Shown piece after piece: positions 1 through 64,000 of a DNA stretch of 64,000 nt; positions within the stretch are counted from its first letter, which is position 1, and each line of letters begins with the position of its first letter. A program made the translations under genes and the position numbers. The notes under the pieces were generated by a model that worked only from the letters and a program-made list of their open reading frames with translations, was not told where the DNA came from and ran no database searches. This DNA comes from Bacteroidales bacterium (GTDB lineage Bacteria > Bacteroidota > Bacteroidia > Bacteroidales > UBA932), in assembly GCA_022647615.1 (NCBI GenBank), contig JALCKZ010000001.1, forward strand, positions 1,848,178 through 1,912,177, read 5' to 3'.

Positions 1-783
1 AAACAGGAAACTCTAGAAAAATATTACTTATATGGAGGGTTACCTGCTGTTGCTCAATTAGAGAAACCAGAAGATAAACAGAAATATCTCAAAGATGTTT
101 ACGAAACAGTCTATCTCAAAGACGTTTTGCAACGCAATCGTCTTAAAAATGCTGATGGGTTGCGCGAACTTGTTAGAATTTTAGCTTCAACCATGGGTAG
201 CAGTATGAATGCATTAAGAATCTCAAACACATTCAAATCTGTAAGCAATATTGAGATTGGCACAAACACCATAAGCCGTTATCTCGAGTACCTACAAGAT
301 TCATTTATTATAAGTGAATCTTTGCGCTATGACGTTAAAGGCAGAAAATACATAGGCACTGAGACTAAATACTATTTTGAGGACCTTGGCATTAGAAATG
401 CGGTTATTGGCTTCCGACAAATTGAATTTAATCACACGATGGAGAATGTAATTTACAACGAATTGTGTAAGATGGGATACAACGTAGACATTGGACTCGT
501 TAAAACATTCAGCCGAGATGATACTGGTAAAATCACTCGCAAGAATCTTGAGATAGACTTTGTTGTGAACCGTCACGATCAGCGTTTATATATTCAGTCT
601 GCCTATCGGATGCCAGATGAAGAGAAACTTGAACAAGAATTGGCATCATTCCGCAACCTGTCGGACGGATTTCGCAAGATCCTCATTGAAGGAGACAGAT
701 ACATCACTCATTATAACGAGGAAGGAATACTAGTGATGAGTCTATATGACTTCCTTCTAAAAGGTTTAATCGATAACAATTAA
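1..783 (+). CDS. AAA ATPase with DUF4143 C-terminal region (5' end outside window)
   Basis: The frame is open from base 1 without a start, so only the last 260 residues are seen. The stretches YLYGGLPAVAQL and YLKDVLQRNRL and the later nuclease-like segment LEIDFVVN are typical of the C-terminal DUF4143 half of AAA ATPases, which are common in Bacteroidales genomes. The P-loop would lie to the left of the window. These proteins are often called ATP-binding proteins of unknown role. A second, complete member of the family lies at 51504-52808. The gene precedes a defence pair, but nothing ties it to that pair. Family assignment is good; function is unknown. Confidence 0.75.
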   Translation, partial: KQETLEKYYLYGGLPAVAQLEKPEDKQKYLKDVYETVYLKDVLQRNRLKNADGLRELVRILASTMGSSMNALRISNTFKSVSNIEIGTNTISRYLEYLQDSFIISESLRYDVKGRKYIGTETKYYFEDLGIRNAVIGFRQIEFNHTMENVIYNELCKMGYNVDIGLVKTFSRDDTGKITRKNLEIDFVVNRHDQRLYIQSAYRMPDEEKLEQELASFRNLSDGFRKILIEGDRYITHYNEEGILVMSLYDFLLKGLIDNN

Positions 784-796
784 CGAAACAGTTATA

Positions 797-1030
797 ATGA
801 TGAAAAATTTTATGGACAATGCAATGCGGATTACTTCTATTCTGACAGCTATCTATCAGGAGTACTCTGTCAATATCTACAAAAACATCAACACCGCAAG
901 GAAGTATGCTGTGGTAGAATTCGAGAAGATTGAGCTCGACTCCTCTTCCCTTCACTCTTCTCGCAAAGCATACACCCCAGAGACAAGGTATGATGCACAG
1001 TATTCAACGATAAATGATTTAATCATATGA
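797..1030 (+). CDS. small hypothetical protein upstream of gajA
   Basis: This 77-residue frame ends in an ATGA overlap with the start of the next gene, a layout that suggests translational coupling. It has no recognisable domain, signal peptide or membrane segment. Its N-terminal half (about 1-45) looks like ordinary helical protein and its tail is Ser/Tyr-rich. It may be a genuine small partner, or the relic of a longer gene. No homologue comes to mind. The overlap with the following start codon is the main reason to keep it. Confidence 0.4.
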   Translation: MMKNFMDNAMRITSILTAIYQEYSVNIYKNINTARKYAVVEFEKIELDSSSLHSSRKAYTPETRYDAQYSTINDLII

Positions 1031-2796
1031 TATTAAGCAAAGTATATATTGCTGGATTTCGCAACTTCAAAGAGGTCACTGTCAATTTCAATGAACATAG
1101 TTTAATCATTGGAGCAAATGACGTAGGGAAAACAAACTTAATATATGCATTGAGACTTCTACTTGATCGAGGTTTCTCTGATTATGATTTTGAATTGAAA
1201 GAGTCTGATTTCTATGCATATGAAGACACCAAAGCCATTACCATAAAAGCCTTCCTCTCTAACATTACCGAGGATTGTGTTGTTGCAAGGATGAGAGGGA
1301 AACTAAGCGATGATGGGGATTTAGTTTTGCAGTACAAGGCAGAGTTAGATAATGGTAAGGTTAGTTACAAATTCTTTTGTGGCAAAAGCGATACAGAAGA
1401 AGATTTGAAGGAAATTGATAGTCCATATTATCGGAAGTATCTCAATCTGAAGTATATCAGCAGTAGAAGAGAATTTTGGGGGTATATCAATAAAACAAAG
1501 AATGATCTCCTTCTCCAAGCTAAAGGTGATAGAAGTGCAGAGAATGTCGAAATCGATGATAGATTATATGCAGAGATTGAAGAAAAACTTAAGGAGGTTG
1601 ATGATAAGATACCTCAATTGTCGTATGTTAAGAATGCTACCGACCATCTTAACGAAGAGTTGAATAAGCTATCAATACATAACAATGAACAGCAAATTGT
1701 ATTTGATGTAGCATCAACAGATGTTGATAGAGTAATTACGAATGTATCTGTCACATCTAAACATGGAGAGAAAAAAATGCTCATCGGTGGTGAGGGTCGC
1801 ATCAATCAGATCTATCTTTCTCTATGGGCTTCGCAAAATCAGCATACGGATATTTCTAATGAGATATCAATCATTGTAATAGAGGAACCAGAAGCATATC
1901 TACACCCGCATCAGCAAAGAGAGCTTGCAGCATATTTAGGAAGAACCCTACAGGGACAAGTAATCTTAACAAGTCACTCTCCATATGTTGTTAATGAATT
2001 TAGTCCAAACTCAATAATCCGCCTGTACAAGAAAACTAGTAATAATACACTCGTTGCTTCAAATGGTTGTTCAGAAGTAATTGAGGAAGGATTTGAGGAC
2101 TTTGGATATCGTATGAGTGTAATTCCAGCAGAGGCTTTCTTCTCGGATTACGTGATACTAGTTGAAGGTCCGTCAGAACTTATTCTTTATAAGACTTTAG
2201 CAAAACAAATAGAGATTAATTTAGATCGTCTAAATGTGTCTGTTATGAGTGCTGAAGGCGTGGGCTTCAAAACATATATCAAGATACTAGATGCATTGGA
2301 AATCGAATGGGTGCTTCGAACAGATAATGATATTATGAAGATTCCTAATGTTGACGGATACAGATATGCTGGGGTTGAAAGGGGCTTATCGTTTCTTGAG
2401 CAATCTTATGAGATTGAGGCTGACGATCGAGCTATCATAGATGCAAATAAAGGAAAAATTCATGGATTCCCTAACATAGACAACATTGCAGAGGATGTCA
2501 AGACTTCTGCAAACTCTTTGATAGAGATCCTGGGCAAGTATGATATTTTACTTGCAACAATTGGATTAGAGGAAGATTTGTTCTATAGCCCAATTAAAAA
2601 GACACTAAAAGAATATTATGGCGAAGAACTGACTGATCAGGAGATAATTTCAAAAATGAAAGCAAAAAAGGCCATTAATATGTACGACTTTTTAAAGTCA
2701 AAAAAGGCAATTCTTAAAGAATTGAAGGATGACGCAATTGCAGAACCTCTAAGACGAGCAAAAAAACACATTGAAGAAATGTATGGTACCTACTGA
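1027..2796 (+). CDS. gajA: GajA-like OLD-family ATPase/TOPRIM endonuclease (Gabija defence)
   Basis: A 589-residue protein with an ABC-type ATPase followed by a TOPRIM nuclease. Seen: Walker A GANDVGKT at residues 29-36, the signature region near LSLWASQ (about 264-270), Walker B IEEPEAYLHP at 285-294, and the H-loop TSHSP near 315-319. The TOPRIM glutamate lies in VEGPSE (379-384) and the acidic pair in RTDND (431-435). In the Gabija system the OLD-family GajA nicks DNA and is regulated by nucleotide, and a UvrD-like GajB is its partner. Its length is close to described GajA proteins (about 580). The next gene is exactly such a helicase and overlaps this one. Inferred role: anti-phage defence. 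Confidence 0.82.
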   Translation: MILSKVYIAGFRNFKEVTVNFNEHSLIIGANDVGKTNLIYALRLLLDRGFSDYDFELKESDFYAYEDTKAITIKAFLSNITEDCVVARMRGKLSDDGDLVLQYKAELDNGKVSYKFFCGKSDTEEDLKEIDSPYYRKYLNLKYISSRREFWGYINKTKNDLLLQAKGDRSAENVEIDDRLYAEIEEKLKEVDDKIPQLSYVKNATDHLNEELNKLSIHNNEQQIVFDVASTDVDRVITNVSVTSKHGEKKMLIGGEGRINQIYLSLWASQNQHTDISNEISIIVIEEPEAYLHPHQQRELAAYLGRTLQGQVILTSHSPYVVNEFSPNSIIRLYKKTSNNTLVASNGCSEVIEEGFEDFGYRMSVIPAEAFFSDYVILVEGPSELILYKTLAKQIEINLDRLNVSVMSAEGVGFKTYIKILDALEIEWVLRTDNDIMKIPNVDGYRYAGVERGLSFLEQSYEIEADDRAIIDANKGKIHGFPNIDNIAEDVKTSANSLIEILGKYDILLATIGLEEDLFYSPIKKTLKEYYGEELTDQEIISKMKAKKAINMYDFLKSKKAILKELKDDAIAEPLRRAKKHIEEMYGTY

Positions 2797-4435
2797 TATT
2801 CAAAAAGACATCATTAGACATGAAGGAAACACAGTAGTTCTTGCTTCTCCTGGCAGCGGAAAAACATTTGTTATTTCTGAGATGATAAGACGTGTCATCA
2901 AAAGCGACAATCTGTTACCATACCAAGGAGTGATAGCTATATCATATACACGAAAAGCATCTGCTAATCTAAAAAATCGCACCATTGGTGATGGTATCAT
3001 ACAAAAGAACTCCTTTTTTGGCACAATAGACAATTTCTGTTTGACACAGATAATTGAGAGTTTTGGATGTTATGTTTTTGGCCATCCACAGAAAGAGCTG
3101 GAAATAATTGGAATTAAAGACTTGTCAAAAGATGACATCCCAAAATTTGAATGGATAAGAGAAGAACATCCCGACTATTGCGATATTGAAGAAGGACAAA
3201 TATCTGATTTATCTTCACTATTCATTAATGGGCATGTGTTGGTTGAAAGCCTTGAGTTAGTTGCTCTTCATATCATTCAGAACTGCAAAGCATGCAGAAA
3301 CTATATCTGCGCTAGATATAAGTACATATTTATTGACGAATATCAAGATGCAGACACATATACAAATGCAATATTTCTTCTTCTTGTAGAAATAGGGTTA
3401 ATAGGTGTAGCAGTTGGCGACGAGAACCAATCGATTTTTGGTTTTGCACATAAGGATAGCAGATATTTAAGAGAATTAAAAGTGAATCCAAAGTTTACTG
3501 CATTTACCTTGAACGAAAATTTTCGTTGTGCGATTCCAATAATAAATTATTCAAACCGACTTCTAGATAAAAACTCTCCTTTACTTAAAACGGATCAAGA
3601 TGCGGTTTTCCTATTGCGACTTGAAGGGGCAGAAGACAAAATTGCAGAGTTTATTGATTACAATATATCATCTATTCGTAAGAATTGGCAAGTTTCGGAT
3701 AATTGCAAAATAGCAATACTGGTGAGAAATGGGAGAACCCAAAAGATAATTCATGAAACACTTTCAACCCCTCATCGAGTGGTTGAAACAACAAGACTTG
3801 ACGAAGATCTAAATCCAAGATCTCGTCTGTATACGTTTCTCCTTCGTTTTTATTTTGATGAATCTATGCCTTTCATAAGCGTCTTAGACGAATATGTGGA
3901 TTTTGAAGTCCTTTCTCATTATGACAAAAAACGTCTGATTGAGGAAAGTCTTATTATTAGATCTATAGAAGATGACAATTATGATGAGTTGTCTATTCAT
4001 TTTAAGAGAGTTGCCGACATCATATTGCCAAGAATCGGAGATGTCTCATCAATGATTAAATTGAAGAATGTTCTTGAGGACGAAAATGCTCTTAACTCAT
4101 ATATGCCAGTAGATGCAAATGAAGTACAGTTGATGACACTCCATAAATCTAAAGGATTAGAGTTTGATGTAGTAATTCATTTAAATGTGTGCGAATGGGA
4201 ATTACCTATGAAGAAGATTGAGAATAATGATTTTAATAATCCTCTCTATCCAGATTGGGAGCAAGACTTGAATCTTCACTATGTGGGAATCACAAGGGCA
4301 AAAAAGGCCTGCATAATGATTCGAGGTTCAAAAAGAACAAATAGCCAAGACGTGTTGAAGTCTGCTCAAGATTCTGAATTTTTGAGCATCAATAATTTGC
4401 AGAATTTAAGAAGAGAAATAAATCAGAAATCATAA
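2783..4435 (+). CDS. gajB: GajB-like UvrD/Rep-family helicase (Gabija defence)
   Basis: A superfamily 1 helicase of 550 residues from the ATG at 2783. An upstream TTG at 2771 is possible, but the ATG fits the helicase N-terminus and leaves a 14-nt overlap with gajA. Motifs in order: ASPGSGKT (21-28, Walker A), FIDEYQDAD (motif II), VGDENQSIFGF (motif III), LNENFRC (motif IV), LMTLHKSKGLEFD (motif V) and YVGITRAKKA (motif VI). All appear intact, so ATPase activity is expected. In Gabija, GajB binds the GajA tetramer and senses DNA ends or products. It is slightly longer than typical GajB (about 500). The overlapping pair argues for one operon. Confidence 0.82.
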   Translation: MVPTDIQKDIIRHEGNTVVLASPGSGKTFVISEMIRRVIKSDNLLPYQGVIAISYTRKASANLKNRTIGDGIIQKNSFFGTIDNFCLTQIIESFGCYVFGHPQKELEIIGIKDLSKDDIPKFEWIREEHPDYCDIEEGQISDLSSLFINGHVLVESLELVALHIIQNCKACRNYICARYKYIFIDEYQDADTYTNAIFLLLVEIGLIGVAVGDENQSIFGFAHKDSRYLRELKVNPKFTAFTLNENFRCAIPIINYSNRLLDKNSPLLKTDQDAVFLLRLEGAEDKIAEFIDYNISSIRKNWQVSDNCKIAILVRNGRTQKIIHETLSTPHRVVETTRLDEDLNPRSRLYTFLLRFYFDESMPFISVLDEYVDFEVLSHYDKKRLIEESLIIRSIEDDNYDELSIHFKRVADIILPRIGDVSSMIKLKNVLEDENALNSYMPVDANEVQLMTLHKSKGLEFDVVIHLNVCEWELPMKKIENNDFNNPLYPDWEQDLNLHYVGITRAKKACIMIRGSKRTNSQDVLKSAQDSEFLSINNLQNLRREINQKS

Positions 4436-4478
4436 TAAGACAGATTCGTCATCCGAAAAATATGGCTTGGAGGTATAA

Positions 4479-4751
4479 GAACAAGTTACGAAACAACTCT
4501 TAATTTCCAATTTTCTCCTACTAGAAGGCAAATCTCTTTCCGACTACAACAAGCAATTCTTCTCCTACCTAAAAATATGCAATTTTAGGGAAAGAGAAGA
4601 AAGCCAATGTCGCAGTCATTTCTACAACAAACTTATCAAAGAATATATAAAACACAAGAATTATGGAAATAACCAATCACAATCATTCGATCGACGTGGA
4701 AAAGTTGAAGTCCCAGATACTGCAACGTCGAACTATAAGGGACCGTTTTAA
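4479..4751 (+). pseudogene. possible C-terminal relic of an unidentified mobile-element gene
   Basis: After a stop at 4476-4478, one frame stays open to a TAA at 4749-4751 with no start codon at its head. It reads like real protein, with stretches such as EGKSLSDYNKQFF and FREREESQCRSHFYNKL. It overlaps the next fragment by 89 bases in another frame, so at least its tail is probably not native. I infer a decayed gene end from a phage or conjugative-element module. The product is unrecognised. Confidence 0.25.
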
Positions 4752-4902
4752 GTTTCCCTTGCCAAAAGAAGAAATCTATGACTATCTGCTGGCAGCACTT
4801 CAAGCCGAAGTAACCTTTCGTCACAGAGAATTTATCATTGAACGATGAAGTCGAGAATCAGCTAAATCAGCTTGCAACTGACAAACTATTGGAACTTTGA
4901 TG
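4663..4902 (+). pseudogene. truncated, frameshifted DnaC/IstB-like ATPase N-terminus
   Basis: The 61-residue frame from ATG 4663 to TGA at 4846-4848 resembles the N-terminus of DnaC-like P-loop ATPases found in Bacteroides mobile elements (segment KEEIYDYLLAALQAEV). Past the stop, another frame continues plausibly as NDEVENQLNQLA, which implies a frameshift near 4825-4845. The Walker A region that should follow is missing. The gene is therefore truncated by deletion or recombination with the deiminase fragment downstream. The ATPase assignment comes from remembered family pattern and is moderate. Confidence 0.4.
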
Positions 4903-5196
4903 AAGATTATGCTAATCGCTTCTTTGATTGTCTGGAGCCTCATTTCAAAAGCATCAAAAGAACTTCGCTATAAAGTGAAAGAACCAAATGAAAATAATTG
5001 GGCTTATGTGAACTGGCTCCAGACTGACAAGGTTCTAATTCTGCCAAAATTTGAAATTCCAGAAGATGAGCAGGCATTCCGCCAGATTGAAAAACTTATA
5101 CCATCATATAAAGGGCGCATCGAAATGGTTGATGCTCGTGACCTTGTGTGTCACGAAGGATGCTTCAATTGCTGCAGCTGGACGATAAGAGAATAA
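4903..5196 (+). pseudogene. C-terminal fragment of agmatine/peptidylarginine deiminase family
   Basis: From about 4970 the frame reads NWAYVNWLQTDKVLILP and ends GCFNCCSWTIRE. This matches the C-terminal end of PAD_porph/agmatine deiminases, where the catalytic Cys sits near GGxxHC-type residues. Only about 75 residues survive and the rest of the enzyme is absent. Upstream, another frame (4903-4974, beginning DEDYANRFFDCLEP) may be the preceding part of the same gene, separated by a frameshift near 4955-4970. This is non-functional debris within the fragment-rich 4.4-5.4 kb stretch. Confidence 0.5.
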
Positions 5197-5231
5197 AACC
5201 ATTATTAATTGCCAAATGAAATAACATTAAT

Positions 5232-5360
5232 ATGAGTAAATGTTTGACAGAAAAAATCATCAAAATGGAAAAATGGCCTGCCGCATACCGAAGCAGAAGC
5301 CTTATCAATGAGTGCTATGTTAACGCCCGCATCTGCATATTTCCAAAAAGTTACAAGTAA
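5232..5360 (+). other. short open frame of unknown origin (42 codons)
   Basis: ATG at 5232 to TAA at 5360, containing MEKWPAAYRSRS and LINECYVNAR. It overlaps the last bases of the convergent phosphotransferase gene. It may be another gene remnant rather than an expressed peptide. Nothing else is evident in 5197-5350. Confidence 0.2.
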
Positions 5361-6232
5361 TCCTCCATGTCATTTTCCAGAACATTTTTGGCAACAAACT
5401 GCATAAACCTGTTAAACAATTCTTTGTTTTTCTCTCTGGTAACCCACATAACGCGTAAAATCGTGTAAGGAAGGAGTTTGCGGTCCAATGCTCTTCTCTC
5501 TTCATCTGTTTTAACACCAAAATATTCACGCGTAAAAATTCTCCAGAACTGGTGATACTGCGCGGAAGTAATATGAAACATCTCCAAAACGCCATCTTGA
5601 GGAATATAATTAAACATCATTGTAAACCCTATGTCATACAATGGATTACCAAAAGTAAAATCTGCAGTATCAATCCACAGATTGTGAGTTCCATCTGAAA
5701 TAATATTTCCTATATGCAAATCTCCATGGAGACATGTGTAAGTTTCAGGAGTAGAATTTACAACGTCTCTCAATGATTTTCTCTCATCTTCATCTATTCC
5801 AACGTATGTATCAATTGTCTCCAAAGATCTTTTCACAACTGAAGGAATTAACGGATAATCCTCTGGATGACAAGGAGTAGCATGCAGCTTTTTACACTCA
5901 TTTACAAACATCAAAGAGTACTCTTCTAATTTATCCGGATTGTCGCTTATCAGCCGCGCAAAAGACTTCTTATTAACTATCCTCTCAAACAGCAAACCAT
6001 TACGTTTCTCTCCGTCAGTCATTTGTACGGTTACAATATCACCGGCTCTAGGGGTTGTGATACCCATTTTAATAAGAGCTTTATTCATAGCTTGCTCTCT
6101 AATACTCTCATCATCAGCTAATAGAGGCTTATATACTTTAAGCATTGTATGACCGTCGCGATGATTATAAGTTACAGAGGTAGCTCCCTCTCCAGACTGA
6201 GCGTAGCCTTCTAGAGTAATAATTTTTTCCAT
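5351..6232 (-). CDS. APH-fold phosphotransferase family protein (TIGR02172-like)
   Basis: A 293-residue kinase-like protein. The Brenner motif LHGDLHIGNI and the metal-binding-type segment WIDTADFTFGNPLYDIG are visible, as in aminoglycoside/choline kinase-fold enzymes. The N-terminal GEGATSVTYNHRDG resembles the nucleotide loop of the TIGR02172 family, whose substrate is not known. I chose the start MEKIITLEG at 6232 rather than the in-frame ATG at 6259. A good -7 box on this strand (TACTTTTG, 6257-6264) would place transcription start downstream of 6259. Divergent from ogt. Antibiotic resistance should not be inferred from the fold alone. Confidence 0.75.
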   Translation of the reverse strand: MEKIITLEGYAQSGEGATSVTYNHRDGHTMLKVYKPLLADDESIREQAMNKALIKMGITTPRAGDIVTVQMTDGEKRNGLLFERIVNKKSFARLISDNPDKLEEYSLMFVNECKKLHATPCHPEDYPLIPSVVKRSLETIDTYVGIDEDERKSLRDVVNSTPETYTCLHGDLHIGNIISDGTHNLWIDTADFTFGNPLYDIGFTMMFNYIPQDGVLEMFHITSAQYHQFWRIFTREYFGVKTDEERRALDRKLLPYTILRVMWVTREKNKELFNRFMQFVAKNVLENDMEDYL

Positions 6233-6256
6233 TTGTTTGAGTCTTATTAGGTTAAA

Positions 6257-6293
6257 CAAAAGTAACCATAAACTTTATAAGTTATTACATTTG
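6257..6293. promoter_or_regulatory. divergent promoters (phosphotransferase / ogt)
   Basis: Two Bacteroidetes-type -7 boxes face away from each other: TACTTTTG on the minus strand (6257-6264) and TACATTTG on the plus strand (6286-6293). Each lies a short, normal distance from its start codon. Confidence 0.5.
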
Positions 6294-6308
6294 TAGAAAT
6301 GTAAAGCA

Positions 6309-6866
6309 ATGGCTATAATTCAAATATATAATCTTAATACTCCCGACGGAGAACTCATCCTGGGCTCTTGCGGGGAAATGCTGTGCATGTGCGACTGGGC
6401 TCTGGAGCCACGGCACAACAAGATTAGTAAACGCATTTCAAAAATTTTGGGAGCGGAATTCACAAAAGTTGAGTATAACACAATTACAGCTTGCAACAAA
6501 AAAACAAAGAGCGACAATTCTCTGATTAACAAAACAATAAAAGAACTTAAAGAATACTTTGCAGGCAAGCGGAAAGAGTTTGACATTCCCCTATTGTTTG
6601 CAGGCACAGATTTTCAAAAGAAAGTTTGGAATGAACTGCTGAAAATCCCTTATGGTCAGACAGTTTCATACATGGATATTGCCCGCAAAATTAAAAGACC
6701 AACTGCGGTAAGAGCCGTTGCCGGCGCGATTGGAGCAAATCCTATGTCAATCATTGTCCCTTGCCACAGAGTCATTGCAAGCAACAACACCTTAGGCGGT
6801 TACGCCGGCGGACTGAAGGCAAAAAAGCAGCTGCTAGAGAGAGAAAAGACGGCAGCAGGTGATTAA
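6309..6866 (+). CDS. ogt: methylated-DNA--protein-cysteine S-methyltransferase
   Basis: A 185-residue suicide DNA-repair protein that transfers alkyl groups from O6-alkylguanine to its own cysteine. The active-site motif IVPCHRVI is intact, preceded by the helix-turn-helix-like segment YGQTVSYMDIARKI and the Asn-hinge region IGANPMS. The N-terminal about 80 residues form the poorly conserved ribonuclease-like domain. It lacks the zinc-binding AdaA domain, so it is of the Ogt type rather than Ada. Monocistronic, with its own -7 box just upstream. Confidence 0.92.
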   Translation: MAIIQIYNLNTPDGELILGSCGEMLCMCDWALEPRHNKISKRISKILGAEFTKVEYNTITACNKKTKSDNSLINKTIKELKEYFAGKRKEFDIPLLFAGTDFQKKVWNELLKIPYGQTVSYMDIARKIKRPTAVRAVAGAIGANPMSIIVPCHRVIASNNTLGGYAGGLKAKKQLLEREKTAAGD

Positions 6867-6947
6867 ACTTAGTGTTTTTTAGGAAAAATCCATGTTTAAA
6901 GTAACAACACAAAAAATATTAATTCATAAGTGGAGCATAAAACTTTA

Positions 6948-8342
6948 ATGCAAAAAATAAAAATTATCATACTGGATTTTGACGGAACCATCGGTGACAC
7001 AGTAAAAGTCATTATAAACACTATGCAGGCTACAATCAGAGAGTTACACTTGCCCGCCCGTACAGATGAGCAGTGCAAAAAAATGATTGGACTCACTTTG
7101 ATGGATACTCCGGCTGCGCTCTTCCCGGAACTTCATAAAATGCCAAGTGAAGATTCTAATGAATTTTGTAAGCGTAAAGAACAATTAAGTACGTCATTTA
7201 CAGAAACATATCGCCGCATATTTTCCCAATTCAACACACCGGGAGCTGTAACTTTATTTCCAAAGGTTCTCCCTACTCTCAAAGAATTAAAAGAGCAAGG
7301 CATTATCCTCACGATAGCTAGCAGCAGAGGGAACGGCTCTCTTACTAAGTACGTAGAAGATTTGGGCATGAGCGATTTAATAAGCTATACTATTGGTGCT
7401 GACAATGTTAAGAACGCAAAGCCGGACCCGGAGCCGGTGCTGAAAACGCTGGAAAAATTCAATTGCAAACCATCGGAAGCGCTGGTTGTAGGGGACACAA
7501 AATATGACATCATGATGGGTGTAAATGCAGGCGCTCATACCTGCGGCGTCACATACGGAAACGGCACGCGCCAAGAGATTTTGGATGCCGGAGCAGAGCG
7601 CGTTGTGGATGATTTTGGAGAAATTATGATTGGACGTTATACCATGAATATAGAAAAAACAATACATAATCTGCAGCTGCACGGCTTTGAAGTTGAACTA
7701 GTTAGTACGGCTGCTGAAGCTCACTACAGAGTCATAAATCAGCTTGAAAAGTTACAGCCGCAAATTGTTGCGGCGGGAGATTCAATGACTTTGCTTGCAC
7801 TTAATGTGCTTGGTGAAGTCAAGGAACGCAGCCCAAAATTTTTGCAGACTTTCAGCTGCAAGGTAGATGCGCAGTTTGCGGGAACAACTGCACAAAGCTC
7901 AGCTACATCAGTGCCTGCCGCAGACTCTGCAACTGCAGAAATATCTCGCACCCAGCTAGTTGAAAACCGTCGCGAGGCACTACTTTCTGACCTTTTTATA
8001 ACAGGGGTTAACGGCATAAGTGAAGATGGAAGTTTGCACTGGATTGATATGACCGGTAACAGATGTGCCGCGGTAACCTTTGGGCCTAAGCATGTTATAC
8101 TGGTTGCCGGTACAAATAAAATCTCCCCAACCCCTGAGGCGGCAATAGAGCGCATCAGACAAATAGCTGCGCCACAGAATGTTAAACGCCATCCAAAGTT
8201 TAAAACACCATGCGCCGTAACCGGCAAATGCCAAGATTGCAACGCTCCAGATAGAATCTGCAATATATTCCTAAGCATTCCACGCTGCTTTCCCAAAGGA
8301 AGAATACATTTGATTCTGATTGATAAAGTGTTAGGACTCTAA
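6948..8342 (+). CDS. HAD-family phosphatase fused to a LUD-domain protein
   Basis: A 464-residue two-domain protein. Residues about 1-225 are a HAD hydrolase of the phosphoglycolate-phosphatase type: nucleophile motif LDFDGTIGDT, motif II ASSRGNG, Lys in NAKPDPEP, and acidic motif VVGDTKYD. Residues about 232-464 are a LUD (LutC/YkgG, DUF162) domain beginning MNIEKTIHNLQ, with DLFITGVNGISEDG and FGPKHVILVAGTNKI, and a Cys-rich tail (CAVTGKCQDCNAPDRIC). The internal Met at the junction suggests two ancestral genes joined in frame. About residues 311-336 are a Thr/Ser/Ala-rich insert. The start is ATG 6948; an in-frame GTG at 6930 is less likely. Substrate unknown. Confidence 0.78.
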   Translation: MQKIKIIILDFDGTIGDTVKVIINTMQATIRELHLPARTDEQCKKMIGLTLMDTPAALFPELHKMPSEDSNEFCKRKEQLSTSFTETYRRIFSQFNTPGAVTLFPKVLPTLKELKEQGIILTIASSRGNGSLTKYVEDLGMSDLISYTIGADNVKNAKPDPEPVLKTLEKFNCKPSEALVVGDTKYDIMMGVNAGAHTCGVTYGNGTRQEILDAGAERVVDDFGEIMIGRYTMNIEKTIHNLQLHGFEVELVSTAAEAHYRVINQLEKLQPQIVAAGDSMTLLALNVLGEVKERSPKFLQTFSCKVDAQFAGTTAQSSATSVPAADSATAEISRTQLVENRREALLSDLFITGVNGISEDGSLHWIDMTGNRCAAVTFGPKHVILVAGTNKISPTPEAAIERIRQIAAPQNVKRHPKFKTPCAVTGKCQDCNAPDRICNIFLSIPRCFPKGRIHLILIDKVLGL

Positions 8343-8401
8343 CACACGCTAATTTTGATTCTACTTAAAAGGTTGTAGAGAAATAATTATTACCTTGTGA
8401 A

Positions 8402-8434
8402 ATAAGATTAGATATAAGATTAATTATAAGATTA
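8402..8434 (+). repeat. three copies of ATAAGATTA at exact 12-bp spacing
   Basis: The nonamer occurs at 8402, 8414 and 8426 immediately upstream of the dipeptidase start (8448). It may be a simple AT-rich tandem array in the 5' leader, or a repeated binding site. Confidence 0.55.
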
Positions 8435-8447
8435 AAAGATAACTGAA

Positions 8448-9869
8448 ATGAATAAAAAACTTCTATCGGAATGTACAACGATTATCGCCGGCGATAAAAT
8501 GACAGCTGACGGATCATTTATTTTGTCGCGCTCCAGCGACTTTGACGCCATGATGGCGATTAATTTTGAGATTCATGAAGACACTAATTTTGGGCCTGAG
8601 GAATTTGTAGCTAAAGACAGCAAGTTCCGTTGCCCGCTTCCAAAAGAGGCGTTGGGTTATTCCGCCCTGCCGGATTATCAATTTCCTGGAGAATGGGGAA
8701 GTGCCGGTTTTAACACTCTTGGCGTAGGAATGAGTTCTACGGAAACCATATTCAGCAGCCAAAAGGCGCTTAATGTTGATCCTTATGTAACTGACGGATT
8801 AGCAGAGAATTGCACGTACAATATAGTATTGCCTTATATTCACTCTGCGCGTGAGGGAGTAGAGCGTCTTGGCATGCTCATAGAAAAATACGGTTCTGCA
8901 GAGGGGTTTGGAATAGGCTTCATAGACAAGAAAGAAATATGGTATTTGGAGAATGCGGGCGGACACCGTTATTTGGCTTGTAAGATGCCTCGCGACAGAT
9001 ATTTTGTGACGGGAAATCAAAGCCGTTACAGGGACTATGATCCTAAGGACAAAGAGAATTTCATTGCTTCCAAGGATCTTATAGAGTTTGCAAAAAAGAA
9101 CAAGCTGTGGAATCCTGCCAATGGAAAATTTGATTTTCATGAAGCTTATACTCGCGATGAGAAACTTGATACAACGTACAACTATCCGCGTGTTTGGGGG
9201 TTGCAGAAAATGTTTTCTCCATCAATCAAAAATGATGTTACAAAAAACACTTTCCCCATATATACAATTGCAGAAAAGCCGATGACAATCAGCGATTTCC
9301 GCAAAGCATTCAGATATCACTATGATAACACAGAGCATGACCCATATCTTCATTCCAACGGAAAAGAACCATATCGTCCGGTAGGAATATTCCGTACAAC
9401 GCAGACACATTTGCTGCAAGTACGTCCTAACCTTCCTAAAGAAATCGGATGTGTCTCTTACGTAGCAATGGGAATGTCTGACCTTGGAGTATTTTTACCT
9501 CTTTATCAAGGAGTTAAATCATATCCTGCCACATACAAAATGGGCAACTCACACTCAGATAACCAATCAGCATATTGGAAATTCCGCAAGGTTATGACAC
9601 TTGGCATGGTCAACTATAACGCTTACGCCCCTATCATCAAAGAGGCCTACGCAAAGTTGGAAGCCGAGAATGACCAAAGACAAAAAGAGATGGAGAAAGA
9701 ATACCTTAAACTCTATAAGAATGAGCCAATCAAAGCAAACGAAATGCTTCAACAATTCTCTGATAGCATCCTTAACAAAGCCGAGAGCGTAGCGGAAAGT
9801 TTAATAGAAGAAATCTTCACACGTCTAACATTGGACATCCAAAAAGAATACATGTTCCACGGAGCATAA
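8448..9869 (+). CDS. pepD: C69-family dipeptidase
   Basis: A 473-residue N-terminal-nucleophile peptidase. The candidate catalytic Cys is Cys9 in SECTTIIAG, followed by TADGSFILSRSSDFD, the usual layout of family C69 dipeptidases. Downstream, GFGIGFIDKKEIWYLENAGG and WRK-like segments match the family. No signal peptide is visible, so it is predicted cytoplasmic with maturation by removal of the first eight residues. Its length is normal for the family. A Rho-independent terminator follows at 9952-9983, so it is probably monocistronic. The gene symbol is by family analogy. Confidence 0.82.
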   Translation: MNKKLLSECTTIIAGDKMTADGSFILSRSSDFDAMMAINFEIHEDTNFGPEEFVAKDSKFRCPLPKEALGYSALPDYQFPGEWGSAGFNTLGVGMSSTETIFSSQKALNVDPYVTDGLAENCTYNIVLPYIHSAREGVERLGMLIEKYGSAEGFGIGFIDKKEIWYLENAGGHRYLACKMPRDRYFVTGNQSRYRDYDPKDKENFIASKDLIEFAKKNKLWNPANGKFDFHEAYTRDEKLDTTYNYPRVWGLQKMFSPSIKNDVTKNTFPIYTIAEKPMTISDFRKAFRYHYDNTEHDPYLHSNGKEPYRPVGIFRTTQTHLLQVRPNLPKEIGCVSYVAMGMSDLGVFLPLYQGVKSYPATYKMGNSHSDNQSAYWKFRKVMTLGMVNYNAYAPIIKEAYAKLEAENDQRQKEMEKEYLKLYKNEPIKANEMLQQFSDSILNKAESVAESLIEEIFTRLTLDIQKEYMFHGA

Positions 9870-9879
9870 CAGCGTTGGT

Positions 9880-9926
9880 TTACAGCAAGTTACGATTACA
9901 GAAGGTTAGATTACAGCATGTTGCGA
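9880..9926 (+). repeat. three imperfect 15-16 bp tandem repeats after pepD
   Basis: Units beginning TTACAGCAAGTTACGA at 9880, 9896 and 9911 lie between the pepD stop and its terminator. Function unknown; possibly slippage-derived. Confidence 0.4.
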
Positions 9927-9951
9927 CTGCAACATATTGTTATTACAAAAG

Positions 9952-9983
9952 ACAGGCTATCATTTTTGATGGCCTGTTTTTTA
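9952..9983 (+). terminator. Rho-independent terminator of pepD
   Basis: An 11-bp stem (ACAGGCTATCA with TGATGGCCTGT, one G-T pair), a 4-nt loop and a T run. Confidence 0.8.
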
Positions 9984-10003
9984 TAATTGTAGTGGCATTA
10001 ACA

Positions 10004-10660
10004 CTACTGTAACCCCTTCAACTCTGCAATAATCTCATCTACATACCTGCGCTGTTTTGCGTTATTTGTAAATCCAATAGCAGCTCCAATTATTGCACCA
10101 ACAGTACCGCCTATGGCAAGGCCAATGTAATACCACTTGTCCATTGTTCCTGTTCCAGTAGAAAATGTGGCTGTTCCATTAGTTGCAAGAATCAGATATA
10201 CATTCAAGTAGAACAAAAGCATGAAAACAGAAATGGCGCAAATACCAATCTTAAGTTTTCTAGAAAAAGCCAACTTGGCTTTTATCATTTGGTTAAGACA
10301 CTTTACCAAATCATCATCAATGTACTTTGCCGCATTGTACTTTACTCTATTGATAATCACCTGGCTCACGCTCCATATAAGCATAACCATTGTATACGCA
10401 ATGAACCACCAGTACATGCCAATGTTGCTAAATGCATACCCGCACAGAGGAATCGCACAAATACCTAAAATTGCAAACCTTAGATTACTTTTTTGAATAT
10501 AATCATTCTTATACTTCACAGATTTTAGAATCAGCTTTTCATTCACAACATTCTGGTGATCAAGCTTTTCCTTAAGCATTACCATCTGCTGTTTCATCTG
10601 CTCCAAGCTCTCAAAATCATTATTCGCAACCATATTTCCGTTAAAATTATTCGTTTCCAT
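10004..10660 (-). CDS. membrane protein co-transcribed with ECF sigma factor
   Basis: 218 residues. Residues 1-60 are polar with a short coiled-coil-like stretch (LEQMKQQMVMLKEKLD). Two hydrophobic segments follow near 64-105, then a cytoplasmic-looking loop, then two more near 137-160 and 178-198. The last is Gly-rich (GLAIGGTVGAIIGAAIGF), like a glycine-zipper helix. It starts inside the sigma gene (14-nt overlap), so the two are translationally coupled. The position is that of an anti-sigma factor, but there is no recognisable anti-sigma domain, so that role is only an inference. Unknown family. Confidence 0.65.
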   Translation of the reverse strand: METNNFNGNMVANNDFESLEQMKQQMVMLKEKLDHQNVVNEKLILKSVKYKNDYIQKSNLRFAILGICAIPLCGYAFSNIGMYWWFIAYTMVMLIWSVSQVIINRVKYNAAKYIDDDLVKCLNQMIKAKLAFSRKLKIGICAISVFMLLFYLNVYLILATNGTATFSTGTGTMDKWYYIGLAIGGTVGAIIGAAIGFTNNAKQRRYVDEIIAELKGLQ

Positions 10661-11135
10661 TGTTCATGTTTTTTAATTGTTCTTTAATACGTACAAGTTT
10701 TACTGAAACATTTTTAACGGACATTCCCATAATAGCAGCAATATCATCATAGCTCATATTATCCAGCCAGAGCAGAACAATCGCCCTATCTAACGGACCA
10801 AGTTTAGAAATTCGGTTGTATAATATTCTGATTTGCTTTGAATTACTATCTGTATCCTCATATAAATTGATGTTCATATCAAGAGGAACCGTACTAAGCC
10901 GGTGCCGCTTTTTTCTGTCGTGAGTAATACAGGTATTGAGGCTGACTTTCCATATCCAGGTCCCGACAGAACTTTCTCCGCGGAATTTTTCATAGCCGCG
11001 CCAAAGGTTTATAAGCACCTCCTGGAACATATCATCCACTTCTGTGGAATCCTTTGAGAACATGAAACATACAGTGTATATGGTGCTCTTGTTCTCTTTG
11101 ACAGTTTGCGCAAATTGTCTCTCTAAACTATTCAT
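10647..11135 (-). CDS. ECF-type RNA polymerase sigma-70 factor
   Basis: 162 residues with region 2 (VDDMFQEVLINLWRGYEKF, then VGTWIWKVSLNTC) and region 4 (LGPLDRAIVLLWLDNMSYDDIAAIMG, then VKNVSVKLVRIKEQL). Length and layout are typical of ECF sigma factors. It is followed by an overlapping membrane protein that may control it. There is no SusCD or FecR gene next to it, so it is not the usual polysaccharide-locus type. Two copies of a 15-bp palindromic repeat lie upstream and may reflect autoregulation. Confidence 0.88.
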   Translation of the reverse strand: MNSLERQFAQTVKENKSTIYTVCFMFSKDSTEVDDMFQEVLINLWRGYEKFRGESSVGTWIWKVSLNTCITHDRKKRHRLSTVPLDMNINLYEDTDSNSKQIRILYNRISKLGPLDRAIVLLWLDNMSYDDIAAIMGMSVKNVSVKLVRIKEQLKNMNNGNE

Positions 11136-11162
11136 AAGTTTTACATCAAGTTGTTAAAGCTT

Positions 11163-11219
11163 GCATTAAAAAATGCTAAAACTTACATTAAAAGTTGCAA
11201 GCATGCATTAAAAAATGCT
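11163..11219. repeat. paired 15-bp palindromic repeats upstream of sigma gene
   Basis: GCATTAAAAAATGCT occurs twice (11163-11177 and 11205-11219), 42 bp or about four helical turns apart. Each copy is itself a dyad (GCATT/AATGC). It lies in the 217-bp leader between the hydrolase and sigma genes and is a candidate operator. Nothing else stands out in 11136-11352. Confidence 0.5.
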
Positions 11220-11352
11220 CATCAAAAATGTTTACACTCCGTTAGACGCATGAGCTGCCACAAAACTACAAAAGAAAAAAAATATCGCCATAACTTATAA
11301 AGTAACTGCGTTATAATTTGTAACATTATTATTCTGAGCGACAATATAATAG

Positions 11353-12270
11353 CTATAAATTTTGCTCCAAAAATACAGCAGTTCTTGTTAGAAATTCATC
11401 AAATGCAATCAACATAGGATCATCTCCTCCGCCATGCGCTGCATTTTTTACAATCATCAATTCATGGTGAGTTTTTGGCGGTAGAAGACTAAGGACTTTT
11501 TGACTCATCCAAACCGGTGTACGAGTATCATTTTCACCAACAATCAAAAATATAGGTTTATTAAATTTTGATGCAATGCAGACAGGCATTTGAGATACAG
11601 GAAAATCTTTGGGAATCAACAACTGATCTAAGTTTTTTCCCTTCTTTTTCATCACAAGCGGAATGCAATCCTTAAAATCTGTCGGTAGCGAGCGACCTAT
11701 AAAAGCACTAACTTTCTTACTGTTATAGGCTGTAATCATAGATAGATATGATCCTGTAGACCAGCCCATAACTACGATAGCGTTTTTCTTTACATCTTTC
11801 TGTCTATACACTTCTTCAACAACAGCACGGTAATCCTCAAGCATTTCCGTATAACACATGTAATTATGATTCATGGGGAAGCTGGAACTCTCCCCAAATC
11901 CACGCCAATCAAAAGCCACAACATTGAACCCCATAGAAGTCCATCCAAGAGCTAAATGCAAAGGAAAGTAAGACATATTGCCAGCATCGCCATCACAAAT
12001 TATTATGGTTGGACGCTTTGATTCTCTCATAACTTTATTTAACGTTATGCCTGCACCATCTGAAGTATTTTCATGTTCCGTAGTATCTTTATACTGAGCA
12101 GGGAAAAACCATGTTTTAATTTTGTAATTATCCTTTGTAACAACATTCAAATCCCTATATACGAGCCCTAATTGTTCTGGCCTTCTAATATATACAGTAT
12201 CAGGTATTATAGCATAACAACTTGTAAAGCTCAATAATTCAGCAGCAATAATTAAGATAATTTGTTTCAT
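11353..12270 (-). CDS. secreted alpha/beta hydrolase
   Basis: 305 residues with an N-terminal signal peptide of about 20 residues (hydrophobic core LIIAAELLSF, then CYA). Nucleophile elbow GWSTGS, oxyanion-side motif DGDAGN, candidate acid in VGENDTRTP, and candidate His in KNAAHGGG. These give a complete catalytic triad of the alpha/beta-hydrolase fold. FDWRGFGESS is the usual strand-4 loop. Substrate cannot be told; related proteins are annotated as lysophospholipases or peptidases. It is probably periplasmic or a lipoprotein-like export, as a Cys lies near the cleavage site. Confidence 0.8.
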   Translation of the reverse strand: MKQIILIIAAELLSFTSCYAIIPDTVYIRRPEQLGLVYRDLNVVTKDNYKIKTWFFPAQYKDTTEHENTSDGAGITLNKVMRESKRPTIIICDGDAGNMSYFPLHLALGWTSMGFNVVAFDWRGFGESSSFPMNHNYMCYTEMLEDYRAVVEEVYRQKDVKKNAIVVMGWSTGSYLSMITAYNSKKVSAFIGRSLPTDFKDCIPLVMKKKGKNLDQLLIPKDFPVSQMPVCIASKFNKPIFLIVGENDTRTPVWMSQKVLSLLPPKTHHELMIVKNAAHGGGDDPMLIAFDEFLTRTAVFLEQNL

Positions 12271-12363
12271 GACATTTTATAGCGTTATAATTCTTTTCTC
12301 AGCAAAAATTATACCTCAAAAAATTATTTATTTACATTTGCCACACGATAAATGTATCACAGT

Positions 12364-12732
12364 ATGAAAACTCTACGCATAACACAGAAGGATTATCTCA
12401 AAGCCAACCGGCGGGCAAGCCGGCAGGAAGAGATAGATGTGCACGGCAAACTAGTGAGAATTAGCGCAGTGCACAAGTCAAAGAAAAAGTATGACAGAAA
12501 GCATGAAAAGGCAGAGTTCAAAAAGGCTCTGCCTTTTTTATTTCATAGAACTGTACTTTTCAAACTCCCGTTCGTAGCGGGCAACATCACGGAAGAACGG
12601 CTGAGTGCCGCCAAAACCGGAACCAAAATCATAGTTGGCGCCGGCGGCAATTGCCTTCTGAATGAATTTTTCCGAATATGCGACAGCATCTGCCAGTTTG
12701 AAGCCACGAGCCAAGTAAGTAGCTATCGCTGA
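12364..12732 (+). CDS. small Bacteroidales basic protein; coding frame runs through a terminator
   Basis: The first about 58 residues (start MKTLRITQKDYLKA; then RASRQEEIDVHGK and HKSKKKYDRKHEKAEFKKALPF) match a widespread family of short basic Bacteroidales proteins of unknown function. I chose ATG 12364 over 12352 because family members begin MKT. The family usually ends soon after the LPF segment. Here no stop occurs there, and the frame runs on antisense through the thiD 3' half to 12732. The DNA encoding KAEFKKALPF is itself a terminator hairpin (12506-12540), so most transcripts would end near residue 58. The long tail is probably not biologically meaningful. Confidence 0.5.
   Translation: MKTLRITQKDYLKANRRASRQEEIDVHGKLVRISAVHKSKKKYDRKHEKAEFKKALPFLFHRTVLFKLPFVAGNITEERLSAAKTGTKIIVGAGGNCLLNEFFRICDSICQFEATSQVSSYR
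12506..12540. terminator. bidirectional terminator shared by convergent genes
   Basis: AAAAGGCAGAG (12506-12516) pairs with CTCTGCCTTTT (12527-12537), giving an 11-bp stem and 10-nt loop with A and T runs on the two sides. It works for the small plus-strand gene and for thiD, whose stop codon lies at 12538-12540. Confidence 0.8.
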
Positions 12733-13491
12733 GGCCAATGTATCACCTGTACCGTTGCGGTTATTTGTCTTAATATATTTCTTTGAGAAGATGCGCATGC
12801 GGTCTGTCGCCGGGTCATAAAAATAATCTTTAAGCACTCCGCCTTCACAAGCAGAGCCGGCGGCAGCTCCATAAGCAACACTGCCACTTGCATTTGCTGC
12901 AGATCTGGAAATGCCAGCAACAGAACTGCCAGAACAGCCGGCAGAGTCTGCTTCCCCTATTGACTTAACAATCACCGCATTGCCATTAATACACAAAGCA
13001 CGCAAATCAGCCTTCATATTGCGCGGATTCATAGGGCGTCCAAGCAATACTTCTGCCTCACGACGGTTTGGCGTTATAATAGTAGCGTGCGCAAATAGCT
13101 CATTTTTATAGCATTCAATGGCATCATCCTTAAGAAGTCGCGCCCCTGCGGTAGAGACCATTACCGGATCAACAACACAAGGCACAGAACTAAAGTCATT
13201 AAGTATCTGAGCCACAGCATGTATTACATCACGGGAATAAAGCATTCCGGTCTTTATGCAATCAGCCCCGACATCTCCCAAAAATGAACGGCACTGGCCC
13301 TCAACCATTTCCACTGGTATGCTTATAATACCCTTAACCTCCCTGGTATCCTCATTCACAATACAAGTAAGGGCGCCTGCGGCATATCCTCCGCAAGCCG
13401 TAACTGACTTAATATCAGCTTGAATACCGGCACTACCAAGCGGCTCGCTGCCGGCAATAAGAAAAACTTTATGATGTTCTATATGATTCAT
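12538..13491 (-). CDS. thiD: hydroxymethylpyrimidine/phosphomethylpyrimidine kinase family (ThiD/PdxK-type)
   Basis: A 317-residue ribokinase-fold enzyme. Seen: SEPLGSAGIQADIKS substrate/lid region, GMLYS, VVDPVMVSTAGARLL, TPNRREAEVLLG, and the C-terminal anion hole with catalytic Asp in NRNGTGDTLASAIA. Family members phosphorylate HMP and HMP-P for thiamine synthesis, and close relatives act on pyridoxal. The first motif SEPLGSAG departs slightly from the usual SDPSGGAG, so specificity is uncertain. Residues about 178-217 are a Gly/Ser/Ala/Cys-rich insertion (for example SGCSGSSVAGISRSAANAS) that explains the extra length over the usual about 270. No other thiamine gene is adjacent. Confidence 0.8.
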   Translation of the reverse strand: MNHIEHHKVFLIAGSEPLGSAGIQADIKSVTACGGYAAGALTCIVNEDTREVKGIISIPVEMVEGQCRSFLGDVGADCIKTGMLYSRDVIHAVAQILNDFSSVPCVVDPVMVSTAGARLLKDDAIECYKNELFAHATIITPNRREAEVLLGRPMNPRNMKADLRALCINGNAVIVKSIGEADSAGCSGSSVAGISRSAANASGSVAYGAAAGSACEGGVLKDYFYDPATDRMRIFSKKYIKTNNRNGTGDTLASAIATYLARGFKLADAVAYSEKFIQKAIAAGANYDFGSGFGGTQPFFRDVARYEREFEKYSSMK

Positions 13492-13501
13492 TATTTTGCA
13501 A

Positions 13502-13575
13502 TTTGTTGTTACGTTGTGATTTTTTCAATACCTTGTAGTTTGTTGTTACGTTGTGATTCTTTCAATACTTTGTAA
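13502..13575. repeat. two 37-bp tandem repeats upstream of thiD
   Basis: Copies at 13502-13538 and 13539-13575 differ at only a few bases. Each starts TTTGTTGTTACGTTGTGATT, and a partial third copy follows. They occupy most of the thiD leader (13492-13639). Confidence 0.7.
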
Positions 13576-13639
13576 TTCATTTGTTACAAAGTTAATGAAA
13601 ATTCAATGACGCACTATTTGCGCAATAACACGGCTATGA

Positions 13640-14354
13640 TTACAAAACAAATAATTTGTACCCTACTCCTCTAATATTTGAGAGAGTGATGGAACTATCT
13701 GATTCTAAATGCTTGCGGAGCTTTGTGATGTAAACTTGCAAACTGCGGGAGTTAAAGAAACTGTCATCTCCCCATAGATTCATAAGAATATCTTTACTGG
13801 TCACCACATTTCCCATCTTAGCGCACAACATTGCAAGTACCTGACTTTCACGGGTTGATAACTGTACCATGTAAGAGTCTGATGCTGATGCAGAAGGAAC
13901 TACTATCTGTCGTGAGCTTTAAAGTCATACGTTCAACATTAAATGTAAACTTGCCAATCTTAAACTCTTTTACGATTGTTCCGCCTGAACGGGCAATCAA
14001 AGATTTGATTCTTATAATTAACTCGCTCATTGCAAAAGGTTTGCGCAGATAATCATTGCCGCCGGTTTCAAACCCCTCCACAACGTCTTCTGCAGTTGTA
14101 CGGGCTGACAGGAACAGGACCGGCAGTGCAGGATGCGTTTTGCGCAGCTCTTTTACAAAAGTGAGCCCATCCATCTGCGGCATCATAATATCCGTAACAA
14201 CCACATCAGGAAGAAAAGCCATGTCTTTAAGCGCTTCAACCCCGTTATGCGCAATCTTCACATCAAACCCTTTCTCTCCAAGAGTATCTGCAATTATCTC
14301 AGCAAGAGTATATTCGTCTTCAACAAGCAATATTTTAATTTTATTTTCAGACAT
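13640..14354 (-). pseudogene. OmpR-family response regulator interrupted by a frameshift
   Basis: Residues 1-118 are an intact receiver domain: acidic pair VEDE, phospho-acceptor Asp in VVVTDIMMPQMDG, Thr/Ser in FLSART and Lys in YLRKPF. The frame then shifts in a Ser-rich linker at about 13893-13898 and runs into a stop at 13848. In the next frame the protein resumes as SASASDSYMVQLSTRESQV and continues through a complete winged-helix domain (ending IRGVGYKLFVL at 13640). A single extra base in a TTCCTTCTG stretch would explain it. The regulator is broken, decoded with a shift, or mis-assembled. It is followed at its start, 2 nt away, by the stop of its histidine kinase gene. Confidence 0.75.
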
Positions 14355-14356
14355 AT

Positions 14357-15907
14357 TTACAGCGGCAATAAAATTACAAATGATGTCCCCTTCCCCACCT
14401 TGCTGGTCACAGAAATAGTCCCGCCGTGCGCTTCAACCACCATCTTAACATAATAAAGCCCTAGCCCAAATCCCTTGGCAGTGTACAAGTTACCATTAGT
14501 CACCCTATAATATTTCTCAAAGATATGAGGCAGAGCCGCAGCAGGAATTCCCATCCCGTTGTCAGTAAATTTTATTATTATTTTTTCCTCCCGACAGGCT
14601 GCGATTTTAATTTCTATTGTTTTTGCAGAACCACATCCACTGAGAGGCGAATTTGCATCATTGCTTGAATATTTAATAGAATTATCTATCAGATTATCAA
14701 AAACATGCTCAAGATGGAACCTGTCGGCGACAAGCAACAAATTATCCGGCTCAACAGATACATCCAGCTGCACGTTCTCACTTCTATATGGCTCAACCAC
14801 ATCCTGCAAAAAATCGTATAAATCTATCTTCTCTTTAGTAAGATGCAAGCCACCTACTTCATCACGTGATGCAGAGAGGATTCTCTCTACCATCCCAGAA
14901 AGTGACTTGAGCTGTTCACGTATAATCTCCAGATATTTAGCACGTTTCTTCTCATCATCAGCAGCCCCGAAGTTTTCCAAAGCGTCATTTGCGGCATACG
15001 CTACAGAGATTGGAGTCTTGAGTTCATGAGTAATATTGTGAGTAAAATCAATCCTCATCTTCTCTAATGTTTTCTGTCTGAAAATTGTACGCAACAGATA
15101 AACAAAAATGAAAGCCACAAGGAGAAGAATTAGCAGCGTTGTCAAAATTATCCACCGCAACTCTTTAAATAACACTCTGTTAGGATTATCAATTCTGACG
15201 CGGAAATAGAGACCATGTCCATTATATACGCTGATTGAATAAGCCCGCGGATTATGCAAAACCACAGAACTATCTGATTTATTATCGATTATAGTAGAAT
15301 CATGACTGATTGAAATCTCCTGCACAGCACCACTTTTCCTCTTACTAATTTGTTTAAGGTTGTGAGAATCAATGTTTTTCTTAACAATGTCCACCTTGCT
15401 AGGCAAAGATATATTATTGGCAAGCAAATGTATCTGAAGCAGAGAATCATACCTGTGCAAATTATACACAAGTTTGTTGCCTCCATAGGAGACAAATGTG
15501 GTTTTAAAAGTTTGTTTAGTAGAATGACGGGCAGAATCTTTTTTGGTACCTATTTTAGTGTCTATATAAATCTTGGTTAAATCCACAGAGTCATTAACAC
15601 TTGATTTCTTGACTGTTATTGCCTGTATTGAACTTGGTTTCAAGCTTCTAGGGATTTCAGAAGACTCAATAACAGTTTTATTCTCTATGGTAGCAAGAGA
15701 TTTTTTGTTGGCAGATGCAAATGTCGTAACCTCCTCATATGCAGCGCGGTTCATTGCAGATATAACGGCTTTGTCAAATTCTGCATTTCGCTCGCGATAG
15801 ATGCTAATAAGGCTCCAAGTCTGCAGCGCAGCCAACAGCAACAGGCAGGATATTACCCACCAAATCACCCTCTTGTAAGATTTTTTATTTATGCCAGCAC
15901 TTTTCAT
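14357..15907 (-). CDS. membrane sensor histidine kinase partner of the OmpR-type regulator
   Basis: 516 residues. TM1 at about 14-33, an extracytoplasmic sensor of about 200 residues, and TM2 at about 249-272. HisKA phospho-acceptor His in NITHELKTPIS, N-box DNLIDNSIKYS, G1 DNGMGIP, F-box FEKYYR, and G2 GFGLGLYYVKMVVEAHGG, all complete. A Ser/Asn/Gly-rich insert follows the N-box. It lies directly upstream of the regulator in one operon and is divergent from a GLPGLI gene. The stimulus cannot be deduced. Its architecture is that of PhoR-like kinases. Confidence 0.9.
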   Translation of the reverse strand: MKSAGINKKSYKRVIWWVISCLLLLAALQTWSLISIYRERNAEFDKAVISAMNRAAYEEVTTFASANKKSLATIENKTVIESSEIPRSLKPSSIQAITVKKSSVNDSVDLTKIYIDTKIGTKKDSARHSTKQTFKTTFVSYGGNKLVYNLHRYDSLLQIHLLANNISLPSKVDIVKKNIDSHNLKQISKRKSGAVQEISISHDSTIIDNKSDSSVVLHNPRAYSISVYNGHGLYFRVRIDNPNRVLFKELRWIILTTLLILLLVAFIFVYLLRTIFRQKTLEKMRIDFTHNITHELKTPISVAYAANDALENFGAADDEKKRAKYLEIIREQLKSLSGMVERILSASRDEVGGLHLTKEKIDLYDFLQDVVEPYRSENVQLDVSVEPDNLLLVADRFHLEHVFDNLIDNSIKYSSNDANSPLSGCGSAKTIEIKIAACREEKIIIKFTDNGMGIPAAALPHIFEKYYRVTNGNLYTAKGFGLGLYYVKMVVEAHGGTISVTSKVGKGTSFVILLPL

Positions 15908-16000
15908 AATTTACTTTCAGCCAGTCAATAAAGCCCGTTAATTAAACAGGGCTTGTATTGCACTGCAAATGTAGGAATTAAGGGTGCACAAAATTCTCTT

Positions 16001-16038
16001 TTAACACTATTTAACACTTCTTAAGCATCCATTAACAC
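16001..16038. promoter_or_regulatory. four helically phased TTAACAC-type boxes, candidate response-regulator operator
   Basis: TTAACAC at 16001, TTAACAC at 16011, TTAAGCA at 16021 and TTAACAC at 16032: direct repeats spaced 10, 10 and 11 bp. OmpR/PhoB-family regulators bind such direct repeats on one DNA face, and the B. subtilis PhoP box is also TTAACA-like. The site lies between the divergent kinase and GLPGLI genes. A near-consensus -7 box (CACTTTTG, 16059-16066) follows on the plus strand. Confidence 0.6.
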
Positions 16039-16096
16039 ACGCGTATTTGATTATAACCCACTTTTGCAACGTTGATAAACCAAATAAAAATCTATC

Positions 16097-17002
16097 ATGG
16101 GAAAAATATCTAAAGCATTTTCAATCGCCATTATTGCAGTTGCAACCTTAGAATGCAGCACAATAAACGCCCAAACCGTAATTACATTCAATAAAAACGG
16201 AGTTTCTACCTCAACCAAAGGAGCTTCAAAGAAAGACATCAAAACAATTGACACTACCACATTTGAAGTCACATACAAAATGTTCTGGTTTAAAAACCCA
16301 GATGATCCGTTGAAAAAGAAGTTTCATGATAAGGAAAATTTTGAAGATTTATTGCTGCTTCAGGTTGGCAAAAATATTTCCAAATGCTTCTCATACAAGA
16401 CGTTCCAAAAAGACTCCCTTATAGAAGTAACTCCAGCTGACCAGATTATGGCAAACTTGGAGAAGTTCAATGGCGGTGTAACTTTTAACATCTATCATAA
16501 TTATCCCGACGGCAAACTCACATATACAGACAATATTTTGATGGACTCATTTTTATACACAGAACCTGAACCGGAAATAGATTGGATGCTGCAGCCGGAA
16601 ACAAAGGAAGTAATCGGTTATAGCTGTAACCGTGCAACATGCACATTCAGAGGTAGAAACTATGAAGCATGGTACACAAATGAGATTCCGTCCTCATCGG
16701 GTCCATGGAAGTTCCGCGGTCTCCCTGGCCTGATTCTCTCTGTAAAAGATGATTCCAGAATCATCAGTTATGAAGCCACAGGACTTAGAAAATGCTCGCA
16801 CCCAATAACTTATAAAGACGCTAAATACATCAGCACAAATAGAGAAAAGTTCAATCAGCAGGAGATAAAGTATCAAAAGGCTCCAATAGACTACATGTCA
16901 ACTAACTCCAATATCAAAATGACCATTACTAATCCGGATGGTTCTCCTTCTGATATGAGCCAGTTCAGGAATTTGCAGTACAATCAACTTGAACTGAAGT
17001 AA
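16097..17002 (+). CDS. GLPGLI family protein
   Basis: A 301-residue exported protein with a signal peptide (about 1-25, ending INAQ) and the family-defining motif RGLPGLIL near residue 214. It is preceded by TYEAWYTNEIP-like and SCNRATCTFRGRNYEAWY segments characteristic of the family. Function is unknown. GLPGLI genes commonly sit next to TonB-dependent-receptor-like outer-membrane proteins, as here. Likely periplasmic. It is divergent from a two-component operon and has phased TTAACAC boxes in its promoter, so I infer that this regulator controls it. Confidence 0.88.
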   Translation: MGKISKAFSIAIIAVATLECSTINAQTVITFNKNGVSTSTKGASKKDIKTIDTTTFEVTYKMFWFKNPDDPLKKKFHDKENFEDLLLLQVGKNISKCFSYKTFQKDSLIEVTPADQIMANLEKFNGGVTFNIYHNYPDGKLTYTDNILMDSFLYTEPEPEIDWMLQPETKEVIGYSCNRATCTFRGRNYEAWYTNEIPSSSGPWKFRGLPGLILSVKDDSRIISYEATGLRKCSHPITYKDAKYISTNREKFNQQEIKYQKAPIDYMSTNSNIKMTITNPDGSPSDMSQFRNLQYNQLELK

Positions 17003-17059
17003 TTGCATTGCATTTACAAGTACTCTTGTAATTCCAATAAAAGCACACTTATAATTCCA

Positions 17060-17140
17060 TTTACAAGTTCATTTACAGGTTTCGCTCTGGCTTACTCGTA
17101 CGAAACGCACTCGCTCAACTTCTGTAAATGAACTTGTAAA
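17060..17140. repeat. long inverted repeat between GLPGLI and barrel genes
   Basis: 19-bp perfect arms (17060-17078 and 17122-17140; TTTACAAGTTCATTTACAG) enclose 43 nt. Those 43 nt hold a smaller stem (GTTTCG/CGAAAC). The right arm ends 15 bp before the next start codon. There is no T run, so it looks more like a leader structure or a palindromic insertion than a simple terminator. Confidence 0.7.
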
Positions 17141-17155
17141 ATAATCATGACATAG

Positions 17156-20014
17156 ATGAAGTACATAGGCTTAAACATATTTTTAGTAGTGTTGTTTTTG
17201 TTGATAACAACCGGAAAAGCGGCTGCGCAAATATACAGCGGACATGTAGCAGATAAGGCTGATGGACAGCCGCTTTCAGGTGTTATTGTTACGGCATTGG
17301 ATGGCAGAGGTAAAATTATCAAATACACTACAACTAACAAAGCAGGAGATTTTGCAATGAGCATCCAGAATCCCGTGAAACTGGAATTTTCCATGATGAG
17401 CTACAAAAAAGTCTCTGTAATGGCATCTGCCGGCAAGCTCATTATTCTGATGAACATGGAGTCCACTAACCTAAAAGAAGTCTATGTAAAGGCCCCTAAA
17501 CTTACATTAAGGGGAGATACACTTGCCTACAATGTAGCAAGTTACGCAGAGGCGCAGGACAAGAATATTGGGGATGTAATAAAGAAAATGCCGGGCATTG
17601 AGATTAAAAAGGACGGAGAAATTTACTACAACGGAGAACCCATAAATAAATTTTACATAGACGGAAATGACATGGTAAGTGACCGATATGGTCTGGCTAC
17701 CAACAATATAAAACCGGAAGATGTGCAAAAGGTTGAAGTACTGGAGCATCATCAGCCAATAAAGTCGCTTAAAAACAAGGTATTCAGCGATAAAGCAGCA
17801 ATCAATTTAAAATTAAAAGAATCGGCCAAAGCCAGATGGGCCGGGAATCAGTCGGGAGCAGGAGGATATGCAAACAGCTCATATACTGAAGCCAGCAAAG
17901 CTGATAAAGTAGATAATAGATCTATACTATATAATGGGAACGCCTTCCTAATGAGGATGGGGAAAAAAAATCAGACAATGATTTCTGCAAAAACAGATAA
18001 CACAGGCAAAGATTTTTCATCTGATTTAGAGAGCTTTACAATAGAAGATTATGAGGCAGCAGACTCAAAGGATTACAAAGCAGAAACATGGTTCTCTGCA
18101 GGAACAACCGCTGCACCGCTGGACAGCAGAAGAACAAGATTCAACCGCTCTGCTCTAATGTCATTTGACAATTCAAAAAAGCTTAGTGATGATTACACAT
18201 TCAATGTTCATCTGGATTATTATTATGACCGTCTAACATCTTTATATACAGGCAATACAAAGTACTACCTAAAAGACAGCTCAATAAATGACAATACTTT
18301 TGAAGCAGCAAAAGCGTACACCCATAAGGCAGACATCAAGATGCATTTGAAAGCAAATACTGATAAGTTTTATATGTATGAAGGCCTTAAGGCAGGACTT
18401 GCTTGGCAAGATGCAAAAACTTACACAGCAGGTACTTATCCCAACAGGCAAAATGCATGGACGCCGCTGAATAGTTTCCAAAACAATTTAAAGTACATTA
18501 AAAATGCTGATAACAGCAAGACATTCACAATAGCTTCCGTAATTAAATACATAACTCAGAATCAGAATCTTCAAGTGAACAGAGATACATCAGCAATTGC
18601 GTCTGCTACAGCATTATCAGCAGCAATCAGCACAACAACATCAACATCAACATCAACATCGTCATCATCATCATCATCAGCGGTAGCAGCAGACAGCCTG
18701 CTTCAGCATCAGACAATCAACACAAAAGCTTTATACACAAACAATAACATAGCTTTTAGCGGAAACGTTGGAGCTTTTGTGTATGACTTTTCTTGCGGTG
18801 CAGAAGCGCTTTGGAAATCCTTAAAGACAAATCTGCAAGGGGTAAAAGACACATCTCTAATAATGGTTAATAACTTGACCACAGGATATTTAGGCTGTTA
18901 TGTAAAGCCGTCGCTGACATATAAGACATCGTCAATTAGAATAGAGTTTCAGATTCCGACAGGTTATTATTACTCTTTTATCCGCCAGGCAGATAAAAAG
19001 TTAGAGCGAGAAAACGCAAAATGGAGAAATTTAGAGGATAAAAATTCAGGCATGATAACCTACAAGCCAGAAATATATTTTACATGGTACCTTACAGGAA
19101 AATTCATGCTCTCCGCATCCGCCTCAATTGGGAAAGATGCGACAGATGTGGACAATATATATACAGGCGGCATTATGTCCGGCTACAGAAATATATCGTG
19201 CGGTATAAATGATTTTGCTCAATCTAAGTCTAAAAGCATTTCTGTTTCCGTTAATTACAAAGACCCGCTAAATGGACTTTTCTTTAACGCAGGAGCAGCC
19301 AGGACATGGAACAAAAATCCATATTTATCTTCTCAGCAATTTGATAATGAATATATTATAAGTTCATACTATAAAGAGAGCCACAACACAACAGCAGACT
19401 TTTTATATGGCGGGATAACTAAAAATATTGATGCTCTTGGAGGTCCAATTAAATTAGACGCAAGTTATACTCGCTTCAATTATAATTTAATGCAAAGCAT
19501 TGCTGCTTCATCATCAGGAGTTCAGGGTATCTCAACAGCCGCAAACAAAATCAAATATATTAGCAGCACACTCTCCATTAGCCCGCACTTAACATTCCAT
19601 TTTTCAAGCTGGCTTAATACAGAATATACGCTTAATTATCAACACTCTACATTAAAATTTGCAGACCGGAAAACCACTTCTCACAACAGCTATAGCCAAA
19701 AACTGGATTTGAATTTTGTTGTGGGAAAACATGTAACATTCCAACTTGTAACTGAACATTATCATACGGAACTGGGTGGAGCAAATTCAACAATAAATTC
19801 ATCAGAAAAAGGCAAGCGGACAAAAGACATGCTTTTGCAAGATTTTATGCTTCAGTGGAAAGTCAATAAATCATTGAGCATCAATTTGTACGCATATAAC
19901 TTGTTCAACAAGAAAGAATACGCATACACCGTATTCAGCGGCTCCACATCTGTAAGCAGTTCATACAGAATACGTCCGCGCAATGTAATGGCCGGGTTCT
20001 TATGGAGCTTTTAA
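17156..20014 (+). CDS. outer-membrane beta-barrel protein with carboxypeptidase-like regulatory domain
   Basis: 952 residues with a signal peptide (about 1-25). A CarboxypepD_reg-like domain follows (about 26-105; SGHVADKADGQPLSGVIV), then a plug-like region (about 120-215, with KKMPGIEIKKDGEIYYNG). The rest is barrel to the C-terminal aromatic AGFLWSF, the usual outer-membrane end signal. It resembles TonB-dependent-receptor-like proteins that pair with GLPGLI proteins, but no clear TonB box was identified. Residues about 479-512 are a Ser/Thr/Ala homopolymeric insert encoded by a trinucleotide-like microsatellite (ACATCA/TCATCA, 18637-18680). Probably co-regulated with the GLPGLI gene. Confidence 0.85.
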   Translation: MKYIGLNIFLVVLFLLITTGKAAAQIYSGHVADKADGQPLSGVIVTALDGRGKIIKYTTTNKAGDFAMSIQNPVKLEFSMMSYKKVSVMASAGKLIILMNMESTNLKEVYVKAPKLTLRGDTLAYNVASYAEAQDKNIGDVIKKMPGIEIKKDGEIYYNGEPINKFYIDGNDMVSDRYGLATNNIKPEDVQKVEVLEHHQPIKSLKNKVFSDKAAINLKLKESAKARWAGNQSGAGGYANSSYTEASKADKVDNRSILYNGNAFLMRMGKKNQTMISAKTDNTGKDFSSDLESFTIEDYEAADSKDYKAETWFSAGTTAAPLDSRRTRFNRSALMSFDNSKKLSDDYTFNVHLDYYYDRLTSLYTGNTKYYLKDSSINDNTFEAAKAYTHKADIKMHLKANTDKFYMYEGLKAGLAWQDAKTYTAGTYPNRQNAWTPLNSFQNNLKYIKNADNSKTFTIASVIKYITQNQNLQVNRDTSAIASATALSAAISTTTSTSTSTSSSSSSSAVAADSLLQHQTINTKALYTNNNIAFSGNVGAFVYDFSCGAEALWKSLKTNLQGVKDTSLIMVNNLTTGYLGCYVKPSLTYKTSSIRIEFQIPTGYYYSFIRQADKKLERENAKWRNLEDKNSGMITYKPEIYFTWYLTGKFMLSASASIGKDATDVDNIYTGGIMSGYRNISCGINDFAQSKSKSISVSVNYKDPLNGLFFNAGAARTWNKNPYLSSQQFDNEYIISSYYKESHNTTADFLYGGITKNIDALGGPIKLDASYTRFNYNLMQSIAASSSGVQGISTAANKIKYISSTLSISPHLTFHFSSWLNTEYTLNYQHSTLKFADRKTTSHNSYSQKLDLNFVVGKHVTFQLVTEHYHTELGGANSTINSSEKGKRTKDMLLQDFMLQWKVNKSLSINLYAYNLFNKKEYAYTVFSGSTSVSSSYRIRPRNVMAGFLWSF

Positions 20015-22164
20015 ATCTGCTTTAAAGGAAGAGCAAATAAGAATCTAGAACCGCCATGATATGAAGTATCCAAATAGACTTCACCACCAAGCGCATGAGC
20101 AATCAGACGGCAAATGTGAAGTCCCAAACCAGTCCCCTGTTCAAATGTATCAAGCTTCTCAAAGCGCTCAAAAATAGCATCAGATTTATCTTGAGGCACT
20201 CCTACTCCGGTATCAGTTACAGAGAACAATATCAAGCCTTTATCTGCTCCCTTAAGCACAGAATTAATTGATACTTCCTGCGTCTTTGCCTTACGATTAA
20301 CTTTTCTCTCAGATGGCAATTTATAACCTTCGCACCCTCCGATAAGCATCTCATAATCCAAAATTATTGAACCTTGTTTTGTAAACTTTGCAGCGTTTGT
20401 CAGGAAATTATCAAGCAAACGGACTATTTTTTGTTTATCAGTTTGAATAACAATGTCATCATTATGAGGCAAGAAAGACATAACTGTACAAGAATTTGCG
20501 TATTGAGGATGCTTCCTTGCAGAAGAAATGCAATAATCGCAAAGCCAATTAAGAGAACATTCTGAATTAGTGATTTGTATATCTCCTGACTCCATCATGG
20601 CGATATCCATAACATCATTAATTTTTGTTAAAAGAATCTCTGTATTCTCTTTAATAAGTTTGGAGAATTGCGTTTTTTCAGCCTTTTCCAAATCAGAATT
20701 TTCATCCGCCAGCATATCGGAAAAACCCACAATTGCATTTAAAGGAGTTCTTATCTCATGACTCATATTTTGAAGAAATACACTCTTCAGTTTATTGGCG
20801 CTCTCCGCCTTATTTTTTAAAATGCGGGTTTTTGCCAGAACCTTTATAGCGACAATAAGCAAAATCGTAAGTATAACAAGAAAAGCAATTGCTACTATAA
20901 TTACCATCCTGCTGAACCTCAAATCAGAACGGGCATTATCAATTTTAAGTTTGTTAACGTCATATAGAACCTGCAGCTCTTTAGTTTTTTCCTTAACACT
21001 CTCGCTTCTCTCCGCTTTTACAGCATCAAGATACTCAAGGGTATACTTTAACAAATCCGGATCATTAGGAATAGAGCGCCCTGCCAGAACTCTGTCTCTC
21101 AAACATTCTTGCCACATCCATTTTTCAGATTTGCTTTTACTATTTAGAGCTGCATCCAAATATGGAATAGCTTTTTCATATTGTTTTGTAGCCATATAAT
21201 ATCTTATATATGAGATAGAATATGGAGCATCAAAATCTTCTGCAATTTTTGGATTACCATCTGCCAATGCTTTTATTTTTACAAACAATGCCTCAATCTC
21301 AGCTTTGGATAGAACCGTTGTATCCATAAGCATCCTTCTATAGCTGACGTAGTAATATGAATCCAATTTTCTAAACTTCCTCCCCTCTTTTTTATATTTA
21401 TTCTCCAATTTAGAACCTATTTCAATCAATTTTAAATCAGCATTATAAGACTTTTCCAACATTCCTTTGCGGGAATAAAAATTTGCAGCAAGTACATAAT
21501 AGACGCCCGGCAGAACTTCTCGTCCGTCAGAAGGGAGCTTGTTTATTAATTTCCCCAAGTCACCAATATAATCAGCATACAGACTATCAGTTGTGACATA
21601 AGAGAGCGCAGCGCAAAGGTTAAAAAGCATCCCGACAGATTCATATATTTTCCCCTTTTTATTAGAGGATATAAAATCAGCATCATCAATATTTATTTTC
21701 TTAGCACTCTCAATCAAATTGCATAGCATTTCAGATTTTTCCCTATCACTTTTATAATCAAAGGTCTTAATAGTGTAAACATACTTAAGATATGTAACAA
21801 CCTCCTTTTGTGCATTGCTGGAAGGAAGTTTCTCGGCATGTACAATATAGCGGGCTATTGTATCTGATTTATCTATATTCATCAGATTCCTAATTGCTTC
21901 CAATTCCGTTATCTCATCTTTTCTTTCAGATGAAATGTTCCACAACAAACGGTTATATTTTATGTAATGAGCAGTATCTGAAGTTATATCCATAAGGTTG
22001 TGGAGCAATCTAACTTTACTTGAATACGACGGCTGCTTGGAAAGCTCCGCCACAAGACTGTCTGATGTTTTAGAAAGCGAACCAGCTGTCACACACGGAA
22101 ATAAGATGACAAGCGATACAGTTGCAAGTACGGATATGAATATTTTCTTAAAGGAATATCTCAT
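20011..22164 (-). CDS. sensor histidine kinase, array member A (last gene of array)
   Basis: 717 residues, the shared plan of the array. A signal peptide/anchor (1-25) leads into an all-helical extracytoplasmic sensor with TPR-like repeats (about 30-400; for example YMATKQYEKAIPYLDAAL at 323-340). The motif YYYVSYRRML is conserved across paralogues, as is KTKELQVLYD just before the single TM (about 417-442). A short linker, DHp domain (His469 in [11 protein letters not shown]) and CA domain follow (N-box LDNFLTNAAKF, G1 DTGVGVP, G2 [11 protein letters not shown]). A 40-residue insert separates N-box and G1. It ends 4 bases inside the convergent barrel gene. There is no receiver domain. A regulator partner is not obvious. 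Confidence 0.9.
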   Translation of the reverse strand: MRYSFKKIFISVLATVSLVILFPCVTAGSLSKTSDSLVAELSKQPSYSSKVRLLHNLMDITSDTAHYIKYNRLLWNISSERKDEITELEAIRNLMNIDKSDTIARYIVHAEKLPSSNAQKEVVTYLKYVYTIKTFDYKSDREKSEMLCNLIESAKKINIDDADFISSNKKGKIYESVGMLFNLCAALSYVTTDSLYADYIGDLGKLINKLPSDGREVLPGVYYVLAANFYSRKGMLEKSYNADLKLIEIGSKLENKYKKEGRKFRKLDSYYYVSYRRMLMDTTVLSKAEIEALFVKIKALADGNPKIAEDFDAPYSISYIRYYMATKQYEKAIPYLDAALNSKSKSEKWMWQECLRDRVLAGRSIPNDPDLLKYTLEYLDAVKAERSESVKEKTKELQVLYDVNKLKIDNARSDLRFSRMVIIVAIAFLVILTILLIVAIKVLAKTRILKNKAESANKLKSVFLQNMSHEIRTPLNAIVGFSDMLADENSDLEKAEKTQFSKLIKENTEILLTKINDVMDIAMMESGDIQITNSECSLNWLCDYCISSARKHPQYANSCTVMSFLPHNDDIVIQTDKQKIVRLLDNFLTNAAKFTKQGSIILDYEMLIGGCEGYKLPSERKVNRKAKTQEVSINSVLKGADKGLILFSVTDTGVGVPQDKSDAIFERFEKLDTFEQGTGLGLHICRLIAHALGGEVYLDTSYHGGSRFLFALPLKQI

Positions 22165-22209
22165 ATTAAATGATTTGCTTTATCCAATGCATTACAATTT
22201 ATGCAACAT

Positions 22210-24327
22210 TTATTTTATAGGATGGGCAAACAAAAATCTTGCACCTCCGTGGTATGAAGTATCCAGTTTAACTTCTGCATGTAACCCTTTGGCAATCAAC
22301 GCACAAATATGAAGTCCTATTCCGCTGCCCGCAACAAATTTATCCAGCCGTGCAAATCTGCGGAAAATCATTTGCGCCTCCTCCGCAGGAACATCACGCC
22401 CGGTATCTGTAACTGAAAATAAAATAACTCCCTTATCCTCTAATCCCCTATCTTCCTCATTCTTTGTATCTTGGATTAAAGCATAATCGCCGACAAACTT
22501 GTCCGGCTCAATTTGATAGTCTACTGTTATGCTCCCTTCCTTTGTAAATTTGCATGCATTTGTCAGGAAATTCACAAGAACCTGAATAGTTCTTCTTCTA
22601 TCGGTGACAAACATATAATTCTCTGCATGAGGCTTATACAAAATCTCAACACCTTTATTTGCGTAACCTTGAGTACTTGCAACAGCAAACTGGCAAATCT
22701 CATTTATACTATATGACTTTAACTCAAATTTCATGTTGCCGGATTCCATTTCTGAAATATCAAGAATGTCATTTACCATCCCAAGCAGAATAGCTGTGTT
22801 CTTGTCTATCAATGACATATACTCCTTTCTTTCATCAGAAGAGAGCACATCCCCATCCTCCGCCAGCAATCTTGAGAAACCTGTAATACCATTCAACGGA
22901 GTACGAATTTCATGATTCATATTCTGGATAAAGACTGTTTTCATGTTGTTGGCATGCTCCGCCTTTTCTTTCTCTATATTCAATTTTTTTAGCGTCTCCG
23001 ATAGTTTTTGGGAGAGTCTCTGGCTGTTTTTCAGCAGATGGAATGTAATTGCCAGCAAAAGAATGACTATCAGCAGCGCCGCCAAAGAGAAATAAGGGAA
23101 TTTAATAGTATCTTTTTGCTTGTCACTCTCAACATCATACAAGAATCTAAGAGACCTGGCAGTATTCTCAAAATAGACATTTGTTGAATCATGAGTGGTA
23201 TAAAAATACTTCATGGCAGCAGGAAGCATATTCTTATCATGCAGAGAATCACCTGCTATTATTCTGTAATTCAAGCACTCTTGTCTAATCCAATTAAGAG
23301 AATCCGCAGGACTGTTTACAGCTACATCAAGTATCGGCAACGCCTTGTCATACTGTTTAGTAAAAAAATAATATCTAATTTTCGAGATAGGCGCGGGACT
23401 GGAGAAATCATAATAAACTTCTGCATTCCTGGAGGCAATAACCTTGATAGAAGAGTATATTTTATCTATTTGAGCTCTCGACAGGACATTAGAAAGGGTG
23501 AGCATTCTGCAGAGAGTGACGTATCTCATAGGGTCTCTTGTAAAATAAATTCTGCCTTCTTTTTTCTTCATATTTTCAAAGTCTGAGCAGAATTTAATCA
23601 ATTGAACATCAGATGCCAGCGCTTCATTCTCCATATTGCTTCCAAAATAAAATTTAGAAGACATGGAACAATAAATCTTCCTTAGCAAATAGCTTGGACG
23701 ATTCTTAAACTTTCCCAGCAAATCTCTTGTAGCATATATATAATGGGAATAAAGTTCAGAGGCAGAGGTATATGAGAGCAAATAAGACAGAATCAGCAAG
23801 TTGCCCGTTTTTTCATAAAGCGTTGGGAATTTGTTATTCTGAATTTTGTCTCTAAACGCTTTTACCTTTATGGAAAAATCAGCGGTATTCAATCCGTGAG
23901 ATATGGATGAAACCATATCATAATACCTTAAATATTGCACAAGCTCTCTCTGCTTATCAGATACTGGAAGATGCTTTGCCATATCCAAAAATCTTGGCAT
24001 CTCTTTTTCAAATTCATTTGCAAGATTTGCCAGAGCAACATATTGGTTATCAACATCTTTATTTTCGGATGCAAGATTTAAAATCTGTAATGATGTATTC
24101 CTCCTCTCCTCATTGGAATCAGACAAATCCAATATATTAAGGAGAATATTTATTTTTTGTTTATAGGGCAGGTTATCATTGTATATGCGCACAAGACTAT
24201 CTCTTGTATTGCTTCTAAATGCCGGAAACTGAATATTTTCCTGTGCATTTAGATTCACATGACCAGCAAATATGCAAAACAGAAACTGCAATACTGCTGC
24301 AACCGCAAACAGATGATATCTTTTCAT
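22210..24327 (-). CDS. sensor histidine kinase, array member B
   Basis: 705 residues with signal peptide 1-28, helical sensor, TM about 411-432 and phospho-acceptor His472 in [13 protein letters not shown]. The N-box VNFLTNACKF is intact, but the G1 box reads DTGRDVP: the second Gly of DxGxG is replaced by Asp. The F-box region FRRFARLDKF and G2 GSGIGLHICAL remain. Nucleotide binding could be weakened or altered. It shares this change with member C, its upstream neighbour (34-nt gap), so the two are sister duplicates. The sensor motif has drifted (MRYVTLCRML). Confidence 0.88.
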   Translation of the reverse strand: MKRYHLFAVAAVLQFLFCIFAGHVNLNAQENIQFPAFRSNTRDSLVRIYNDNLPYKQKINILLNILDLSDSNEERRNTSLQILNLASENKDVDNQYVALANLANEFEKEMPRFLDMAKHLPVSDKQRELVQYLRYYDMVSSISHGLNTADFSIKVKAFRDKIQNNKFPTLYEKTGNLLILSYLLSYTSASELYSHYIYATRDLLGKFKNRPSYLLRKIYCSMSSKFYFGSNMENEALASDVQLIKFCSDFENMKKKEGRIYFTRDPMRYVTLCRMLTLSNVLSRAQIDKIYSSIKVIASRNAEVYYDFSSPAPISKIRYYFFTKQYDKALPILDVAVNSPADSLNWIRQECLNYRIIAGDSLHDKNMLPAAMKYFYTTHDSTNVYFENTARSLRFLYDVESDKQKDTIKFPYFSLAALLIVILLLAITFHLLKNSQRLSQKLSETLKKLNIEKEKAEHANNMKTVFIQNMNHEIRTPLNGITGFSRLLAEDGDVLSSDERKEYMSLIDKNTAILLGMVNDILDISEMESGNMKFELKSYSINEICQFAVASTQGYANKGVEILYKPHAENYMFVTDRRRTIQVLVNFLTNACKFTKEGSITVDYQIEPDKFVGDYALIQDTKNEEDRGLEDKGVILFSVTDTGRDVPAEEAQMIFRRFARLDKFVAGSGIGLHICALIAKGLHAEVKLDTSYHGGARFLFAHPIK

Positions 24328-24361
24328 AATAGGTTGCTTTCTGCACTCAAAGGTAGAAAGT

Positions 24362-26428
24362 TTAATTATTAATTATCGGGTGAATGAACAAAAATCTTGC
24401 ACCACCTCGGTAAGAAGTATCTAATTTAGCTTCCGCATGCAATCCTTTGGCAATCAAAGCACAAATGTGCAAGCCAAGGCCGCTCCCCTGTTTAAATCTG
24501 TCCAACTTTGTAAAGCGTCTAAATATAGCATCTGCCTTATCAGCCGGAATATCTCTCCCCGTATCCGTCACAGAAAAAGTCACAAAGCCCTGCTGCTCAA
24601 GACTATATTCAACCGTTATACTTCCCTTTACAGTAAATTTACATGCGTTTGTCAAATAGTTAATCAGAACCTGCGCCAATCTGTTTCTGTCGGTGACAAG
24701 GATAAAATCCTCAGGATGAGGGTTAAATATCATCTGGACCCCTTCGGCGGCTCTATTTTTAACGCTGGAAACCACAAAACTGCAAATGTCGTTTAGACTA
24801 TTTGGCATAAGGTTATATTTAACCTCCCCTGCCTCCATTTCCGCCACATCTACGACATCACTAACCATGGAAAGCATCAAATCAGAATTCTTGGTAACAA
24901 GCTGCATATATTCATTTTTCTCCTCTTTGGATAGCGTATCTCCCTCTTCCACAATCAGTCTGGAAAATCCGTTAATTGCGTTCAACGGTGTCCTTATCTC
25001 ATGGTTCATGTTCTGCAAGAACACTGTCTTCATCTTATTGGCATTAACTGCTCTCTGCTTTGCCAGATTAAGATTGCGCATTGCTTTAGATAACCTGACA
25101 GATAATTTTCTTGACCGCCTCAAAAAGTAAAGAGCAATTATTAGAAGAACAATAACAACAAAAAGCGCTGCAAATGAGATATATAGAATCTTCATTGTGG
25201 CCGCCTGCTTAAGATTGTTAAAATCATATACCACCTGAAGCTCTTTAGATTTCTCAGCAATGTTCTCCTGCTGCATCTCTTCCAGACACGCAACATACTG
25301 AATAGCATAATCTTGCATATTTTTATCCCCGACAGCTTCTCCTGCAACCAGCCTGTATTTTAATGCCTCTCTTAAAAAACCCTTATCTGCAATTTTCTTT
25401 TTAAGAGCGCTGTCCAAAATTGGAATAAGAATATCATACTGCTTAGTAGAAAAATAGTAGCGGGACCTCGCTATAGGAGTGTTATAAAAATCATCATTGA
25501 CATCATCCTGTTTTGCAGCTAAAACCTTTATTTTCTGGAAAATAGCATCAATTTGCCCTCTGGAAAGGACATTAGAATAAGTTAACATTCTTCTATAACT
25601 GACATACCTGAAGCGGTCCATGTTCTTATAAATTCTCCCCACAGATTTGTAGTATGCTTCCATGTTATCTTCCAGCTTAAGAAGGTTTAAATCAGCAGCA
25701 AGCGCCTCTTTATTTTGCTTTTGCTTAAAATAGTAAAGTGCTGCAACAGAATAATATGTATTTGAAATTAAACTAACTCCGGAATATCGCGGCAGCTTAT
25801 CTATCATTTTTCCAAGGTCCTTCAAATATCTCCCGTATAAATCACCCTTTGAATAATATGAAAGGTTATAGCAAAGAATTAGCAAATCGCCGCATTTTTG
25901 ATAGATATCCCCTCCTCTGCCCTCTTCATATACTTTGATTAAATTGCTTATATGCGCGGCTTTTACCTTTTCATTTGTATAGTCATTAACCTTTGCGTTC
26001 TCCCTGTACCTTATAAATTGTTTTACATCTTTTTGTTCGTCTGATGCAGGAACTTTTTCTATAAGTTCCAGACAATCAAACTTTGTAGGATCCTCCAGCT
26101 GCTCAATGTCTTTGATAGATTCTATCTGAATATGATAGTCATTATTCTCTTTGGAAAGCCTGTACATGTCTTTTGCAATGATACCTCTAAGTGAATCATT
26201 ATCAGCTAAATCATATATATCAAGCGCAATTTTTATTTTCTGCTTGTAAGGCATTTTGCCGGCACGGTTATAGACACGCAGCAAGCTGTCTCTTATTGCC
26301 TCCCTATCAATTCTGACATGCGCAGCACTCTGTGCACCAATAGAAACCGGGGTGATTGACAACAGAAACAATAAGAATGAGGTGACAATAAATACTTTAG
26401 GGGCGACATTCAAAAACTTCATAAACAA
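24362..26428 (-). CDS. sensor histidine kinase, array member C
   Basis: 688 residues with TM about 413-436 and a short coiled-coil-like linker. His476 lies in [13 protein letters not shown], the N-box is [10 protein letters not shown], the G1 variant is DTGRDIP, and G2 is GSGLGLHICAL. The sensor carries FRYVSYRRML near residue 273-282 and the KELQVVYD juxtamembrane motif. The gene starts 9 nt after the stop of member D. The G1 Gly-to-Asp change is shared with B only, which dates the substitution before their duplication. Confidence 0.9.
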   Translation of the reverse strand: MFMKFLNVAPKVFIVTSFLLFLLSITPVSIGAQSAAHVRIDREAIRDSLLRVYNRAGKMPYKQKIKIALDIYDLADNDSLRGIIAKDMYRLSKENNDYHIQIESIKDIEQLEDPTKFDCLELIEKVPASDEQKDVKQFIRYRENAKVNDYTNEKVKAAHISNLIKVYEEGRGGDIYQKCGDLLILCYNLSYYSKGDLYGRYLKDLGKMIDKLPRYSGVSLISNTYYSVAALYYFKQKQNKEALAADLNLLKLEDNMEAYYKSVGRIYKNMDRFRYVSYRRMLTYSNVLSRGQIDAIFQKIKVLAAKQDDVNDDFYNTPIARSRYYFSTKQYDILIPILDSALKKKIADKGFLREALKYRLVAGEAVGDKNMQDYAIQYVACLEEMQQENIAEKSKELQVVYDFNNLKQAATMKILYISFAALFVVIVLLIIALYFLRRSRKLSVRLSKAMRNLNLAKQRAVNANKMKTVFLQNMNHEIRTPLNAINGFSRLIVEEGDTLSKEEKNEYMQLVTKNSDLMLSMVSDVVDVAEMEAGEVKYNLMPNSLNDICSFVVSSVKNRAAEGVQMIFNPHPEDFILVTDRNRLAQVLINYLTNACKFTVKGSITVEYSLEQQGFVTFSVTDTGRDIPADKADAIFRRFTKLDRFKQGSGLGLHICALIAKGLHAEAKLDTSYRGGARFLFIHPIINN

Positions 26429-26437
26429 ACTTTAAAA

Positions 26438-28489
26438 TTAAACCATCGGGATTCTAAAAATAAATCTGGACCCGCTCTTATAATTTTTGTCAACTGATGC
26501 TGTGCCATGCAATCCCCTGGCAATCAGTTTGCATATATGGAGTCCAAGACCGGTGCCTTGAGAAAACTTATTTAATTTCTCAAAACGATTGAACACTTCA
26601 TCCATCTTGTCTTCCGGAATACCAATGCCGGTATCTGTTACAGAGAAAGTTATATAACCTGAGACGTGGTCTGTTTTATAATCCAATACAATAGAGCCTG
26701 ACTTTGTAAACTTGCAAGCATTAGTAAGATAATTAATCAGCACCTGTTCAACTCTCTGGAAATCAGACACTATAGAGACATCTTGGGTGTGGGATTTAAA
26801 AATCATCTGAACTCCGCTCTGGCAATTTTTCTTAACAGAATCAACAGCCATGCTGCAGACAGAGTTCACGGAAAATGAAGCAAATTTATACTTCATCTCT
26901 CCGCTTTCCATGCTTGCAATATCCAGAACATCACCAACTAATGTAAGAAGCAAATCTCCGTTTTTATTTATCATATCAACATATTGACTTGAGTCTTTTG
27001 CAGACAATGTTCCTTGATTTTCAGAAAGAAGCTGAGAAAAACCGATTATAGCATTCAGCGGGGTCCTTATCTCATGGCTCATATTCTGCAAGAACATGGT
27101 TTTCATCTTATTAGCGCTGTTAGCAGCATCTTTTGCAACCACCAGTTCTTTCTCATCTTTCTTGGCGCGCAAAAGAAGGCGGACTGTCAAAATCAATAAA
27201 ACCACAACTAATAGCAAAAAGCCGCTAGTGATTAGCAGCGTGCGTCTTATAGATTTTTGCTCAATGGCATTTGAATCATAAACCAATTGAAGTTCCTTAG
27301 TCTTTGCTTCAAAATTTATTTCTTTATCCTGCTCAAGCTGATCTATATATTTTTCCAGATATGGCTGCAAATCCTTATCTTTTAATGCTCTGCCGGCAAT
27401 AATTTTATCTTTAAGGGCCTCCTTTTGAAACCATCTATATGAAGCTGCGCTATCTTTTAATGCAGTATTTAAATATGGCGTTGCTCTTTTGTAATCTTTT
27501 ATTGCCATATAATATCTAATCTGAGCTGGAGAATCATCAGAGAACATATCTTCATATAATTCAGCATTGCCATCCGTTAACGCCTTCATCTTTGCATACG
27601 CCTCATCTATCTGAGCTCTGTTAAGTACGTCAGGCATCTGAAACATCCTTCTATAGCATACATACCTAAATGCGTCCATGTTCCTATATATTCTCCCTTG
27701 AACCGCATGTTTTTTATCCAGCTCATCTAATATCTTCAGCAACTCATTATTAGCAGCATACGCCTCTTTCTGCATATCTTGCTTTAAGTAATAAGTAACA
27801 GCCATTACGTAGTATAAATTTGACAAAAGCGTGCGAGAATTAGAAGGCAATTGCTTAACAAGAGCATTTAATTTTGATAGATAATCCGCATACACTTTGC
27901 CTTTAGAGGAATTTCCCATGAAAGCGCAAAGCACAAATAAATCTCCAACCCTTTCATAGATATCGGCATGTTCACTGCTTTTTTGCTTCTCAATAGAAGC
28001 ATGCAGCATTTGCGAAATTTTTTTACTGTTGTATATGGTCATGCTTTGGCTAACCAGGTAAAAACGAGTAAATTGCAATGCTTCTTTTGTATAATTATTC
28101 TTAGGAAGTTTTAAAAGAGTATTATAATAATCAATTGTATTAAAGCGCATATCGCTGGCAACATTTCCGACAGCTTCATTAACCAGAGGATAGTCTTTAT
28201 GTTTTACTGCATCCCAGAACAGCTTATCGGCATAACATTCGCTGATAGAATCAGTTGTTGCAAGGTCCATCAAATCCAAAAGAACATGGACCTTATTTTT
28301 ATATGAAAGCTTATTATGCTTCAAAACGTTTTGAAGACTATCGCTGATTTCTATCCTTCTAGAGTCAGATATTCGCGTAGGAGCCTTAGCTGCTTGTTTC
28401 TGAGCATAAATAGCAGACGGCAACAGCAATGTAGATAGCACAAAAATCACTAATCCTCTATACATATTCTTATAAAAATTTGCTGCCAT
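26438..28489 (-). CDS. sensor histidine kinase, array member D
   Basis: 683 residues with signal peptide 1-29 and TM about 417-440. His472 lies in [13 protein letters not shown], the N-box is [11 protein letters not shown]1 is the canonical DTGIGIP, the F-box region is FNRFEKLNKF, and G2 is [11 protein letters not shown]. All catalytic boxes are consensus, so this is expected to be an active kinase. The sensor motif is FRYVCYRRMF. It starts 12 nt after member E ends. Closest in its catalytic region to members F and G. Confidence 0.9.
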   Translation of the reverse strand: MAANFYKNMYRGLVIFVLSTLLLPSAIYAQKQAAKAPTRISDSRRIEISDSLQNVLKHNKLSYKNKVHVLLDLMDLATTDSISECYADKLFWDAVKHKDYPLVNEAVGNVASDMRFNTIDYYNTLLKLPKNNYTKEALQFTRFYLVSQSMTIYNSKKISQMLHASIEKQKSSEHADIYERVGDLFVLCAFMGNSSKGKVYADYLSKLNALVKQLPSNSRTLLSNLYYVMAVTYYLKQDMQKEAYAANNELLKILDELDKKHAVQGRIYRNMDAFRYVCYRRMFQMPDVLNRAQIDEAYAKMKALTDGNAELYEDMFSDDSPAQIRYYMAIKDYKRATPYLNTALKDSAASYRWFQKEALKDKIIAGRALKDKDLQPYLEKYIDQLEQDKEINFEAKTKELQLVYDSNAIEQKSIRRTLLITSGFLLLVVVLLILTVRLLLRAKKDEKELVVAKDAANSANKMKTMFLQNMSHEIRTPLNAIIGFSQLLSENQGTLSAKDSSQYVDMINKNGDLLLTLVGDVLDIASMESGEMKYKFASFSVNSVCSMAVDSVKKNCQSGVQMIFKSHTQDVSIVSDFQRVEQVLINYLTNACKFTKSGSIVLDYKTDHVSGYITFSVTDTGIGIPEDKMDEVFNRFEKLNKFSQGTGLGLHICKLIARGLHGTASVDKNYKSGSRFIFRIPMV

Positions 28490-28501
28490 TATATATGAGT
28501 T

Positions 28502-30172
28502 TTACTTGATTTCATTTGCGTTTTTTCTAGCAGACTCCAACACATCACCAACAATTTTCAGTAGTAAGCGGCCATTATTTACAATTTCGTCCACATATCT
28601 TGCCGCCTCTTTTTCATCCATGGTACCTCTCTCCGCAATAAGCAGCTGAGAGAATTTTACAATAGAATCCAAAGGTTTCCTGATATCCTGCTTCATGTTC
28701 TTTAAGAACCTTGTTTTAAGATTATTAGCACTTTCTGCCTGTTCCTTTGCATCTCTTATTTTATCCATTGCTTCAGATAGAATCCTCTTCTCCTCTTCTA
28801 GCTGAACGCTGGATTTCTTAAGCGAAACCTCCATCTTTCTGGATGAGTTCAAAAGTTTTAGCATAATAAAGAAGAGCGCAAGAAGGAAGAAAAATACTGC
28901 GGAAGCAATTGTTAAATTCCTATATGTAGATTTCTGTTTAAATGAATTTAAATCATACATGGTTTGCAGCTCTTTCGTTTTGCCTTCTATGTCAGATGAG
29001 AGCTCCACCTCCAGCCTGCCTATGTACATAAACAAGTACTTATCCATATTATTGTCTTTTATAGCATTACCAGCTATTATCCTGTTTTTCAGACAGTCAG
29101 AAAGCATCCACTTTAAAGAATCAGCATTTGAATCCAGCGCCGCATCCAAAAAAGGAATTGCCTTTGCATAATCTTTAACAGCCATGTAATAATTTATTTT
29201 TGCAGGAGAAGAAGCTGAACTAAAATCATAATATATCTCTTTATTTTTATCGGCAAGCTCTTTCATCTTGGAGTAATCCAGTTCAATTTGATTCTTGGAA
29301 AGGATTCGGCTCATTGATAATTCCCTCCTGTAATGGATGTACCTGTAAGTATCAAATGAAATATATTTTCTCCCCTGAGCTTTATATTCTCTCTCCAAGC
29401 CGTCATAATATGAGAGCATTGCGTTATTTACGGCATACGCATCCTCCAACATATCCTGGTCTATATAGAATGAAATCGCCATGCTGTAATACGTACCTGG
29501 CAAAACAGCTCTTCCGTCATCAGGAAGTTTTTCTATCAATTTTCCGAGCGTCTTTAAATAATCTGCATACAACTTGCCCGCAGAAGATTTAGACAAGAAC
29601 TTACAAAGAATCAGCAAATCCCCTGTTCTGCTATAAATGTCAGATTTCTTCCTTTCTGAATATTCTTTTATCAAAACATGGAGAATCTTGGCCGCAGCCT
29701 TGTCATCATACCTGTTAATTCCTTGAACTGCAATGCCATATCTCAAATACTGGAATGTCTCCTTCTGATTATTTGACGGAGCAAGTTTCCTGCAATAATC
29801 AAAATACGGAACCATTGCAGACTGCTCTTGATAATTATTCTCCAGGTACCTCATTGCAGCAAGCTGAAGAGGTATATCATTCTTGCTCTTAGCAAGATTG
29901 AACATCTCTTTTGCAGCGCTGAATCTTGCAGGGTCTGAAACTGATAAATCATAAATATCCAAAATCAGCTTAACTCTCTCTGAATAAGACAACTTGCCGC
30001 TTCTATACTTTGCAATAAGACTATCTCTAGTACTCTTATTACCAATTGAATTACCTAAAAGTCCTTCATCTGCAATTTTTTGAGGCGGTTTGATACAGTA
30101 GGCCTGCGTTGCTGAAAGAAGCATCAGCACCGCGGCGCAAGCCATAACAATATGTCTTTTAAAATTACTCAT
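28502..30172 (-). CDS. histidine-kinase paralogue lacking phospho-acceptor His and ATPase domain, array member E
   Basis: 556 residues. Signal peptide, sensor (YRYIHYRREL, KELQTMYD), TM (about 421-440) and a long coiled-coil linker are preserved. The H-box reads NMKQDIRKPLDSI, so Gln495 replaces the catalytic His and the next residue is Asp instead of Glu. The protein stops at the end of DHp helix 2 (VGDVLESARKNANEIK) with no CA domain. Only 12 nt separate its stop from member D, so no ATPase relic remains. The frame and sensor are clean, so it looks like a maintained non-catalytic protein rather than a decaying gene. Its start overlaps the member F stop by 1 nt (TAATG). Confidence 0.88.
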   Translation of the reverse strand: MSNFKRHIVMACAAVLMLLSATQAYCIKPPQKIADEGLLGNSIGNKSTRDSLIAKYRSGKLSYSERVKLILDIYDLSVSDPARFSAAKEMFNLAKSKNDIPLQLAAMRYLENNYQEQSAMVPYFDYCRKLAPSNNQKETFQYLRYGIAVQGINRYDDKAAAKILHVLIKEYSERKKSDIYSRTGDLLILCKFLSKSSAGKLYADYLKTLGKLIEKLPDDGRAVLPGTYYSMAISFYIDQDMLEDAYAVNNAMLSYYDGLEREYKAQGRKYISFDTYRYIHYRRELSMSRILSKNQIELDYSKMKELADKNKEIYYDFSSASSPAKINYYMAVKDYAKAIPFLDAALDSNADSLKWMLSDCLKNRIIAGNAIKDNNMDKYLFMYIGRLEVELSSDIEGKTKELQTMYDLNSFKQKSTYRNLTIASAVFFFLLALFFIMLKLLNSSRKMEVSLKKSSVQLEEEKRILSEAMDKIRDAKEQAESANNLKTRFLKNMKQDIRKPLDSIVKFSQLLIAERGTMDEKEAARYVDEIVNNGRLLLKIVGDVLESARKNANEIK

Positions 30173-32337
30173 TATCGGGTTTTATCATCATCTATAGAAG
30201 ATTCTTTTATTGGTATCTCAAACAAGAATCTTGACCCGCCTCTATAATTCTTATCAATAAACGCTTTGCCTTTCAGCTTATTAGCAATCAGCCGGCAAAT
30301 ATTAAGTCCCAGGCCGGTTCCCTGTGAAAAAGTATTTAACTTCTCAAAACGGTTAAAAATTAGGTCCATTTTGTCCTCGGGAATTCCAATGCCTGTATCA
30401 GTTACAGAGAACGTAATCTTATCATTATCAGTAAAATAATCCAGAACTATAGAACCTTTCTCCGTGAACTTGCAGGCATTAGTTAAATAATTAAGAATCA
30501 CCTGCTGAACCCTCTGGATATCAGCAAACATTTTAACGTCATTCTCATGTTTGCAGAAAGATATACTTACCCCTGGTCTTACATTTTTCTCTACGCTCTT
30601 AATAGATGCGGTACATATTTCATTAGCAGAAAAATCTGTCGGGATAAACTTCATTTCCCCTGTCTCTATAGTGGAAATATCTAGCACATCGCTGATAATG
30701 GTAATAAGAAGGTTGCTGTTTTTGGATATTAAATCTACGTAAGCAGCTGCATCAGAAGGACTCATCTCTTTTCCGGAAGAGGCAAGCAACTGAGAAAAAC
30801 CTATTATAGAATTAAGCGGAGTCCTTACCTCATGGCTCATATTCTGCAAGAACATGGTTTTTAGATTATTGGCCTTGTTGGCTAAGTCTTCCGCCTTCAT
30901 TAAATCAACCATGGTGGAGGAAATTATCTTCTTCTCTTCCTGCAATTTTTGCTGGGCCGATTTAAGAGAAGATTTCATTCTTCTGGAACGCATTAGCAAT
31001 CTGAATACCACAGCAATAGCAAGAACCAGAATAACAACTGACATAATTATCAGGAACAGCAATCTGTTATTAGCCCTTTCTCTCATGTGACTCAAATCAT
31101 ACAGGACTTCAAGTTCCGCCTCCTTCTCTGTAATTCCAGCCTCTTTGCTCTTTTTAAGATAATTTGCATACCTCACAAGAGATTCATGCAAGTTAGTTGT
31201 ATCATTCAGAGCAACACCCGCCTTCACTCTCATTTTCAAGGTCTCAGGCATTCTCCACTGTAAAGAATCAGCATTAGATTTAATTGCAGCATCCAAATAC
31301 GGAATTGCTTTTTTATACTCTTTCTTTCCGTAATAATATCTTGCAAGTCCAATGGAGTTGCTGGCATACAGGTCATTATAGAGAACTGGATCTGCGGCGG
31401 CCAGCTCTTTTAATGTTTTAAAAACCATGTCTAATTGTTTTCCCGACAGTACCCTGCTGTATGTAAGCAATCGCCTGTAGCATAGGTAACGGTACTGATT
31501 CATAGTTAGATAGGCTCTACCTTGACTTTTATAAGAAGCCTCTAAAATGTTGTAAATCTTCAATAGTTGCATATCTGCAGCCAAAGCCTCTTTTTGCATA
31601 TCATGGCTGGCGTAGAAAGTTGCGCTCTGAGTGTAATAAAAAAGAGAAAGAATATTTCCTCCGTTAGGAGGCAGCGCCTTTATCGCCTTATCAGCATAAG
31701 CTATATACTTAGAATAAAGTTCACCTCTGGTAGAGAGAGAAATAAGTTTGCAAAGGACAAGCAAGTCTCCAACCCTTTCATAATCGTTGGAATATACATT
31801 TTGAGAATACTTCTTTATAAGCTCCTTTATAAGCTTAGTTCTTGAATTGTCAGTTGCCGCTTCCTTGCTGTTAATCAGTATCCTATAACGGAACAATTCA
31901 GATATTTCCCTGGAACGGTTATTCTTTGGGAGCCTTAATGCAACGTTAAGATACCTTTGAAGTTCTGGCTGTTCGTCAGTACAAAGAATTACAAGAGCAT
32001 CTATCTGGCCATTCAAATCATGTTGCTTAGAGGCCATATTGTATAACTTATCGGCGTAGGCAAACATTGAAGAATCATCAACAGACAAATCGCAGATATT
32101 TAAAAGCAAATTGACTTTCCGCTTATATGCAGCTGATGAATTATCTTTTGCAATTGTGGATGAATTAAGAATTTTTACAAGAGAATCTTTAAGTCTTATC
32201 CTTTGATTTACAGGTAGTGAGACTGAATAGCGAGCATGCCTGTTATGATAATTTTGCCCCGTGCAAACGGATGAAATAATTGTTACAGATACCGCAGCAA
32301 CAATTATCAAGAAATATTTGCACGTCTTTAGTTTCAT
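30172..32337 (-). CDS. sensor histidine kinase, array member F
   Basis: 721 residues with signal peptide 1-27, TM about 426-448 and a long coiled-coil-like linker (about 452-490, as in member E). His502 lies in NMSHEVRTPLNSI, the N-box is [11 protein letters not shown]1 is DTGIGIP and G2 is GTGLGLNICRL. The boxes are consensus, so activity is expected. The linker similarity and adjacency make it the likely parent or sister of the catalytically empty member E. The two stop/start codons overlap, which would favour equal, coupled translation. Sensor motif YRYLCYRRLL. Confidence 0.9.
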   Translation of the reverse strand: MKLKTCKYFLIIVAAVSVTIISSVCTGQNYHNRHARYSVSLPVNQRIRLKDSLVKILNSSTIAKDNSSAAYKRKVNLLLNICDLSVDDSSMFAYADKLYNMASKQHDLNGQIDALVILCTDEQPELQRYLNVALRLPKNNRSREISELFRYRILINSKEAATDNSRTKLIKELIKKYSQNVYSNDYERVGDLLVLCKLISLSTRGELYSKYIAYADKAIKALPPNGGNILSLFYYTQSATFYASHDMQKEALAADMQLLKIYNILEASYKSQGRAYLTMNQYRYLCYRRLLTYSRVLSGKQLDMVFKTLKELAAADPVLYNDLYASNSIGLARYYYGKKEYKKAIPYLDAAIKSNADSLQWRMPETLKMRVKAGVALNDTTNLHESLVRYANYLKKSKEAGITEKEAELEVLYDLSHMRERANNRLLFLIIMSVVILVLAIAVVFRLLMRSRRMKSSLKSAQQKLQEEKKIISSTMVDLMKAEDLANKANNLKTMFLQNMSHEVRTPLNSIIGFSQLLASSGKEMSPSDAAAYVDLISKNSNLLITIISDVLDISTIETGEMKFIPTDFSANEICTASIKSVEKNVRPGVSISFCKHENDVKMFADIQRVQQVILNYLTNACKFTEKGSIVLDYFTDNDKITFSVTDTGIGIPEDKMDLIFNRFEKLNTFSQGTGLGLNICRLIANKLKGKAFIDKNYRGGSRFLFEIPIKESSIDDDKTR

Positions 32338-32367
32338 TAATTTTTGTCTCTTTTTTTCACAGATAAT

Positions 32368-34488
32368 TTACTTGTCAAATGGGAGCGAAAACAAAAATTT
32401 TGAACCTTTTTTATACTCAGATTCCACCCATACTTTTCCGTGCAATCCCTTAGCTATCAGCTTGCAAATATGCAAACCAAGCCCTGTACCCTGGGCGAAT
32501 CTGTTAAGTTTTTCAAAGCGTTTAAATACTGTGTCAATTTTATCTGCGGGAATTCCTATTCCGGTATCCTCCACGCAAAAAACAATTTGGTTATTCGCAA
32601 CAATCTTGTTTTCAGCACTATTAGCATCCTGCGCAGAATTATTATTGCGCTGCTTTTCTACGTAATAATCAATCTTTATATTGCCCTTATCCGTAAACTT
32701 GCAAGCATTGGTAAGGTAGTTAATTAACACCTGCTCAACTCTTTGCGGATCCGTATTAAAAAGGAAATCGCTATCGTGAGGAAGAAAAGAGATATTTACT
32801 CCAGGCTTTGCATTGTTTCTCACGCTTTCTAATGAAGTAGCGCACAAGAAATTAGCAGAAGTATTAGTGATATTAAACTGCATTTCCCCGCTCTCCATCT
32901 TTGCAATATCCAGAACATCACCAACTAAAGTAAGCAGCAACTCTCCGTTCTTGCTAATCATTTCCTGATACTCCTTAGCATCCTCATCGGAAAGCTCTTT
33001 GTGATTCTCAGATATTAAAGCAGAGAAACCAACAACCGCATTAAGAGGCGTTCTGATTTCATGGCTCATATTCTGCAAGAACATGGTTTTCATCTTGTTA
33101 GCACTTTCAGCCTCCTCTTTTGCCTTAACCAGCTGACGTGCCAGCTTGCGGCTATTGCGCAAAGAAATATATGCGTAAACAGATAACAATAAAAGCAGAA
33201 ATGCTACAAGCATTGCAATTTCCCCGCGCTTCTTTGCAAGCCTGGCATCTGCCAATTTCTTTTGATTATCAAGGTTTTTCACCTTCTGCTGCAGGGAATT
33301 TATATCATATAATATTTGGAATTCAGTATATTTTGCGGCAATATCCTCCTCTGACTTTTGCTTTAACAATTCTATGTAATCCAATGCAACGGGAAGCAAC
33401 TTATCGGTTTTTCCGCTTGCCTTTGAAGCGGTTAGATAATAATCCATGCATTCATCTTTGTAGATAGCCTCCTTGCCGGATGCAAAATAGGCATCAAGCA
33501 AAGGAAGAGCATCAGAGTATTTCTTTGCAGCCATGTAATAGCGGATTCTGTCAATTGAATAAGGTGAGTTAAACTCCTCCGCAAGGTGGGAGCTGCGGTC
33601 AGATAACTCCTTCATTCTGGCATAGATATGTTCAATCTGAGCGTGAGACAAATATGAAGAATTGGAAAGCAAGCGGCTGTAACAATCATAATAAATGAAA
33701 TCAAAATTAGCATACTTTCTACCTTGCTTTCTTGCTTTTACTATAAGTCCGTCCAGCATGCTAATATTCTTTAAATCAGCGGCTATAGCCTCTTTGTGCA
33801 TCCCGGCCCTGGTGTAAAATATGCCAGCAAAAATGTAATACAAAGAGGGCAGATATTTGTTTCCATCCTTAGGCAAATTGCTAATCATTGTATCCAGCTG
33901 CTTCATGTAATTGCTGAATAATCTGCCATTTGTAGAGTAGAAGACAGATATGCAAACACCAAAAAGCTGTTGAATATTGCCGTATATGCCAATGTCATGA
34001 CCAAGAGATTTGTTATACTTAAGAATTATATTTTCCAAATTCTTAAGCTTCTCTTCCTCTTTAACCTGCCCAAATCCTAAAAATGCGCGGTCAACTTTTA
34101 AAAGAGTGATGACCTCATCCCTTGCATTAGAACGCGGAAGTTTCTCAGCCTTAGATATATAATAGCCGAGGGTATCTATGTTTCCAGTATTTCCAAAAGC
34201 ATGCAGAGCCTCAAGCTGCACAGGAATATCTTTATGAGCTGCAGCAAGATTATACAGTTTTCTGCTAACCCGCATCAGAGTCTTTGCTGACTGAAATAAA
34301 TCTAGGCTATCACGCAGGTTTGCAACCTGCATATTGTAATCACTTGCAACTTGTCTGTTATTACTACTTGCAACTTTACCAGTATAATGATGTAAGCCCT
34401 GTGCACTACTGCAAAAAGCTGTAGTACAACATATAACAAAGAATATTACCGTCACTTTCGTGACGGCATATTTAAACGGGCCAGGCAT
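32368..34488 (-). CDS. sensor histidine kinase, array member G (first gene of array)
   Basis: 706 residues with signal peptide about 1-29, TM about 425-443, His476 in [14 protein letters not shown]-box [11 protein letters not shown]1 DTGIGIP and G2 [11 protein letters not shown]. An Asn/Ala/Ser-rich insert ([16 protein letters not shown]) sits between N-box and G1. It is the most diverged sensor of the set ([11 protein letters not shown]). It begins 3 nt after the rubredoxin stop, so it is very probably on the same transcript as rubredoxin and rclA. A stable hairpin with a GAAA loop lies within codons 8-13 and may tune translation of the kinase segment. Confidence 0.9.
34449..34466 (-). promoter_or_regulatory. 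mRNA hairpin with GAAA tetraloop in first codons of kinase G
   Basis: On the coding strand CCGTCAC-GAAA-GTGACGG forms a 7-bp stem closed by a GNRA tetraloop, starting 22 nt after the start codon. It may slow initiation or mark an mRNA-processing boundary between rubredoxin and the kinases. No T run follows, so it is not a classic terminator. Confidence 0.45.
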
Positions 34489-34491
34489 TTT

Positions 34492-34656
34492 TTACTCCTC
34501 TACAGGAGAAAAATTGTACTTTTCAGCGCCACAAGCAGGACACTTAAAATCTTCCGGGAGACTTTCAAACGGAGTGCCGGGAGCGATACCAAGTTCAAAA
34601 TCTCCTTTTGCGGGATCATATTCCCAACCGCAAACATCACATTTGTACTTTTTCAT
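34492..34656 (-). CDS. rubredoxin
   Basis: 54 residues with two Cys pairs, KCDVCGW and KCPACGA, that bind one Fe, and the usual WEYDPAKGD and LPEDFKCP segments. I chose MKKYKC at 34656; the in-frame upstream ATG at 34698 adds a non-homologous leader. Rubredoxins pass single electrons to peroxide or superoxide reductases (rubrerythrin, desulfoferrodoxin). Placed 47 nt after rclA and 3 nt before the kinase array, it suggests electron delivery in oxidant defence. A desulfoferrodoxin gene lies 7 kb away (41264-41638). Confidence 0.93.
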
Positions 34657-34703
34657 AGCTGTTTTTTTTAGACGTTCAAATTTACAAAAAAAACTCATAC
34701 GCT

Positions 34704-36119
34704 CTACATAAACAGGTCATTAAGCGCCTCGCTCATGCTAGGATGAGTAAAAATAAAATCACGCAAGAATTTGTAACTCAATCCGGCCTTCATAACAATT
34801 GCAATTTCATTTATCATTTCAGATGACTCCGGACAGAACAGTGAGCAGCCAAGGATTTTTCCTGTGTTCTTCTCAATAACAGCCTTTAACATTCCCTCAG
34901 TCTCACCTATTGTTTTAGCTCTTAGGATGCTCATCACAGGAAGTTTTTTAACAATTACATCAAGCCCTATCTTCCTTGCATCATCCTCTCCAAGTCCAAT
35001 CCTGGACAAAGGAGGGTCAATAAAAACAGAATAGCTCACATCTTTTCTATCCGCCGTACTACGCTCATTAGAAACATCTCCTTGAATTATATCCCTCTCA
35101 GGAAACATGTTGTCCCTAACAATCCTGTAATCATCAAGTGAAATGTAAGTAAACTGCAGACCGCCCTTAACATCACCAACCGCACGCACATTAGGATTAG
35201 ACGTAACCAGCTTGGAATCAACCTTTATATTGCCGCGTTCATCTGTCTCAATGCCGGCAGCAGCAAGGTTGAGACCAACCGTATTTGCTTTGCGCCCGGT
35301 AGCCAGCAACACCGCATCTGACTCAATTTCAATAACGTCGTGCTGTGAGTTATACATATATCTCACGACAGTTTTTCCTCCCCTTTTTGCAAGTTCCTGC
35401 ACACTCACATTCATCTTAAAATCAATGCCTTTCTTCTCCAATGCACTCTTAACGGCAGCAGCAATGTCTCTGTCTTCACGTGTAATTAGCTCAGGAAAAT
35501 ACTCAAGCACAGTCACTTTAGTGCCAAATGAAACAAATATTGAGGCAAATTCCAGTCCTATATAACCGCCTCCGACAATCGCCAAACTTTTTGGCAGCTG
35601 CTTCATCTCCTCCATAATAGAGGTACTGGTAAATACATTTGGAATTGATGCAATTCCCTGAGGACCATCTATTCCCTTAATTTTAGGAATCACAGTTTCA
35701 GCGCCTGTGTCTATTATGATATTGTCAGATTTAAGCACTAAATCAGAAGTCCCGGAGGAAAAATGCACATTCACAGTGTTTTTGGACAAGAAAGAACCTG
35801 TCCCCGTAAACACGTCTATATTAGGATTATCCGCAAGATTATGATAATTTTTATCACGCAGTGCGGAGGTTACTTTCTCCTTCATTTCCAATGCCTTAGC
35901 AAAGAAATCAGCACGCTCCTCTGCAGGCATGTGCGTAGCAAGCTTAGCCATGTGCACCAAAGTCTTTGTCGGGATGCACCCAATATTAATGCATGTACCT
36001 CCGTACATCTTGCTAGACCTTTCAATGACAGCCACTTTCATTCCTCTTTTAGCAAAATCTGCGGCAAGTGTCTTTCCGCCTTTGCCAAACCCGATTATTA
36101 TTGCATCGTATGTTTTCAT
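34704..36119 (-). CDS. rclA: RclA-like flavin disulfide oxidoreductase
   Basis: 471 residues. FAD-binding motif [12 protein letters not shown], redox-active pair [20 protein letters not shown](P)-binding [16 protein letters not shown], and C-terminal dimer segment [10 protein letters not shown]. The N-terminus matches E. coli RclA closely from memory. That enzyme reduces hypothiocyanous acid and Cu(II) and protects against reactive chlorine species. The immediately upstream gene is an RclC homologue, which supports RclA over mercuric reductase or lipoamide dehydrogenase. Cytoplasmic homodimer expected. No rclB-like gene was seen. Confidence 0.88.
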
Positions 36120-36158
36120 ATTAATTTGTGTTTAACAAAATGTATAAAATCTACCTGC

Positions 36159-36770
36159 TTATGCTTTTTCTCTGTTAGCCAAAATCCTTTTGGCACAATC
36201 AGTTATGAGTACAACCGCACCGGCAATAATTGCAGTATCCTTGATTACAAGCCGCCCGGCGCCGCTAAGTAATGGGAACCCATACTCTCCGCTTCCAAGA
36301 TTTTGCACCCACACCTCCGGAGTGGTAACCAAGAAAGATAACGTCCCTATCATCATGAAAATCACCAAGAAAGCTCCAACCATTCCAACTTTTGGAGAGA
36401 ACATTCCAAGAAATGCCAGGATTCCAATGCTCATAATCACAACTCCAAGCAAATGGGAATATCCATAAGTATTGTTGGCCTGGTGCCACTCAAATTTCTT
36501 TTGGTCAAACTCCCCTTCCTTAAGTTTATACTGCTTATAATCAGGAGCTTTCTGCGTATAGAAAAAACTCATAAAAGGGCTATTGGCAACAAATGGCACA
36601 ATCCCCTCCGCCTCATAATTCCAGAATTTAAGTCCGCCAATCCAGACAAAAATTATCAAAATAGCCACGCGAATCAGATTAGCACCAAGTTTCTCCTTGC
36701 TGGCAGCACATTGCAGGAACTTATCCCACAATTGTTTACATTTACAGTTAGAATTGCATACAGTGTTCAT
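36159..36770 (-). CDS. rclC: RclC-like DUF417 inner-membrane protein
   Basis: About 203 residues from ATG 36770. The longer frame to 36881 adds a leader without family resemblance. Family segments: FVWIGGLKFWNYEAEGI, PFVANSPFMSFFY, NNTYGYSHLLGVV, LSFLVTTPEVWV, and GAGRLVIKDTAIIAGA. Four membrane helices are expected. In E. coli rclC is co-transcribed with rclA and contributes to HOCl tolerance; its biochemical role is not known. The N-terminal CNSNCKCKQLW is Cys-rich, unlike E. coli RclC, and could be redox- or metal-sensitive. It is the first gene of the minus-strand rcl-rubredoxin-kinase run. Confidence 0.88.
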   Translation of the reverse strand: MNTVCNSNCKCKQLWDKFLQCAASKEKLGANLIRVAILIIFVWIGGLKFWNYEAEGIVPFVANSPFMSFFYTQKAPDYKQYKLKEGEFDQKKFEWHQANNTYGYSHLLGVVIMSIGILAFLGMFSPKVGMVGAFLVIFMMIGTLSFLVTTPEVWVQNLGSGEYGFPLLSGAGRLVIKDTAIIAGAVVLITDCAKRILANREKA

Positions 36771-36885
36771 ATCATTTATAATTTTAAGATTAATTTCACA
36801 CTGCAAAGATGAGGTTCCACACCTCATAAATAAATAGCAAAACTTCCGCCCCTGTTGGCAATACTTCCCGATGGCACCCAAAATG

Positions 36886-36932
36886 ACGCCGTTATATCTG
36901 GTATAACGTTGTAATATCCAATATAACGGCGT
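36886..36932. promoter_or_regulatory. 12-bp inverted repeat in rclC leader, candidate operator or attenuator
   Basis: ACGCCGTTATAT (36886-36897) and ATATAACGGCGT (36921-36932) are perfect arms 23 nt apart, with a further GGTATAAC half-site inside. It lies between the AraC-family gene and rclC, so it could bind that regulator or end its transcript. There is no T run. Confidence 0.55.
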
Positions 36933-36936
36933 GCAA

Positions 36937-37806
36937 TTATTTCAATTCACGTGCACGGAAATCTGAGATGTTGATAGTTTCTTCATTTTTGAAGAAGCGG
37001 CTGAAGGATGCAACGTCCTCAAATCCAAGGATGTCACCTATTTCTTTGGCGCTCATGTTGGTGTAAAGCAGAAGGCGTTTGGCTTCCGCAGCTATCCTCT
37101 GATGAATGACTTGCAATGGTGACGGCAGCTTGTAAGAGGCAAATAGATTTGAGAGCGTTTTTGGAGAACGGAACAACATATCGGCATAATCCTGCACCTG
37201 TTTTTTCTCTTTAAAGTTGTTATCTACAAGCACATAGAACTGTCGCACTATCTCAAAACTCTTCTCGTTTTCTTTAGTCACGGCATATTTTTGCCTGGCG
37301 ACTCTGGTGCATGTTATTATAAAGCGCTTAAGCACAATGCGCAGCATCTCTTCCTGCAAATCATCTTGTATGCTGCACTCATCCATAAAAATATCGGTGA
37401 TGCTGTGCAGCCGCTCAGATTGAGCCTTGGAAAGCTTGAGTGTCATTAAATTAGAAGAACCGTTAAACAAAAAACCATTACAGGAGACCTCACTATCGTG
37501 ACCATAAATACAGTAGAAGTTGCTGTTAAACAGCAGACTAAGATAGACCGGCTGTTTTAAGTCTTTTTTATTCCCGACAGTTTCTGTGGTATTATGCATA
37601 AATTCAAGATGATGCATCGGACTCAAGGAGACAATCTCATCCGCCTTCACTGTCAATGGCACATGGTCAACCACAATCTGCAAACTTCCTTTCTGCACCC
37701 AGATGAATTTATAAAGGCTCCTATCTCTCAGAAGTTCAGGACTTTTATGCAAATAGTAAGTTATGGCAATGTTGCCGTTCAGTTTGGTATTCAGTTTGTA
37801 TTCCAT
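36937..37806 (-). CDS. AraC-family transcriptional regulator
   Basis: About 289 residues from ATG 37806 (a TTG at 37812 is less likely). The C-terminus is a double helix-turn-helix: YADMLFRSPKTLSNLF, then MSAKEIGDILGFEDVASFSRFFK. The N-terminal about 170 residues are a cupin-like sensor with KFIWVQKGSLQIVVDHV, and Cys residues in SNFYCIYG and EVSCNGF. E. coli controls rclABC with the AraC-family, HOCl-oxidised RclR. This protein has the same placement, but I see no sequence proof of orthology. Divergent from an MBL-fold gene 41 bp away. Confidence 0.85.
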   Translation of the reverse strand: MEYKLNTKLNGNIAITYYLHKSPELLRDRSLYKFIWVQKGSLQIVVDHVPLTVKADEIVSLSPMHHLEFMHNTTETVGNKKDLKQPVYLSLLFNSNFYCIYGHDSEVSCNGFLFNGSSNLMTLKLSKAQSERLHSITDIFMDECSIQDDLQEEMLRIVLKRFIITCTRVARQKYAVTKENEKSFEIVRQFYVLVDNNFKEKKQVQDYADMLFRSPKTLSNLFASYKLPSPLQVIHQRIAAEAKRLLLYTNMSAKEIGDILGFEDVASFSRFFKNEETINISDFRARELK

Positions 37807-37847
37807 AAACAAATATAATTCATAACTTTGATAAAAATACGGTCATT

Positions 37848-38879
37848 ATGAAAAAGATTCTTTGTGCTATGATTATTGGAATTTCTTCACTATTTGCATT
37901 TTCAACCACGGCCAGCGCTGCAAATACAACTGAAAATGGGTCTGCAGGTTCATCAATAAAAGCACCTCGCACAGAAAAATATGTCACAAAAGACGGAACG
38001 CAACTAGTGTTTCATTTCTACAGTCATTCTTCAATAGCCATTGAGATTCAGCCAACTACAACAAACAATCAAAAAGCGTTAGGCAAAACACAGGTTGCTA
38101 ATAAATCATTTATTTATATAGATCCTGTTAACAGATATGGAGAATTTTACAAAGAGCCCAAAGCCGCAGCCATTCTCATAACCCACTCACATCCAGATCA
38201 CTTGGACAAGGTTGCCATCGCCGAGCTAAGTAAAAATATGACTATTATTCTCAGCGACAGGACTTCTGCTGAGTCCATAACAGGCAAACAATCAGACACT
38301 AATGAAGGGCACATGTCAATAGAAACCATTGCGGTAAAATCAATTGGAGTTTCATCTTTGGATAGAGAAGCCGGAGGGAAAAACAGCAATTCAACTGAAA
38401 ATCAGGAAAAAGCAACTTGCATGACAATGTCTCCGGGACAGGCTGCAACTTTGAGCATAAACAAACACGGCATTGCGCATATTGGTATGATGACGGGGGC
38501 AAAATCAAATGACATGATGATAAAAATTGAGGCGGTTCCGGCGTACAATACAACCAAAGGTCACCTGCAATTTCACCCACAAGCGCGCAAAGATTGCGGC
38601 TACATAATCAACATTGGAGGGTCACGTATTTACATTGCGGGGGACACTGAGAACATACCGGAAATGAGTAACTTAAAGAAAATCGACGTTGTGTTTTTGC
38701 CGGTAAACCAGCCATTCACAATGACAGTTGAACAAGCGGCGGCGGCAGTCAAAACCATACGTCCAAAAATCTTCTATCCGTACCATTACGGCAATCAAAA
38801 CGGCCAAGCATCAGACATGAAAGAGCTTGCCAAGCTCACTGCTAGATATACTACAATTAAGATTATGAATATGGAGTAA
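37848..38879 (+). CDS. secreted MBL-fold metallo-hydrolase (UlaG-like)
   Basis: 343 residues with a signal peptide (about 1-24, ending ASA). Metal-binding HSHPDHLD (about residue 113), AGDTEN (about 264) and the late His in YPYHYG (about 315) are present, as in UlaG-like or beta-lactamase-fold hydrolases. Residues about 165-190 are an Asn/Ser/Glu-rich insert absent from compact relatives. Substrate unknown. The 41-bp gap to the divergent AraC-family gene suggests shared regulation. Confidence 0.8.
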   Translation: MKKILCAMIIGISSLFAFSTTASAANTTENGSAGSSIKAPRTEKYVTKDGTQLVFHFYSHSSIAIEIQPTTTNNQKALGKTQVANKSFIYIDPVNRYGEFYKEPKAAAILITHSHPDHLDKVAIAELSKNMTIILSDRTSAESITGKQSDTNEGHMSIETIAVKSIGVSSLDREAGGKNSNSTENQEKATCMTMSPGQAATLSINKHGIAHIGMMTGAKSNDMMIKIEAVPAYNTTKGHLQFHPQARKDCGYIINIGGSRIYIAGDTENIPEMSNLKKIDVVFLPVNQPFTMTVEQAAAAVKTIRPKIFYPYHYGNQNGQASDMKELAKLTARYTTIKIMNME

Positions 38880-38892
38880 TTGACAAACAATA

Positions 38893-38924
38893 AATGCATG
38901 CAAAAAAATGCACTGCATGCTATT
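38893..38924. terminator. possible bidirectional hairpin between convergent genes
   Basis: GCATGCA (38896-38902) and TGCATGC (38914-38920) form a 7-bp stem between the MBL gene and the toxin gene. Flanking A/T runs are weak, so the call is tentative. Confidence 0.35.
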
Positions 38925-39192
38925 TATAATGTCCCATACAAGAAATGACATTTACCGTGCTTGTTTGGTCATCAATAAAGTATATGAGTCTGTTTGCCTT
39001 ACTGATTCGCCTACTCCAAAAACCGCTTAATGAGCCTTTGAGAGGCTCAATTTGACCACTGCCACTTCTAGGATGCGTGGCTAACTCGACAAGTAATTTC
39101 TCTATTTTCCTAATTTCTGCTTTTTGGCCAGAACTTCTCAATTTTTCCAAATCGTCTTCCGCCTCATTAGTCAACACCACATTGAAAATCAT
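38920..39192 (-). CDS. YoeB/Txe-type ribosome-dependent mRNase toxin
   Basis: 90 residues of the RelE superfamily: NEAEDDLEKLRSSG, EPLKGSLSGFWSRRISKANRLIY and the terminal SCMGHYK. The last carries the His-Tyr pair characteristic of YoeB/Txe toxins. Such toxins cleave mRNA in the ribosomal A site. Its antitoxin candidate is 10 nt upstream on the same strand. Confidence 0.82.
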   Translation of the reverse strand: MIFNVVLTNEAEDDLEKLRSSGQKAEIRKIEKLLVELATHPRSGSGQIEPLKGSLSGFWSRRISKANRLIYFIDDQTSTVNVISCMGHYK

Positions 39193-39202
39193 AACCTTAC
39201 CT

Positions 39203-39520
39203 CTACTTCTTAAACTTTTTAAAATACTCTTTTATCTCCTTTTCTGACTTTAATGTAACGGCAGCTTTAGATTTCTTTGTCTTATAAGCCTCTGCCCTAG
39301 AGATGGTTTCATTTAAATTTTGATTATCTTCAAACCACTTATCACCACTTGGACTAGGATTTGCGCTCACTTCTATTTGCATGCTCTCAGCCTTGCTAAT
39401 TAGAATACCTTCTATAAAAGCTTTAACACTTTCACCATTCGCCGCTGCCATAATGGAAAGCTTTCTAAATGCATCCGTTGGCAAATCGATATTTTTCCTT
39501 TTTAAACTTACTGTAGCCAT
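39203..39520 (-). CDS. antitoxin partner of YoeB-type toxin
   Basis: 105 residues. The N-terminus SLKRKNIDLPTDAFRKLSIMAA looks like a ribbon-helix-helix DNA-binding domain. The C-terminal half is charged and Lys-rich (KEIKEYFKKFKK), fitting a disordered toxin-wrapping tail. Gene order antitoxin-toxin and the 10-nt gap are typical. It is not a Phd/YefM-type protein, so the pairing is hybrid. Likely autoregulated from the AT-rich 59-bp leader upstream. Confidence 0.75.
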   Translation of the reverse strand: MATVSLKRKNIDLPTDAFRKLSIMAAANGESVKAFIEGILISKAESMQIEVSANPSPSGDKWFEDNQNLNETISRAEAYKTKKSKAAVTLKSEKEIKEYFKKFKK

Positions 39521-39579
39521 ATAGTTTATATTTATCGTTACAAAGATATAAAATATATTTAATATACAAAATACTATTT

Positions 39580-40428
39580 TTATATTTTGATTTTCAACCG
39601 CTCCCAGAAACCGCGCGGCATAATCCGCCAGAAAAATACAAGCACAGAATAACGCCAGTCAATGATACGGGCGCGTTTGCGGCTGCGTATTGCCTTGTAA
39701 ATCAATGGAACAGCATATTCAGGCTTCATGGTCATAGGATATTTATCATCTTTTAGCAACGCTGTCTGCATAAAGCCAGGGCGGATGTCCGTAATACAAA
39801 TTCCCAATCCGCGCATCTTTGAGAGCTGGGACAGACTTTGCAAGTAATTGGATTGAAAGCGTTTAGAAGCGGAATATGCCGCCGCAGCACCGATGCCTTT
39901 AGTCCCGGCAATTGAACTTACTGCTACAATCTGAAAACATCCCGGGCTAACAACTTTATTACCAGCATTTCTCACAACAGCACCTCCATTGGCCGCATCT
40001 CTCCTCATGGCAAAATACCTAAAGGCCTCCCCTACCATCCTGCTGAACCCCAGACAATTAGTCTGAACCGTTGAAAGTTCCCGCACCTCATCCAAATCGG
40101 GATTATAAAATCCAATGCCTGAGACATGGCAGTAAATGTCCATTCCGCCCATTTCACTTATTAAATCTTTTAAGTTCCCGACAGCTGTATCTTCGTTTAT
40201 GTCAATGACTTTTGTAAACAAGCTGCATCCGGCACAAGCACTTGCACAAGCACTTGCACTTGCACTTGCACTTGCACTCGCATTTGCAGCCGCCTGCACC
40301 TTCAACTCTTCCAGCAGTTCAACTCTTCTGCCAGCTGCACCCACAATAAAACCGTCATGTAAAAACTTAGCAACCAGCATTTTCCCAACGCCAGAAGTGG
40401 CGCCCATGATTACAACTCTCTTTTTCAT
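39580..40428 (-). CDS. short-chain dehydrogenase/reductase
   Basis: 282 residues from the Met of MKKRVVIMGATSGVGKML (Rossmann Gly motif). The longer frame to 40479 adds a leader. The catalytic Ser is in VAVSSIAG and the Tyr/Lys in YSASKRF. Residues about 45-66 are an Ala/Ser/Cys repeat (NASASASASA) encoded by GCACTT-like hexanucleotides at about 40234-40295. This interrupts the region after the first beta-alpha-beta unit, where cofactor specificity is normally set. Substrate unknown; C-terminal resemblance to acyl/keto reductases of the SDR family. Confidence 0.82.
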   Translation of the reverse strand: MKKRVVIMGATSGVGKMLVAKFLHDGFIVGAAGRRVELLEELKVQAAANASASASASASACASACAGCSLFTKVIDINEDTAVGNLKDLISEMGGMDIYCHVSGIGFYNPDLDEVRELSTVQTNCLGFSRMVGEAFRYFAMRRDAANGGAVVRNAGNKVVSPGCFQIVAVSSIAGTKGIGAAAAYSASKRFQSNYLQSLSQLSKMRGLGICITDIRPGFMQTALLKDDKYPMTMKPEYAVPLIYKAIRSRKRARIIDWRYSVLVFFWRIMPRGFWERLKIKI

Positions 40429-40494
40429 AATCTTAGAATTAAATTCTATACCTTTGTCATATAAATCAAAGCAGAACAAAGTAAAGCAAAATCT

Positions 40495-41211
40495 ATGAAA
40501 AAAATACTATTTGCTATTGCTCTGGCAATACTCTCATTATCAGCTGCCGGCATATCACAAAAAGCACAAGCGCAAGAACCGTTCATTCCTACTAAAGCGG
40601 GAACTATCGTGATAACAGCAGAAAAAAACGCTGCTGGCAAACTTAGCGGCTACACCAAAACAACCATCGTAAGTTCCAAGATGACAGATAAATCCAACGG
40701 AACGCTTATAATGAGGATAGAGATGTTAGATGAAAATAAAAAGCTCCAGGATATGGGGGACATGTCATGCACCGCAACTATAAAAAATGGAGACCTTTAC
40801 ATTTCTGCCCCAAAAATTGCTGTTCATGCAACCTTCAAAGACAAGAAGACAGGAAAGAGCACTGACGTAGATACATCATTTATCGGGACGGGTGAACCAC
40901 AATTCTTCCCCGTTAATCCAAAGGTTGGAGAGACTCTTCCTAACTACAGCTTTGCAGTAAAGATTAAGTTCCTTAAGCTGACAGCATTAGCATTAAACAG
41001 AAAGGTGACTGCAATTGAGAAACTTACAATAAACAGTGTTACCTATGACTGCTGCAAAATAGAGCAAACGGAAAAGGCTAAAGCCATGATGTTTGGAGAA
41101 ACAGAACGCACGGTCAACTGGTATGCGCGCGGCATAGGCCCCGTTAAAAGCATCACGTATGACAAACACGGCAAACTGGATAATACAGAGGAACTTGTGT
41201 ACGTAAAATAA
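40495..41211 (+). CDS. exported protein of unknown function (DUF3108-like)
   Basis: 238 residues with a signal peptide (1-26, ending AQAQ). The remainder is beta-rich with FPVNPKVGETLPNYSF and the late WYARGIGPVKSITYDKHGK. That segment is typical of periplasmic DUF3108-like proteins, in which a Trp-Tyr-rich strand precedes GxGxV. No catalytic motif. It has a strong terminator immediately downstream and is divergent from the SDR. Confidence 0.7.
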   Translation: MKKILFAIALAILSLSAAGISQKAQAQEPFIPTKAGTIVITAEKNAAGKLSGYTKTTIVSSKMTDKSNGTLIMRIEMLDENKKLQDMGDMSCTATIKNGDLYISAPKIAVHATFKDKKTGKSTDVDTSFIGTGEPQFFPVNPKVGETLPNYSFAVKIKFLKLTALALNRKVTAIEKLTINSVTYDCCKIEQTEKAKAMMFGETERTVNWYARGIGPVKSITYDKHGKLDNTEELVYVK

Positions 41212-41214
41212 CAT

Positions 41215-41246
41215 AAAAAAGGCCACATTTCTGCGGCCTTTTTTTT
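41215..41246. terminator. bidirectional terminator after DUF3108-like gene
   Basis: AAAAAAGGCCACA pairs with TGCGGCCTTTTTT (one mismatch) around a short TTTC loop, with A and T runs on opposite sides. It also serves the convergent desulfoferrodoxin gene. Confidence 0.8.
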
Positions 41247-41263
41247 ATAACATCGGCATACTC

Positions 41264-41638
41264 TTACTTCTTCCAAAGGCCGTGCAGATTGCAATACTCA
41301 AATGCTGCAACAACCTCATCACCTTCACATAACGTAAAGCAAGCACAAGGTTTCTCACCCGGCTTTAACTCTTTGCGCTGGTTGCCCTGCTTTGTCTGAA
41401 GGCAAATCCACTGAATGTAATGCTCCGGAGTCATTGGATGCTCAACGCTTCCAACTGTAACAGTAACATTATTTCCGGAAACCTCAACAACAGGAACATG
41501 CTTTTCCTGAGCTGCATCCGTAGTATTAGGGACAAGTTCCTGCATTGGTTCTCCGCAGCAAACAACTTTAACTCCGCTGCTGTGTACATAGGCAATTATA
41601 TTGCCGCAATGTCTGCATCTAAAAAATTTTACATCCAT
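41264..41638 (-). CDS. desulfoferrodoxin (superoxide reductase, two-iron type)
   Basis: 124 residues. Cys8/Cys11 (FRCRHCGN) and Cys27/Cys28 (VVCCGEP) form the rubredoxin-like centre I. The catalytic centre II ligands lie in EKHVPVVE, VEHPMTPEHYIQWI and YCNLHG. Reduces superoxide to peroxide without releasing oxygen, using electrons commonly supplied by rubredoxin, which is encoded at 34492-34656. Divergent from a flavoprotein gene, with a dyad between them. Confidence 0.92.
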   Translation of the reverse strand: MDVKFFRCRHCGNIIAYVHSSGVKVVCCGEPMQELVPNTTDAAQEKHVPVVEVSGNNVTVTVGSVEHPMTPEHYIQWICLQTKQGNQRKELKPGEKPCACFTLCEGDEVVAAFEYCNLHGLWKK

Positions 41639-41661
41639 GATAATTCAGTTTTAAATTTATA

Positions 41662-41683
41662 CTCAAATATAATTAAATTTGAG
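41662..41683. promoter_or_regulatory. dyad between divergent desulfoferrodoxin and flavoprotein genes
   Basis: CTCAAAT (41662-41668) and ATTTGAG (41677-41683) flank 8 bp in the 63-bp divergent promoter region. A candidate shared operator. Confidence 0.4.
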
Positions 41684-41701
41684 ACATAAAATCATAAAAC
41701 G

Positions 41702-42313
41702 ATGAAAGCACTACTAATTAACGGCAGCCCTCACAACAACGGCAACACCGCATTTGCATTAACAGAAATAGGAAACGAGTTAAATAAGAATGGTATTGAT
41801 TATGAGATAATTGGCATAGGCAACAAGCCAGTCATGGGATGCATTGCCTGCAACAAATGCGCGGAGAAAGGAGATTGTGTTTTCCAAGATGAAGCTTTTA
41901 AGAAAATTCGCGCCGCTGCAATAGAGGCAGATGCAATTGTCATTGGCTCACCGGTTTACTATGCCGGCCCCAACGGAGCTCTTTGCGCAATTCTGGACCG
42001 CCTGTTCTATTCCAGTTCAGATTTGCTCATGTACAAGCCTGGAGCAGCAGTTGCCGTATGCCGCAGGAGTGGTGATACTGCTACTCTCGACAGGCTTAAC
42101 AAGTATTTCACTATCAACAACATGCCCCTTGCCACATCACAATATTGGAACGGAGTCCATGGAGCAGTGCCAGGAGAGGCGGCACAAGACAAAGAAGGAA
42201 TGCAAATCATGCGCACCCTTGCAAAAAATCTTGCCTGGCTAATGAAAAACACCCATGGTAAAGAGACTCCGCAGCCAGAGTCCGTCCGTGCCCGCACCAA
42301 TTTCATCAGATAG
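41702..42313 (+). CDS. flavodoxin-fold NAD(P)H-dependent oxidoreductase (iron-sulfur flavoprotein-like)
   Basis: 203 residues. FMN-binding loop NGSPHNNGNTAFAL, then GCIACNKCAEKGDCVF, whose spaced cysteines resemble the cluster-binding segment of iron-sulfur flavoproteins. VIGSPVYYAGPNG is the second flavin loop. Cytoplasmic. Divergent from superoxide reductase, suggesting a role in redox stress. Substrate not known. Confidence 0.82.
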   Translation: MKALLINGSPHNNGNTAFALTEIGNELNKNGIDYEIIGIGNKPVMGCIACNKCAEKGDCVFQDEAFKKIRAAAIEADAIVIGSPVYYAGPNGALCAILDRLFYSSSDLLMYKPGAAVAVCRRSGDTATLDRLNKYFTINNMPLATSQYWNGVHGAVPGEAAQDKEGMQIMRTLAKNLAWLMKNTHGKETPQPESVRARTNFIR

Positions 42314-42319
42314 GAAACA

Positions 42320-42357
42320 TGTGACAAAACCTGTCACAACACCGCAGTATCTTTGCA
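42320..42357 (+). promoter_or_regulatory. TGTGACA-N5-TGTCACA dyad with -7 box
   Basis: A perfect dyad at 42320-42338 lies about 20 bp upstream of a -7 box (TATCTTTG, 42349-42356) ahead of the ADP-ribosylglycohydrolase gene. The same architecture occurs at 54558-54593. The motif resembles CRP/FNR-family sites. Confidence 0.5.
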
Positions 42358-42395
42358 CCCGATAAAAGTTACACAAGTTAAAATTCGTTTATAAA

Positions 42396-43175
42396 ATGTT
42401 AGGTGCAATCATCGGAGACATAGCGGGTTCCAAGTATGAGTTCAACAATCGCCGCAGCAAGGAGTTCACGCTCCTTGCCGATGATTGTTATTTTACAGAT
42501 GATACTGTTTGTACAATTGCAACCATTGATTGGCTGCTCAAAGGAGCAAAGCTCACGGGCAATGATACCTACACCAACATTCTGCAGAGATGGTGCCTTA
42601 AATACCCGGAGCCAAAGCGCTCTTACGGAGGCAGTTTTCATAATTGGTTCAACTCCCCTAACCCACAGCCTTACAATAGTTTTGGCAATGGCGCCGCAAT
42701 GCGCGTGTCACCAGTTGGCGTCTATTTTAACAATGTCAAAAACATTCTGGATTATGCGGAAGCAACGGCTGTTGTAAGCCACAACCATCCGGAGGGAATC
42801 AAAGGAGCTCAGGCAGTTGCGCTTGCAGTTTATCTTGCAAAAAGCGGGAATGGCATGAAAGAGATCAAAAGCAAAATCAGGGCGGCATTCAAATACAATC
42901 TTAATATGACCTGTACTAAACTACAGGAAACCAATATGTTTGATGAAACATGCCAAGGCACTGTGCCACAGGCTATAGTAGCATTTTTGGAGAGTACCGG
43001 TTTTGAGGATGCTATCCGCAATGCCATCTCCATTGGCGGAGACTCAGACACCATAGCTGCCATCACCGGCGGCATTGCAGAGGCTAAATACGGTATTCCT
43101 GAAGAGCTGAAAAACAGAGCATTAACCTTTCTTCCGGAGGATATGAAAATTGTGGTAGAGCTCTTTTACAAGTGA
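42396..43175 (+). CDS. ADP-ribosylglycohydrolase family protein
   Basis: 259 residues. Opening GAIIGDIAGSKYEFN, YFTDDTVCT (metal ligands), and SIGGDSDTIAAITGGIAEAKYG, the paired-magnesium signature of DraG/ARH-like hydrolases. Family members remove ADP-ribose from proteins or nucleic acids or act on related metabolites. It stands alone, with no ADP-ribosyltransferase nearby, although a Fic enzyme follows. Its promoter has a CRP/FNR-like dyad. Confidence 0.9.
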   Translation: MLGAIIGDIAGSKYEFNNRRSKEFTLLADDCYFTDDTVCTIATIDWLLKGAKLTGNDTYTNILQRWCLKYPEPKRSYGGSFHNWFNSPNPQPYNSFGNGAAMRVSPVGVYFNNVKNILDYAEATAVVSHNHPEGIKGAQAVALAVYLAKSGNGMKEIKSKIRAAFKYNLNMTCTKLQETNMFDETCQGTVPQAIVAFLESTGFEDAIRNAISIGGDSDTIAAITGGIAEAKYGIPEELKNRALTFLPEDMKIVVELFYK

Positions 43176-43301
43176 AAAATTAATTATATCGCCTATGGAA
43201 TCAAGTAATGACAATCAGACTGCAAAACAGTGCTATTAGTCAAAACTTACCAAATAATTTATTTTTTATAATTTTGGACTTGATAAACAACGCCTAGAGA
43301 T

Positions 43302-44432
43302 ATGCCTAAAAGAAAGCATATAAATTTTGACTCATATATACATGGCAGTGAACCAAAAAGAAAGGAGAAAGCCCACGCATGGAGAACAGCCATTGGACTG
43401 CAGGAAGTGGATGGCCTACAAACTTCTGTTTACCTGCAAGATATTGCACGCAAGCATATTGAAGGTGATATAAATATTGAAGAAGCCAGAAAACTTATTC
43501 ATAGTTATTACGAGTCAAAAACATCACACGCACAAGAGAGTCTAGATACTGAAGAAGCTGACAAAGTCTCAGCAAATATCGCTAAAATTTTGAATGAGAA
43601 GTCTTTTTCATTCTCAGCAGCAGGTTTTCTATCAATTCACAGACGTCTTTTTGAAGGCGTATTTGAATTTGCAGGCAAAATTAGGGATTATGATATCACT
43701 AAAAAGGAGTGGGTTCTTGGCGGAGCAACAGTACTCTATGTAAACTATCAAGATTTACTTAAAGCCATAGAGTATGATCTGCAGCAGGAAAATAACTTCT
43801 CCTACAAAGGGCTATCAATGGATAATATTGTAAACCACATTGTTGGATTTGTTTCAAATTTATGGCAGATTCACCCTTTTAAAGAGGGTAACACACGTAC
43901 CACTGCGGTTTTTACAATTAAATATTTACGTTCCATTGGGTTTGAAGTGGACAATGATTTATTCGCAAATAATTCATGGTATTTTCGCAATGCATTAGTT
44001 CGTGCAAATTATAGAAATGTCAGTCAAGAGATTGAGCCGGATAAACGGTTCCTAATTTCCTTTTTTAGAAACTTAATGATGGGAGAGAAAACGGAACTGA
44101 TCAACCGCTCCATGCTAATCAACGCTCCGGCCAATTGGAATAAAATGAGTCATCGCCCGACAAGTACCCGACAAGTACCCGACAAGTACCCGACAAGTTT
44201 TCCTGCACTGCAATCTTTAATTAAAATCTTGAATGGCAAACAATTATCAGTAAAAGAAATGTTATTTGCCATGAAATTAAAAGATCGTGAAAATTTTATG
44301 GAGAAATATCTATCCCCTGCAATGAAAGCCGGATATATCACCATGCTATACCCAGAGAGCCCAAAGCACCCGCATCAAAAATATCTGCTCACAGAAAAGG
44401 GTGTGCTACTATACAAAGAAAAAAAATTTTAA
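43302..44432 (+). CDS. Fic-domain protein with C-terminal winged-helix region
   Basis: 376 residues. N-terminal helical region (about 45-70, ARKHIEGDINIEEARKLI) reminiscent of inhibitory helices of Fic regulators, though the strict S/TxxxE(G/N) motif was not confirmed. Fic core: FAGKIRDYDITKKEWVLGG and catalytic HPFKEGNTRTTAVF near residues 191-204, a common variant of HxFx(D/E)GNxR. Fic enzymes AMPylate or otherwise modify proteins. A Pro/Thr-rich linker (about 285-299) is encoded by 11-bp tandem repeats, and a winged-helix-like domain follows (MLFAMKLKDRENFMEKYLSPA). Copy-number change would alter the frame of that domain. Confidence 0.88.
   Translation: MPKRKHINFDSYIHGSEPKRKEKAHAWRTAIGLQEVDGLQTSVYLQDIARKHIEGDINIEEARKLIHSYYESKTSHAQESLDTEEADKVSANIAKILNEKSFSFSAAGFLSIHRRLFEGVFEFAGKIRDYDITKKEWVLGGATVLYVNYQDLLKAIEYDLQQENNFSYKGLSMDNIVNHIVGFVSNLWQIHPFKEGNTRTTAVFTIKYLRSIGFEVDNDLFANNSWYFRNALVRANYRNVSQEIEPDKRFLISFFRNLMMGEKTELINRSMLINAPANWNKMSHRPTSTRQVPDKYPTSFPALQSLIKILNGKQLSVKEMLFAMKLKDRENFMEKYLSPAMKAGYITMLYPESPKHPHQKYLLTEKGVLLYKEKKF
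44156..44198 (+). repeat. 11-bp tandem repeat inside the Fic gene
   Basis: CCCGACAAGTA occurs three times in full plus a 10-bp fourth copy. Because 11 is not a multiple of three, each unit is read in a different frame (PTS, RQV, PDKY). Confidence 0.9.
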
Positions 44433-44465
44433 AATCTCGACGGATTATCATAGATTAATGATAAC

Positions 44466-44566
44466 AAGGCCGTAGGCCCGCGACCATAGGGAGCGTGCAG
44501 TTTCGCGCTAAGCGCGTTAGATCACAAGGCGGTGCGGTGCACTTGTGCCGCACCGCTTGATTTTTT
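44466..44566 (+). repeat. GC-rich structured repeat, copy 1
   Basis: Modules in order: small stem GGCC-gta-GGCC, conserved CGACCATAGGGAGCGTGCA, stem CGCGC-taa-GCGCG, TCACAAGG, then stem GCGGTGCGG/CCGCACCGC followed by a T run. It lies directly downstream of the Fic gene and could act as its terminator. Much richer in GC than its surroundings. Confidence 0.75.
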
Positions 44567-44643
44567 ACTCGCGACAGAAAATGTCAAAGAGGTGTTTCAT
44601 CTTTGCAGGTAATTTATTAATTTTGATACATAAACTTATGATT

Positions 44644-45240
44644 ATGAAAAAATTATTGATGCTCTTTTTTATCTGCTTATTTACGAGCAGTTTGTTTGCA
44701 CAGGTTAAGTATGCTGAGGTATATAAAAAACAGCTGAAAAACGATGTATACCAAAAATTGATTGAAGGCAATTTAGATTTTCTTCAAACTGAAAGAAATC
44801 TTAAAATAATTCTTGATTTCTCTCAAGCAGATATAAATGGAGCTACTGCTGAGCAATTCATTGACGTTATTCCCTTGGAGTCAGAATCACTTGATAATGA
44901 GGAAAAAGGGTGGAATAAAAAAACACTTAATAACGACGTGCTTAGGTATGAGTTTGTTAACAATATGAATCAAGCCTTGTCGCAACATAGATCTGGTTTG
45001 CGGATTGTAAATAACTTAGATTCAAAGTATAAGGCCACAGTTTATATAATTTCGGTCAATCGCAAAGGCGGAATTAAAGGCATTATAGATTTTACACCTA
45101 ATGATTCAGATAAATCTTTAGCGAAGGTCACTTTTTCGCATTCAGGTGGGAGCCATGGTTCTATTTCTAATTTAATGGGAGATGCGCTGAAGGAAGCAGG
45201 TGAAAATCTGGGCGCATTTATAGCTAGAAAAGCGAGATAG
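44644..45240 (+). CDS. exported protein of unknown function between two structured repeats
   Basis: 198 residues from ATG 44644 (the upstream in-frame TTG at 44545 would begin inside repeat copy 1). Signal peptide 1-19 (LLMLFFICLFTSSLFAQ). The mature part contains QTERNLKIILDFSQADINGA and a later VTFSHSGGSHGSISNLMGDALKEAGENLGAF, a pattern seen in small Bacteroidales exported proteins of unknown role. Single gene bracketed by direct copies 1 and 2 of the GC-rich repeat. Confidence 0.7.
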   Translation: MKKLLMLFFICLFTSSLFAQVKYAEVYKKQLKNDVYQKLIEGNLDFLQTERNLKIILDFSQADINGATAEQFIDVIPLESESLDNEEKGWNKKTLNNDVLRYEFVNNMNQALSQHRSGLRIVNNLDSKYKATVYIISVNRKGGIKGIIDFTPNDSDKSLAKVTFSHSGGSHGSISNLMGDALKEAGENLGAFIARKAR

Positions 45241-45249
45241 AGGACATAT

Positions 45250-45354
45250 TCCCCAAGCCGAAGGCCGCGACCGTAGGGAGCGTGCAGCTTCGCGCGGAGC
45301 GCGTTAGACCACAAGGCGGTGCGGTGCACTTGTGCCGCACCGCTTGATTTTTTT
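45250..45354 (+). repeat. GC-rich structured repeat, copy 2
   Basis: Nearly identical to copy 1 over its right two-thirds, with stem CGCGC-gga-GCGCG in place of the taa loop, and the same GCGGTGCGG/CCGCACCGC terminator-like stem and T run. It separates a plus-strand gene from the convergent DUF2075 gene and ends 7 bp from that gene's stop. Confidence 0.8.
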
Positions 45355-45360
45355 AAAAAT

Positions 45361-47349
45361 TTAGATCTCTTTAATCCCGATGGATTTCAAGTAGTTGTAA
45401 GTAGTATCGTAAAACTCACATTTACGGGTAGCATCTTCATTGTTACCTTCTGGAACAACAATGCACATACCTTGGCGAGCACGAGTTAACAAAACTCTAT
45501 AGGCATTTTTTTGATATAACTGCCTCTCTTCCTTATTGATATGCTGCCACTTAGAGCCTTTAAAATCATTGTGGTCCCAACCATTTGCAGTATATCTCAT
45601 ATCCCCATCCCAAACAATGCAACCCCAATCTAGTTCCAATCCTTGAACATCAAATTCGGTTGCTACATCTTCCATGAAATATGAAGAACGTATATCATCT
45701 TTATCATCCAAAAACCAATGAACCGGATCAGTTTGCAACTGAACTGTAATTGCAAATGGCCTCAGCCTATATGCCTGAGAAGAAACCATGACGCCATACC
45801 TCTCGTTTCCCCTAGCATGTTCCTTAATCCATTTCTTACCAGCTTCTACAGAACGTGTTAATACTATCGGATATTTAGTTAATTCTGAATAAGTTGAGGC
45901 CGCAACGTCACGGCGCAGATCCAACAATTCCTTTACAAATAAGGCAAGCTTTTCTGCCCTAAAAGAACGCATAGAAACTGATAAATGTAGAGCAGAATTA
46001 TAATGGATTCTGGAAGGATTTACAATGGTTTTTAATGCCTCATCAGCAGCATACTCACTATCGTGTAAATTCGGAGAAACATAAATATCCCAATTAGAAA
46101 GTTTCTCTTCATTTAATGCATTAAACCACTCACTTATACCGGCTTCTCCACTGTTTATTTCCTGTCCACCTCCTACAAGACAAATTACTACTGCCCAATC
46201 AGAATTACGGTCTAGACAGGAAATTAAGAAGTTAGATTCAGAATAGTTGAAGTCAGACACATTCTTTTTCCTTGCCATCCATGATGACGCATAATCTTTT
46301 GTCCATGCGCGTTGAGCTTCATCAAAGATCGCAATGTGCTCTGGTGGTGGACCTTGCTTTTGAATACAATCGTCTCTAAAGTTATGTACGTTTTGAATGA
46401 ACTCCTTTACAGTCACACCTGCATTGACTCTGGTTAAACGTTCTCCTTTATCTTTTGCACGTTTGATACTATCACGTATTAAAGCCTCACGCAATACTGC
46501 TACAAGCGGCCCATTCCCAGACAGATATACAGCTGGAATGCTTTTGTCTTTATCCTGTTGCTCCACCGCTACCCTTAACCCTACTAACGTCTTTCCAGCT
46601 CCCGGAACACCGGTTACAAAACAGATTGCTTTCTTATGGTTTGCCTTAGCGTCCTCTATTATATCAAATATACTCTTACAGGTATCTTCAATGTTTTTTG
46701 CTGAAGCAGCAGTACTTGTAATATTTTCAACTGTTTGGTTTTGAAACATGTATGAAGCTGCCTCTATGATTGTTGGGGTTGGTGAATAAGCACTGTTCCC
46801 CCACTCTACAGAATCTAAAGTCGCTGTCCCTAATTGTGCAGTAATTGCTCCTCCTATGACTTCTCCAAGATTATTACTGTTGCACTCAATTGGTTTGTAT
46901 ACCCCATCGTTGGCTATTTTGTCTTGGTATTTTTCAAATGTAAAGTATCCTAAATCAGGAGCTTGTGTGGCTATTAGGATAGGAAGTATTGTGGCATTGT
47001 GGCTTCCTTTTTGGAAGTTCTTTAAGTCTAATGCGTAGTCCCATACTTGGTCTAATCCTGCGTTTGTGTATGTGTCATTGCCGGCTTTGAATTCTAGGAC
47101 GAATATTATTCCATTGATTATAAGGACTATGTCTATGCGACGGTTTAGTCTTGGTATGGAGTATTCAAAGAGGATTTGACCGGTGTATAGTGGCAGGATT
47201 TGTTTCATTAGCGCGATTTCTGTTTGCCAGGCGTCGCGTTGGGTGATGTCTATGCTGAATTCTCCGTTATTCACTAGTTGTCCCATGATCTCTGTGTCAG
47301 AGGTTGTTAGGAAGGTTGAGATGGTGGATGTGTAGAAGGAGCGATTCAT
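45361..47349 (-). CDS. DUF2075 helicase/ATPase with N-terminal nuclease-like domain
   Basis: 662 residues. The N-terminal about 160 residues include RRIDIVLIINGIIFVLEFKAG, which looks like the D-(x)n-ExK core of a PD-(D/E)XK nuclease. Residues about 230-650 are the DUF2075 ATPase: Walker A TGVPGAGKTLVG, Walker B HIAIFDEAQRAW, CLVGGGQEIN, SVSMRSFR, FDVQGLELDWG and VLLTRARQGM, matching SF1 helicase motifs. DUF2075 proteins are found in defence islands. It forms a two-gene operon with the HNH protein, whose stop is 3 nt upstream. I infer a restriction-like role. Confidence 0.82.
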   Translation of the reverse strand: MNRSFYTSTISTFLTTSDTEIMGQLVNNGEFSIDITQRDAWQTEIALMKQILPLYTGQILFEYSIPRLNRRIDIVLIINGIIFVLEFKAGNDTYTNAGLDQVWDYALDLKNFQKGSHNATILPILIATQAPDLGYFTFEKYQDKIANDGVYKPIECNSNNLGEVIGGAITAQLGTATLDSVEWGNSAYSPTPTIIEAASYMFQNQTVENITSTAASAKNIEDTCKSIFDIIEDAKANHKKAICFVTGVPGAGKTLVGLRVAVEQQDKDKSIPAVYLSGNGPLVAVLREALIRDSIKRAKDKGERLTRVNAGVTVKEFIQNVHNFRDDCIQKQGPPPEHIAIFDEAQRAWTKDYASSWMARKKNVSDFNYSESNFLISCLDRNSDWAVVICLVGGGQEINSGEAGISEWFNALNEEKLSNWDIYVSPNLHDSEYAADEALKTIVNPSRIHYNSALHLSVSMRSFRAEKLALFVKELLDLRRDVAASTYSELTKYPIVLTRSVEAGKKWIKEHARGNERYGVMVSSQAYRLRPFAITVQLQTDPVHWFLDDKDDIRSSYFMEDVATEFDVQGLELDWGCIVWDGDMRYTANGWDHNDFKGSKWQHINKEERQLYQKNAYRVLLTRARQGMCIVVPEGNNEDATRKCEFYDTTYNYLKSIGIKEI

Positions 47350-47352
47350 AAT

Positions 47353-48279
47353 TTATCTATATACATTTTCATTATGCCACCTCAAAAAATCCTTACTAGG
47401 TTGGTCATAAATAGTATTTGGGAGAATAAGTAGTTTCTGGCCATGATATTTATAATAATCACGACCGTTATTAAATTCTTCCTTTATTCTTTTGCTAACT
47501 TCTACATTGTATGTGTCAGTAATAGTGATATATCCATCATCAAATAATTTGTGTAGGTCGGATCTCAATAGCAATCCATTACTAGTTACATTTGGTCCAT
47601 CGTTAGAATATGGTCTAATGTGCGCAGCTTCAAGTACAGGGAGAGTTCTTTCGCCACTAATTGCACATCTTCTTGTATATGCATCAGTTACAAGAACTCT
47701 AAAACCTGCTTGTCCAATGCGTACATTAGAGATTCTCTGGGTATATCTTGGCTTCTGTAGGTCTTCAAGAATAGGTTCAGTTTTAATTCCTGGCTTAGAA
47801 TATCTCATAATCATTTCTGACACTTTATTCCAATACTCTAAACCCTCCACAGTATCAGTAGAATATGACTTACCTTGGACGGCGCTTGTAGGCCAGCCAT
47901 TAGGGACTGGTATCCAATCATTTATTTCAAAAAAAATTGGATTTGAAAGTACAATACAACCAATATTAGGATTGTCTTTCAGGGACAGTTTTCTGTAACC
48001 GTTGATCTTTTTACCAAAAGTTTGATAGTTTTTTACTCCATTTTCCTCCTGAAATACTTCCCAAGCATAATTTAATGGAAGTATTGAGCTTGAAGTAAAG
48101 AATCCAACTCCAGCAATTTTGTTAATTGGACTTTTAAGACGAAACAAGAATGGAGCACCTGGCTCAAGAACACGAAATACAGTGGAACCACCCGGTTGCC
48201 AGAAGTTAATATCGTCTGGAGACAATTCCTTAAGGAAATCATACCAATCTTTATCTGTATTTCCGATATAGTATTTCAT
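47353..48279 (-). CDS. HNH restriction endonuclease-like protein (COG3440 type)
   Basis: 308 residues from ATG 48279. The C-terminal HNH nuclease reads RCAISGERTLPVLEAAHIRPY, then NGLLLRSDLHKLFDDGYITI. The N-terminal about 165 residues (FLFRLKSPINKIAGVGFF, IGCIVLSNPIFFE) resemble PUA/EVE-like readers that recognise modified bases in type IV restriction enzymes; this is inference. It lies 3 nt upstream of the DUF2075 gene on the same strand. The pair could form a modification-dependent defence system. Confidence 0.8.
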   Translation of the reverse strand: MKYYIGNTDKDWYDFLKELSPDDINFWQPGGSTVFRVLEPGAPFLFRLKSPINKIAGVGFFTSSSILPLNYAWEVFQEENGVKNYQTFGKKINGYRKLSLKDNPNIGCIVLSNPIFFEINDWIPVPNGWPTSAVQGKSYSTDTVEGLEYWNKVSEMIMRYSKPGIKTEPILEDLQKPRYTQRISNVRIGQAGFRVLVTDAYTRRCAISGERTLPVLEAAHIRPYSNDGPNVTSNGLLLRSDLHKLFDDGYITITDTYNVEVSKRIKEEFNNGRDYYKYHGQKLLILPNTIYDQPSKDFLRWHNENVYR

Positions 48280-48415
48280 AACCACTCTCGATCACTCACA
48301 AAGTTAGTAAAATTGCAATTACATTGTATCCCAATAAATTATTATAAAAAATCACTAAAATAAATGACGCCATTTGTCACTTATTTCATATCTTTGTTAA
48401 GGTTATATAAAAGCG

Positions 48416-49489
48416 ATGAACCTCCCATCCTCACCATATCTACCAATAAATCGTCTCAGCCAAATCTTCAATAAGACTGTGGCAACGTATAAGTTTTATT
48501 GGTTCATATCAATTCTGGAGATATATTCAGAGAAAAACAATCCAAGGATTAATCTATGGGACATCATTATTAGAATGGTTGCAAACGCATGGTACCCTAT
48601 CAACTATTTTAAATTATCATTTGGCAAAAGCGACTCAATGTATGACGTCGTAAAGGAACTAAGAAATATAACTAACATACCTATTGATACAGATAAGAAA
48701 GAGATAATCAGCATATTAGAACAAGAGGTCAAAAGTAATAAAGTAAAAAATCTGCTACGAATTTTTACCCTGAATGTTCCATTTAGATTTCTAAGGCCAT
48801 GGATTGACACTTCTGACGATAAAGAAACAGTTGAACGCTCAACTCATTTCGAAAATAGCTGCCTATATGCAATTCGAAGAGAATCAAATGATTGGTGGAT
48901 TGATATAAATCCCGTATGGAGTGAATACATCACAACTAATTGCAAAATACTTCTTGATTTTTCCTACTGGAATTTGGCACTATTCTTACAAAATCGCAAT
49001 CCGAACGTTCCGAACATACCTAACAAGCTTATCAAGCCTGATCTAAGGACTTCATTAAACAGTCAGCGAAAATTCTGGAATACAGTCATAACCGTAGAAG
49101 GTAATTTTAAGTGTATATACACAAATAAAGAACTTCAAGTAGGAGAATATGATTTAGATCATTTTATTCCATGGAGTTTTGTATCACATGACTTATTATG
49201 GAATCTCGTTCCCGTAAGTCCTGAAATCAATTCAAGTAAGAGTGATGGATTACCTGATTTAAAAATTTATTTACCCAAATTAGCTGATTCTCAACATAAG
49301 GCGTTGAAGACTTTTACTGTTGTTAGCAAGTCAAATAAAATCTTAGAGGACTACTTATCTCTTGGAAGTAGCATTGATGAGTTAATAGAAATGGATGATA
49401 AAAGTTTCTACAAAGTTTTTGAAAAAACATTTTCCCCTCTTGAACAGATAGCTTTAAATATGGGATTTAAGATATGGAAAAAGAATTAA
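48416..49489 (+). CDS. HNH endonuclease domain protein (defence-island type)
   Basis: 357 residues. A large helical N-terminal region of unknown function (PRINLWDIIIRMVANAWYP), then an HNH domain near residues 232-285: KCIYTNKELQVGEYDLDHFIPW, then LWNLVPVSPEINSSKS. It overlaps by 16 nt a truncated HIT-family gene. HNH-HIT pairs of this layout occur in bacterial defence contexts to my knowledge. Divergent from the HNH-DUF2075 operon. A -7-like box (TATCTTTG) lies near 48390. Confidence 0.78.
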   Translation: MNLPSSPYLPINRLSQIFNKTVATYKFYWFISILEIYSEKNNPRINLWDIIIRMVANAWYPINYFKLSFGKSDSMYDVVKELRNITNIPIDTDKKEIISILEQEVKSNKVKNLLRIFTLNVPFRFLRPWIDTSDDKETVERSTHFENSCLYAIRRESNDWWIDINPVWSEYITTNCKILLDFSYWNLALFLQNRNPNVPNIPNKLIKPDLRTSLNSQRKFWNTVITVEGNFKCIYTNKELQVGEYDLDHFIPWSFVSHDLLWNLVPVSPEINSSKSDGLPDLKIYLPKLADSQHKALKTFTVVSKSNKILEDYLSLGSSIDELIEMDDKSFYKVFEKTFSPLEQIALNMGFKIWKKN

Positions 49490-49572
49490 ATAATTGTCCA
49501 TTTTGTCATCTATCAAAAGATGTAAAAATCATTTGTGATTCAGATGATTGCGTTGCATTTTACGGTTTATAA
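49474..49572 (+). pseudogene. truncated HIT-family protein, N-terminal 32 residues
   Basis: ATG 49474, overlapping the HNH stop by 16 nt. It reads NCPFCHLSKDVKIICDSDD then CVAFYGL and stop. This is the start of a HIT domain (CxFC, then an acidic turn and xVAFxD). The His-triad body is missing. The break coincides with the left edge of GC-rich repeat copy 3. No further HIT sequence is seen downstream. Confidence 0.6.
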
Positions 49573-49680
49573 CCCCTTTTAGCGTTGCGCCACAAAGCAG
49601 CGCAACGCCTTGTGGTTCACGCGGCTACCGCCGCGAGGATGCACGCTCCCTACGGTCGCGGGCCTTCGGCCTTGGGGACA
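49573..49680 (-). repeat. GC-rich structured repeat, copy 3 (inverted)
   Basis: On the minus strand it reads GGCC-gaa-GGCC, CGACCGTAGGGAGCGTGCA, stem CGCGGC-ggta-GCCGCG, ACCACAAGG, then stem GCGTTGCGC/GCGCAACGC. The last stem differs from copies 1-2 at two base pairs, both compensated. It abuts the truncated HIT frame. 49681-49715 shows nothing else. Confidence 0.8.
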
Positions 49681-49715
49681 AGATCATTAGTAGTTAGTAG
49701 TTAAATAATACCATC

Positions 49716-49778
49716 GGGATGCAGCAGAAGAGAAAAGATAGTATTCAGTATCAGGGAGGAATTGAGAAACATATTTAA
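49716..49778 (+). pseudogene. C-terminal relic of a DUF4251 gene
   Basis: The frame reads DSIQYQGGIEKH then stop, matching the end of the DUF4251 gene at 50649-51143 (DSIQYQGEVEKQ). The rest of that copy is gone, so a tandem duplicate was deleted at its 5' side next to repeat copy 3. Confidence 0.55.
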
Positions 49779-49788
49779 ACTTAATAAG

Positions 49789-50265
49789 ATGAAAAAACTT
49801 TTAACAATTGCTCTACTGCTTATGCCTGTTTTTATGCAGGCGCAGTCCAATGAAGAAATTCTTTCATCATTTATTCAACAAAAGGTTGAGAGTCAATCTG
49901 TTTTTATTCACGTGAATATTGCGGAACCTATTGGTATGAGCATAATAGATCTTTATACAAGTAATTATTACATTCAATATATTAAGGGAAAGGTTAACTG
50001 TGATTTGCCATATTATGGCAACGTCGGTTCTGGAGTGGTTAATGACCGGGATCTTTCAATTAGGGCTAACAATACTCCGGCTGAATGTACCACCGTTTTT
50101 AACCCAAAGAAAAAATTATGGAAAATTAACATTGCATTTATTAGAGATAAGGACAGCGAGAAGACAGAATGCCAGATTCAGCTGTATAGCAATGGATTGG
50201 CTTATTTGAGAATACAAGCGCCTGGGAGGAGTACAATTAGTTTTGAGGGCAGTATAGTACTGTAA
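49789..50265 (+). CDS. DUF4251 exported protein, paralogue 1
   Basis: 158 residues from ATG 49789 (the in-frame TTG at 49762 lies within the relic of another copy). Signal peptide 1-18 (ending FMQAQ). Mature part: VFIHVNIAEPIGMSIIDLYTS, then VNCDLPYYGNV, NPKKKLWKINIAF and a C-terminal IRDK/QAPGRSTISFEG segment. This is the DUF4251 pattern of small periplasmic Bacteroidales proteins with no known function. It is paralogous to 50649-51143. Confidence 0.75.
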   Translation: MKKLLTIALLLMPVFMQAQSNEEILSSFIQQKVESQSVFIHVNIAEPIGMSIIDLYTSNYYIQYIKGKVNCDLPYYGNVGSGVVNDRDLSIRANNTPAECTTVFNPKKKLWKINIAFIRDKDSEKTECQIQLYSNGLAYLRIQAPGRSTISFEGSIVL

Positions 50266-50345
50266 AATGTGTAAAAAATAACGGCATGGAGATTGTGAAA
50301 AAATGAGTGTATATTTGAAGTAATAACATTTAAAAAACTATCGAG

Positions 50346-50642
50346 ATGAAAAAACAAACTATCTACCTTATTATTTTTATAGTGCTTGCAATAGTGGCTG
50401 TTCTGGTGCTGAAGTCGGGAGTTTTGGCAGCGCTGATTGTGGCGATTTGCGGTGGAATTTTGATTGATAAGTTGCTGGAAATGACGCATAAGAATGCGAC
50501 CACGGGGAATGCGGTGATTGCTTCTTTGATTGGAATTGCGTTTTTCTTTATCGTGCTGGAGTCTAATACCGGAGAGCTTGTTTGCGGGGCGATTGCGGCG
50601 CTTGTGGGGGTTATTGATTTGATTTTGTGTTTTAAAAAATAA
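50346..50642 (+). CDS. small membrane protein, three helices
   Basis: 98 residues: hydrophobic segments at about 5-22, 27-42 and 59-95 (the last probably two spans: IASLIGIAFFFIVL and GAIAALVGVIDLIL). Short Lys-rich ends. No family recognised. Lies between two DUF4251 genes, 6 nt before the second, so probably co-transcribed with it. Its codons are markedly G-rich (GCG, TTG, GGG) compared with neighbours. Confidence 0.6.
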   Translation: MKKQTIYLIIFIVLAIVAVLVLKSGVLAALIVAICGGILIDKLLEMTHKNATTGNAVIASLIGIAFFFIVLESNTGELVCGAIAALVGVIDLILCFKK

Positions 50643-50648
50643 CTGGTT

Positions 50649-51143
50649 ATGAAAAAGATTATTACACTGTTGCTGATTTTGCTGCCGGTGTTCTGCATGG
50701 GTCAGACCAAGAAGGATAAGCAGGCGGCTATGGTTAAGGATGCTGTGGAGAGCGGATGTGTGTATGTGCATGTGGAACAGGTTGTTCCCCTATCTATGAG
50801 GATGAAGGATGTGTCTACGGATAGTTATTCTTTTAAGTTGAAGGACGGGAAGTTGACGTGTTATTTGCCTTATATTGGGACTTCACAAACTGCAATTATG
50901 GGGAGTGATGATACCGGAATTAAGGCTGAGGCGTTGCCGGTTAGTATGAATAAGGTGTTTAATGCAAAGAAGAAGTGCTGGTGGTTAACGTTTAATTTTG
51001 AGAATGTTAACTTGCATGAGCAGATTAATTGCAGGGTGCAGATTTTTACTAACGGGCAGACATATATAAGGATGCAGCCGGCCGGGAGAGATAGCATTCA
51101 GTATCAGGGAGAAGTTGAGAAACAGGATAATAATAACAATTAA
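50649..51143 (+). CDS. DUF4251 exported protein, paralogue 2
   Basis: 164 residues with signal peptide 1-19 (LLLILLPVFCMGQ) and VYVHVEQVVPLSMRMKDVST, LTCYLPYIGTSQ, NAKKKCWWLTFNF, RMQPAGRDSIQYQGE. Same length and order as paralogue 1. The Asn-rich tail is extra. Role unknown; DUF4251 proteins are predicted periplasmic. Part of a compact plus-strand run 50346-51475. Confidence 0.75.
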   Translation: MKKIITLLLILLPVFCMGQTKKDKQAAMVKDAVESGCVYVHVEQVVPLSMRMKDVSTDSYSFKLKDGKLTCYLPYIGTSQTAIMGSDDTGIKAEALPVSMNKVFNAKKKCWWLTFNFENVNLHEQINCRVQIFTNGQTYIRMQPAGRDSIQYQGEVEKQDNNNN

Positions 51144-51154
51144 TTGGCTGCAAT

Positions 51155-51475
51155 ATGGTAGGAAAGTATAAGGTGGTGACTTTGTGCGGGAGCACCAAGT
51201 TTAAGGATGAGTTTTTTGCTGAGCAGAAGCGGCTGACTCTTGAGGGATGCATTGTTATTTCTGTTGGACTGTTTGGGCACAGCGGGGATGATGAAGTTTG
51301 GACTGCAGGGACCAAGGAGATGCTGGATGATATGCATAAGAGGAAGATTGATATGGCAGATGAGATTTTTGTGATTAACGTGGGCGGGTATATTGGAAAC
51401 AGCACGCGGAGCGAGATTGAGTATGCGAAGGCACACGGGAAAGTAGTGAATTATTTGGAGAAAGTTTCCTTGTAA
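51155..51475 (+). CDS. nucleoside 2-deoxyribosyltransferase-like / DUF4406-type protein
   Basis: 106 residues. TLCGSTKFKDEFFAEQKRLTLEG opens like the NDT/DUF4406 Rossmann-like fold. The late NVGGYIGNSTRSEIEYAKAHGK matches the family's substrate/catalytic segment, with Glu in RSEIEYA. Family proteins cleave N-glycosidic bonds or are uncharacterised. It starts 11 nt after the DUF4251 gene. Two related activities, nucleotide metabolism or signal degradation, cannot be separated by sequence. Confidence 0.75.
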   Translation: MVGKYKVVTLCGSTKFKDEFFAEQKRLTLEGCIVISVGLFGHSGDDEVWTAGTKEMLDDMHKRKIDMADEIFVINVGGYIGNSTRSEIEYAKAHGKVVNYLEKVSL

Positions 51476-51503
51476 AAGATAAATTTTTTGTATATTTGTC
51501 CTT

Positions 51504-52808
51504 ATGAAAAGGAAAGAAATAATACAGGCGCTTATTGCCAATAAACAGTCAGAAATACCTTTTAGTGTGAATGCTAGAGAGTTAAAGCTTCCACTGCAAG
51601 TGAAAAAGATAATCACTATTCCAGGTGTAAGACGCTGTGGCAAATCTTCTTTGATGATGCTAGCCATTAATGATCTTATTGCAAAAGGCATTGATAAGAA
51701 AAAAATTCTATGGCTTGGTTTTGACGACGAACGTCTATATGACATGACAACTAGCGAACTAGATGAAGTTATAACAGCATACTCGGAAATGTTTCCTGAT
51801 ATTTCAATCAGGGAAGTTTATATGTTTTTTGACGAGATACAGATAATTGAAAAATGGGAATTATTTGTATTGAGACTGTATAAATCATACTGCAAAAATA
51901 TTTATATATCAGGCAGTAATGCATTTCTATTATCCGGTGAGTTATCTTCCGCACTACGAGGTTGGCCAATTGAATATAACGCATACCCTCTGTCATTTAA
52001 AGAATTCTGCAACTTTAAACAAGTTGATTATACATCGTATACAGAAAATGGCAAGGCCAAAATCAAAAAAGCTTTTATTGAATTTAACAATAGAGGCGGT
52101 TTCCCTGAAATTGCGTTAACTAAAGAAAACTCTCTAAAAGACAATAAATTGCAAGGATACTTTAACACTATGTTATTTAGAGATCTAGTGGAGCATTATA
52201 AAATATCTAATCCAGAAATAGCGAGATATTTTATAAAAAGGATTATGGCAAATATCGGATGCCCTACTTCTATTCTTAAAATTTATAAGGATATAAAATC
52301 TCAAGGATATGCGGTAGGCAAAGAGATGTTGTATGAACTTTCTGAGCATATATGCTCAATATTCATGTTCTTTAAAATACCAAAATATGTAAAGTCAATA
52401 ATAAAAGAAGAAAATTCTTTACATAAATATTACTGCATAGATAACGGATTGAAGAATTCTGTACTCATACCACAAAATGAAGACAATGGCAAATCGCTAG
52501 AAAACAGCGTATTCCTACATCTAAAACGTAATTGCTTACCAACAGATAAAATATATTATTATTCAGGAAAAAATGAATGTGATTTTGTAAAGCAAAACGG
52601 TGACAAAATAAGTAACCTAATACAAGTAACATGGGATATGCATGCAGAATCTACACGTAACAGAGAATTAAATGGAATTTTAGAGGCAAGTAAAGCAACT
52701 GGCTGTAAAAATCTGACAATAGTAACTAATGATGATGAAGAGATTATAAAGATTAATAATCTGGATATTAACGTTGTACCTGCATGGAAATGGTTGCTTA
52801 AGAAGTGA
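51504..52808 (+). CDS. AAA ATPase with DUF4143 C-terminal domain
   Basis: 434 residues. Walker A GVRRCGKSSLMM (about 47-58), Walker B VYMFFDEIQIIEKWE, sensor-like SGSNAFLLSGELSSALRG, then the DUF4143 nuclease-like C-terminal part with FPEIALTKE and YYYSGKNECDFV (possible ExK-type acidic site). Complete and of normal length. The family is abundant and mobile in Bacteroidales; its role is unknown, possibly toxin or defence related. A strong hairpin terminator follows, then GC-rich repeat copy 4. Confidence 0.85.
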   Translation: MKRKEIIQALIANKQSEIPFSVNARELKLPLQVKKIITIPGVRRCGKSSLMMLAINDLIAKGIDKKKILWLGFDDERLYDMTTSELDEVITAYSEMFPDISIREVYMFFDEIQIIEKWELFVLRLYKSYCKNIYISGSNAFLLSGELSSALRGWPIEYNAYPLSFKEFCNFKQVDYTSYTENGKAKIKKAFIEFNNRGGFPEIALTKENSLKDNKLQGYFNTMLFRDLVEHYKISNPEIARYFIKRIMANIGCPTSILKIYKDIKSQGYAVGKEMLYELSEHICSIFMFFKIPKYVKSIIKEENSLHKYYCIDNGLKNSVLIPQNEDNGKSLENSVFLHLKRNCLPTDKIYYYSGKNECDFVKQNGDKISNLIQVTWDMHAESTRNRELNGILEASKATGCKNLTIVTNDDEEIIKINNLDINVVPAWKWLLKK

Positions 52809-52815
52809 ACAAAAA

Positions 52816-52840
52816 CACACAGTTTGCTCTGCAAACTGTG
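52816..52840 (+). terminator. terminator-like hairpin after DUF4143 ATPase
   Basis: CACAGTTTGC-tct-GCAAACTGTG, a perfect 10-bp stem with a 3-nt loop, 8 nt after the stop codon. No T run follows on this strand, but A residues precede it, so it fits a minus-strand terminator equally well. Confidence 0.5.
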
Positions 52841-52842
52841 AA

Positions 52843-52943
52843 GCGTTGTGCCACAAAGCAGCGCAACGCACTGTGGTTCACGCGGCTACCGCCGCGGAGA
52901 TGCACGCGCTCCGCGCGGTAAAAAAACGCAAGCGTTTTTTTAC
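52843..52943 (-). repeat. GC-rich structured repeat, copy 4 (inverted, rearranged)
   Basis: Keeps stem GCGTTGTGC/GCGCAACGC (G-T pair on plus strand), ACCACAG, and stem CGCGGC-ggta-GCCGCG. The GGCC module is replaced by CCGCGCGGAGCGCG and a perfect hairpin GTAAAAAAACGC/GCGTTTTTTTAC (52918-52943). 52944-53002 holds only AT-rich leader sequence. Confidence 0.7.
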
Positions 52944-53002
52944 TTGTTAGTTTTCCGAATTTTTTAATTGTTAGTTAGTGAAATAAAAAAAGATATTTTA
53001 TT

Positions 53003-53900
53003 ATGGACCAACCTAAAATTGAGAGAGTTCTGCGGCTAATGAAGATGCTGACAGGAAATTTGAATTATACCGTTGATGATATTGCGGAGCGGCTGGAGAT
53101 TGATAAGCGTTCTGTTTACAGGTATATTGATACGTTTAAGGAGGCGGGTTTTGTTGTGATGAAGGAGGGTGGAGTTTACCGTCTTGGGAAGGAGAGCAGA
53201 TTTTTTAAGGATATTTCCCAGCTGATTCACTTTTCTGATGAGGAGGCGTATGTGGTTAATTCTCTGATAGATGGGTTGTCTGATGATAATCTTATGAAGC
53301 AGGCTTTGAGGCGCAAGCTTGCCAGCGTCTATAACTGCACCAATATGACTGAGATTGTGACGCAGGGTTCTCATGCGCTGTGCGTAAATGAGCTTGCAGA
53401 AGCTATCAATGATAAAAGGCAAGTTATTCTAAAGCACTATGCATCATCTAATTCCAAGGAAGTTCGCGACAGATTAGTGGAGCCGTTTGGGTTTACCGCT
53501 AATTATGTTGAGGTGTGGTGCTATGACTGCGAGGCTAAGGCAAATAAGTTGTTCCGCACCGCCAGAATGTGCTCAGTGGATGTGACTTCCGCTAAAGTGG
53601 AAGTTTGAGAGCGAACATAAGACAGGCTTTGTAGATATCTTCAGGATAAGCAGTTACAGACAAATCAGAGTGCAGCTGGAGCTTGGAGTTATGGCGCATA
53701 ATCTGCTGCTGGAGGAGTTCCCGCTTGGAGAGAGAGACTGCACCCCTATTGATGAAACTCACTGGTTATTAGATACTAAGGTCTCCTCTTATACAGGTGT
53801 CGGCCGCTTTGTGATTGGCCTTATGGATGATATAAAAATCATCAGCTCCCCCGGTTTGGAGAAGTATATCAAAGATTTTACGGCTAAATACGTTAAGTAG
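53003..53900 (+). pseudogene. WYL-domain transcriptional regulator with frameshift
   Basis: The first frame (53003-53608) has an N-terminal HTH (YTVDDIAERLEIDKRSVYRYI) and the start of a WYL domain (QVILKHYASSNSKEVRDRLVEPFGF, VEVWCYDCE). It ends abruptly after SAKVEV. The next frame continues from about 53593 as KWKFESEHKTGFVDIFRIS and runs to 53900 with the expected C-terminal half (RVQLELGVMAHNLLLEEFP). A one-base change near 53590-53600 separates them. WYL regulators often control defence or DNA-damage genes. Broken, or a sequencing error. Confidence 0.75.
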
Positions 53901-53906
53901 TTTCCC

Positions 53907-54437
53907 TTACTGGATTTCTCTTATTGAAATGTCCCCTTCGTGAGCCTTATCAACAATAACAATAAGGCATGGGCGCATTGTATATGATTGGCTTGCACCT
54001 GTTTCACAGCGGTACGTGAAGACCATTTTGCCGTCTCCGCGCTTTACAAGACTTACAGGGGTAAGCGTTGTAACATGGTCAGTTTCAGGTTTTACAACAG
54101 CTATGACATACTGCTTTGCAAAATTTATTTTTGTTGGCTCTCCGTTCTTGCCCATCACAGCCGCCATTCCAAACACCTGCGAAAACTCAGCGGCATCCGT
54201 AATCTTGTGACTATTAAACTCTTTCACAGTATTATTTACAAAATAATGGTCAGCGACAGTAAATGCAACGCTGCTGGAAACATCAGCAGCAGATATAGTA
54301 TCTTCTGCTGTATTTGAACTAACCGGAGATGCTTTAACGGCATACTGTGCAACCATATCTGTAGAACCGTGCCTGCCGCACTGAGCAAGAGGAATTAGAC
54401 TGATAATCAATAATATTGCAACTAAATTTCTAAACAT
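53907..54437 (-). CDS. predicted lipoprotein of unknown function
   Basis: 176 residues with lipobox-like LIPLAQC near residues 15-20, so Cys20 would be lipidated. A Ser/Ala/Thr-rich linker (about 35-60) precedes a compact beta-rich domain (FAKQYVIAVVKPETDHVTTL, then CLIVIVDKAHEGDISI). That domain faintly recalls PrcB-like domains. No firm family. Convergent with the WYL regulator, 6 nt apart. Confidence 0.6.
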   Translation of the reverse strand: MFRNLVAILLIISLIPLAQCGRHGSTDMVAQYAVKASPVSSNTAEDTISAADVSSSVAFTVADHYFVNNTVKEFNSHKITDAAEFSQVFGMAAVMGKNGEPTKINFAKQYVIAVVKPETDHVTTLTPVSLVKRGDGKMVFTYRCETGASQSYTMRPCLIVIVDKAHEGDISIREIQ

Positions 54438-54557
54438 AATAACTTAATTTTTTGAACAAAAATCATTTGCGGCATTAAGTAAATTGCCAATTTTCTCTAC
54501 TATACAATGCAAACTTTCCGCCCTTACTGCACAAATAATACCAAAAAATAATCTGTC

Positions 54558-54593
54558 GTGACAAAAATTGTCACCGCAGCGGAATACTTTTGC
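54558..54593 (+). promoter_or_regulatory. GTGACA-N5-TGTCAC dyad with -7 box
   Basis: Dyad at 54558-54574, then CCGCAG and a -7 box TACTTTTG (54585-54592) ahead of the HIRAN gene. The arrangement copies that at 42320-42357 upstream of the ADP-ribosylglycohydrolase gene. Confidence 0.5.
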
Positions 54594-54617
54594 TGCAACA
54601 TTTAAAACAGCAGTTAT

Positions 54618-55016
54618 ATGGAAGACAAAGAGAGAACAAAGAAGAACAACAATAATCAAAAGATTCAAGTTGATAATCATAGAGAGCAAACACCTGAAAG
54701 ATTGCACTTTATGAATTTTGACCTGGCCGGTTTCACCTACTGGGATGGCGTAATTGTATTTAATGACTTACACGTAGGCACCCAGCTAAGGCTTGTCAGG
54801 GAGAAGCACAATGAATTTGACCCCTACGCAATTGCCTTGTACTATGGCAATTATAAGGTTGGATACATTCCAAAAGAGCGTAATAAAGAGATAAGCATCC
54901 TGTTTGACATGGGATGGGAAACAATGTTTGACGCACGCATCAACAGGATATCAGATGAGACTCATCCGGAGCATCAGATTGGAGTGGTAGTTTATGTGAA
55001 AAATCATAATAAATAA
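54618..55016 (+). CDS. HIRAN-domain protein
   Basis: 132 residues: a polar Asn/Lys-rich N-terminus (1-30), then a HIRAN domain. LAGFTYWDGVIVFNDLHVGTQL, REKHNEFDPYAIALYY and VGYIPKERNKEISILFDMG are the hallmark segments. HIRAN domains bind single-stranded or damaged DNA ends and occur with helicases or alone. Here it is alone, followed by small unknown genes. Its promoter carries a CRP/FNR-like dyad. Confidence 0.85.
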   Translation: MEDKERTKKNNNNQKIQVDNHREQTPERLHFMNFDLAGFTYWDGVIVFNDLHVGTQLRLVREKHNEFDPYAIALYYGNYKVGYIPKERNKEISILFDMGWETMFDARINRISDETHPEHQIGVVVYVKNHNK

Positions 55017-55032
55017 TTATTAATGGACTTTC

Positions 55033-55299
55033 ATGGGATATCAGTTAGCATACGCGCAATTTAGAGACTTTCTTAAACAACAGAATTGTGAGGATGAATT
55101 TGACCGCGCGTTTTATGAACAGAATGGCTGCACAAGATTTGATGCTGCACTTTGGAATACAGTTGAAGATGCGGCAGAAGATGTAAAAAATCTATTTGGT
55201 TATGCATTCAATTGGAGCAAGACTTCAGAAGGAATTCAATTTTGGAGGTCTATAGATTTGATGTGGTATAATTATTATATTTGCAGCCGATTTAAATGA
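55033..55299 (+). CDS. small protein of unknown function
   Basis: 88 residues, acidic and aromatic (AYAQFRDFLKQQNCEDEFDRAF; late FWRSIDLMWYNYYIC). No signal peptide and no family recognised. 16 nt after the HIRAN gene and overlapping the next gene by 4 nt (ATGA), so it is probably part of a three-gene operon. Confidence 0.55.
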   Translation: MGYQLAYAQFRDFLKQQNCEDEFDRAFYEQNGCTRFDAALWNTVEDAAEDVKNLFGYAFNWSKTSEGIQFWRSIDLMWYNYYICSRFK

Positions 55300-55715
55300 A
55301 AGAGCAAATTAGAAATATTGTCTTTTTTACTGTAGCATTTGCAATTATGTTGTTTGCAGGGAGTTACGTTGCTTCCTCTACACAGGATGCTATGTTGTAT
55401 GCACAGGATAGCACCGGATTATTCAGTGATGAAGGTCATTGTGCTAACGGCAGTGTAGATGCTGCTATTCCGCCCTATTCATCTGTAGCTGAAGTCTCTG
55501 CAACAGCTTCTGCTGCCAGCGGAGATGCAAGAGTACAAAGAGAACAAAGTTCCCAATTTAGCTCTGCATTAAGAGGGGTAATTAAAAATCTTTCTAGCAG
55601 AGTGTCTGAAAACTCTGATATTCAAAAAGATATTTCTGTGCAATTGCATTCTCTTGCAAAGCACAATCCTATAAATGATTATTACGTCTACACGTTAAAA
55701 AGACTTAGGGTCTAA
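55296..55715 (+). CDS. small membrane-anchored or exported protein, unknown
   Basis: 139 residues. Hydrophobic segment at about 9-26 (VFFTVAFAIMLFAGSYVA) followed by an Ala/Ser/Val-rich low-complexity stretch (about 55-80; VSATASAASGDARVQ) and a helical C-terminus. ATGA overlap with the preceding gene. No family recognised. Its stop codon lies at the edge of a nested inverted repeat. Confidence 0.55.
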   Translation: MKEQIRNIVFFTVAFAIMLFAGSYVASSTQDAMLYAQDSTGLFSDEGHCANGSVDAAIPPYSSVAEVSATASAASGDARVQREQSSQFSSALRGVIKNLSSRVSENSDIQKDISVQLHSLAKHNPINDYYVYTLKRLRV

Positions 55716-55822
55716 AATAAATCTGTTTAGACGTTAGCTAAACTTCCGGCAAAAAAATAAAAATTCAGGTTTGTTAATAGCCTGGAGTTTAGCATTTTAT
55801 ATATTAATAACAGATTTATTTT
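55714..55822. repeat. nested inverted repeats between two small genes
   Basis: Outer arms AAAATAAATCTGTT (55714-55727) and AACAGATTTATTTT (55809-55822), perfect over 14 bp. Inner arms GCTAAACT (55737-55744) and AGTTTAGC (55786-55793), with near-matching extension. The whole intergenic region is one potential cruciform or MITE-like unit. Confidence 0.65.
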
Positions 55823-55828
55823 TTATTT

Positions 55829-56233
55829 ATGACACAGACAATTGCAGAGAATGAGAGCATTTTAACTTTCTCTCATCCATATATAGTTAAGAAAGAAAAG
55901 GGCGGCCTTGGCAAGTTATTTGGCGGAAGTTCAATGGCTTATCAGCCAACTGGCAGCGAGATTAAAAAGATGAGGCTATGCTTTAAGATGGAGAATATTA
56001 ATCCTCTTAAAGATATGCTGGCAGAGTGCAAGTTCCCAGAGAGTCCAGATTTTAAGGCAGATCCAGGGGCTGATAGTGCACGCATGGAAGTCCTTTATTC
56101 TAAAGACAACCAATTTGTTGCAGTACAATTATTCCAATATGTTCCATTTGAATATCAGATTTTCAGCCCAATCCATATCTATACCAATCAGGAGGCTGTT
56201 GCATTTCTGAATTTCATAAACACTATTAAATAA
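55829..56233 (+). CDS. hypothetical cytoplasmic protein
   Basis: 134 residues without signal peptide or membrane span. Contains GGLGKLFGGSSMAYQPTGSEIKKM near the N-terminus and FVAVQLFQYVPFEYQIFSPIHIY near the C-terminus. No family recognised. Own terminator downstream (56285-56316). Upstream is a 109-bp palindromic region that would form its 5' leader. Confidence 0.6.
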   Translation: MTQTIAENESILTFSHPYIVKKEKGGLGKLFGGSSMAYQPTGSEIKKMRLCFKMENINPLKDMLAECKFPESPDFKADPGADSARMEVLYSKDNQFVAVQLFQYVPFEYQIFSPIHIYTNQEAVAFLNFINTIK

Positions 56234-56284
56234 ATTGTTAAATCATATCCTTTAAAGGATAAAAAATCACCTTACAAATGCTTT

Positions 56285-56316
56285 AAGGGGCGGTCACATT
56301 CTGGCTGCCCCTTTTT
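56285..56316 (+). terminator. Rho-independent terminator
   Basis: AAGGGGCGGTCA pairs with TGGCTGCCCCTT (two G-T pairs), 5-nt loop, then a T run. It ends the preceding small gene and insulates the hyd operon. Confidence 0.8.
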
Positions 56317-56461
56317 GTAGCCTTTGCCTTTGGATTTCTTGGTTTTAACTAATACTTTTCTTTTTTAATTGTATTAATATTTATAAATTTGTACGCTTTT
56401 AGGAAAAAAAGTAGAAATACTAACATGGATTTTCCAAATAAACTAAATTTAAATACAAATA

Positions 56462-58372
56462 ATGAATAAAATTACTTCCCCAGAAGATCTGCTGAAAATT
56501 AAAAATGAATACGCAGAACGGATGAAACTAAGAGAGGAAGCTCAGGAAGTGACTCCTGCTAAGGTTAGCGGCTTGAACACTGGTACAAAGAGAATTCAGA
56601 TTCTTTGCTGTTCTTCTGTTTGCTGTCTATCTTCTAAGAGCGGCGAAATTGCAGACAGATTCTGCCAATTAGCCAAAGAGCAGAATGTTGCTGACAGAGT
56701 GGACGTTATCAGAACAGGATGTTTTGGATTTTGTGAAAAAGGTCCTAATGTTAAGATTGTTCCAGACAACACTTTCTACACAGAGGTTAAACCTGATGAT
56801 GTTGATGAGATTTTTAAGACCCACATTTTAGGCGGCAAACGCGTTGACCGTCTGTTGTTTGAGGATCCTAAGACTCACAAACGCATCCCAGATTCAAAGG
56901 ATATGAATTTCTATCGCAAACAAATGCGTGTTGCGCTTAGGAACTGCTGCTTCATTGATCCTGAAGATATTAAAGAGTATATAGCTCGCGACGGTTATAT
57001 GTCACTTGCTAACTGCCTTAAGAAAATGACCCCTAAGGAGGTTATTGAAGTTGTTAAAAAGTCCGGACTTAGAGGACGCGGCGGTGCAGGTTTCCCTACA
57101 GGAATGAAATGGGAATTTGCATCCAAATCCGTAAGCGATGTTAAATACGTTGTCTGCAACGCAGATGAGGGCGACCCGGGAGCATTTATGGATCGTTCTA
57201 TTATGGAGGGAGACCCTAACTCAATTATTGAGGCAATGGCAATTTGCGGATATGCCATAGGTTCTGAAAACGGATTGGTATACATCAGAGCTGAGTATCC
57301 GTTGGCTGTCAAGAGGTTAAAGATTGCCAGAGAGCAAGCCCGCAAGCTGGGATTGCTTGGAAAGAATATCTTTGGAAGCAAATTTAATTTTGATATTGAT
57401 ATCCGTTACGGAGCCGGCGCATTTGTATGCGGAGAGGAAACAGCTCTTATTCACTCAATGGAAGGCAAGAGAGGTGAGCCTACTTTAAAACCACCATTCC
57501 CAGCAGTTAAGGGATATCTTGGCAAGCCTACTAACGTTAACAACGTTGAGACACTAGCTAATATTCCTCCTATCTTCCTTAAGGGACCGGATTGGTTCAA
57601 TAAGATTGGAACTGAGAAATCCAAAGGAACAAAGGTATTTGCATTAGCAGGAAAGATTAATAACCAAGGACTTGTAGAGGTTCCAATGGGAACTACTTTA
57701 AGAGAGGTTATTTATGATATTGGTGAAGGAATTAAAGGCGGAAAGAAGTTTAAAGCCGTTCAGACAGGAGGTCCTTCCGGAGGTTGCTTAACTGAAAAAG
57801 ACTTGGATACCCCTATTGATTATGACAACCTTATGGCTGCAGGTTCAATTATGGGTTCCGGCGGAATGATTGTAATGGATGAAGACGATTGCATGGTTGC
57901 AATTGCAAAATTCTACTTGGAATTTATTGTTGGCGAGTCTTGCGGAAAATGTACTCCATGTAGAGTAGGAAACAAGAGGATGCTGGAAATACTTAACAGA
58001 ATAGTAGACGGCAAGGGAACAATGGAAGATCTTACAAAGATGCGTACACTTGCTAAAGTCATCAAAGACTGCGCATTGTGCGGACTTGGACAGACTTCTC
58101 CAAACCCAGTTCTATCTACATTGGATAACTTCTATGATGAGTATGTTTCTCACGTTAAAGACAAAGTCTGCCCTGCAAAGCACTGCCAGAATTTGCTAAC
58201 ATACAGCATCAATCCGGAGAAATGTCAGGGTTGCACCGCATGCGCAAGAACATGCCCTGGAAACGCAATCGTCGGCACTCCAAGAAAACCACACACTATT
58301 CTTCCAGACAAATGCATCAAATGCGGTATGTGTATGAGCCGCTGTAAGTTTGGCGCAATTTCAGTTTGTTAA
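56462..58372 (+). CDS. hydB: NADH-dependent [FeFe]-hydrogenase subunit B (NuoF-like, HydB)
   Basis: 636 residues in four parts. An N-terminal thioredoxin-like [2Fe-2S] domain (about 37-125; ILCCSSVCC, TGCFGFCEKGP). The NuoF flavin/NADH core follows (RGRGGAGFPTGMKWEFA; NADEGDPGAFMDRSIMEGDP). The N3-type [4Fe-4S] ligands are SCGKCTPCR plus the later CALCGLGQ. A C-terminal two-cluster ferredoxin completes it (CQGCTACARTCPG; CIKCGMCMSRC). This arrangement is that of HydB of electron-bifurcating or NAD(P)-linked hydrogenases. It oxidises or reduces NAD(H) and exchanges electrons with HydA and HydC. First gene of hydB-hydA-hydC; 13-nt gap to hydA. Confidence 0.93.
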   Translation: MNKITSPEDLLKIKNEYAERMKLREEAQEVTPAKVSGLNTGTKRIQILCCSSVCCLSSKSGEIADRFCQLAKEQNVADRVDVIRTGCFGFCEKGPNVKIVPDNTFYTEVKPDDVDEIFKTHILGGKRVDRLLFEDPKTHKRIPDSKDMNFYRKQMRVALRNCCFIDPEDIKEYIARDGYMSLANCLKKMTPKEVIEVVKKSGLRGRGGAGFPTGMKWEFASKSVSDVKYVVCNADEGDPGAFMDRSIMEGDPNSIIEAMAICGYAIGSENGLVYIRAEYPLAVKRLKIAREQARKLGLLGKNIFGSKFNFDIDIRYGAGAFVCGEETALIHSMEGKRGEPTLKPPFPAVKGYLGKPTNVNNVETLANIPPIFLKGPDWFNKIGTEKSKGTKVFALAGKINNQGLVEVPMGTTLREVIYDIGEGIKGGKKFKAVQTGGPSGGCLTEKDLDTPIDYDNLMAAGSIMGSGGMIVMDEDDCMVAIAKFYLEFIVGESCGKCTPCRVGNKRMLEILNRIVDGKGTMEDLTKMRTLAKVIKDCALCGLGQTSPNPVLSTLDNFYDEYVSHVKDKVCPAKHCQNLLTYSINPEKCQGCTACARTCPGNAIVGTPRKPHTILPDKCIKCGMCMSRCKFGAISVC

Positions 58373-58385
58373 TATTTGAGAAATT

Positions 58386-60152
58386 ATGGAAAAAACAGTT
58401 ACATTAAAAATAGATAAACACACGGTTACCGTTCCGGAAGGGACGATTGTCCTTGATGCTGCAAAGAAAGTGGGAGTTGATATCCCAACGCTTTGCTATA
58501 TCAACATGGAAGGCACAGCCGTAAAGAGCAACCCAACATCCTGCAGAATTTGCGTTGTAGAAGTTGAAGGAAGAAAGAATCTTGCACCTGCCTGTGCAAC
58601 AGCATGTACAGAAGGTATGGTTGTTCATACAAGTTCCACCAGAGTTCTAAACGCAAGAAGAATTGTTGCAGAACTTATTCTTTCTGACCACCCTAACGAG
58701 TGTCTTGTTTGCCCTAAGAGCGGAAAATGCGAGTTGCAGAAACTTGCTCAGAGATTCAATATCAGAGAGATGCCGTTTGCAGGAGGTGAACTGTCGCAGA
58801 GAACAAAAGAGGTTACAGCTGCCATTGTAAGAAATATGGACAAGTGTATCCTTTGCCGCAGATGTGAAAACGTTTGTAATAATGTTCAGACAGTTGGAGC
58901 TCTTGGTGCAATTAAGAGAGGTTTCAATACTATGATTGCTCCTGCATTTGGAAAAAATCTTGCAGAAAGTGAATGTACATATTGCGGACAGTGCGTAGCA
59001 GTTTGTCCTACAGGTGCTTTGAGCGAGCATGATTATACTAACAGGCTTTTGGATGACCTTGCTGATCCAGATAAGACAGTAATTGTACAAACAGCTCCAT
59101 CTGTAAGAGCTGCTCTTGGAGAGGAATTTGGTCTTCCTGCAGGAACCTTGGTTACAGGTAAGATGGTATCTGCTTTAAGAGAGCTTGGATTTAAGAAAGT
59201 ATTCGATACTGACTTTAGTGCAGACCTTACTATTATGGAGGAAGGTGCTGAGATTATAGACAGACTTACACATTTCTTAAAGAAAGACAAACTTGTAAGA
59301 CTTCCTATTCTTACATCTTGCTGTCCTGCATGGGTTAACTTCTTTGAGAAGCAATTCCCTGATATGTTGGATATTCCATCAACAGCAAGAAGTCCTCAGC
59401 AGATGTTTGGCTCTATAGCTAAAACATATTGGGCTGAGATGATGGGTGTTCCTAAAGAGAAACTTATATGTGTCTCTATAATGCCTTGTCTTGCTAAGAA
59501 ATACGAGTGTTCAAGAGAGGAATTTAAGAAAGACGGTGTTCCTGATGTTGACTACTCACTATCTACAAGAGAGCTTGCAGAACTTATTAAGAAAGCCAAC
59601 ATTAATTTCAACTCTCTTCCTGATGAAGACTTTGACCAGCCACTTGGAGAGTCCACAGGAGCAGGTGTCATTTTTGGTGCTACCGGCGGAGTTTTGGAAG
59701 CTGCATTACGTACTGTATATGAGGTATATACAAAGAAGAAACTTCCAAACATAGACTTTACTGAAGTCAGAGGTTTGGAAGGTATTAAGAAAGCAACAAT
59801 AGATTTGAACGGATTCCCTCTGCACGTTGGTATTGCTAACGGACTTGGAAATGCGCGCAGACTTTTGGAAGAAATCAGAAGCGGCAAGAGCGAGTTCCAT
59901 GTAATTGAAATTATGGCTTGCCCGGGCGGTTGCATCGGCGGCGGCGGACAGCCTCAGCACCATGGCAACGTGGAGATTTTAAAAGCCAGAACTGCAGCAA
60001 TTTACAGAGAAGATATGCAAAAGCCTTTGCGTAAATCCCATGAGAACCCATTCATTATTAAGCTATATGAAGAGTATCTAGGCAAACCTCTTAGCGAGCA
60101 AGCTCACAAACTTCTTCATACACATTACTTTAACAGATCAGAAAACGTATAA
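58386..60152 (+). CDS. hydA: [FeFe]-hydrogenase catalytic subunit (HydA)
   Basis: 588 residues. N-terminal [2Fe-2S] ferredoxin (CYINMEGTAVKSNPTSCRIC and CATAC), His-ligated cluster region (HPNECLVCPKSGKCELQ), two [4Fe-4S] clusters (CILCRRCENVC; CTYCGQCVAVCP), then the H-cluster domain with L1 TSCCPAWVNFFE, L2 MPCLAKKYE and L3 ACPGGCIGGGGQP. All H-cluster cysteines are present, so it should be active once matured. Interconverts protons and H2. Maturases HydEFG are not in this window. The gene is 2 nt from hydC. Confidence 0.96.
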   Translation: MEKTVTLKIDKHTVTVPEGTIVLDAAKKVGVDIPTLCYINMEGTAVKSNPTSCRICVVEVEGRKNLAPACATACTEGMVVHTSSTRVLNARRIVAELILSDHPNECLVCPKSGKCELQKLAQRFNIREMPFAGGELSQRTKEVTAAIVRNMDKCILCRRCENVCNNVQTVGALGAIKRGFNTMIAPAFGKNLAESECTYCGQCVAVCPTGALSEHDYTNRLLDDLADPDKTVIVQTAPSVRAALGEEFGLPAGTLVTGKMVSALRELGFKKVFDTDFSADLTIMEEGAEIIDRLTHFLKKDKLVRLPILTSCCPAWVNFFEKQFPDMLDIPSTARSPQQMFGSIAKTYWAEMMGVPKEKLICVSIMPCLAKKYECSREEFKKDGVPDVDYSLSTRELAELIKKANINFNSLPDEDFDQPLGESTGAGVIFGATGGVLEAALRTVYEVYTKKKLPNIDFTEVRGLEGIKKATIDLNGFPLHVGIANGLGNARRLLEEIRSGKSEFHVIEIMACPGGCIGGGGQPQHHGNVEILKARTAAIYREDMQKPLRKSHENPFIIKLYEEYLGKPLSEQAHKLLHTHYFNRSENV

Positions 60153-60154
60153 TT

Positions 60155-60634
60155 ATGGCATTAAACAATAATATTTCTCCAGCCGCTTTAATTAAGGTGG
60201 AGGAGATTTGTGAAAAGCACGGCAATAAAGCCGGAGAGCTTATCAATATTCTTGAAGAAATACAGGCAACTATAGGTTTTCTTCCAGAAGAGGTTCAGAG
60301 AGTTGTTGCCCATAAGCTTGGTGTCCCTGTATCAAAGATAAATGGAGTAGTTACATTCTATACATTTTTCCAGACCAGTCCAAAAGGAAGACACAGAATT
60401 TCTATTTGCCTTGGAACTGCTTGCTATGTAAGAGGTTCCGAGAAGAATCTGGACGAGGTCAAAAGAGTACTAGGAATAGAAGTTGGAGATACAACTCCGG
60501 ACGGCAAATTCTCTCTAGATTGCTTGCGTTGCATTGGAGCTTGCGGACTTGCACCAGTCATGATGGTTGACGAACAGGTTTATGGCAGACTTCAGGCTAC
60601 AGAAGTTAGAAAAATTCTAGAGTCTTATGACTAG
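60155..60634 (+). CDS. hydC: hydrogenase subunit C (NuoE-like [2Fe-2S] protein, HydC)
   Basis: 159 residues of the NuoE family: LEEIQATIGFLPEEVQRVVA, VVTFYTFFQTSPKG, and [2Fe-2S] ligands in CLGTACYVRG and CLRCIGACGLAP. With HydA and HydB it completes the trimeric hydrogenase, either NAD-linked or ferredoxin/NADH bifurcating; sequence alone does not settle which. Its stop is followed within a few bases by two tandem hairpins that end the operon. Confidence 0.95.
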   Translation: MALNNNISPAALIKVEEICEKHGNKAGELINILEEIQATIGFLPEEVQRVVAHKLGVPVSKINGVVTFYTFFQTSPKGRHRISICLGTACYVRGSEKNLDEVKRVLGIEVGDTTPDGKFSLDCLRCIGACGLAPVMMVDEQVYGRLQATEVRKILESYD

Positions 60635-60699
60635 AAAACGCTAATATACAGCGTTTTGTTAATAAAAAAAGCAGCCAGAAAATCTGACTGCTTTTTTTA
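60635..60699 (+). terminator. two tandem hairpins ending the hyd operon
   Basis: AAAACGCT/AGCGTTTT (60635-60657), then AAAAAAAGCAGCCA/TGACTGCTTTTTTT (about 60664-60699) with a T run. The second is a classic terminator and, with its A run, may also serve the convergent lipoprotein gene. Confidence 0.75.
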
Positions 60700-60746
60700 T
60701 TTATTTATGATATGCGGGTATCTCCCGCAATCCTCAAGCTGCTGAC

Positions 60747-61088
60747 TTATTTAGCAACAGCTTTTTTGATGGCGCAAACAGTATCAGCTTGTTTGTAAAC
60801 TGTGATAGTATCACCAATTACCATTCCGTTAGGGAGTTCAATCTTAGATTTGTCAAGCTCCGGATAACTAAAGTTTAAAGTATCGCCGGCTGCAGTAACA
60901 ATTGTGCATGAGTTCATTGCAGCATCAGTAATGACGCCGGTAAATTCATTAGGAGTTGCTGTGGAATCTGTTGCAACTGCTGTTGAATCGGCTGCCTGAG
61001 CATTGTCTTTGCAACCTTTGTTTCCGCATGCTGAAATCATAAGCCCGCAAACTGCGAGGGCAAGTACAAGACTAAAAAGTTTTTTCAT
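60747..61088 (-). CDS. small predicted lipoprotein
   Basis: 113 residues from ATG 61088 (the frame extends upstream to 61205 but overlaps the next gene). Lipobox LMISAC with Cys21 as the lipid site, then a Ala/Asp/Ser/Thr-rich linker (AQAADSTAVATDSTATP). A beta-rich domain follows, with FTGVITDAAMNSCTIVTAAG and GMVIGDTITVYKQ. Unknown function. It lies 37 nt after the LTA-synthase-like gene and is probably co-transcribed with it. Confidence 0.7.
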   Translation of the reverse strand: MKKLFSLVLALAVCGLMISACGNKGCKDNAQAADSTAVATDSTATPNEFTGVITDAAMNSCTIVTAAGDTLNFSYPELDKSKIELPNGMVIGDTITVYKQADTVCAIKKAVAK

Positions 61089-61125
61089 GATTAATGTTTT
61101 TATAAGTTTAAAATATTTAAAATTT

Positions 61126-63054
61126 CTAGTAATCCTGCTGCTGATACTTGTACAAATTATTATAAATGCTCTGTAAAATTGCCCTGCCTTTCTTAAGCCG
61201 CTCATCTTTTAATTCAGCCTTACCCCTATCCGTCACAACGCTCTTAGCTGCTAAGTCATAAGAAGTTACTCCTGTAGAATCTCTAAATACAAACCCATTA
61301 TTAAAGCATGAAAATGCAAATGGATATTTGTCGTAAGCTCCCGACAGTATGTTCCTGCTATAAATAAAATTATTGTGCGGCAGACCTAACTGTGCCAGCA
61401 ATGTTGCAGCTATGTCGCTCTGATTCATAAATTTACTAATAACTCTTGGCTTGCCTTTAATTGCTCCTCCTATCCAAAGCATTGGACACTTGAAATAATC
61501 AGGGTTGCTATCTGCCATATTATAAGTTATGTTATGGTCTGGTACTAAAATGATTAGAAGGTTATCCCAAATTGGAGAAGCCTTAAGTTGTTTGATAAAT
61601 CTTCCAAGACAATCGTCTGTATACGCTGCGGCATTATAAACTTTATCCGGCAATCTATGGTATGGAACCGTAAATGGTTCATGACAGCTAAGCGTCAAAA
61701 ATGCTGAGAACCAAGGTTTTCCATTTGCACCTTCAGCAAGATTACTACCGCGATGCAAAAGTTCTTTTGCCAAATACGCAAATGTGATATGGTCATTTAC
61801 TCCCCATGAATTTGTCTTGCGCTCCTCCTTGGTAAAATCTACGTCGGCTGTAATTTTTTGAAAATCCATGTTGACCAAATAGCCCTTTGTGTTTGTGAAA
61901 TTTATATCTCCGCCGTAAATGAAATCTGTTGTATATCCCTGGTTTACAAGTTCATGAGGAAGACTTGGAAGTGCTCGTACAATTATAGGCATCTTCATCA
62001 ATGAGACAACCGGAAGCGCCGGATAACCGCTAAAAATACTAACAGTCCCGCGGTCAGTACGGTAACTGTTGCCAAAGAAATTGGAGAAGAAAATACCCTC
62101 TTTTACCAGCGCATTAAAATTAGGTGCAACTTCTGCAGGAGCACCAAGAGCGTTAATAAACCTTCCTCCAAAACTCTCCATTTCTATCAGAAGTATGTTA
62201 GGCCGTTGCGTCTTTAACAGCGTATCCATCAATGCAGTAGAGTCTTTAGCCACAGATGCGGCAAAGGATTGTACACCAGTTCCGGCAGCAGGAAATAACT
62301 GGCTCATAGCTGTATCAAAGTCGTCAGGTTTTAAGAACCTGTACTCCTTTGAGAAATCCGTACTCTTACCTATTGATGAAAGAAGACTAAAGGCCGGATT
62401 TACCGCGCTATGGTTAAGATACTGGTCTTCTGAGAAGTACGCACGTCCGACATTCATAGTAGATTGCTTGACACCGCCGCGTATTGCAAGGAACAACAGG
62501 CCGCCGCAACACAGTATAACAATGGTTCTCATCACTTTACGCTCAGGTGCCCTCTCCGTTGTGACAAAAGTATTGGAGCAAATTCTGTTCTGGTGCTTAT
62601 ATATTATAAAGGCTACAACCAAGATTGCCAATACTCTTATGACTATATACCAGCTTGATACGCTGGCCATTGCATCTTTTGGAGAAGCCAGATAATTAAA
62701 TACGGATGCATCCAGCTTGTAGTGCCAGAAAGGATAAAGTGAAATATCTGTGACAAAAATAATTGCTAGGATTGGTGCTATAATAACATGATAAGGGCGC
62801 AAAACCTTGCGCATGTTAAAGTTGTTTGACATTGGCCACCAAATACTTACAAGGACAGCCAAAAAAGGGATTGCAGTTAGATAACCCGCCACGGATAAAT
62901 CCATCGGGAGCCCATGCCACATTACCTGAACAAATTTTCCAAACCCGTAACGAGCCGTCCCTTCCGTAAAGGCTATAAAAAGAGGCTTTTGTACCAAAAA
63001 CAAAAGCACCCACCCAAAATAATACTGTATCAGGAATTCTAGTCTTCTCCGCAT
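61126..63054 (-). CDS. LTA synthase-like membrane phosphoglycerol transferase/sulfatase-fold protein
   Basis: 642 residues. Five membrane segments in the first about 170 residues. The extracytoplasmic sulfatase-fold domain (about 275-600) has NILLIEMESFGG (metal Glu), candidate nucleophile Thr in NSYRTDRGTVSIFSG, DFIYGGDINFTNTKG, and metal ligands in LTLSCHEPF and VPDHNITY. In Gram-positives such enzymes polymerise lipoteichoic acid. Bacteroidales homologues probably transfer phosphoglycerol or phosphoethanolamine to envelope glycans. Complete active-site set; substrate unknown. Confidence 0.88.
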   Translation of the reverse strand: MRRRLEFLIQYYFGWVLLFLVQKPLFIAFTEGTARYGFGKFVQVMWHGLPMDLSVAGYLTAIPFLAVLVSIWWPMSNNFNMRKVLRPYHVIIAPILAIIFVTDISLYPFWHYKLDASVFNYLASPKDAMASVSSWYIVIRVLAILVVAFIIYKHQNRICSNTFVTTERAPERKVMRTIVILCCGGLLFLAIRGGVKQSTMNVGRAYFSEDQYLNHSAVNPAFSLLSSIGKSTDFSKEYRFLKPDDFDTAMSQLFPAAGTGVQSFAASVAKDSTALMDTLLKTQRPNILLIEMESFGGRFINALGAPAEVAPNFNALVKEGIFFSNFFGNSYRTDRGTVSIFSGYPALPVVSLMKMPIIVRALPSLPHELVNQGYTTDFIYGGDINFTNTKGYLVNMDFQKITADVDFTKEERKTNSWGVNDHITFAYLAKELLHRGSNLAEGANGKPWFSAFLTLSCHEPFTVPYHRLPDKVYNAAAYTDDCLGRFIKQLKASPIWDNLLIILVPDHNITYNMADSNPDYFKCPMLWIGGAIKGKPRVISKFMNQSDIAATLLAQLGLPHNNFIYSRNILSGAYDKYPFAFSCFNNGFVFRDSTGVTSYDLAAKSVVTDRGKAELKDERLKKGRAILQSIYNNLYKYQQQDY

Positions 63055-63117
63055 ATCGGTGCAAATATAATAAAAGAAAATTTATGTAATTTTGCCGCAT
63101 CTTATAAAATCATCAAA

Positions 63118-64000
63118 ATGAAAGTATTAAAGGGTTTTCTGGCTGCTTTGTGCCTGCTGGTCTTTTCAGGCACGGCTAATGCTGTGCTCAGAGAGGATAA
63201 TTTGGATAAAACTATCGTGATGCTGTACTCAGACTTGTCTGCTTATCAGAATAATCTGGAGATGCATATAGCTCACTATAATGCTCAGCGACAGGAATAT
63301 AGGAATAGAATGTTTACTACTTTGGAGAACTGCCAGGAGTACGCTTTGATTCTTTATACGCAGGATGATTATTATTTGTTTGGGCTTGTTCAGGCCTGCC
63401 AGCAAATTAATGATGAGTATGCAAAGTTTGTGGAACAGAAGTATCCTTTTGTTGTCTGGAAAAATAATTTTAAAGATATTATCCAGAGATACAATAAGTT
63501 AGCTGAAGTGCTGGGACATATTTCCGATGCCGGGCTGACCGCTCAAGGCAAGGCTGATAAGCAAAAGTGCATAGATATCTGCAATTCCGTGAGCGGCAGA
63601 TTAGAGGCTTTTCATAATCTTCTGAACTTGGATAATCTTGAATATCAGGAGATAGCCGGAAGGATGAAAAAAATTCAAGACTATCAGGACAGCAGATTCA
63701 CACAAATAAAGAATAGGATTTTTCTTACAGGGAGCGGCTCTTATTTTTATACGCTTGGACATTTTGGAGAGAAATATAGAGAGGCTGCCGAGTCTTTTAC
63801 TCAAGAATACAGCGGAGGTCAAATGGCTTCTAAAGAGTGGCAAGCCAAGAGATTACAGGTTACTTTATACTCTCTTGGACTGCTGGCTATTGCAATAATA
63901 ATCTCATGGTTGCTGTTTGCTTTTGCTTTGCCCAAAAAAGTCAGGAATCATCCAAAGCGCAAATATTTTATTGCTTGCTCCTCTATAATAATGTTCGCCT
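63118..64000 (+). CDS. exported/membrane protein, possibly mechanosensitive-channel family (3' end outside window)
   Basis: ATG 63118 opens a frame that stays open to the last base (294 residues). Signal peptide 1-22 (ending GTANA), a long helical periplasmic region (about 25-245, coiled-coil-like; NQLEMHIAHYN-type heptads), then hydrophobic segments at about 248-272 and from 283 onward. The pattern resembles the N-terminus of Bacteroidales mechanosensitive ion channel proteins with a helical periplasmic extension, but the diagnostic channel domain lies beyond the window. Divergent from the LTA-synthase-like gene. Confidence 0.55.
   Translation, partial: MKVLKGFLAALCLLVFSGTANAVLREDNLDKTIVMLYSDLSAYQNNLEMHIAHYNAQRQEYRNRMFTTLENCQEYALILYTQDDYYLFGLVQACQQINDEYAKFVEQKYPFVVWKNNFKDIIQRYNKLAEVLGHISDAGLTAQGKADKQKCIDICNSVSGRLEAFHNLLNLDNLEYQEIAGRMKKIQDYQDSRFTQIKNRIFLTGSGSYFYTLGHFGEKYREAAESFTQEYSGGQMASKEWQAKRLQVTLYSLGLLAIAIIISWLLFAFALPKKVRNHPKRKYFIACSSIIMFA

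Follow-up and report, generated by a model that had tools for sequence, protein, structure and literature searches.

Only a handful of single cases of bacterial histidine pseudokinases are known to us. In group A Streptococcus, the pseudokinase RocA acts on CovS, its acceptor His being dispensable and a form without the CA domain still able to complement (PMC7028121), and FasC still functions in a heterodimer with FasB when its kinase domain is absent (PMC12675982). In the RetS/GacS multikinase network of Pseudomonas aeruginosa, a single output is controlled by several sensor kinases that contact one another directly (PMC12189002, PMC5992135). DivL of Caulobacter, with Tyr at the acceptor position, signals without kinase or phosphatase activity (PMC4211667), and CA-truncated ChrS of Corynebacterium glutamicum boosts output through HrrS, a heterodimer not being shown in a two-hybrid assay (PMC9491836).

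We analysed a window of 64,000 nucleotides (positions 1848178–1912177 of a 2.23-Mb Bacteroidales genome represented by a single contig), in which an initial annotation had recognised seven tandem paralogous sensor histidine kinases, here named HK1 to HK7. The main point that it overlooked is the mixture within the array, where canonical kinases stand beside motif-variant and dead ones, as is also seen in relatives elsewhere. Nothing relevant on tandem histidine kinase arrays was found in a literature search.

HK5 resembles RocA, a membrane sensor-kinase homologue that works without acceptor His or CA, and its function is proposed by this analogy, among others; RocA, however, crosses the membrane six times and is an accessory protein on its own, whereas HK5 belongs to an array of its paralogues and lacks His as well as CA. 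FasB and FasC are, like the array, encoded by adjacent kinase-like genes, and the evidence points to a heterodimer that can do without one of its CA domains (PMC12675982), but their regulator, FasA, is linked and the acceptor His of FasC is intact, whereas the array has no linked receiver. A possible likeness to RetS/GacS, several kinases with one output, would rest in the array on shared contact residues of a common signature; RetS and GacS are hybrid kinases with different sensors, unlike the single sensor family and single gene run seen here. The Tyr of DivL recurs in eight relatives from the sensor family, although DivL has PAS sensors and weak ATP binding, and the His-less relatives keep all ATP-box residues. 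ChrS shares with HK5 the loss of CA activity and is a functional pseudokinase acting via a paralogous kinase (PMC9491836), but arose by a laboratory-evolved mutation, whereas the corresponding state in the HK family is natural and repeatedly evolved.

The sensor family constitutes a natural set in which His has been lost many times independently and ATP sites are intact; some of its members consist of little more than sensor and TM, and its arrays combine live and dead copies. Its comparison could address whether a kinase homologue can signal without its own histidine and whether tandem kinases form mixed dimers. In some genomes only four HisKA kinases were detected in total, one of them His-less, which makes an exhaustive search for partners feasible; in genome G271, a Ser-type member stands beside only three other HisKA kinases.

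Composition of the array

Table 1 Positions and properties of the array genes and of other loci mentioned in the text (window coordinates, unless the host genome or another locus is named)
Feature	Coordinates	Strand	Length (aa)	Properties
HK1	20011–22164	minus	717	Signal, TPR-like sensor, TM, DHp with His469, canonical CA
HK2	22210–24327	minus	705	His472 kept; CA with variant G1 box DTGRD
HK3	24362–26428	minus	688 from TTG; 686 from ATG at 26422	His kept; G1 box DTGRD
HK4	26438–28489	minus	683	His472 and CA canonical; sensor modelled with AlphaFold2
HK5	28502–30172	minus	556	Sensor and TM intact; DHp His replaced by Gln (MKQDIRKPL); no CA
HK6	30172–32337	minus	721	Canonical His and CA
HK7	32368–34488	minus	706	Canonical His and CA; sensor outgroup, kinase with HK4/HK6
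B1	host genome 1491–1494 kb, tandem with B2		738	Intact kinase
B2	host genome 1491–1494 kb, after B1		553	His replaced by Lys; no CA
RprY-like response regulator	13848–14354	minus		Receiver intact; frame broken near 13900, DNA-binding part in another frame
Kinase of RprY-like regulator	14357–15907			Intact
GLPGLI protein and TonB-like outer-membrane protein	16097–20014	plus		Convergent with HK1
RclA-/RclC-like genes and AraC-type regulator	34704–37812	minus		Reactive chlorine resistance (RclA/RclC)
Skew change	50000–52000			Minimum of window cumulative GC skew
Run of four TPR-sensor kinases	host genome 1566–1574 kb (L059 8007–16470)			One copy split over three frames
Run of SBP-type kinases	host genome 1614–1620 kb
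Hybrid kinase	L044/L063 9610–12675		1021	Acceptor His replaced by Asn (MGNELKTPL)
Tandem pair in another genome (G706)	L224 3839–6711			Both sensor and TM only, kinase domain absent

The seven same-strand paralogous genes were recovered exactly where they had been placed, and all seven reading frames are intact. Spacing from HK1 to HK7 is 45, 34, 9, 12, −1 and 30 nt, the start of HK5 being overlapped by one base of the HK6 stop codon, and HK7 is first in the order of transcription. Each protein has a hydrophobic N-terminal signal-like segment and crosses the membrane once, at a TM helix around residue 420, and all members share the YR-xYRRML and KELQxLYD motifs; inspection of motifs and TM helices, together with the predicted TPR-type solenoid, bore out these parts of the proposed common plan.

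The accompanying claim of DHp and CA domains in every member held for DHp, since all seven proteins passed the curated cut-off of PF00512 (HisKA), but not for CA: HATPase_c matched six of the seven, with HK5 lacking the domain, and HK2 and HK3 carry a G1 box of the form DxGxD. The acceptor His is present in six of the seven, within an H-box of M(S/N)HE(I/V)RTPL, and His is combined with canonical versions of all three CA boxes (N, G1, G2) only in HK1, HK4, HK6 and HK7. The DxGxD variant in place of DxGxG is confined to HK2 and HK3 among 94 CA-bearing family members, the other 92 keeping all seven N/G1/G2 residues; judging from the known role of the G1 box, this change may weaken ATP binding.

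Pairwise identity between array paralogues is 24–40% in the sensor (mean 33%), compared with means of 51.5% in DHp and 50.4% in CA. Lower conservation of the sensor than of DHp and CA is ordinary among histidine kinases, and the suggestion that sensor divergence reflects selection for different signals finds no particular backing in this contrast. The low sensor identity does indicate that the array members are old. It also rules out a copy number inflated by assembly, as the paralogues are too different to stem from a collapsed repeat and the genome is assembled as one contig.

The AlphaFold2 model of the HK4 sensor (pLDDT 92) is an all-helical array with a terminal 50-residue signalling helix. 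Its best matches in the PDB were LGN TPR domains (E 5e-4, TM-score only 0.38), with weaker matches to the peptide receptors Rap, NprR and AimR. The sensor is predicted to be a TPR-type solenoid; no Pfam TPR exceeded its cut-off in the array proteins, and comparison of the sensor profile with the PDB by sequence found no strong natural relative. As a mere guess, the ligand may be a peptide or protein.

Separate trees of sensor and kinase domains, a check put forward with the initial annotation, were incongruent for HK7. The sensor data rejected a clade of HK4, HK5, HK6 and HK7 (AU p = 0.010), and the kinase data rejected a position of HK7 outside the other members from the window and from G453, a genome of another family with a tandem run of its own (AU p = 0.017). 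HK4 and HK7 share 74% identity in DHp and 30% in the sensor. The kinase module of HK7 was likely exchanged within the array, through gene conversion or domain exchange.

HK5 ends directly after the DHp hairpin, and its DHp is free of His throughout. The hydrophobic core of this DHp nevertheless keeps 22 of 24 positions, and a full hairpin was predicted (AlphaFold2, mean pLDDT 90) in which a continuous helix runs through TM and alpha-1 and is followed by alpha-2. On the sensor tree HK5 is the sister of HK4 (95/91), with a branch of 0.73 against 0.73–1.46 in other array members, which is a normal rate and among the shortest, whereas its DHp branch is long (1.79 versus 0.27–0.57 in paralogues, about three to seven times). 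Truncation by a frameshift or sequencing error was ruled out, the 12 nt that separate HK5 from HK4 holding no CA remnant. Such a pattern would be expected if sensor, TM and pairing core had stayed under selection and the catalytic surface had been released. Mixed dimers are plausible because HK5, which on its own cannot phosphorylate anything, keeps its sensor, TM and DHp core; decay is possible as well, since HK5 has lost its regulator-contact residues and the DHp core of B2, the truncated protein at a second locus, is partly eroded (19/24 positions kept).

The sensor family and its acceptor histidine

Nine members of the sensor family occur in the host genome, B1 and B2 being the two outside the array. 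HK5 and B2 are both histidine pseudokinases in the sense of an intact frame without catalytic residues. B2 has a long DHp branch and pairs with B1 on the sensor tree, albeit weakly (86/74). A single inherited truncated type is disfavoured as the source of both proteins, given the groupings of HK5 with HK4 and of B2 with B1, with an AU test of common origin giving p = 0.08.

Full-length members of the family were not found in 38 congeners, and in other sampled genomes of the host's own family the full-length sensor was absent, with only short weak matches in six; many of these genus and family genomes are drafts, completeness exceeding 90% in only 12 of 39 genus genomes (host included). Of 297 genomes sampled from a different Bacteroidales family, f25, 167 gave a match, which was weak (E above 1e-20) in nine; most matching genomes list a single member, a lower bound, as the number of candidates per genome was capped. 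A sequence from a Muribaculaceae genome (L099) falls among those of f25 in the sensor tree, and f25 is on this basis probably Muribaculaceae. All nine host members form one clade (98) with the tandem run of the f25 genome G453, the HK1 sensor being closest to that array (L145). This patchy distribution suggests horizontal transfer of the sensor family, in one direction or the other, with its expansion coming later or at the same time.

A survey of 115 intact family members, mostly from f25 and including HK5 and B2, found His at the acceptor position in 62, another residue in 34 (Asn in 8, Tyr in 8, Ser in 6, Arg in 4, others in the rest), a decayed kinase region in 5, too decayed to show the boxes, and no kinase in 14, which consist of sensor and TM only (442–498 aa). 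A pair of such sensor-only proteins lies in tandem in one genome (Table 1). At least nine changes between His and not-His are required on each of two trees that omit HK5 and B2, one of sensors and one of kinase domains from which the H-box columns had been removed, compared with 20 or more for shuffled labels on the kinase-domain tree; a larger sensor tree including HK5 and B2 required 11. By these reconstructions, the acceptor His has been lost independently at least nine times in the family.

Every ATP-box residue is kept in all 32 His-less proteins that possess a CA. For the sole His-less pair with unsaturated dS (L152/L158), NG86 dN/dS was 0.134 in the sensor, 0.013 in DHp and 0.044 in CA, values that indicate purifying selection on DHp and CA despite the missing His. 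The loss of His is concentrated in this sensor family, as other HisKA kinases of the control genomes nearly all keep it: 26 of 26 recovered in five f25 genomes, and 29 of 31 kinases in the host genome, with HK5 and one hybrid kinase as the exceptions (B2 lies outside this set). Of the 34 His-less members, 31 retain the Glu that follows the acceptor position, whereas Thr at +4 drops from 37 of 62 His-bearing to 5 of 34 His-less members (Fisher p = 3e-5, kinship ignored). His at +14 occurs in 12 of 34 His-less versus 9 of 62 His-bearing members (Fisher p = 0.037) and is a possible alternative acceptor in some of the former.

Arrays in two other genomes place His-less beside His-bearing members (H, K and N at the acceptor positions of L170; H and G in L238). 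In approximately 20 f25 genomes a His-less protein is the only family member among the matches listed, from which it follows that pairing within the family is not a general rule and that the partner, if any, would come from another kinase family.

The host genome encodes 37 HisKA kinases, compared with 1–8 (median about 3) in its congeners, apart from two exceptions with 22 and 11. SBP-type kinases also occur there in a tandem run, as do four TPR-sensor kinases (Table 1); membership of the latter in the HK sensor family was considered and found no support, profile comparison giving a probability of 5%. The 1021-aa hybrid kinase with Asn in place of His adjoins other kinases with weak H-boxes.

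Regulators, partners and rival explanations

The absence of a receiver in or next to the array, as initially described, is correct for the array itself and its direct neighbours, but an RprY-like regulator and its kinase lie ~ 5.7 kb downstream; the frame of this regulator is broken, through an error of sequencing or because the gene itself is defective. In relatives, too, a linked regulator was sought and discounted, receivers flanking only 3 of ~ 100 f25 loci, with no neighbour conserved across loci. Among 17 receivers of the host genome, most are part of hybrids or lie beside a kinase, and the clearest orphans are only two, a lone 123-aa receiver (at 1320715) and an NtrC-type regulator (at 1088771).

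Positions His+7, +8, +11 and +12 set regulator specificity in kinases of the PhoQ/EnvZ type. These read N-A/G/S-G-F in all six His-bearing array kinases, DSKF in HK5, and SVAA and SGLC in the two readable regulator-paired kinases of the host genome. Most other orphan and hybrid kinases of that genome carry N-A/G/S-G-F too, and because an N-A-G-F type of contact surface is widespread, the shared signature does not identify one receiver. The proposal of a single distant regulator gains indirect support as regards convergence, from six kinases with the same contact residues and from the two orphan receivers, through a signature that is a common one.

Our preferred reading, held at somewhat less than even confidence and partly by analogy, is that the array encodes receptors that are expressed together and feed the same unlinked regulator, with HK5 joining them as a partner that contributes only a sensor. 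The seven genes probably form a single transcription unit for membrane receptors of one family, each with a periplasmic TPR-type solenoid, a long signalling helix that runs through one TM, and a DHp. Those members that keep His would all phosphorylate the same receiver, encoded at another locus. HK5, and likewise B2, would be a receptor subunit that has lost catalysis; HK5 would most likely pair through DHp and the signalling helix with a kinase expressed from the same array, so that the dimer would contain a second type of sensor and the output of the partner would rise or fall. HK2 and HK3 could act as acceptor-bearing partners, provided that ATP binding is indeed weakened by their variant G1 box. 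The role of HK5 as a partner draws on its intact frame, kept DHp core and normal sensor rate, on the repetition of the arrangement in B1/B2, and on the mixed arrays elsewhere. The truncated HK5, together with at least nine losses of His in a wider family that keeps the ATP-binding site, suggests that some receptors signal as partners of other kinases rather than as kinases.

A tenable but lesser prospect is an ordinary lineage-specific expansion, with six independent homodimeric kinases sensing different ligands and cross-talking to one or a few regulators, and HK5 left as an inert remnant. Kinase proliferation is indeed general in the host genome, with tandem runs at two further loci, and the DHp of HK5 is fast-evolving; a mere remnant sits less well with an intact 556-codon frame whose sensor evolves normally and whose signal segment and TM are kept, with the same type of truncation in B2, and with mixed arrays in other genomes. 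The thought that HK5, B2 and the G1 variants represent early neutral decay in a recently enlarged family, the array being without joint function, could appeal to the long DHp branches of both truncated proteins and to the three-frame split member of the TPR-kinase run, but we consider it highly improbable in view of the age of the array members, their seven intact frames and the purifying selection on His-less kinases of relatives.

Alternatively, the sensor, TM and DHp may be the working part throughout, with catalysis on the protein's own His optional, so that family members would be allosteric modulators like DivL or would use their CA on a partner from another kinase family. The tally of acceptor residues, the repeated His changes on all three trees, the complete ATP boxes and the constraint on L152/L158 all speak for this, as do five genomes in which no HisKA kinase recovered other than the family member lacks His, and the precedent of DivL, which acts on CckA with neither kinase nor phosphatase activity of its own (PMC4211667). 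We nonetheless find it unlikely: six of the seven array members keep His, the HExxT signature and CA, so that catalysis is maintained there, and the +14 His offers a possible alternative acceptor in some His-less members. A wider proposal, doubtful in our estimation, is that this receptor family of gut Bacteroidales gave up the acceptor His repeatedly with CA kept under selection, that CA would either act in trans on another kinase's His or serve as a switch gated by ATP, and that the arrays would offer acceptor-bearing, ATP-binding and sensor-only subunits to mix and match.

Genes flanking the array

Directly upstream of the array, 215 nt before HK7, lie the RclA-/RclC-like genes and an AraC-type regulator. 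At the other end, the genes for the GLPGLI protein and the TonB-like outer-membrane protein are convergent with HK1, with a 4-nt overlap. A similar TonB-like gene adjoins a kinase in a congener (G002, contig C50), the contig ending just past it. Further along the window, GC skew flips sharply from negative to strongly positive (0.33) at its cumulative minimum (Table 1).
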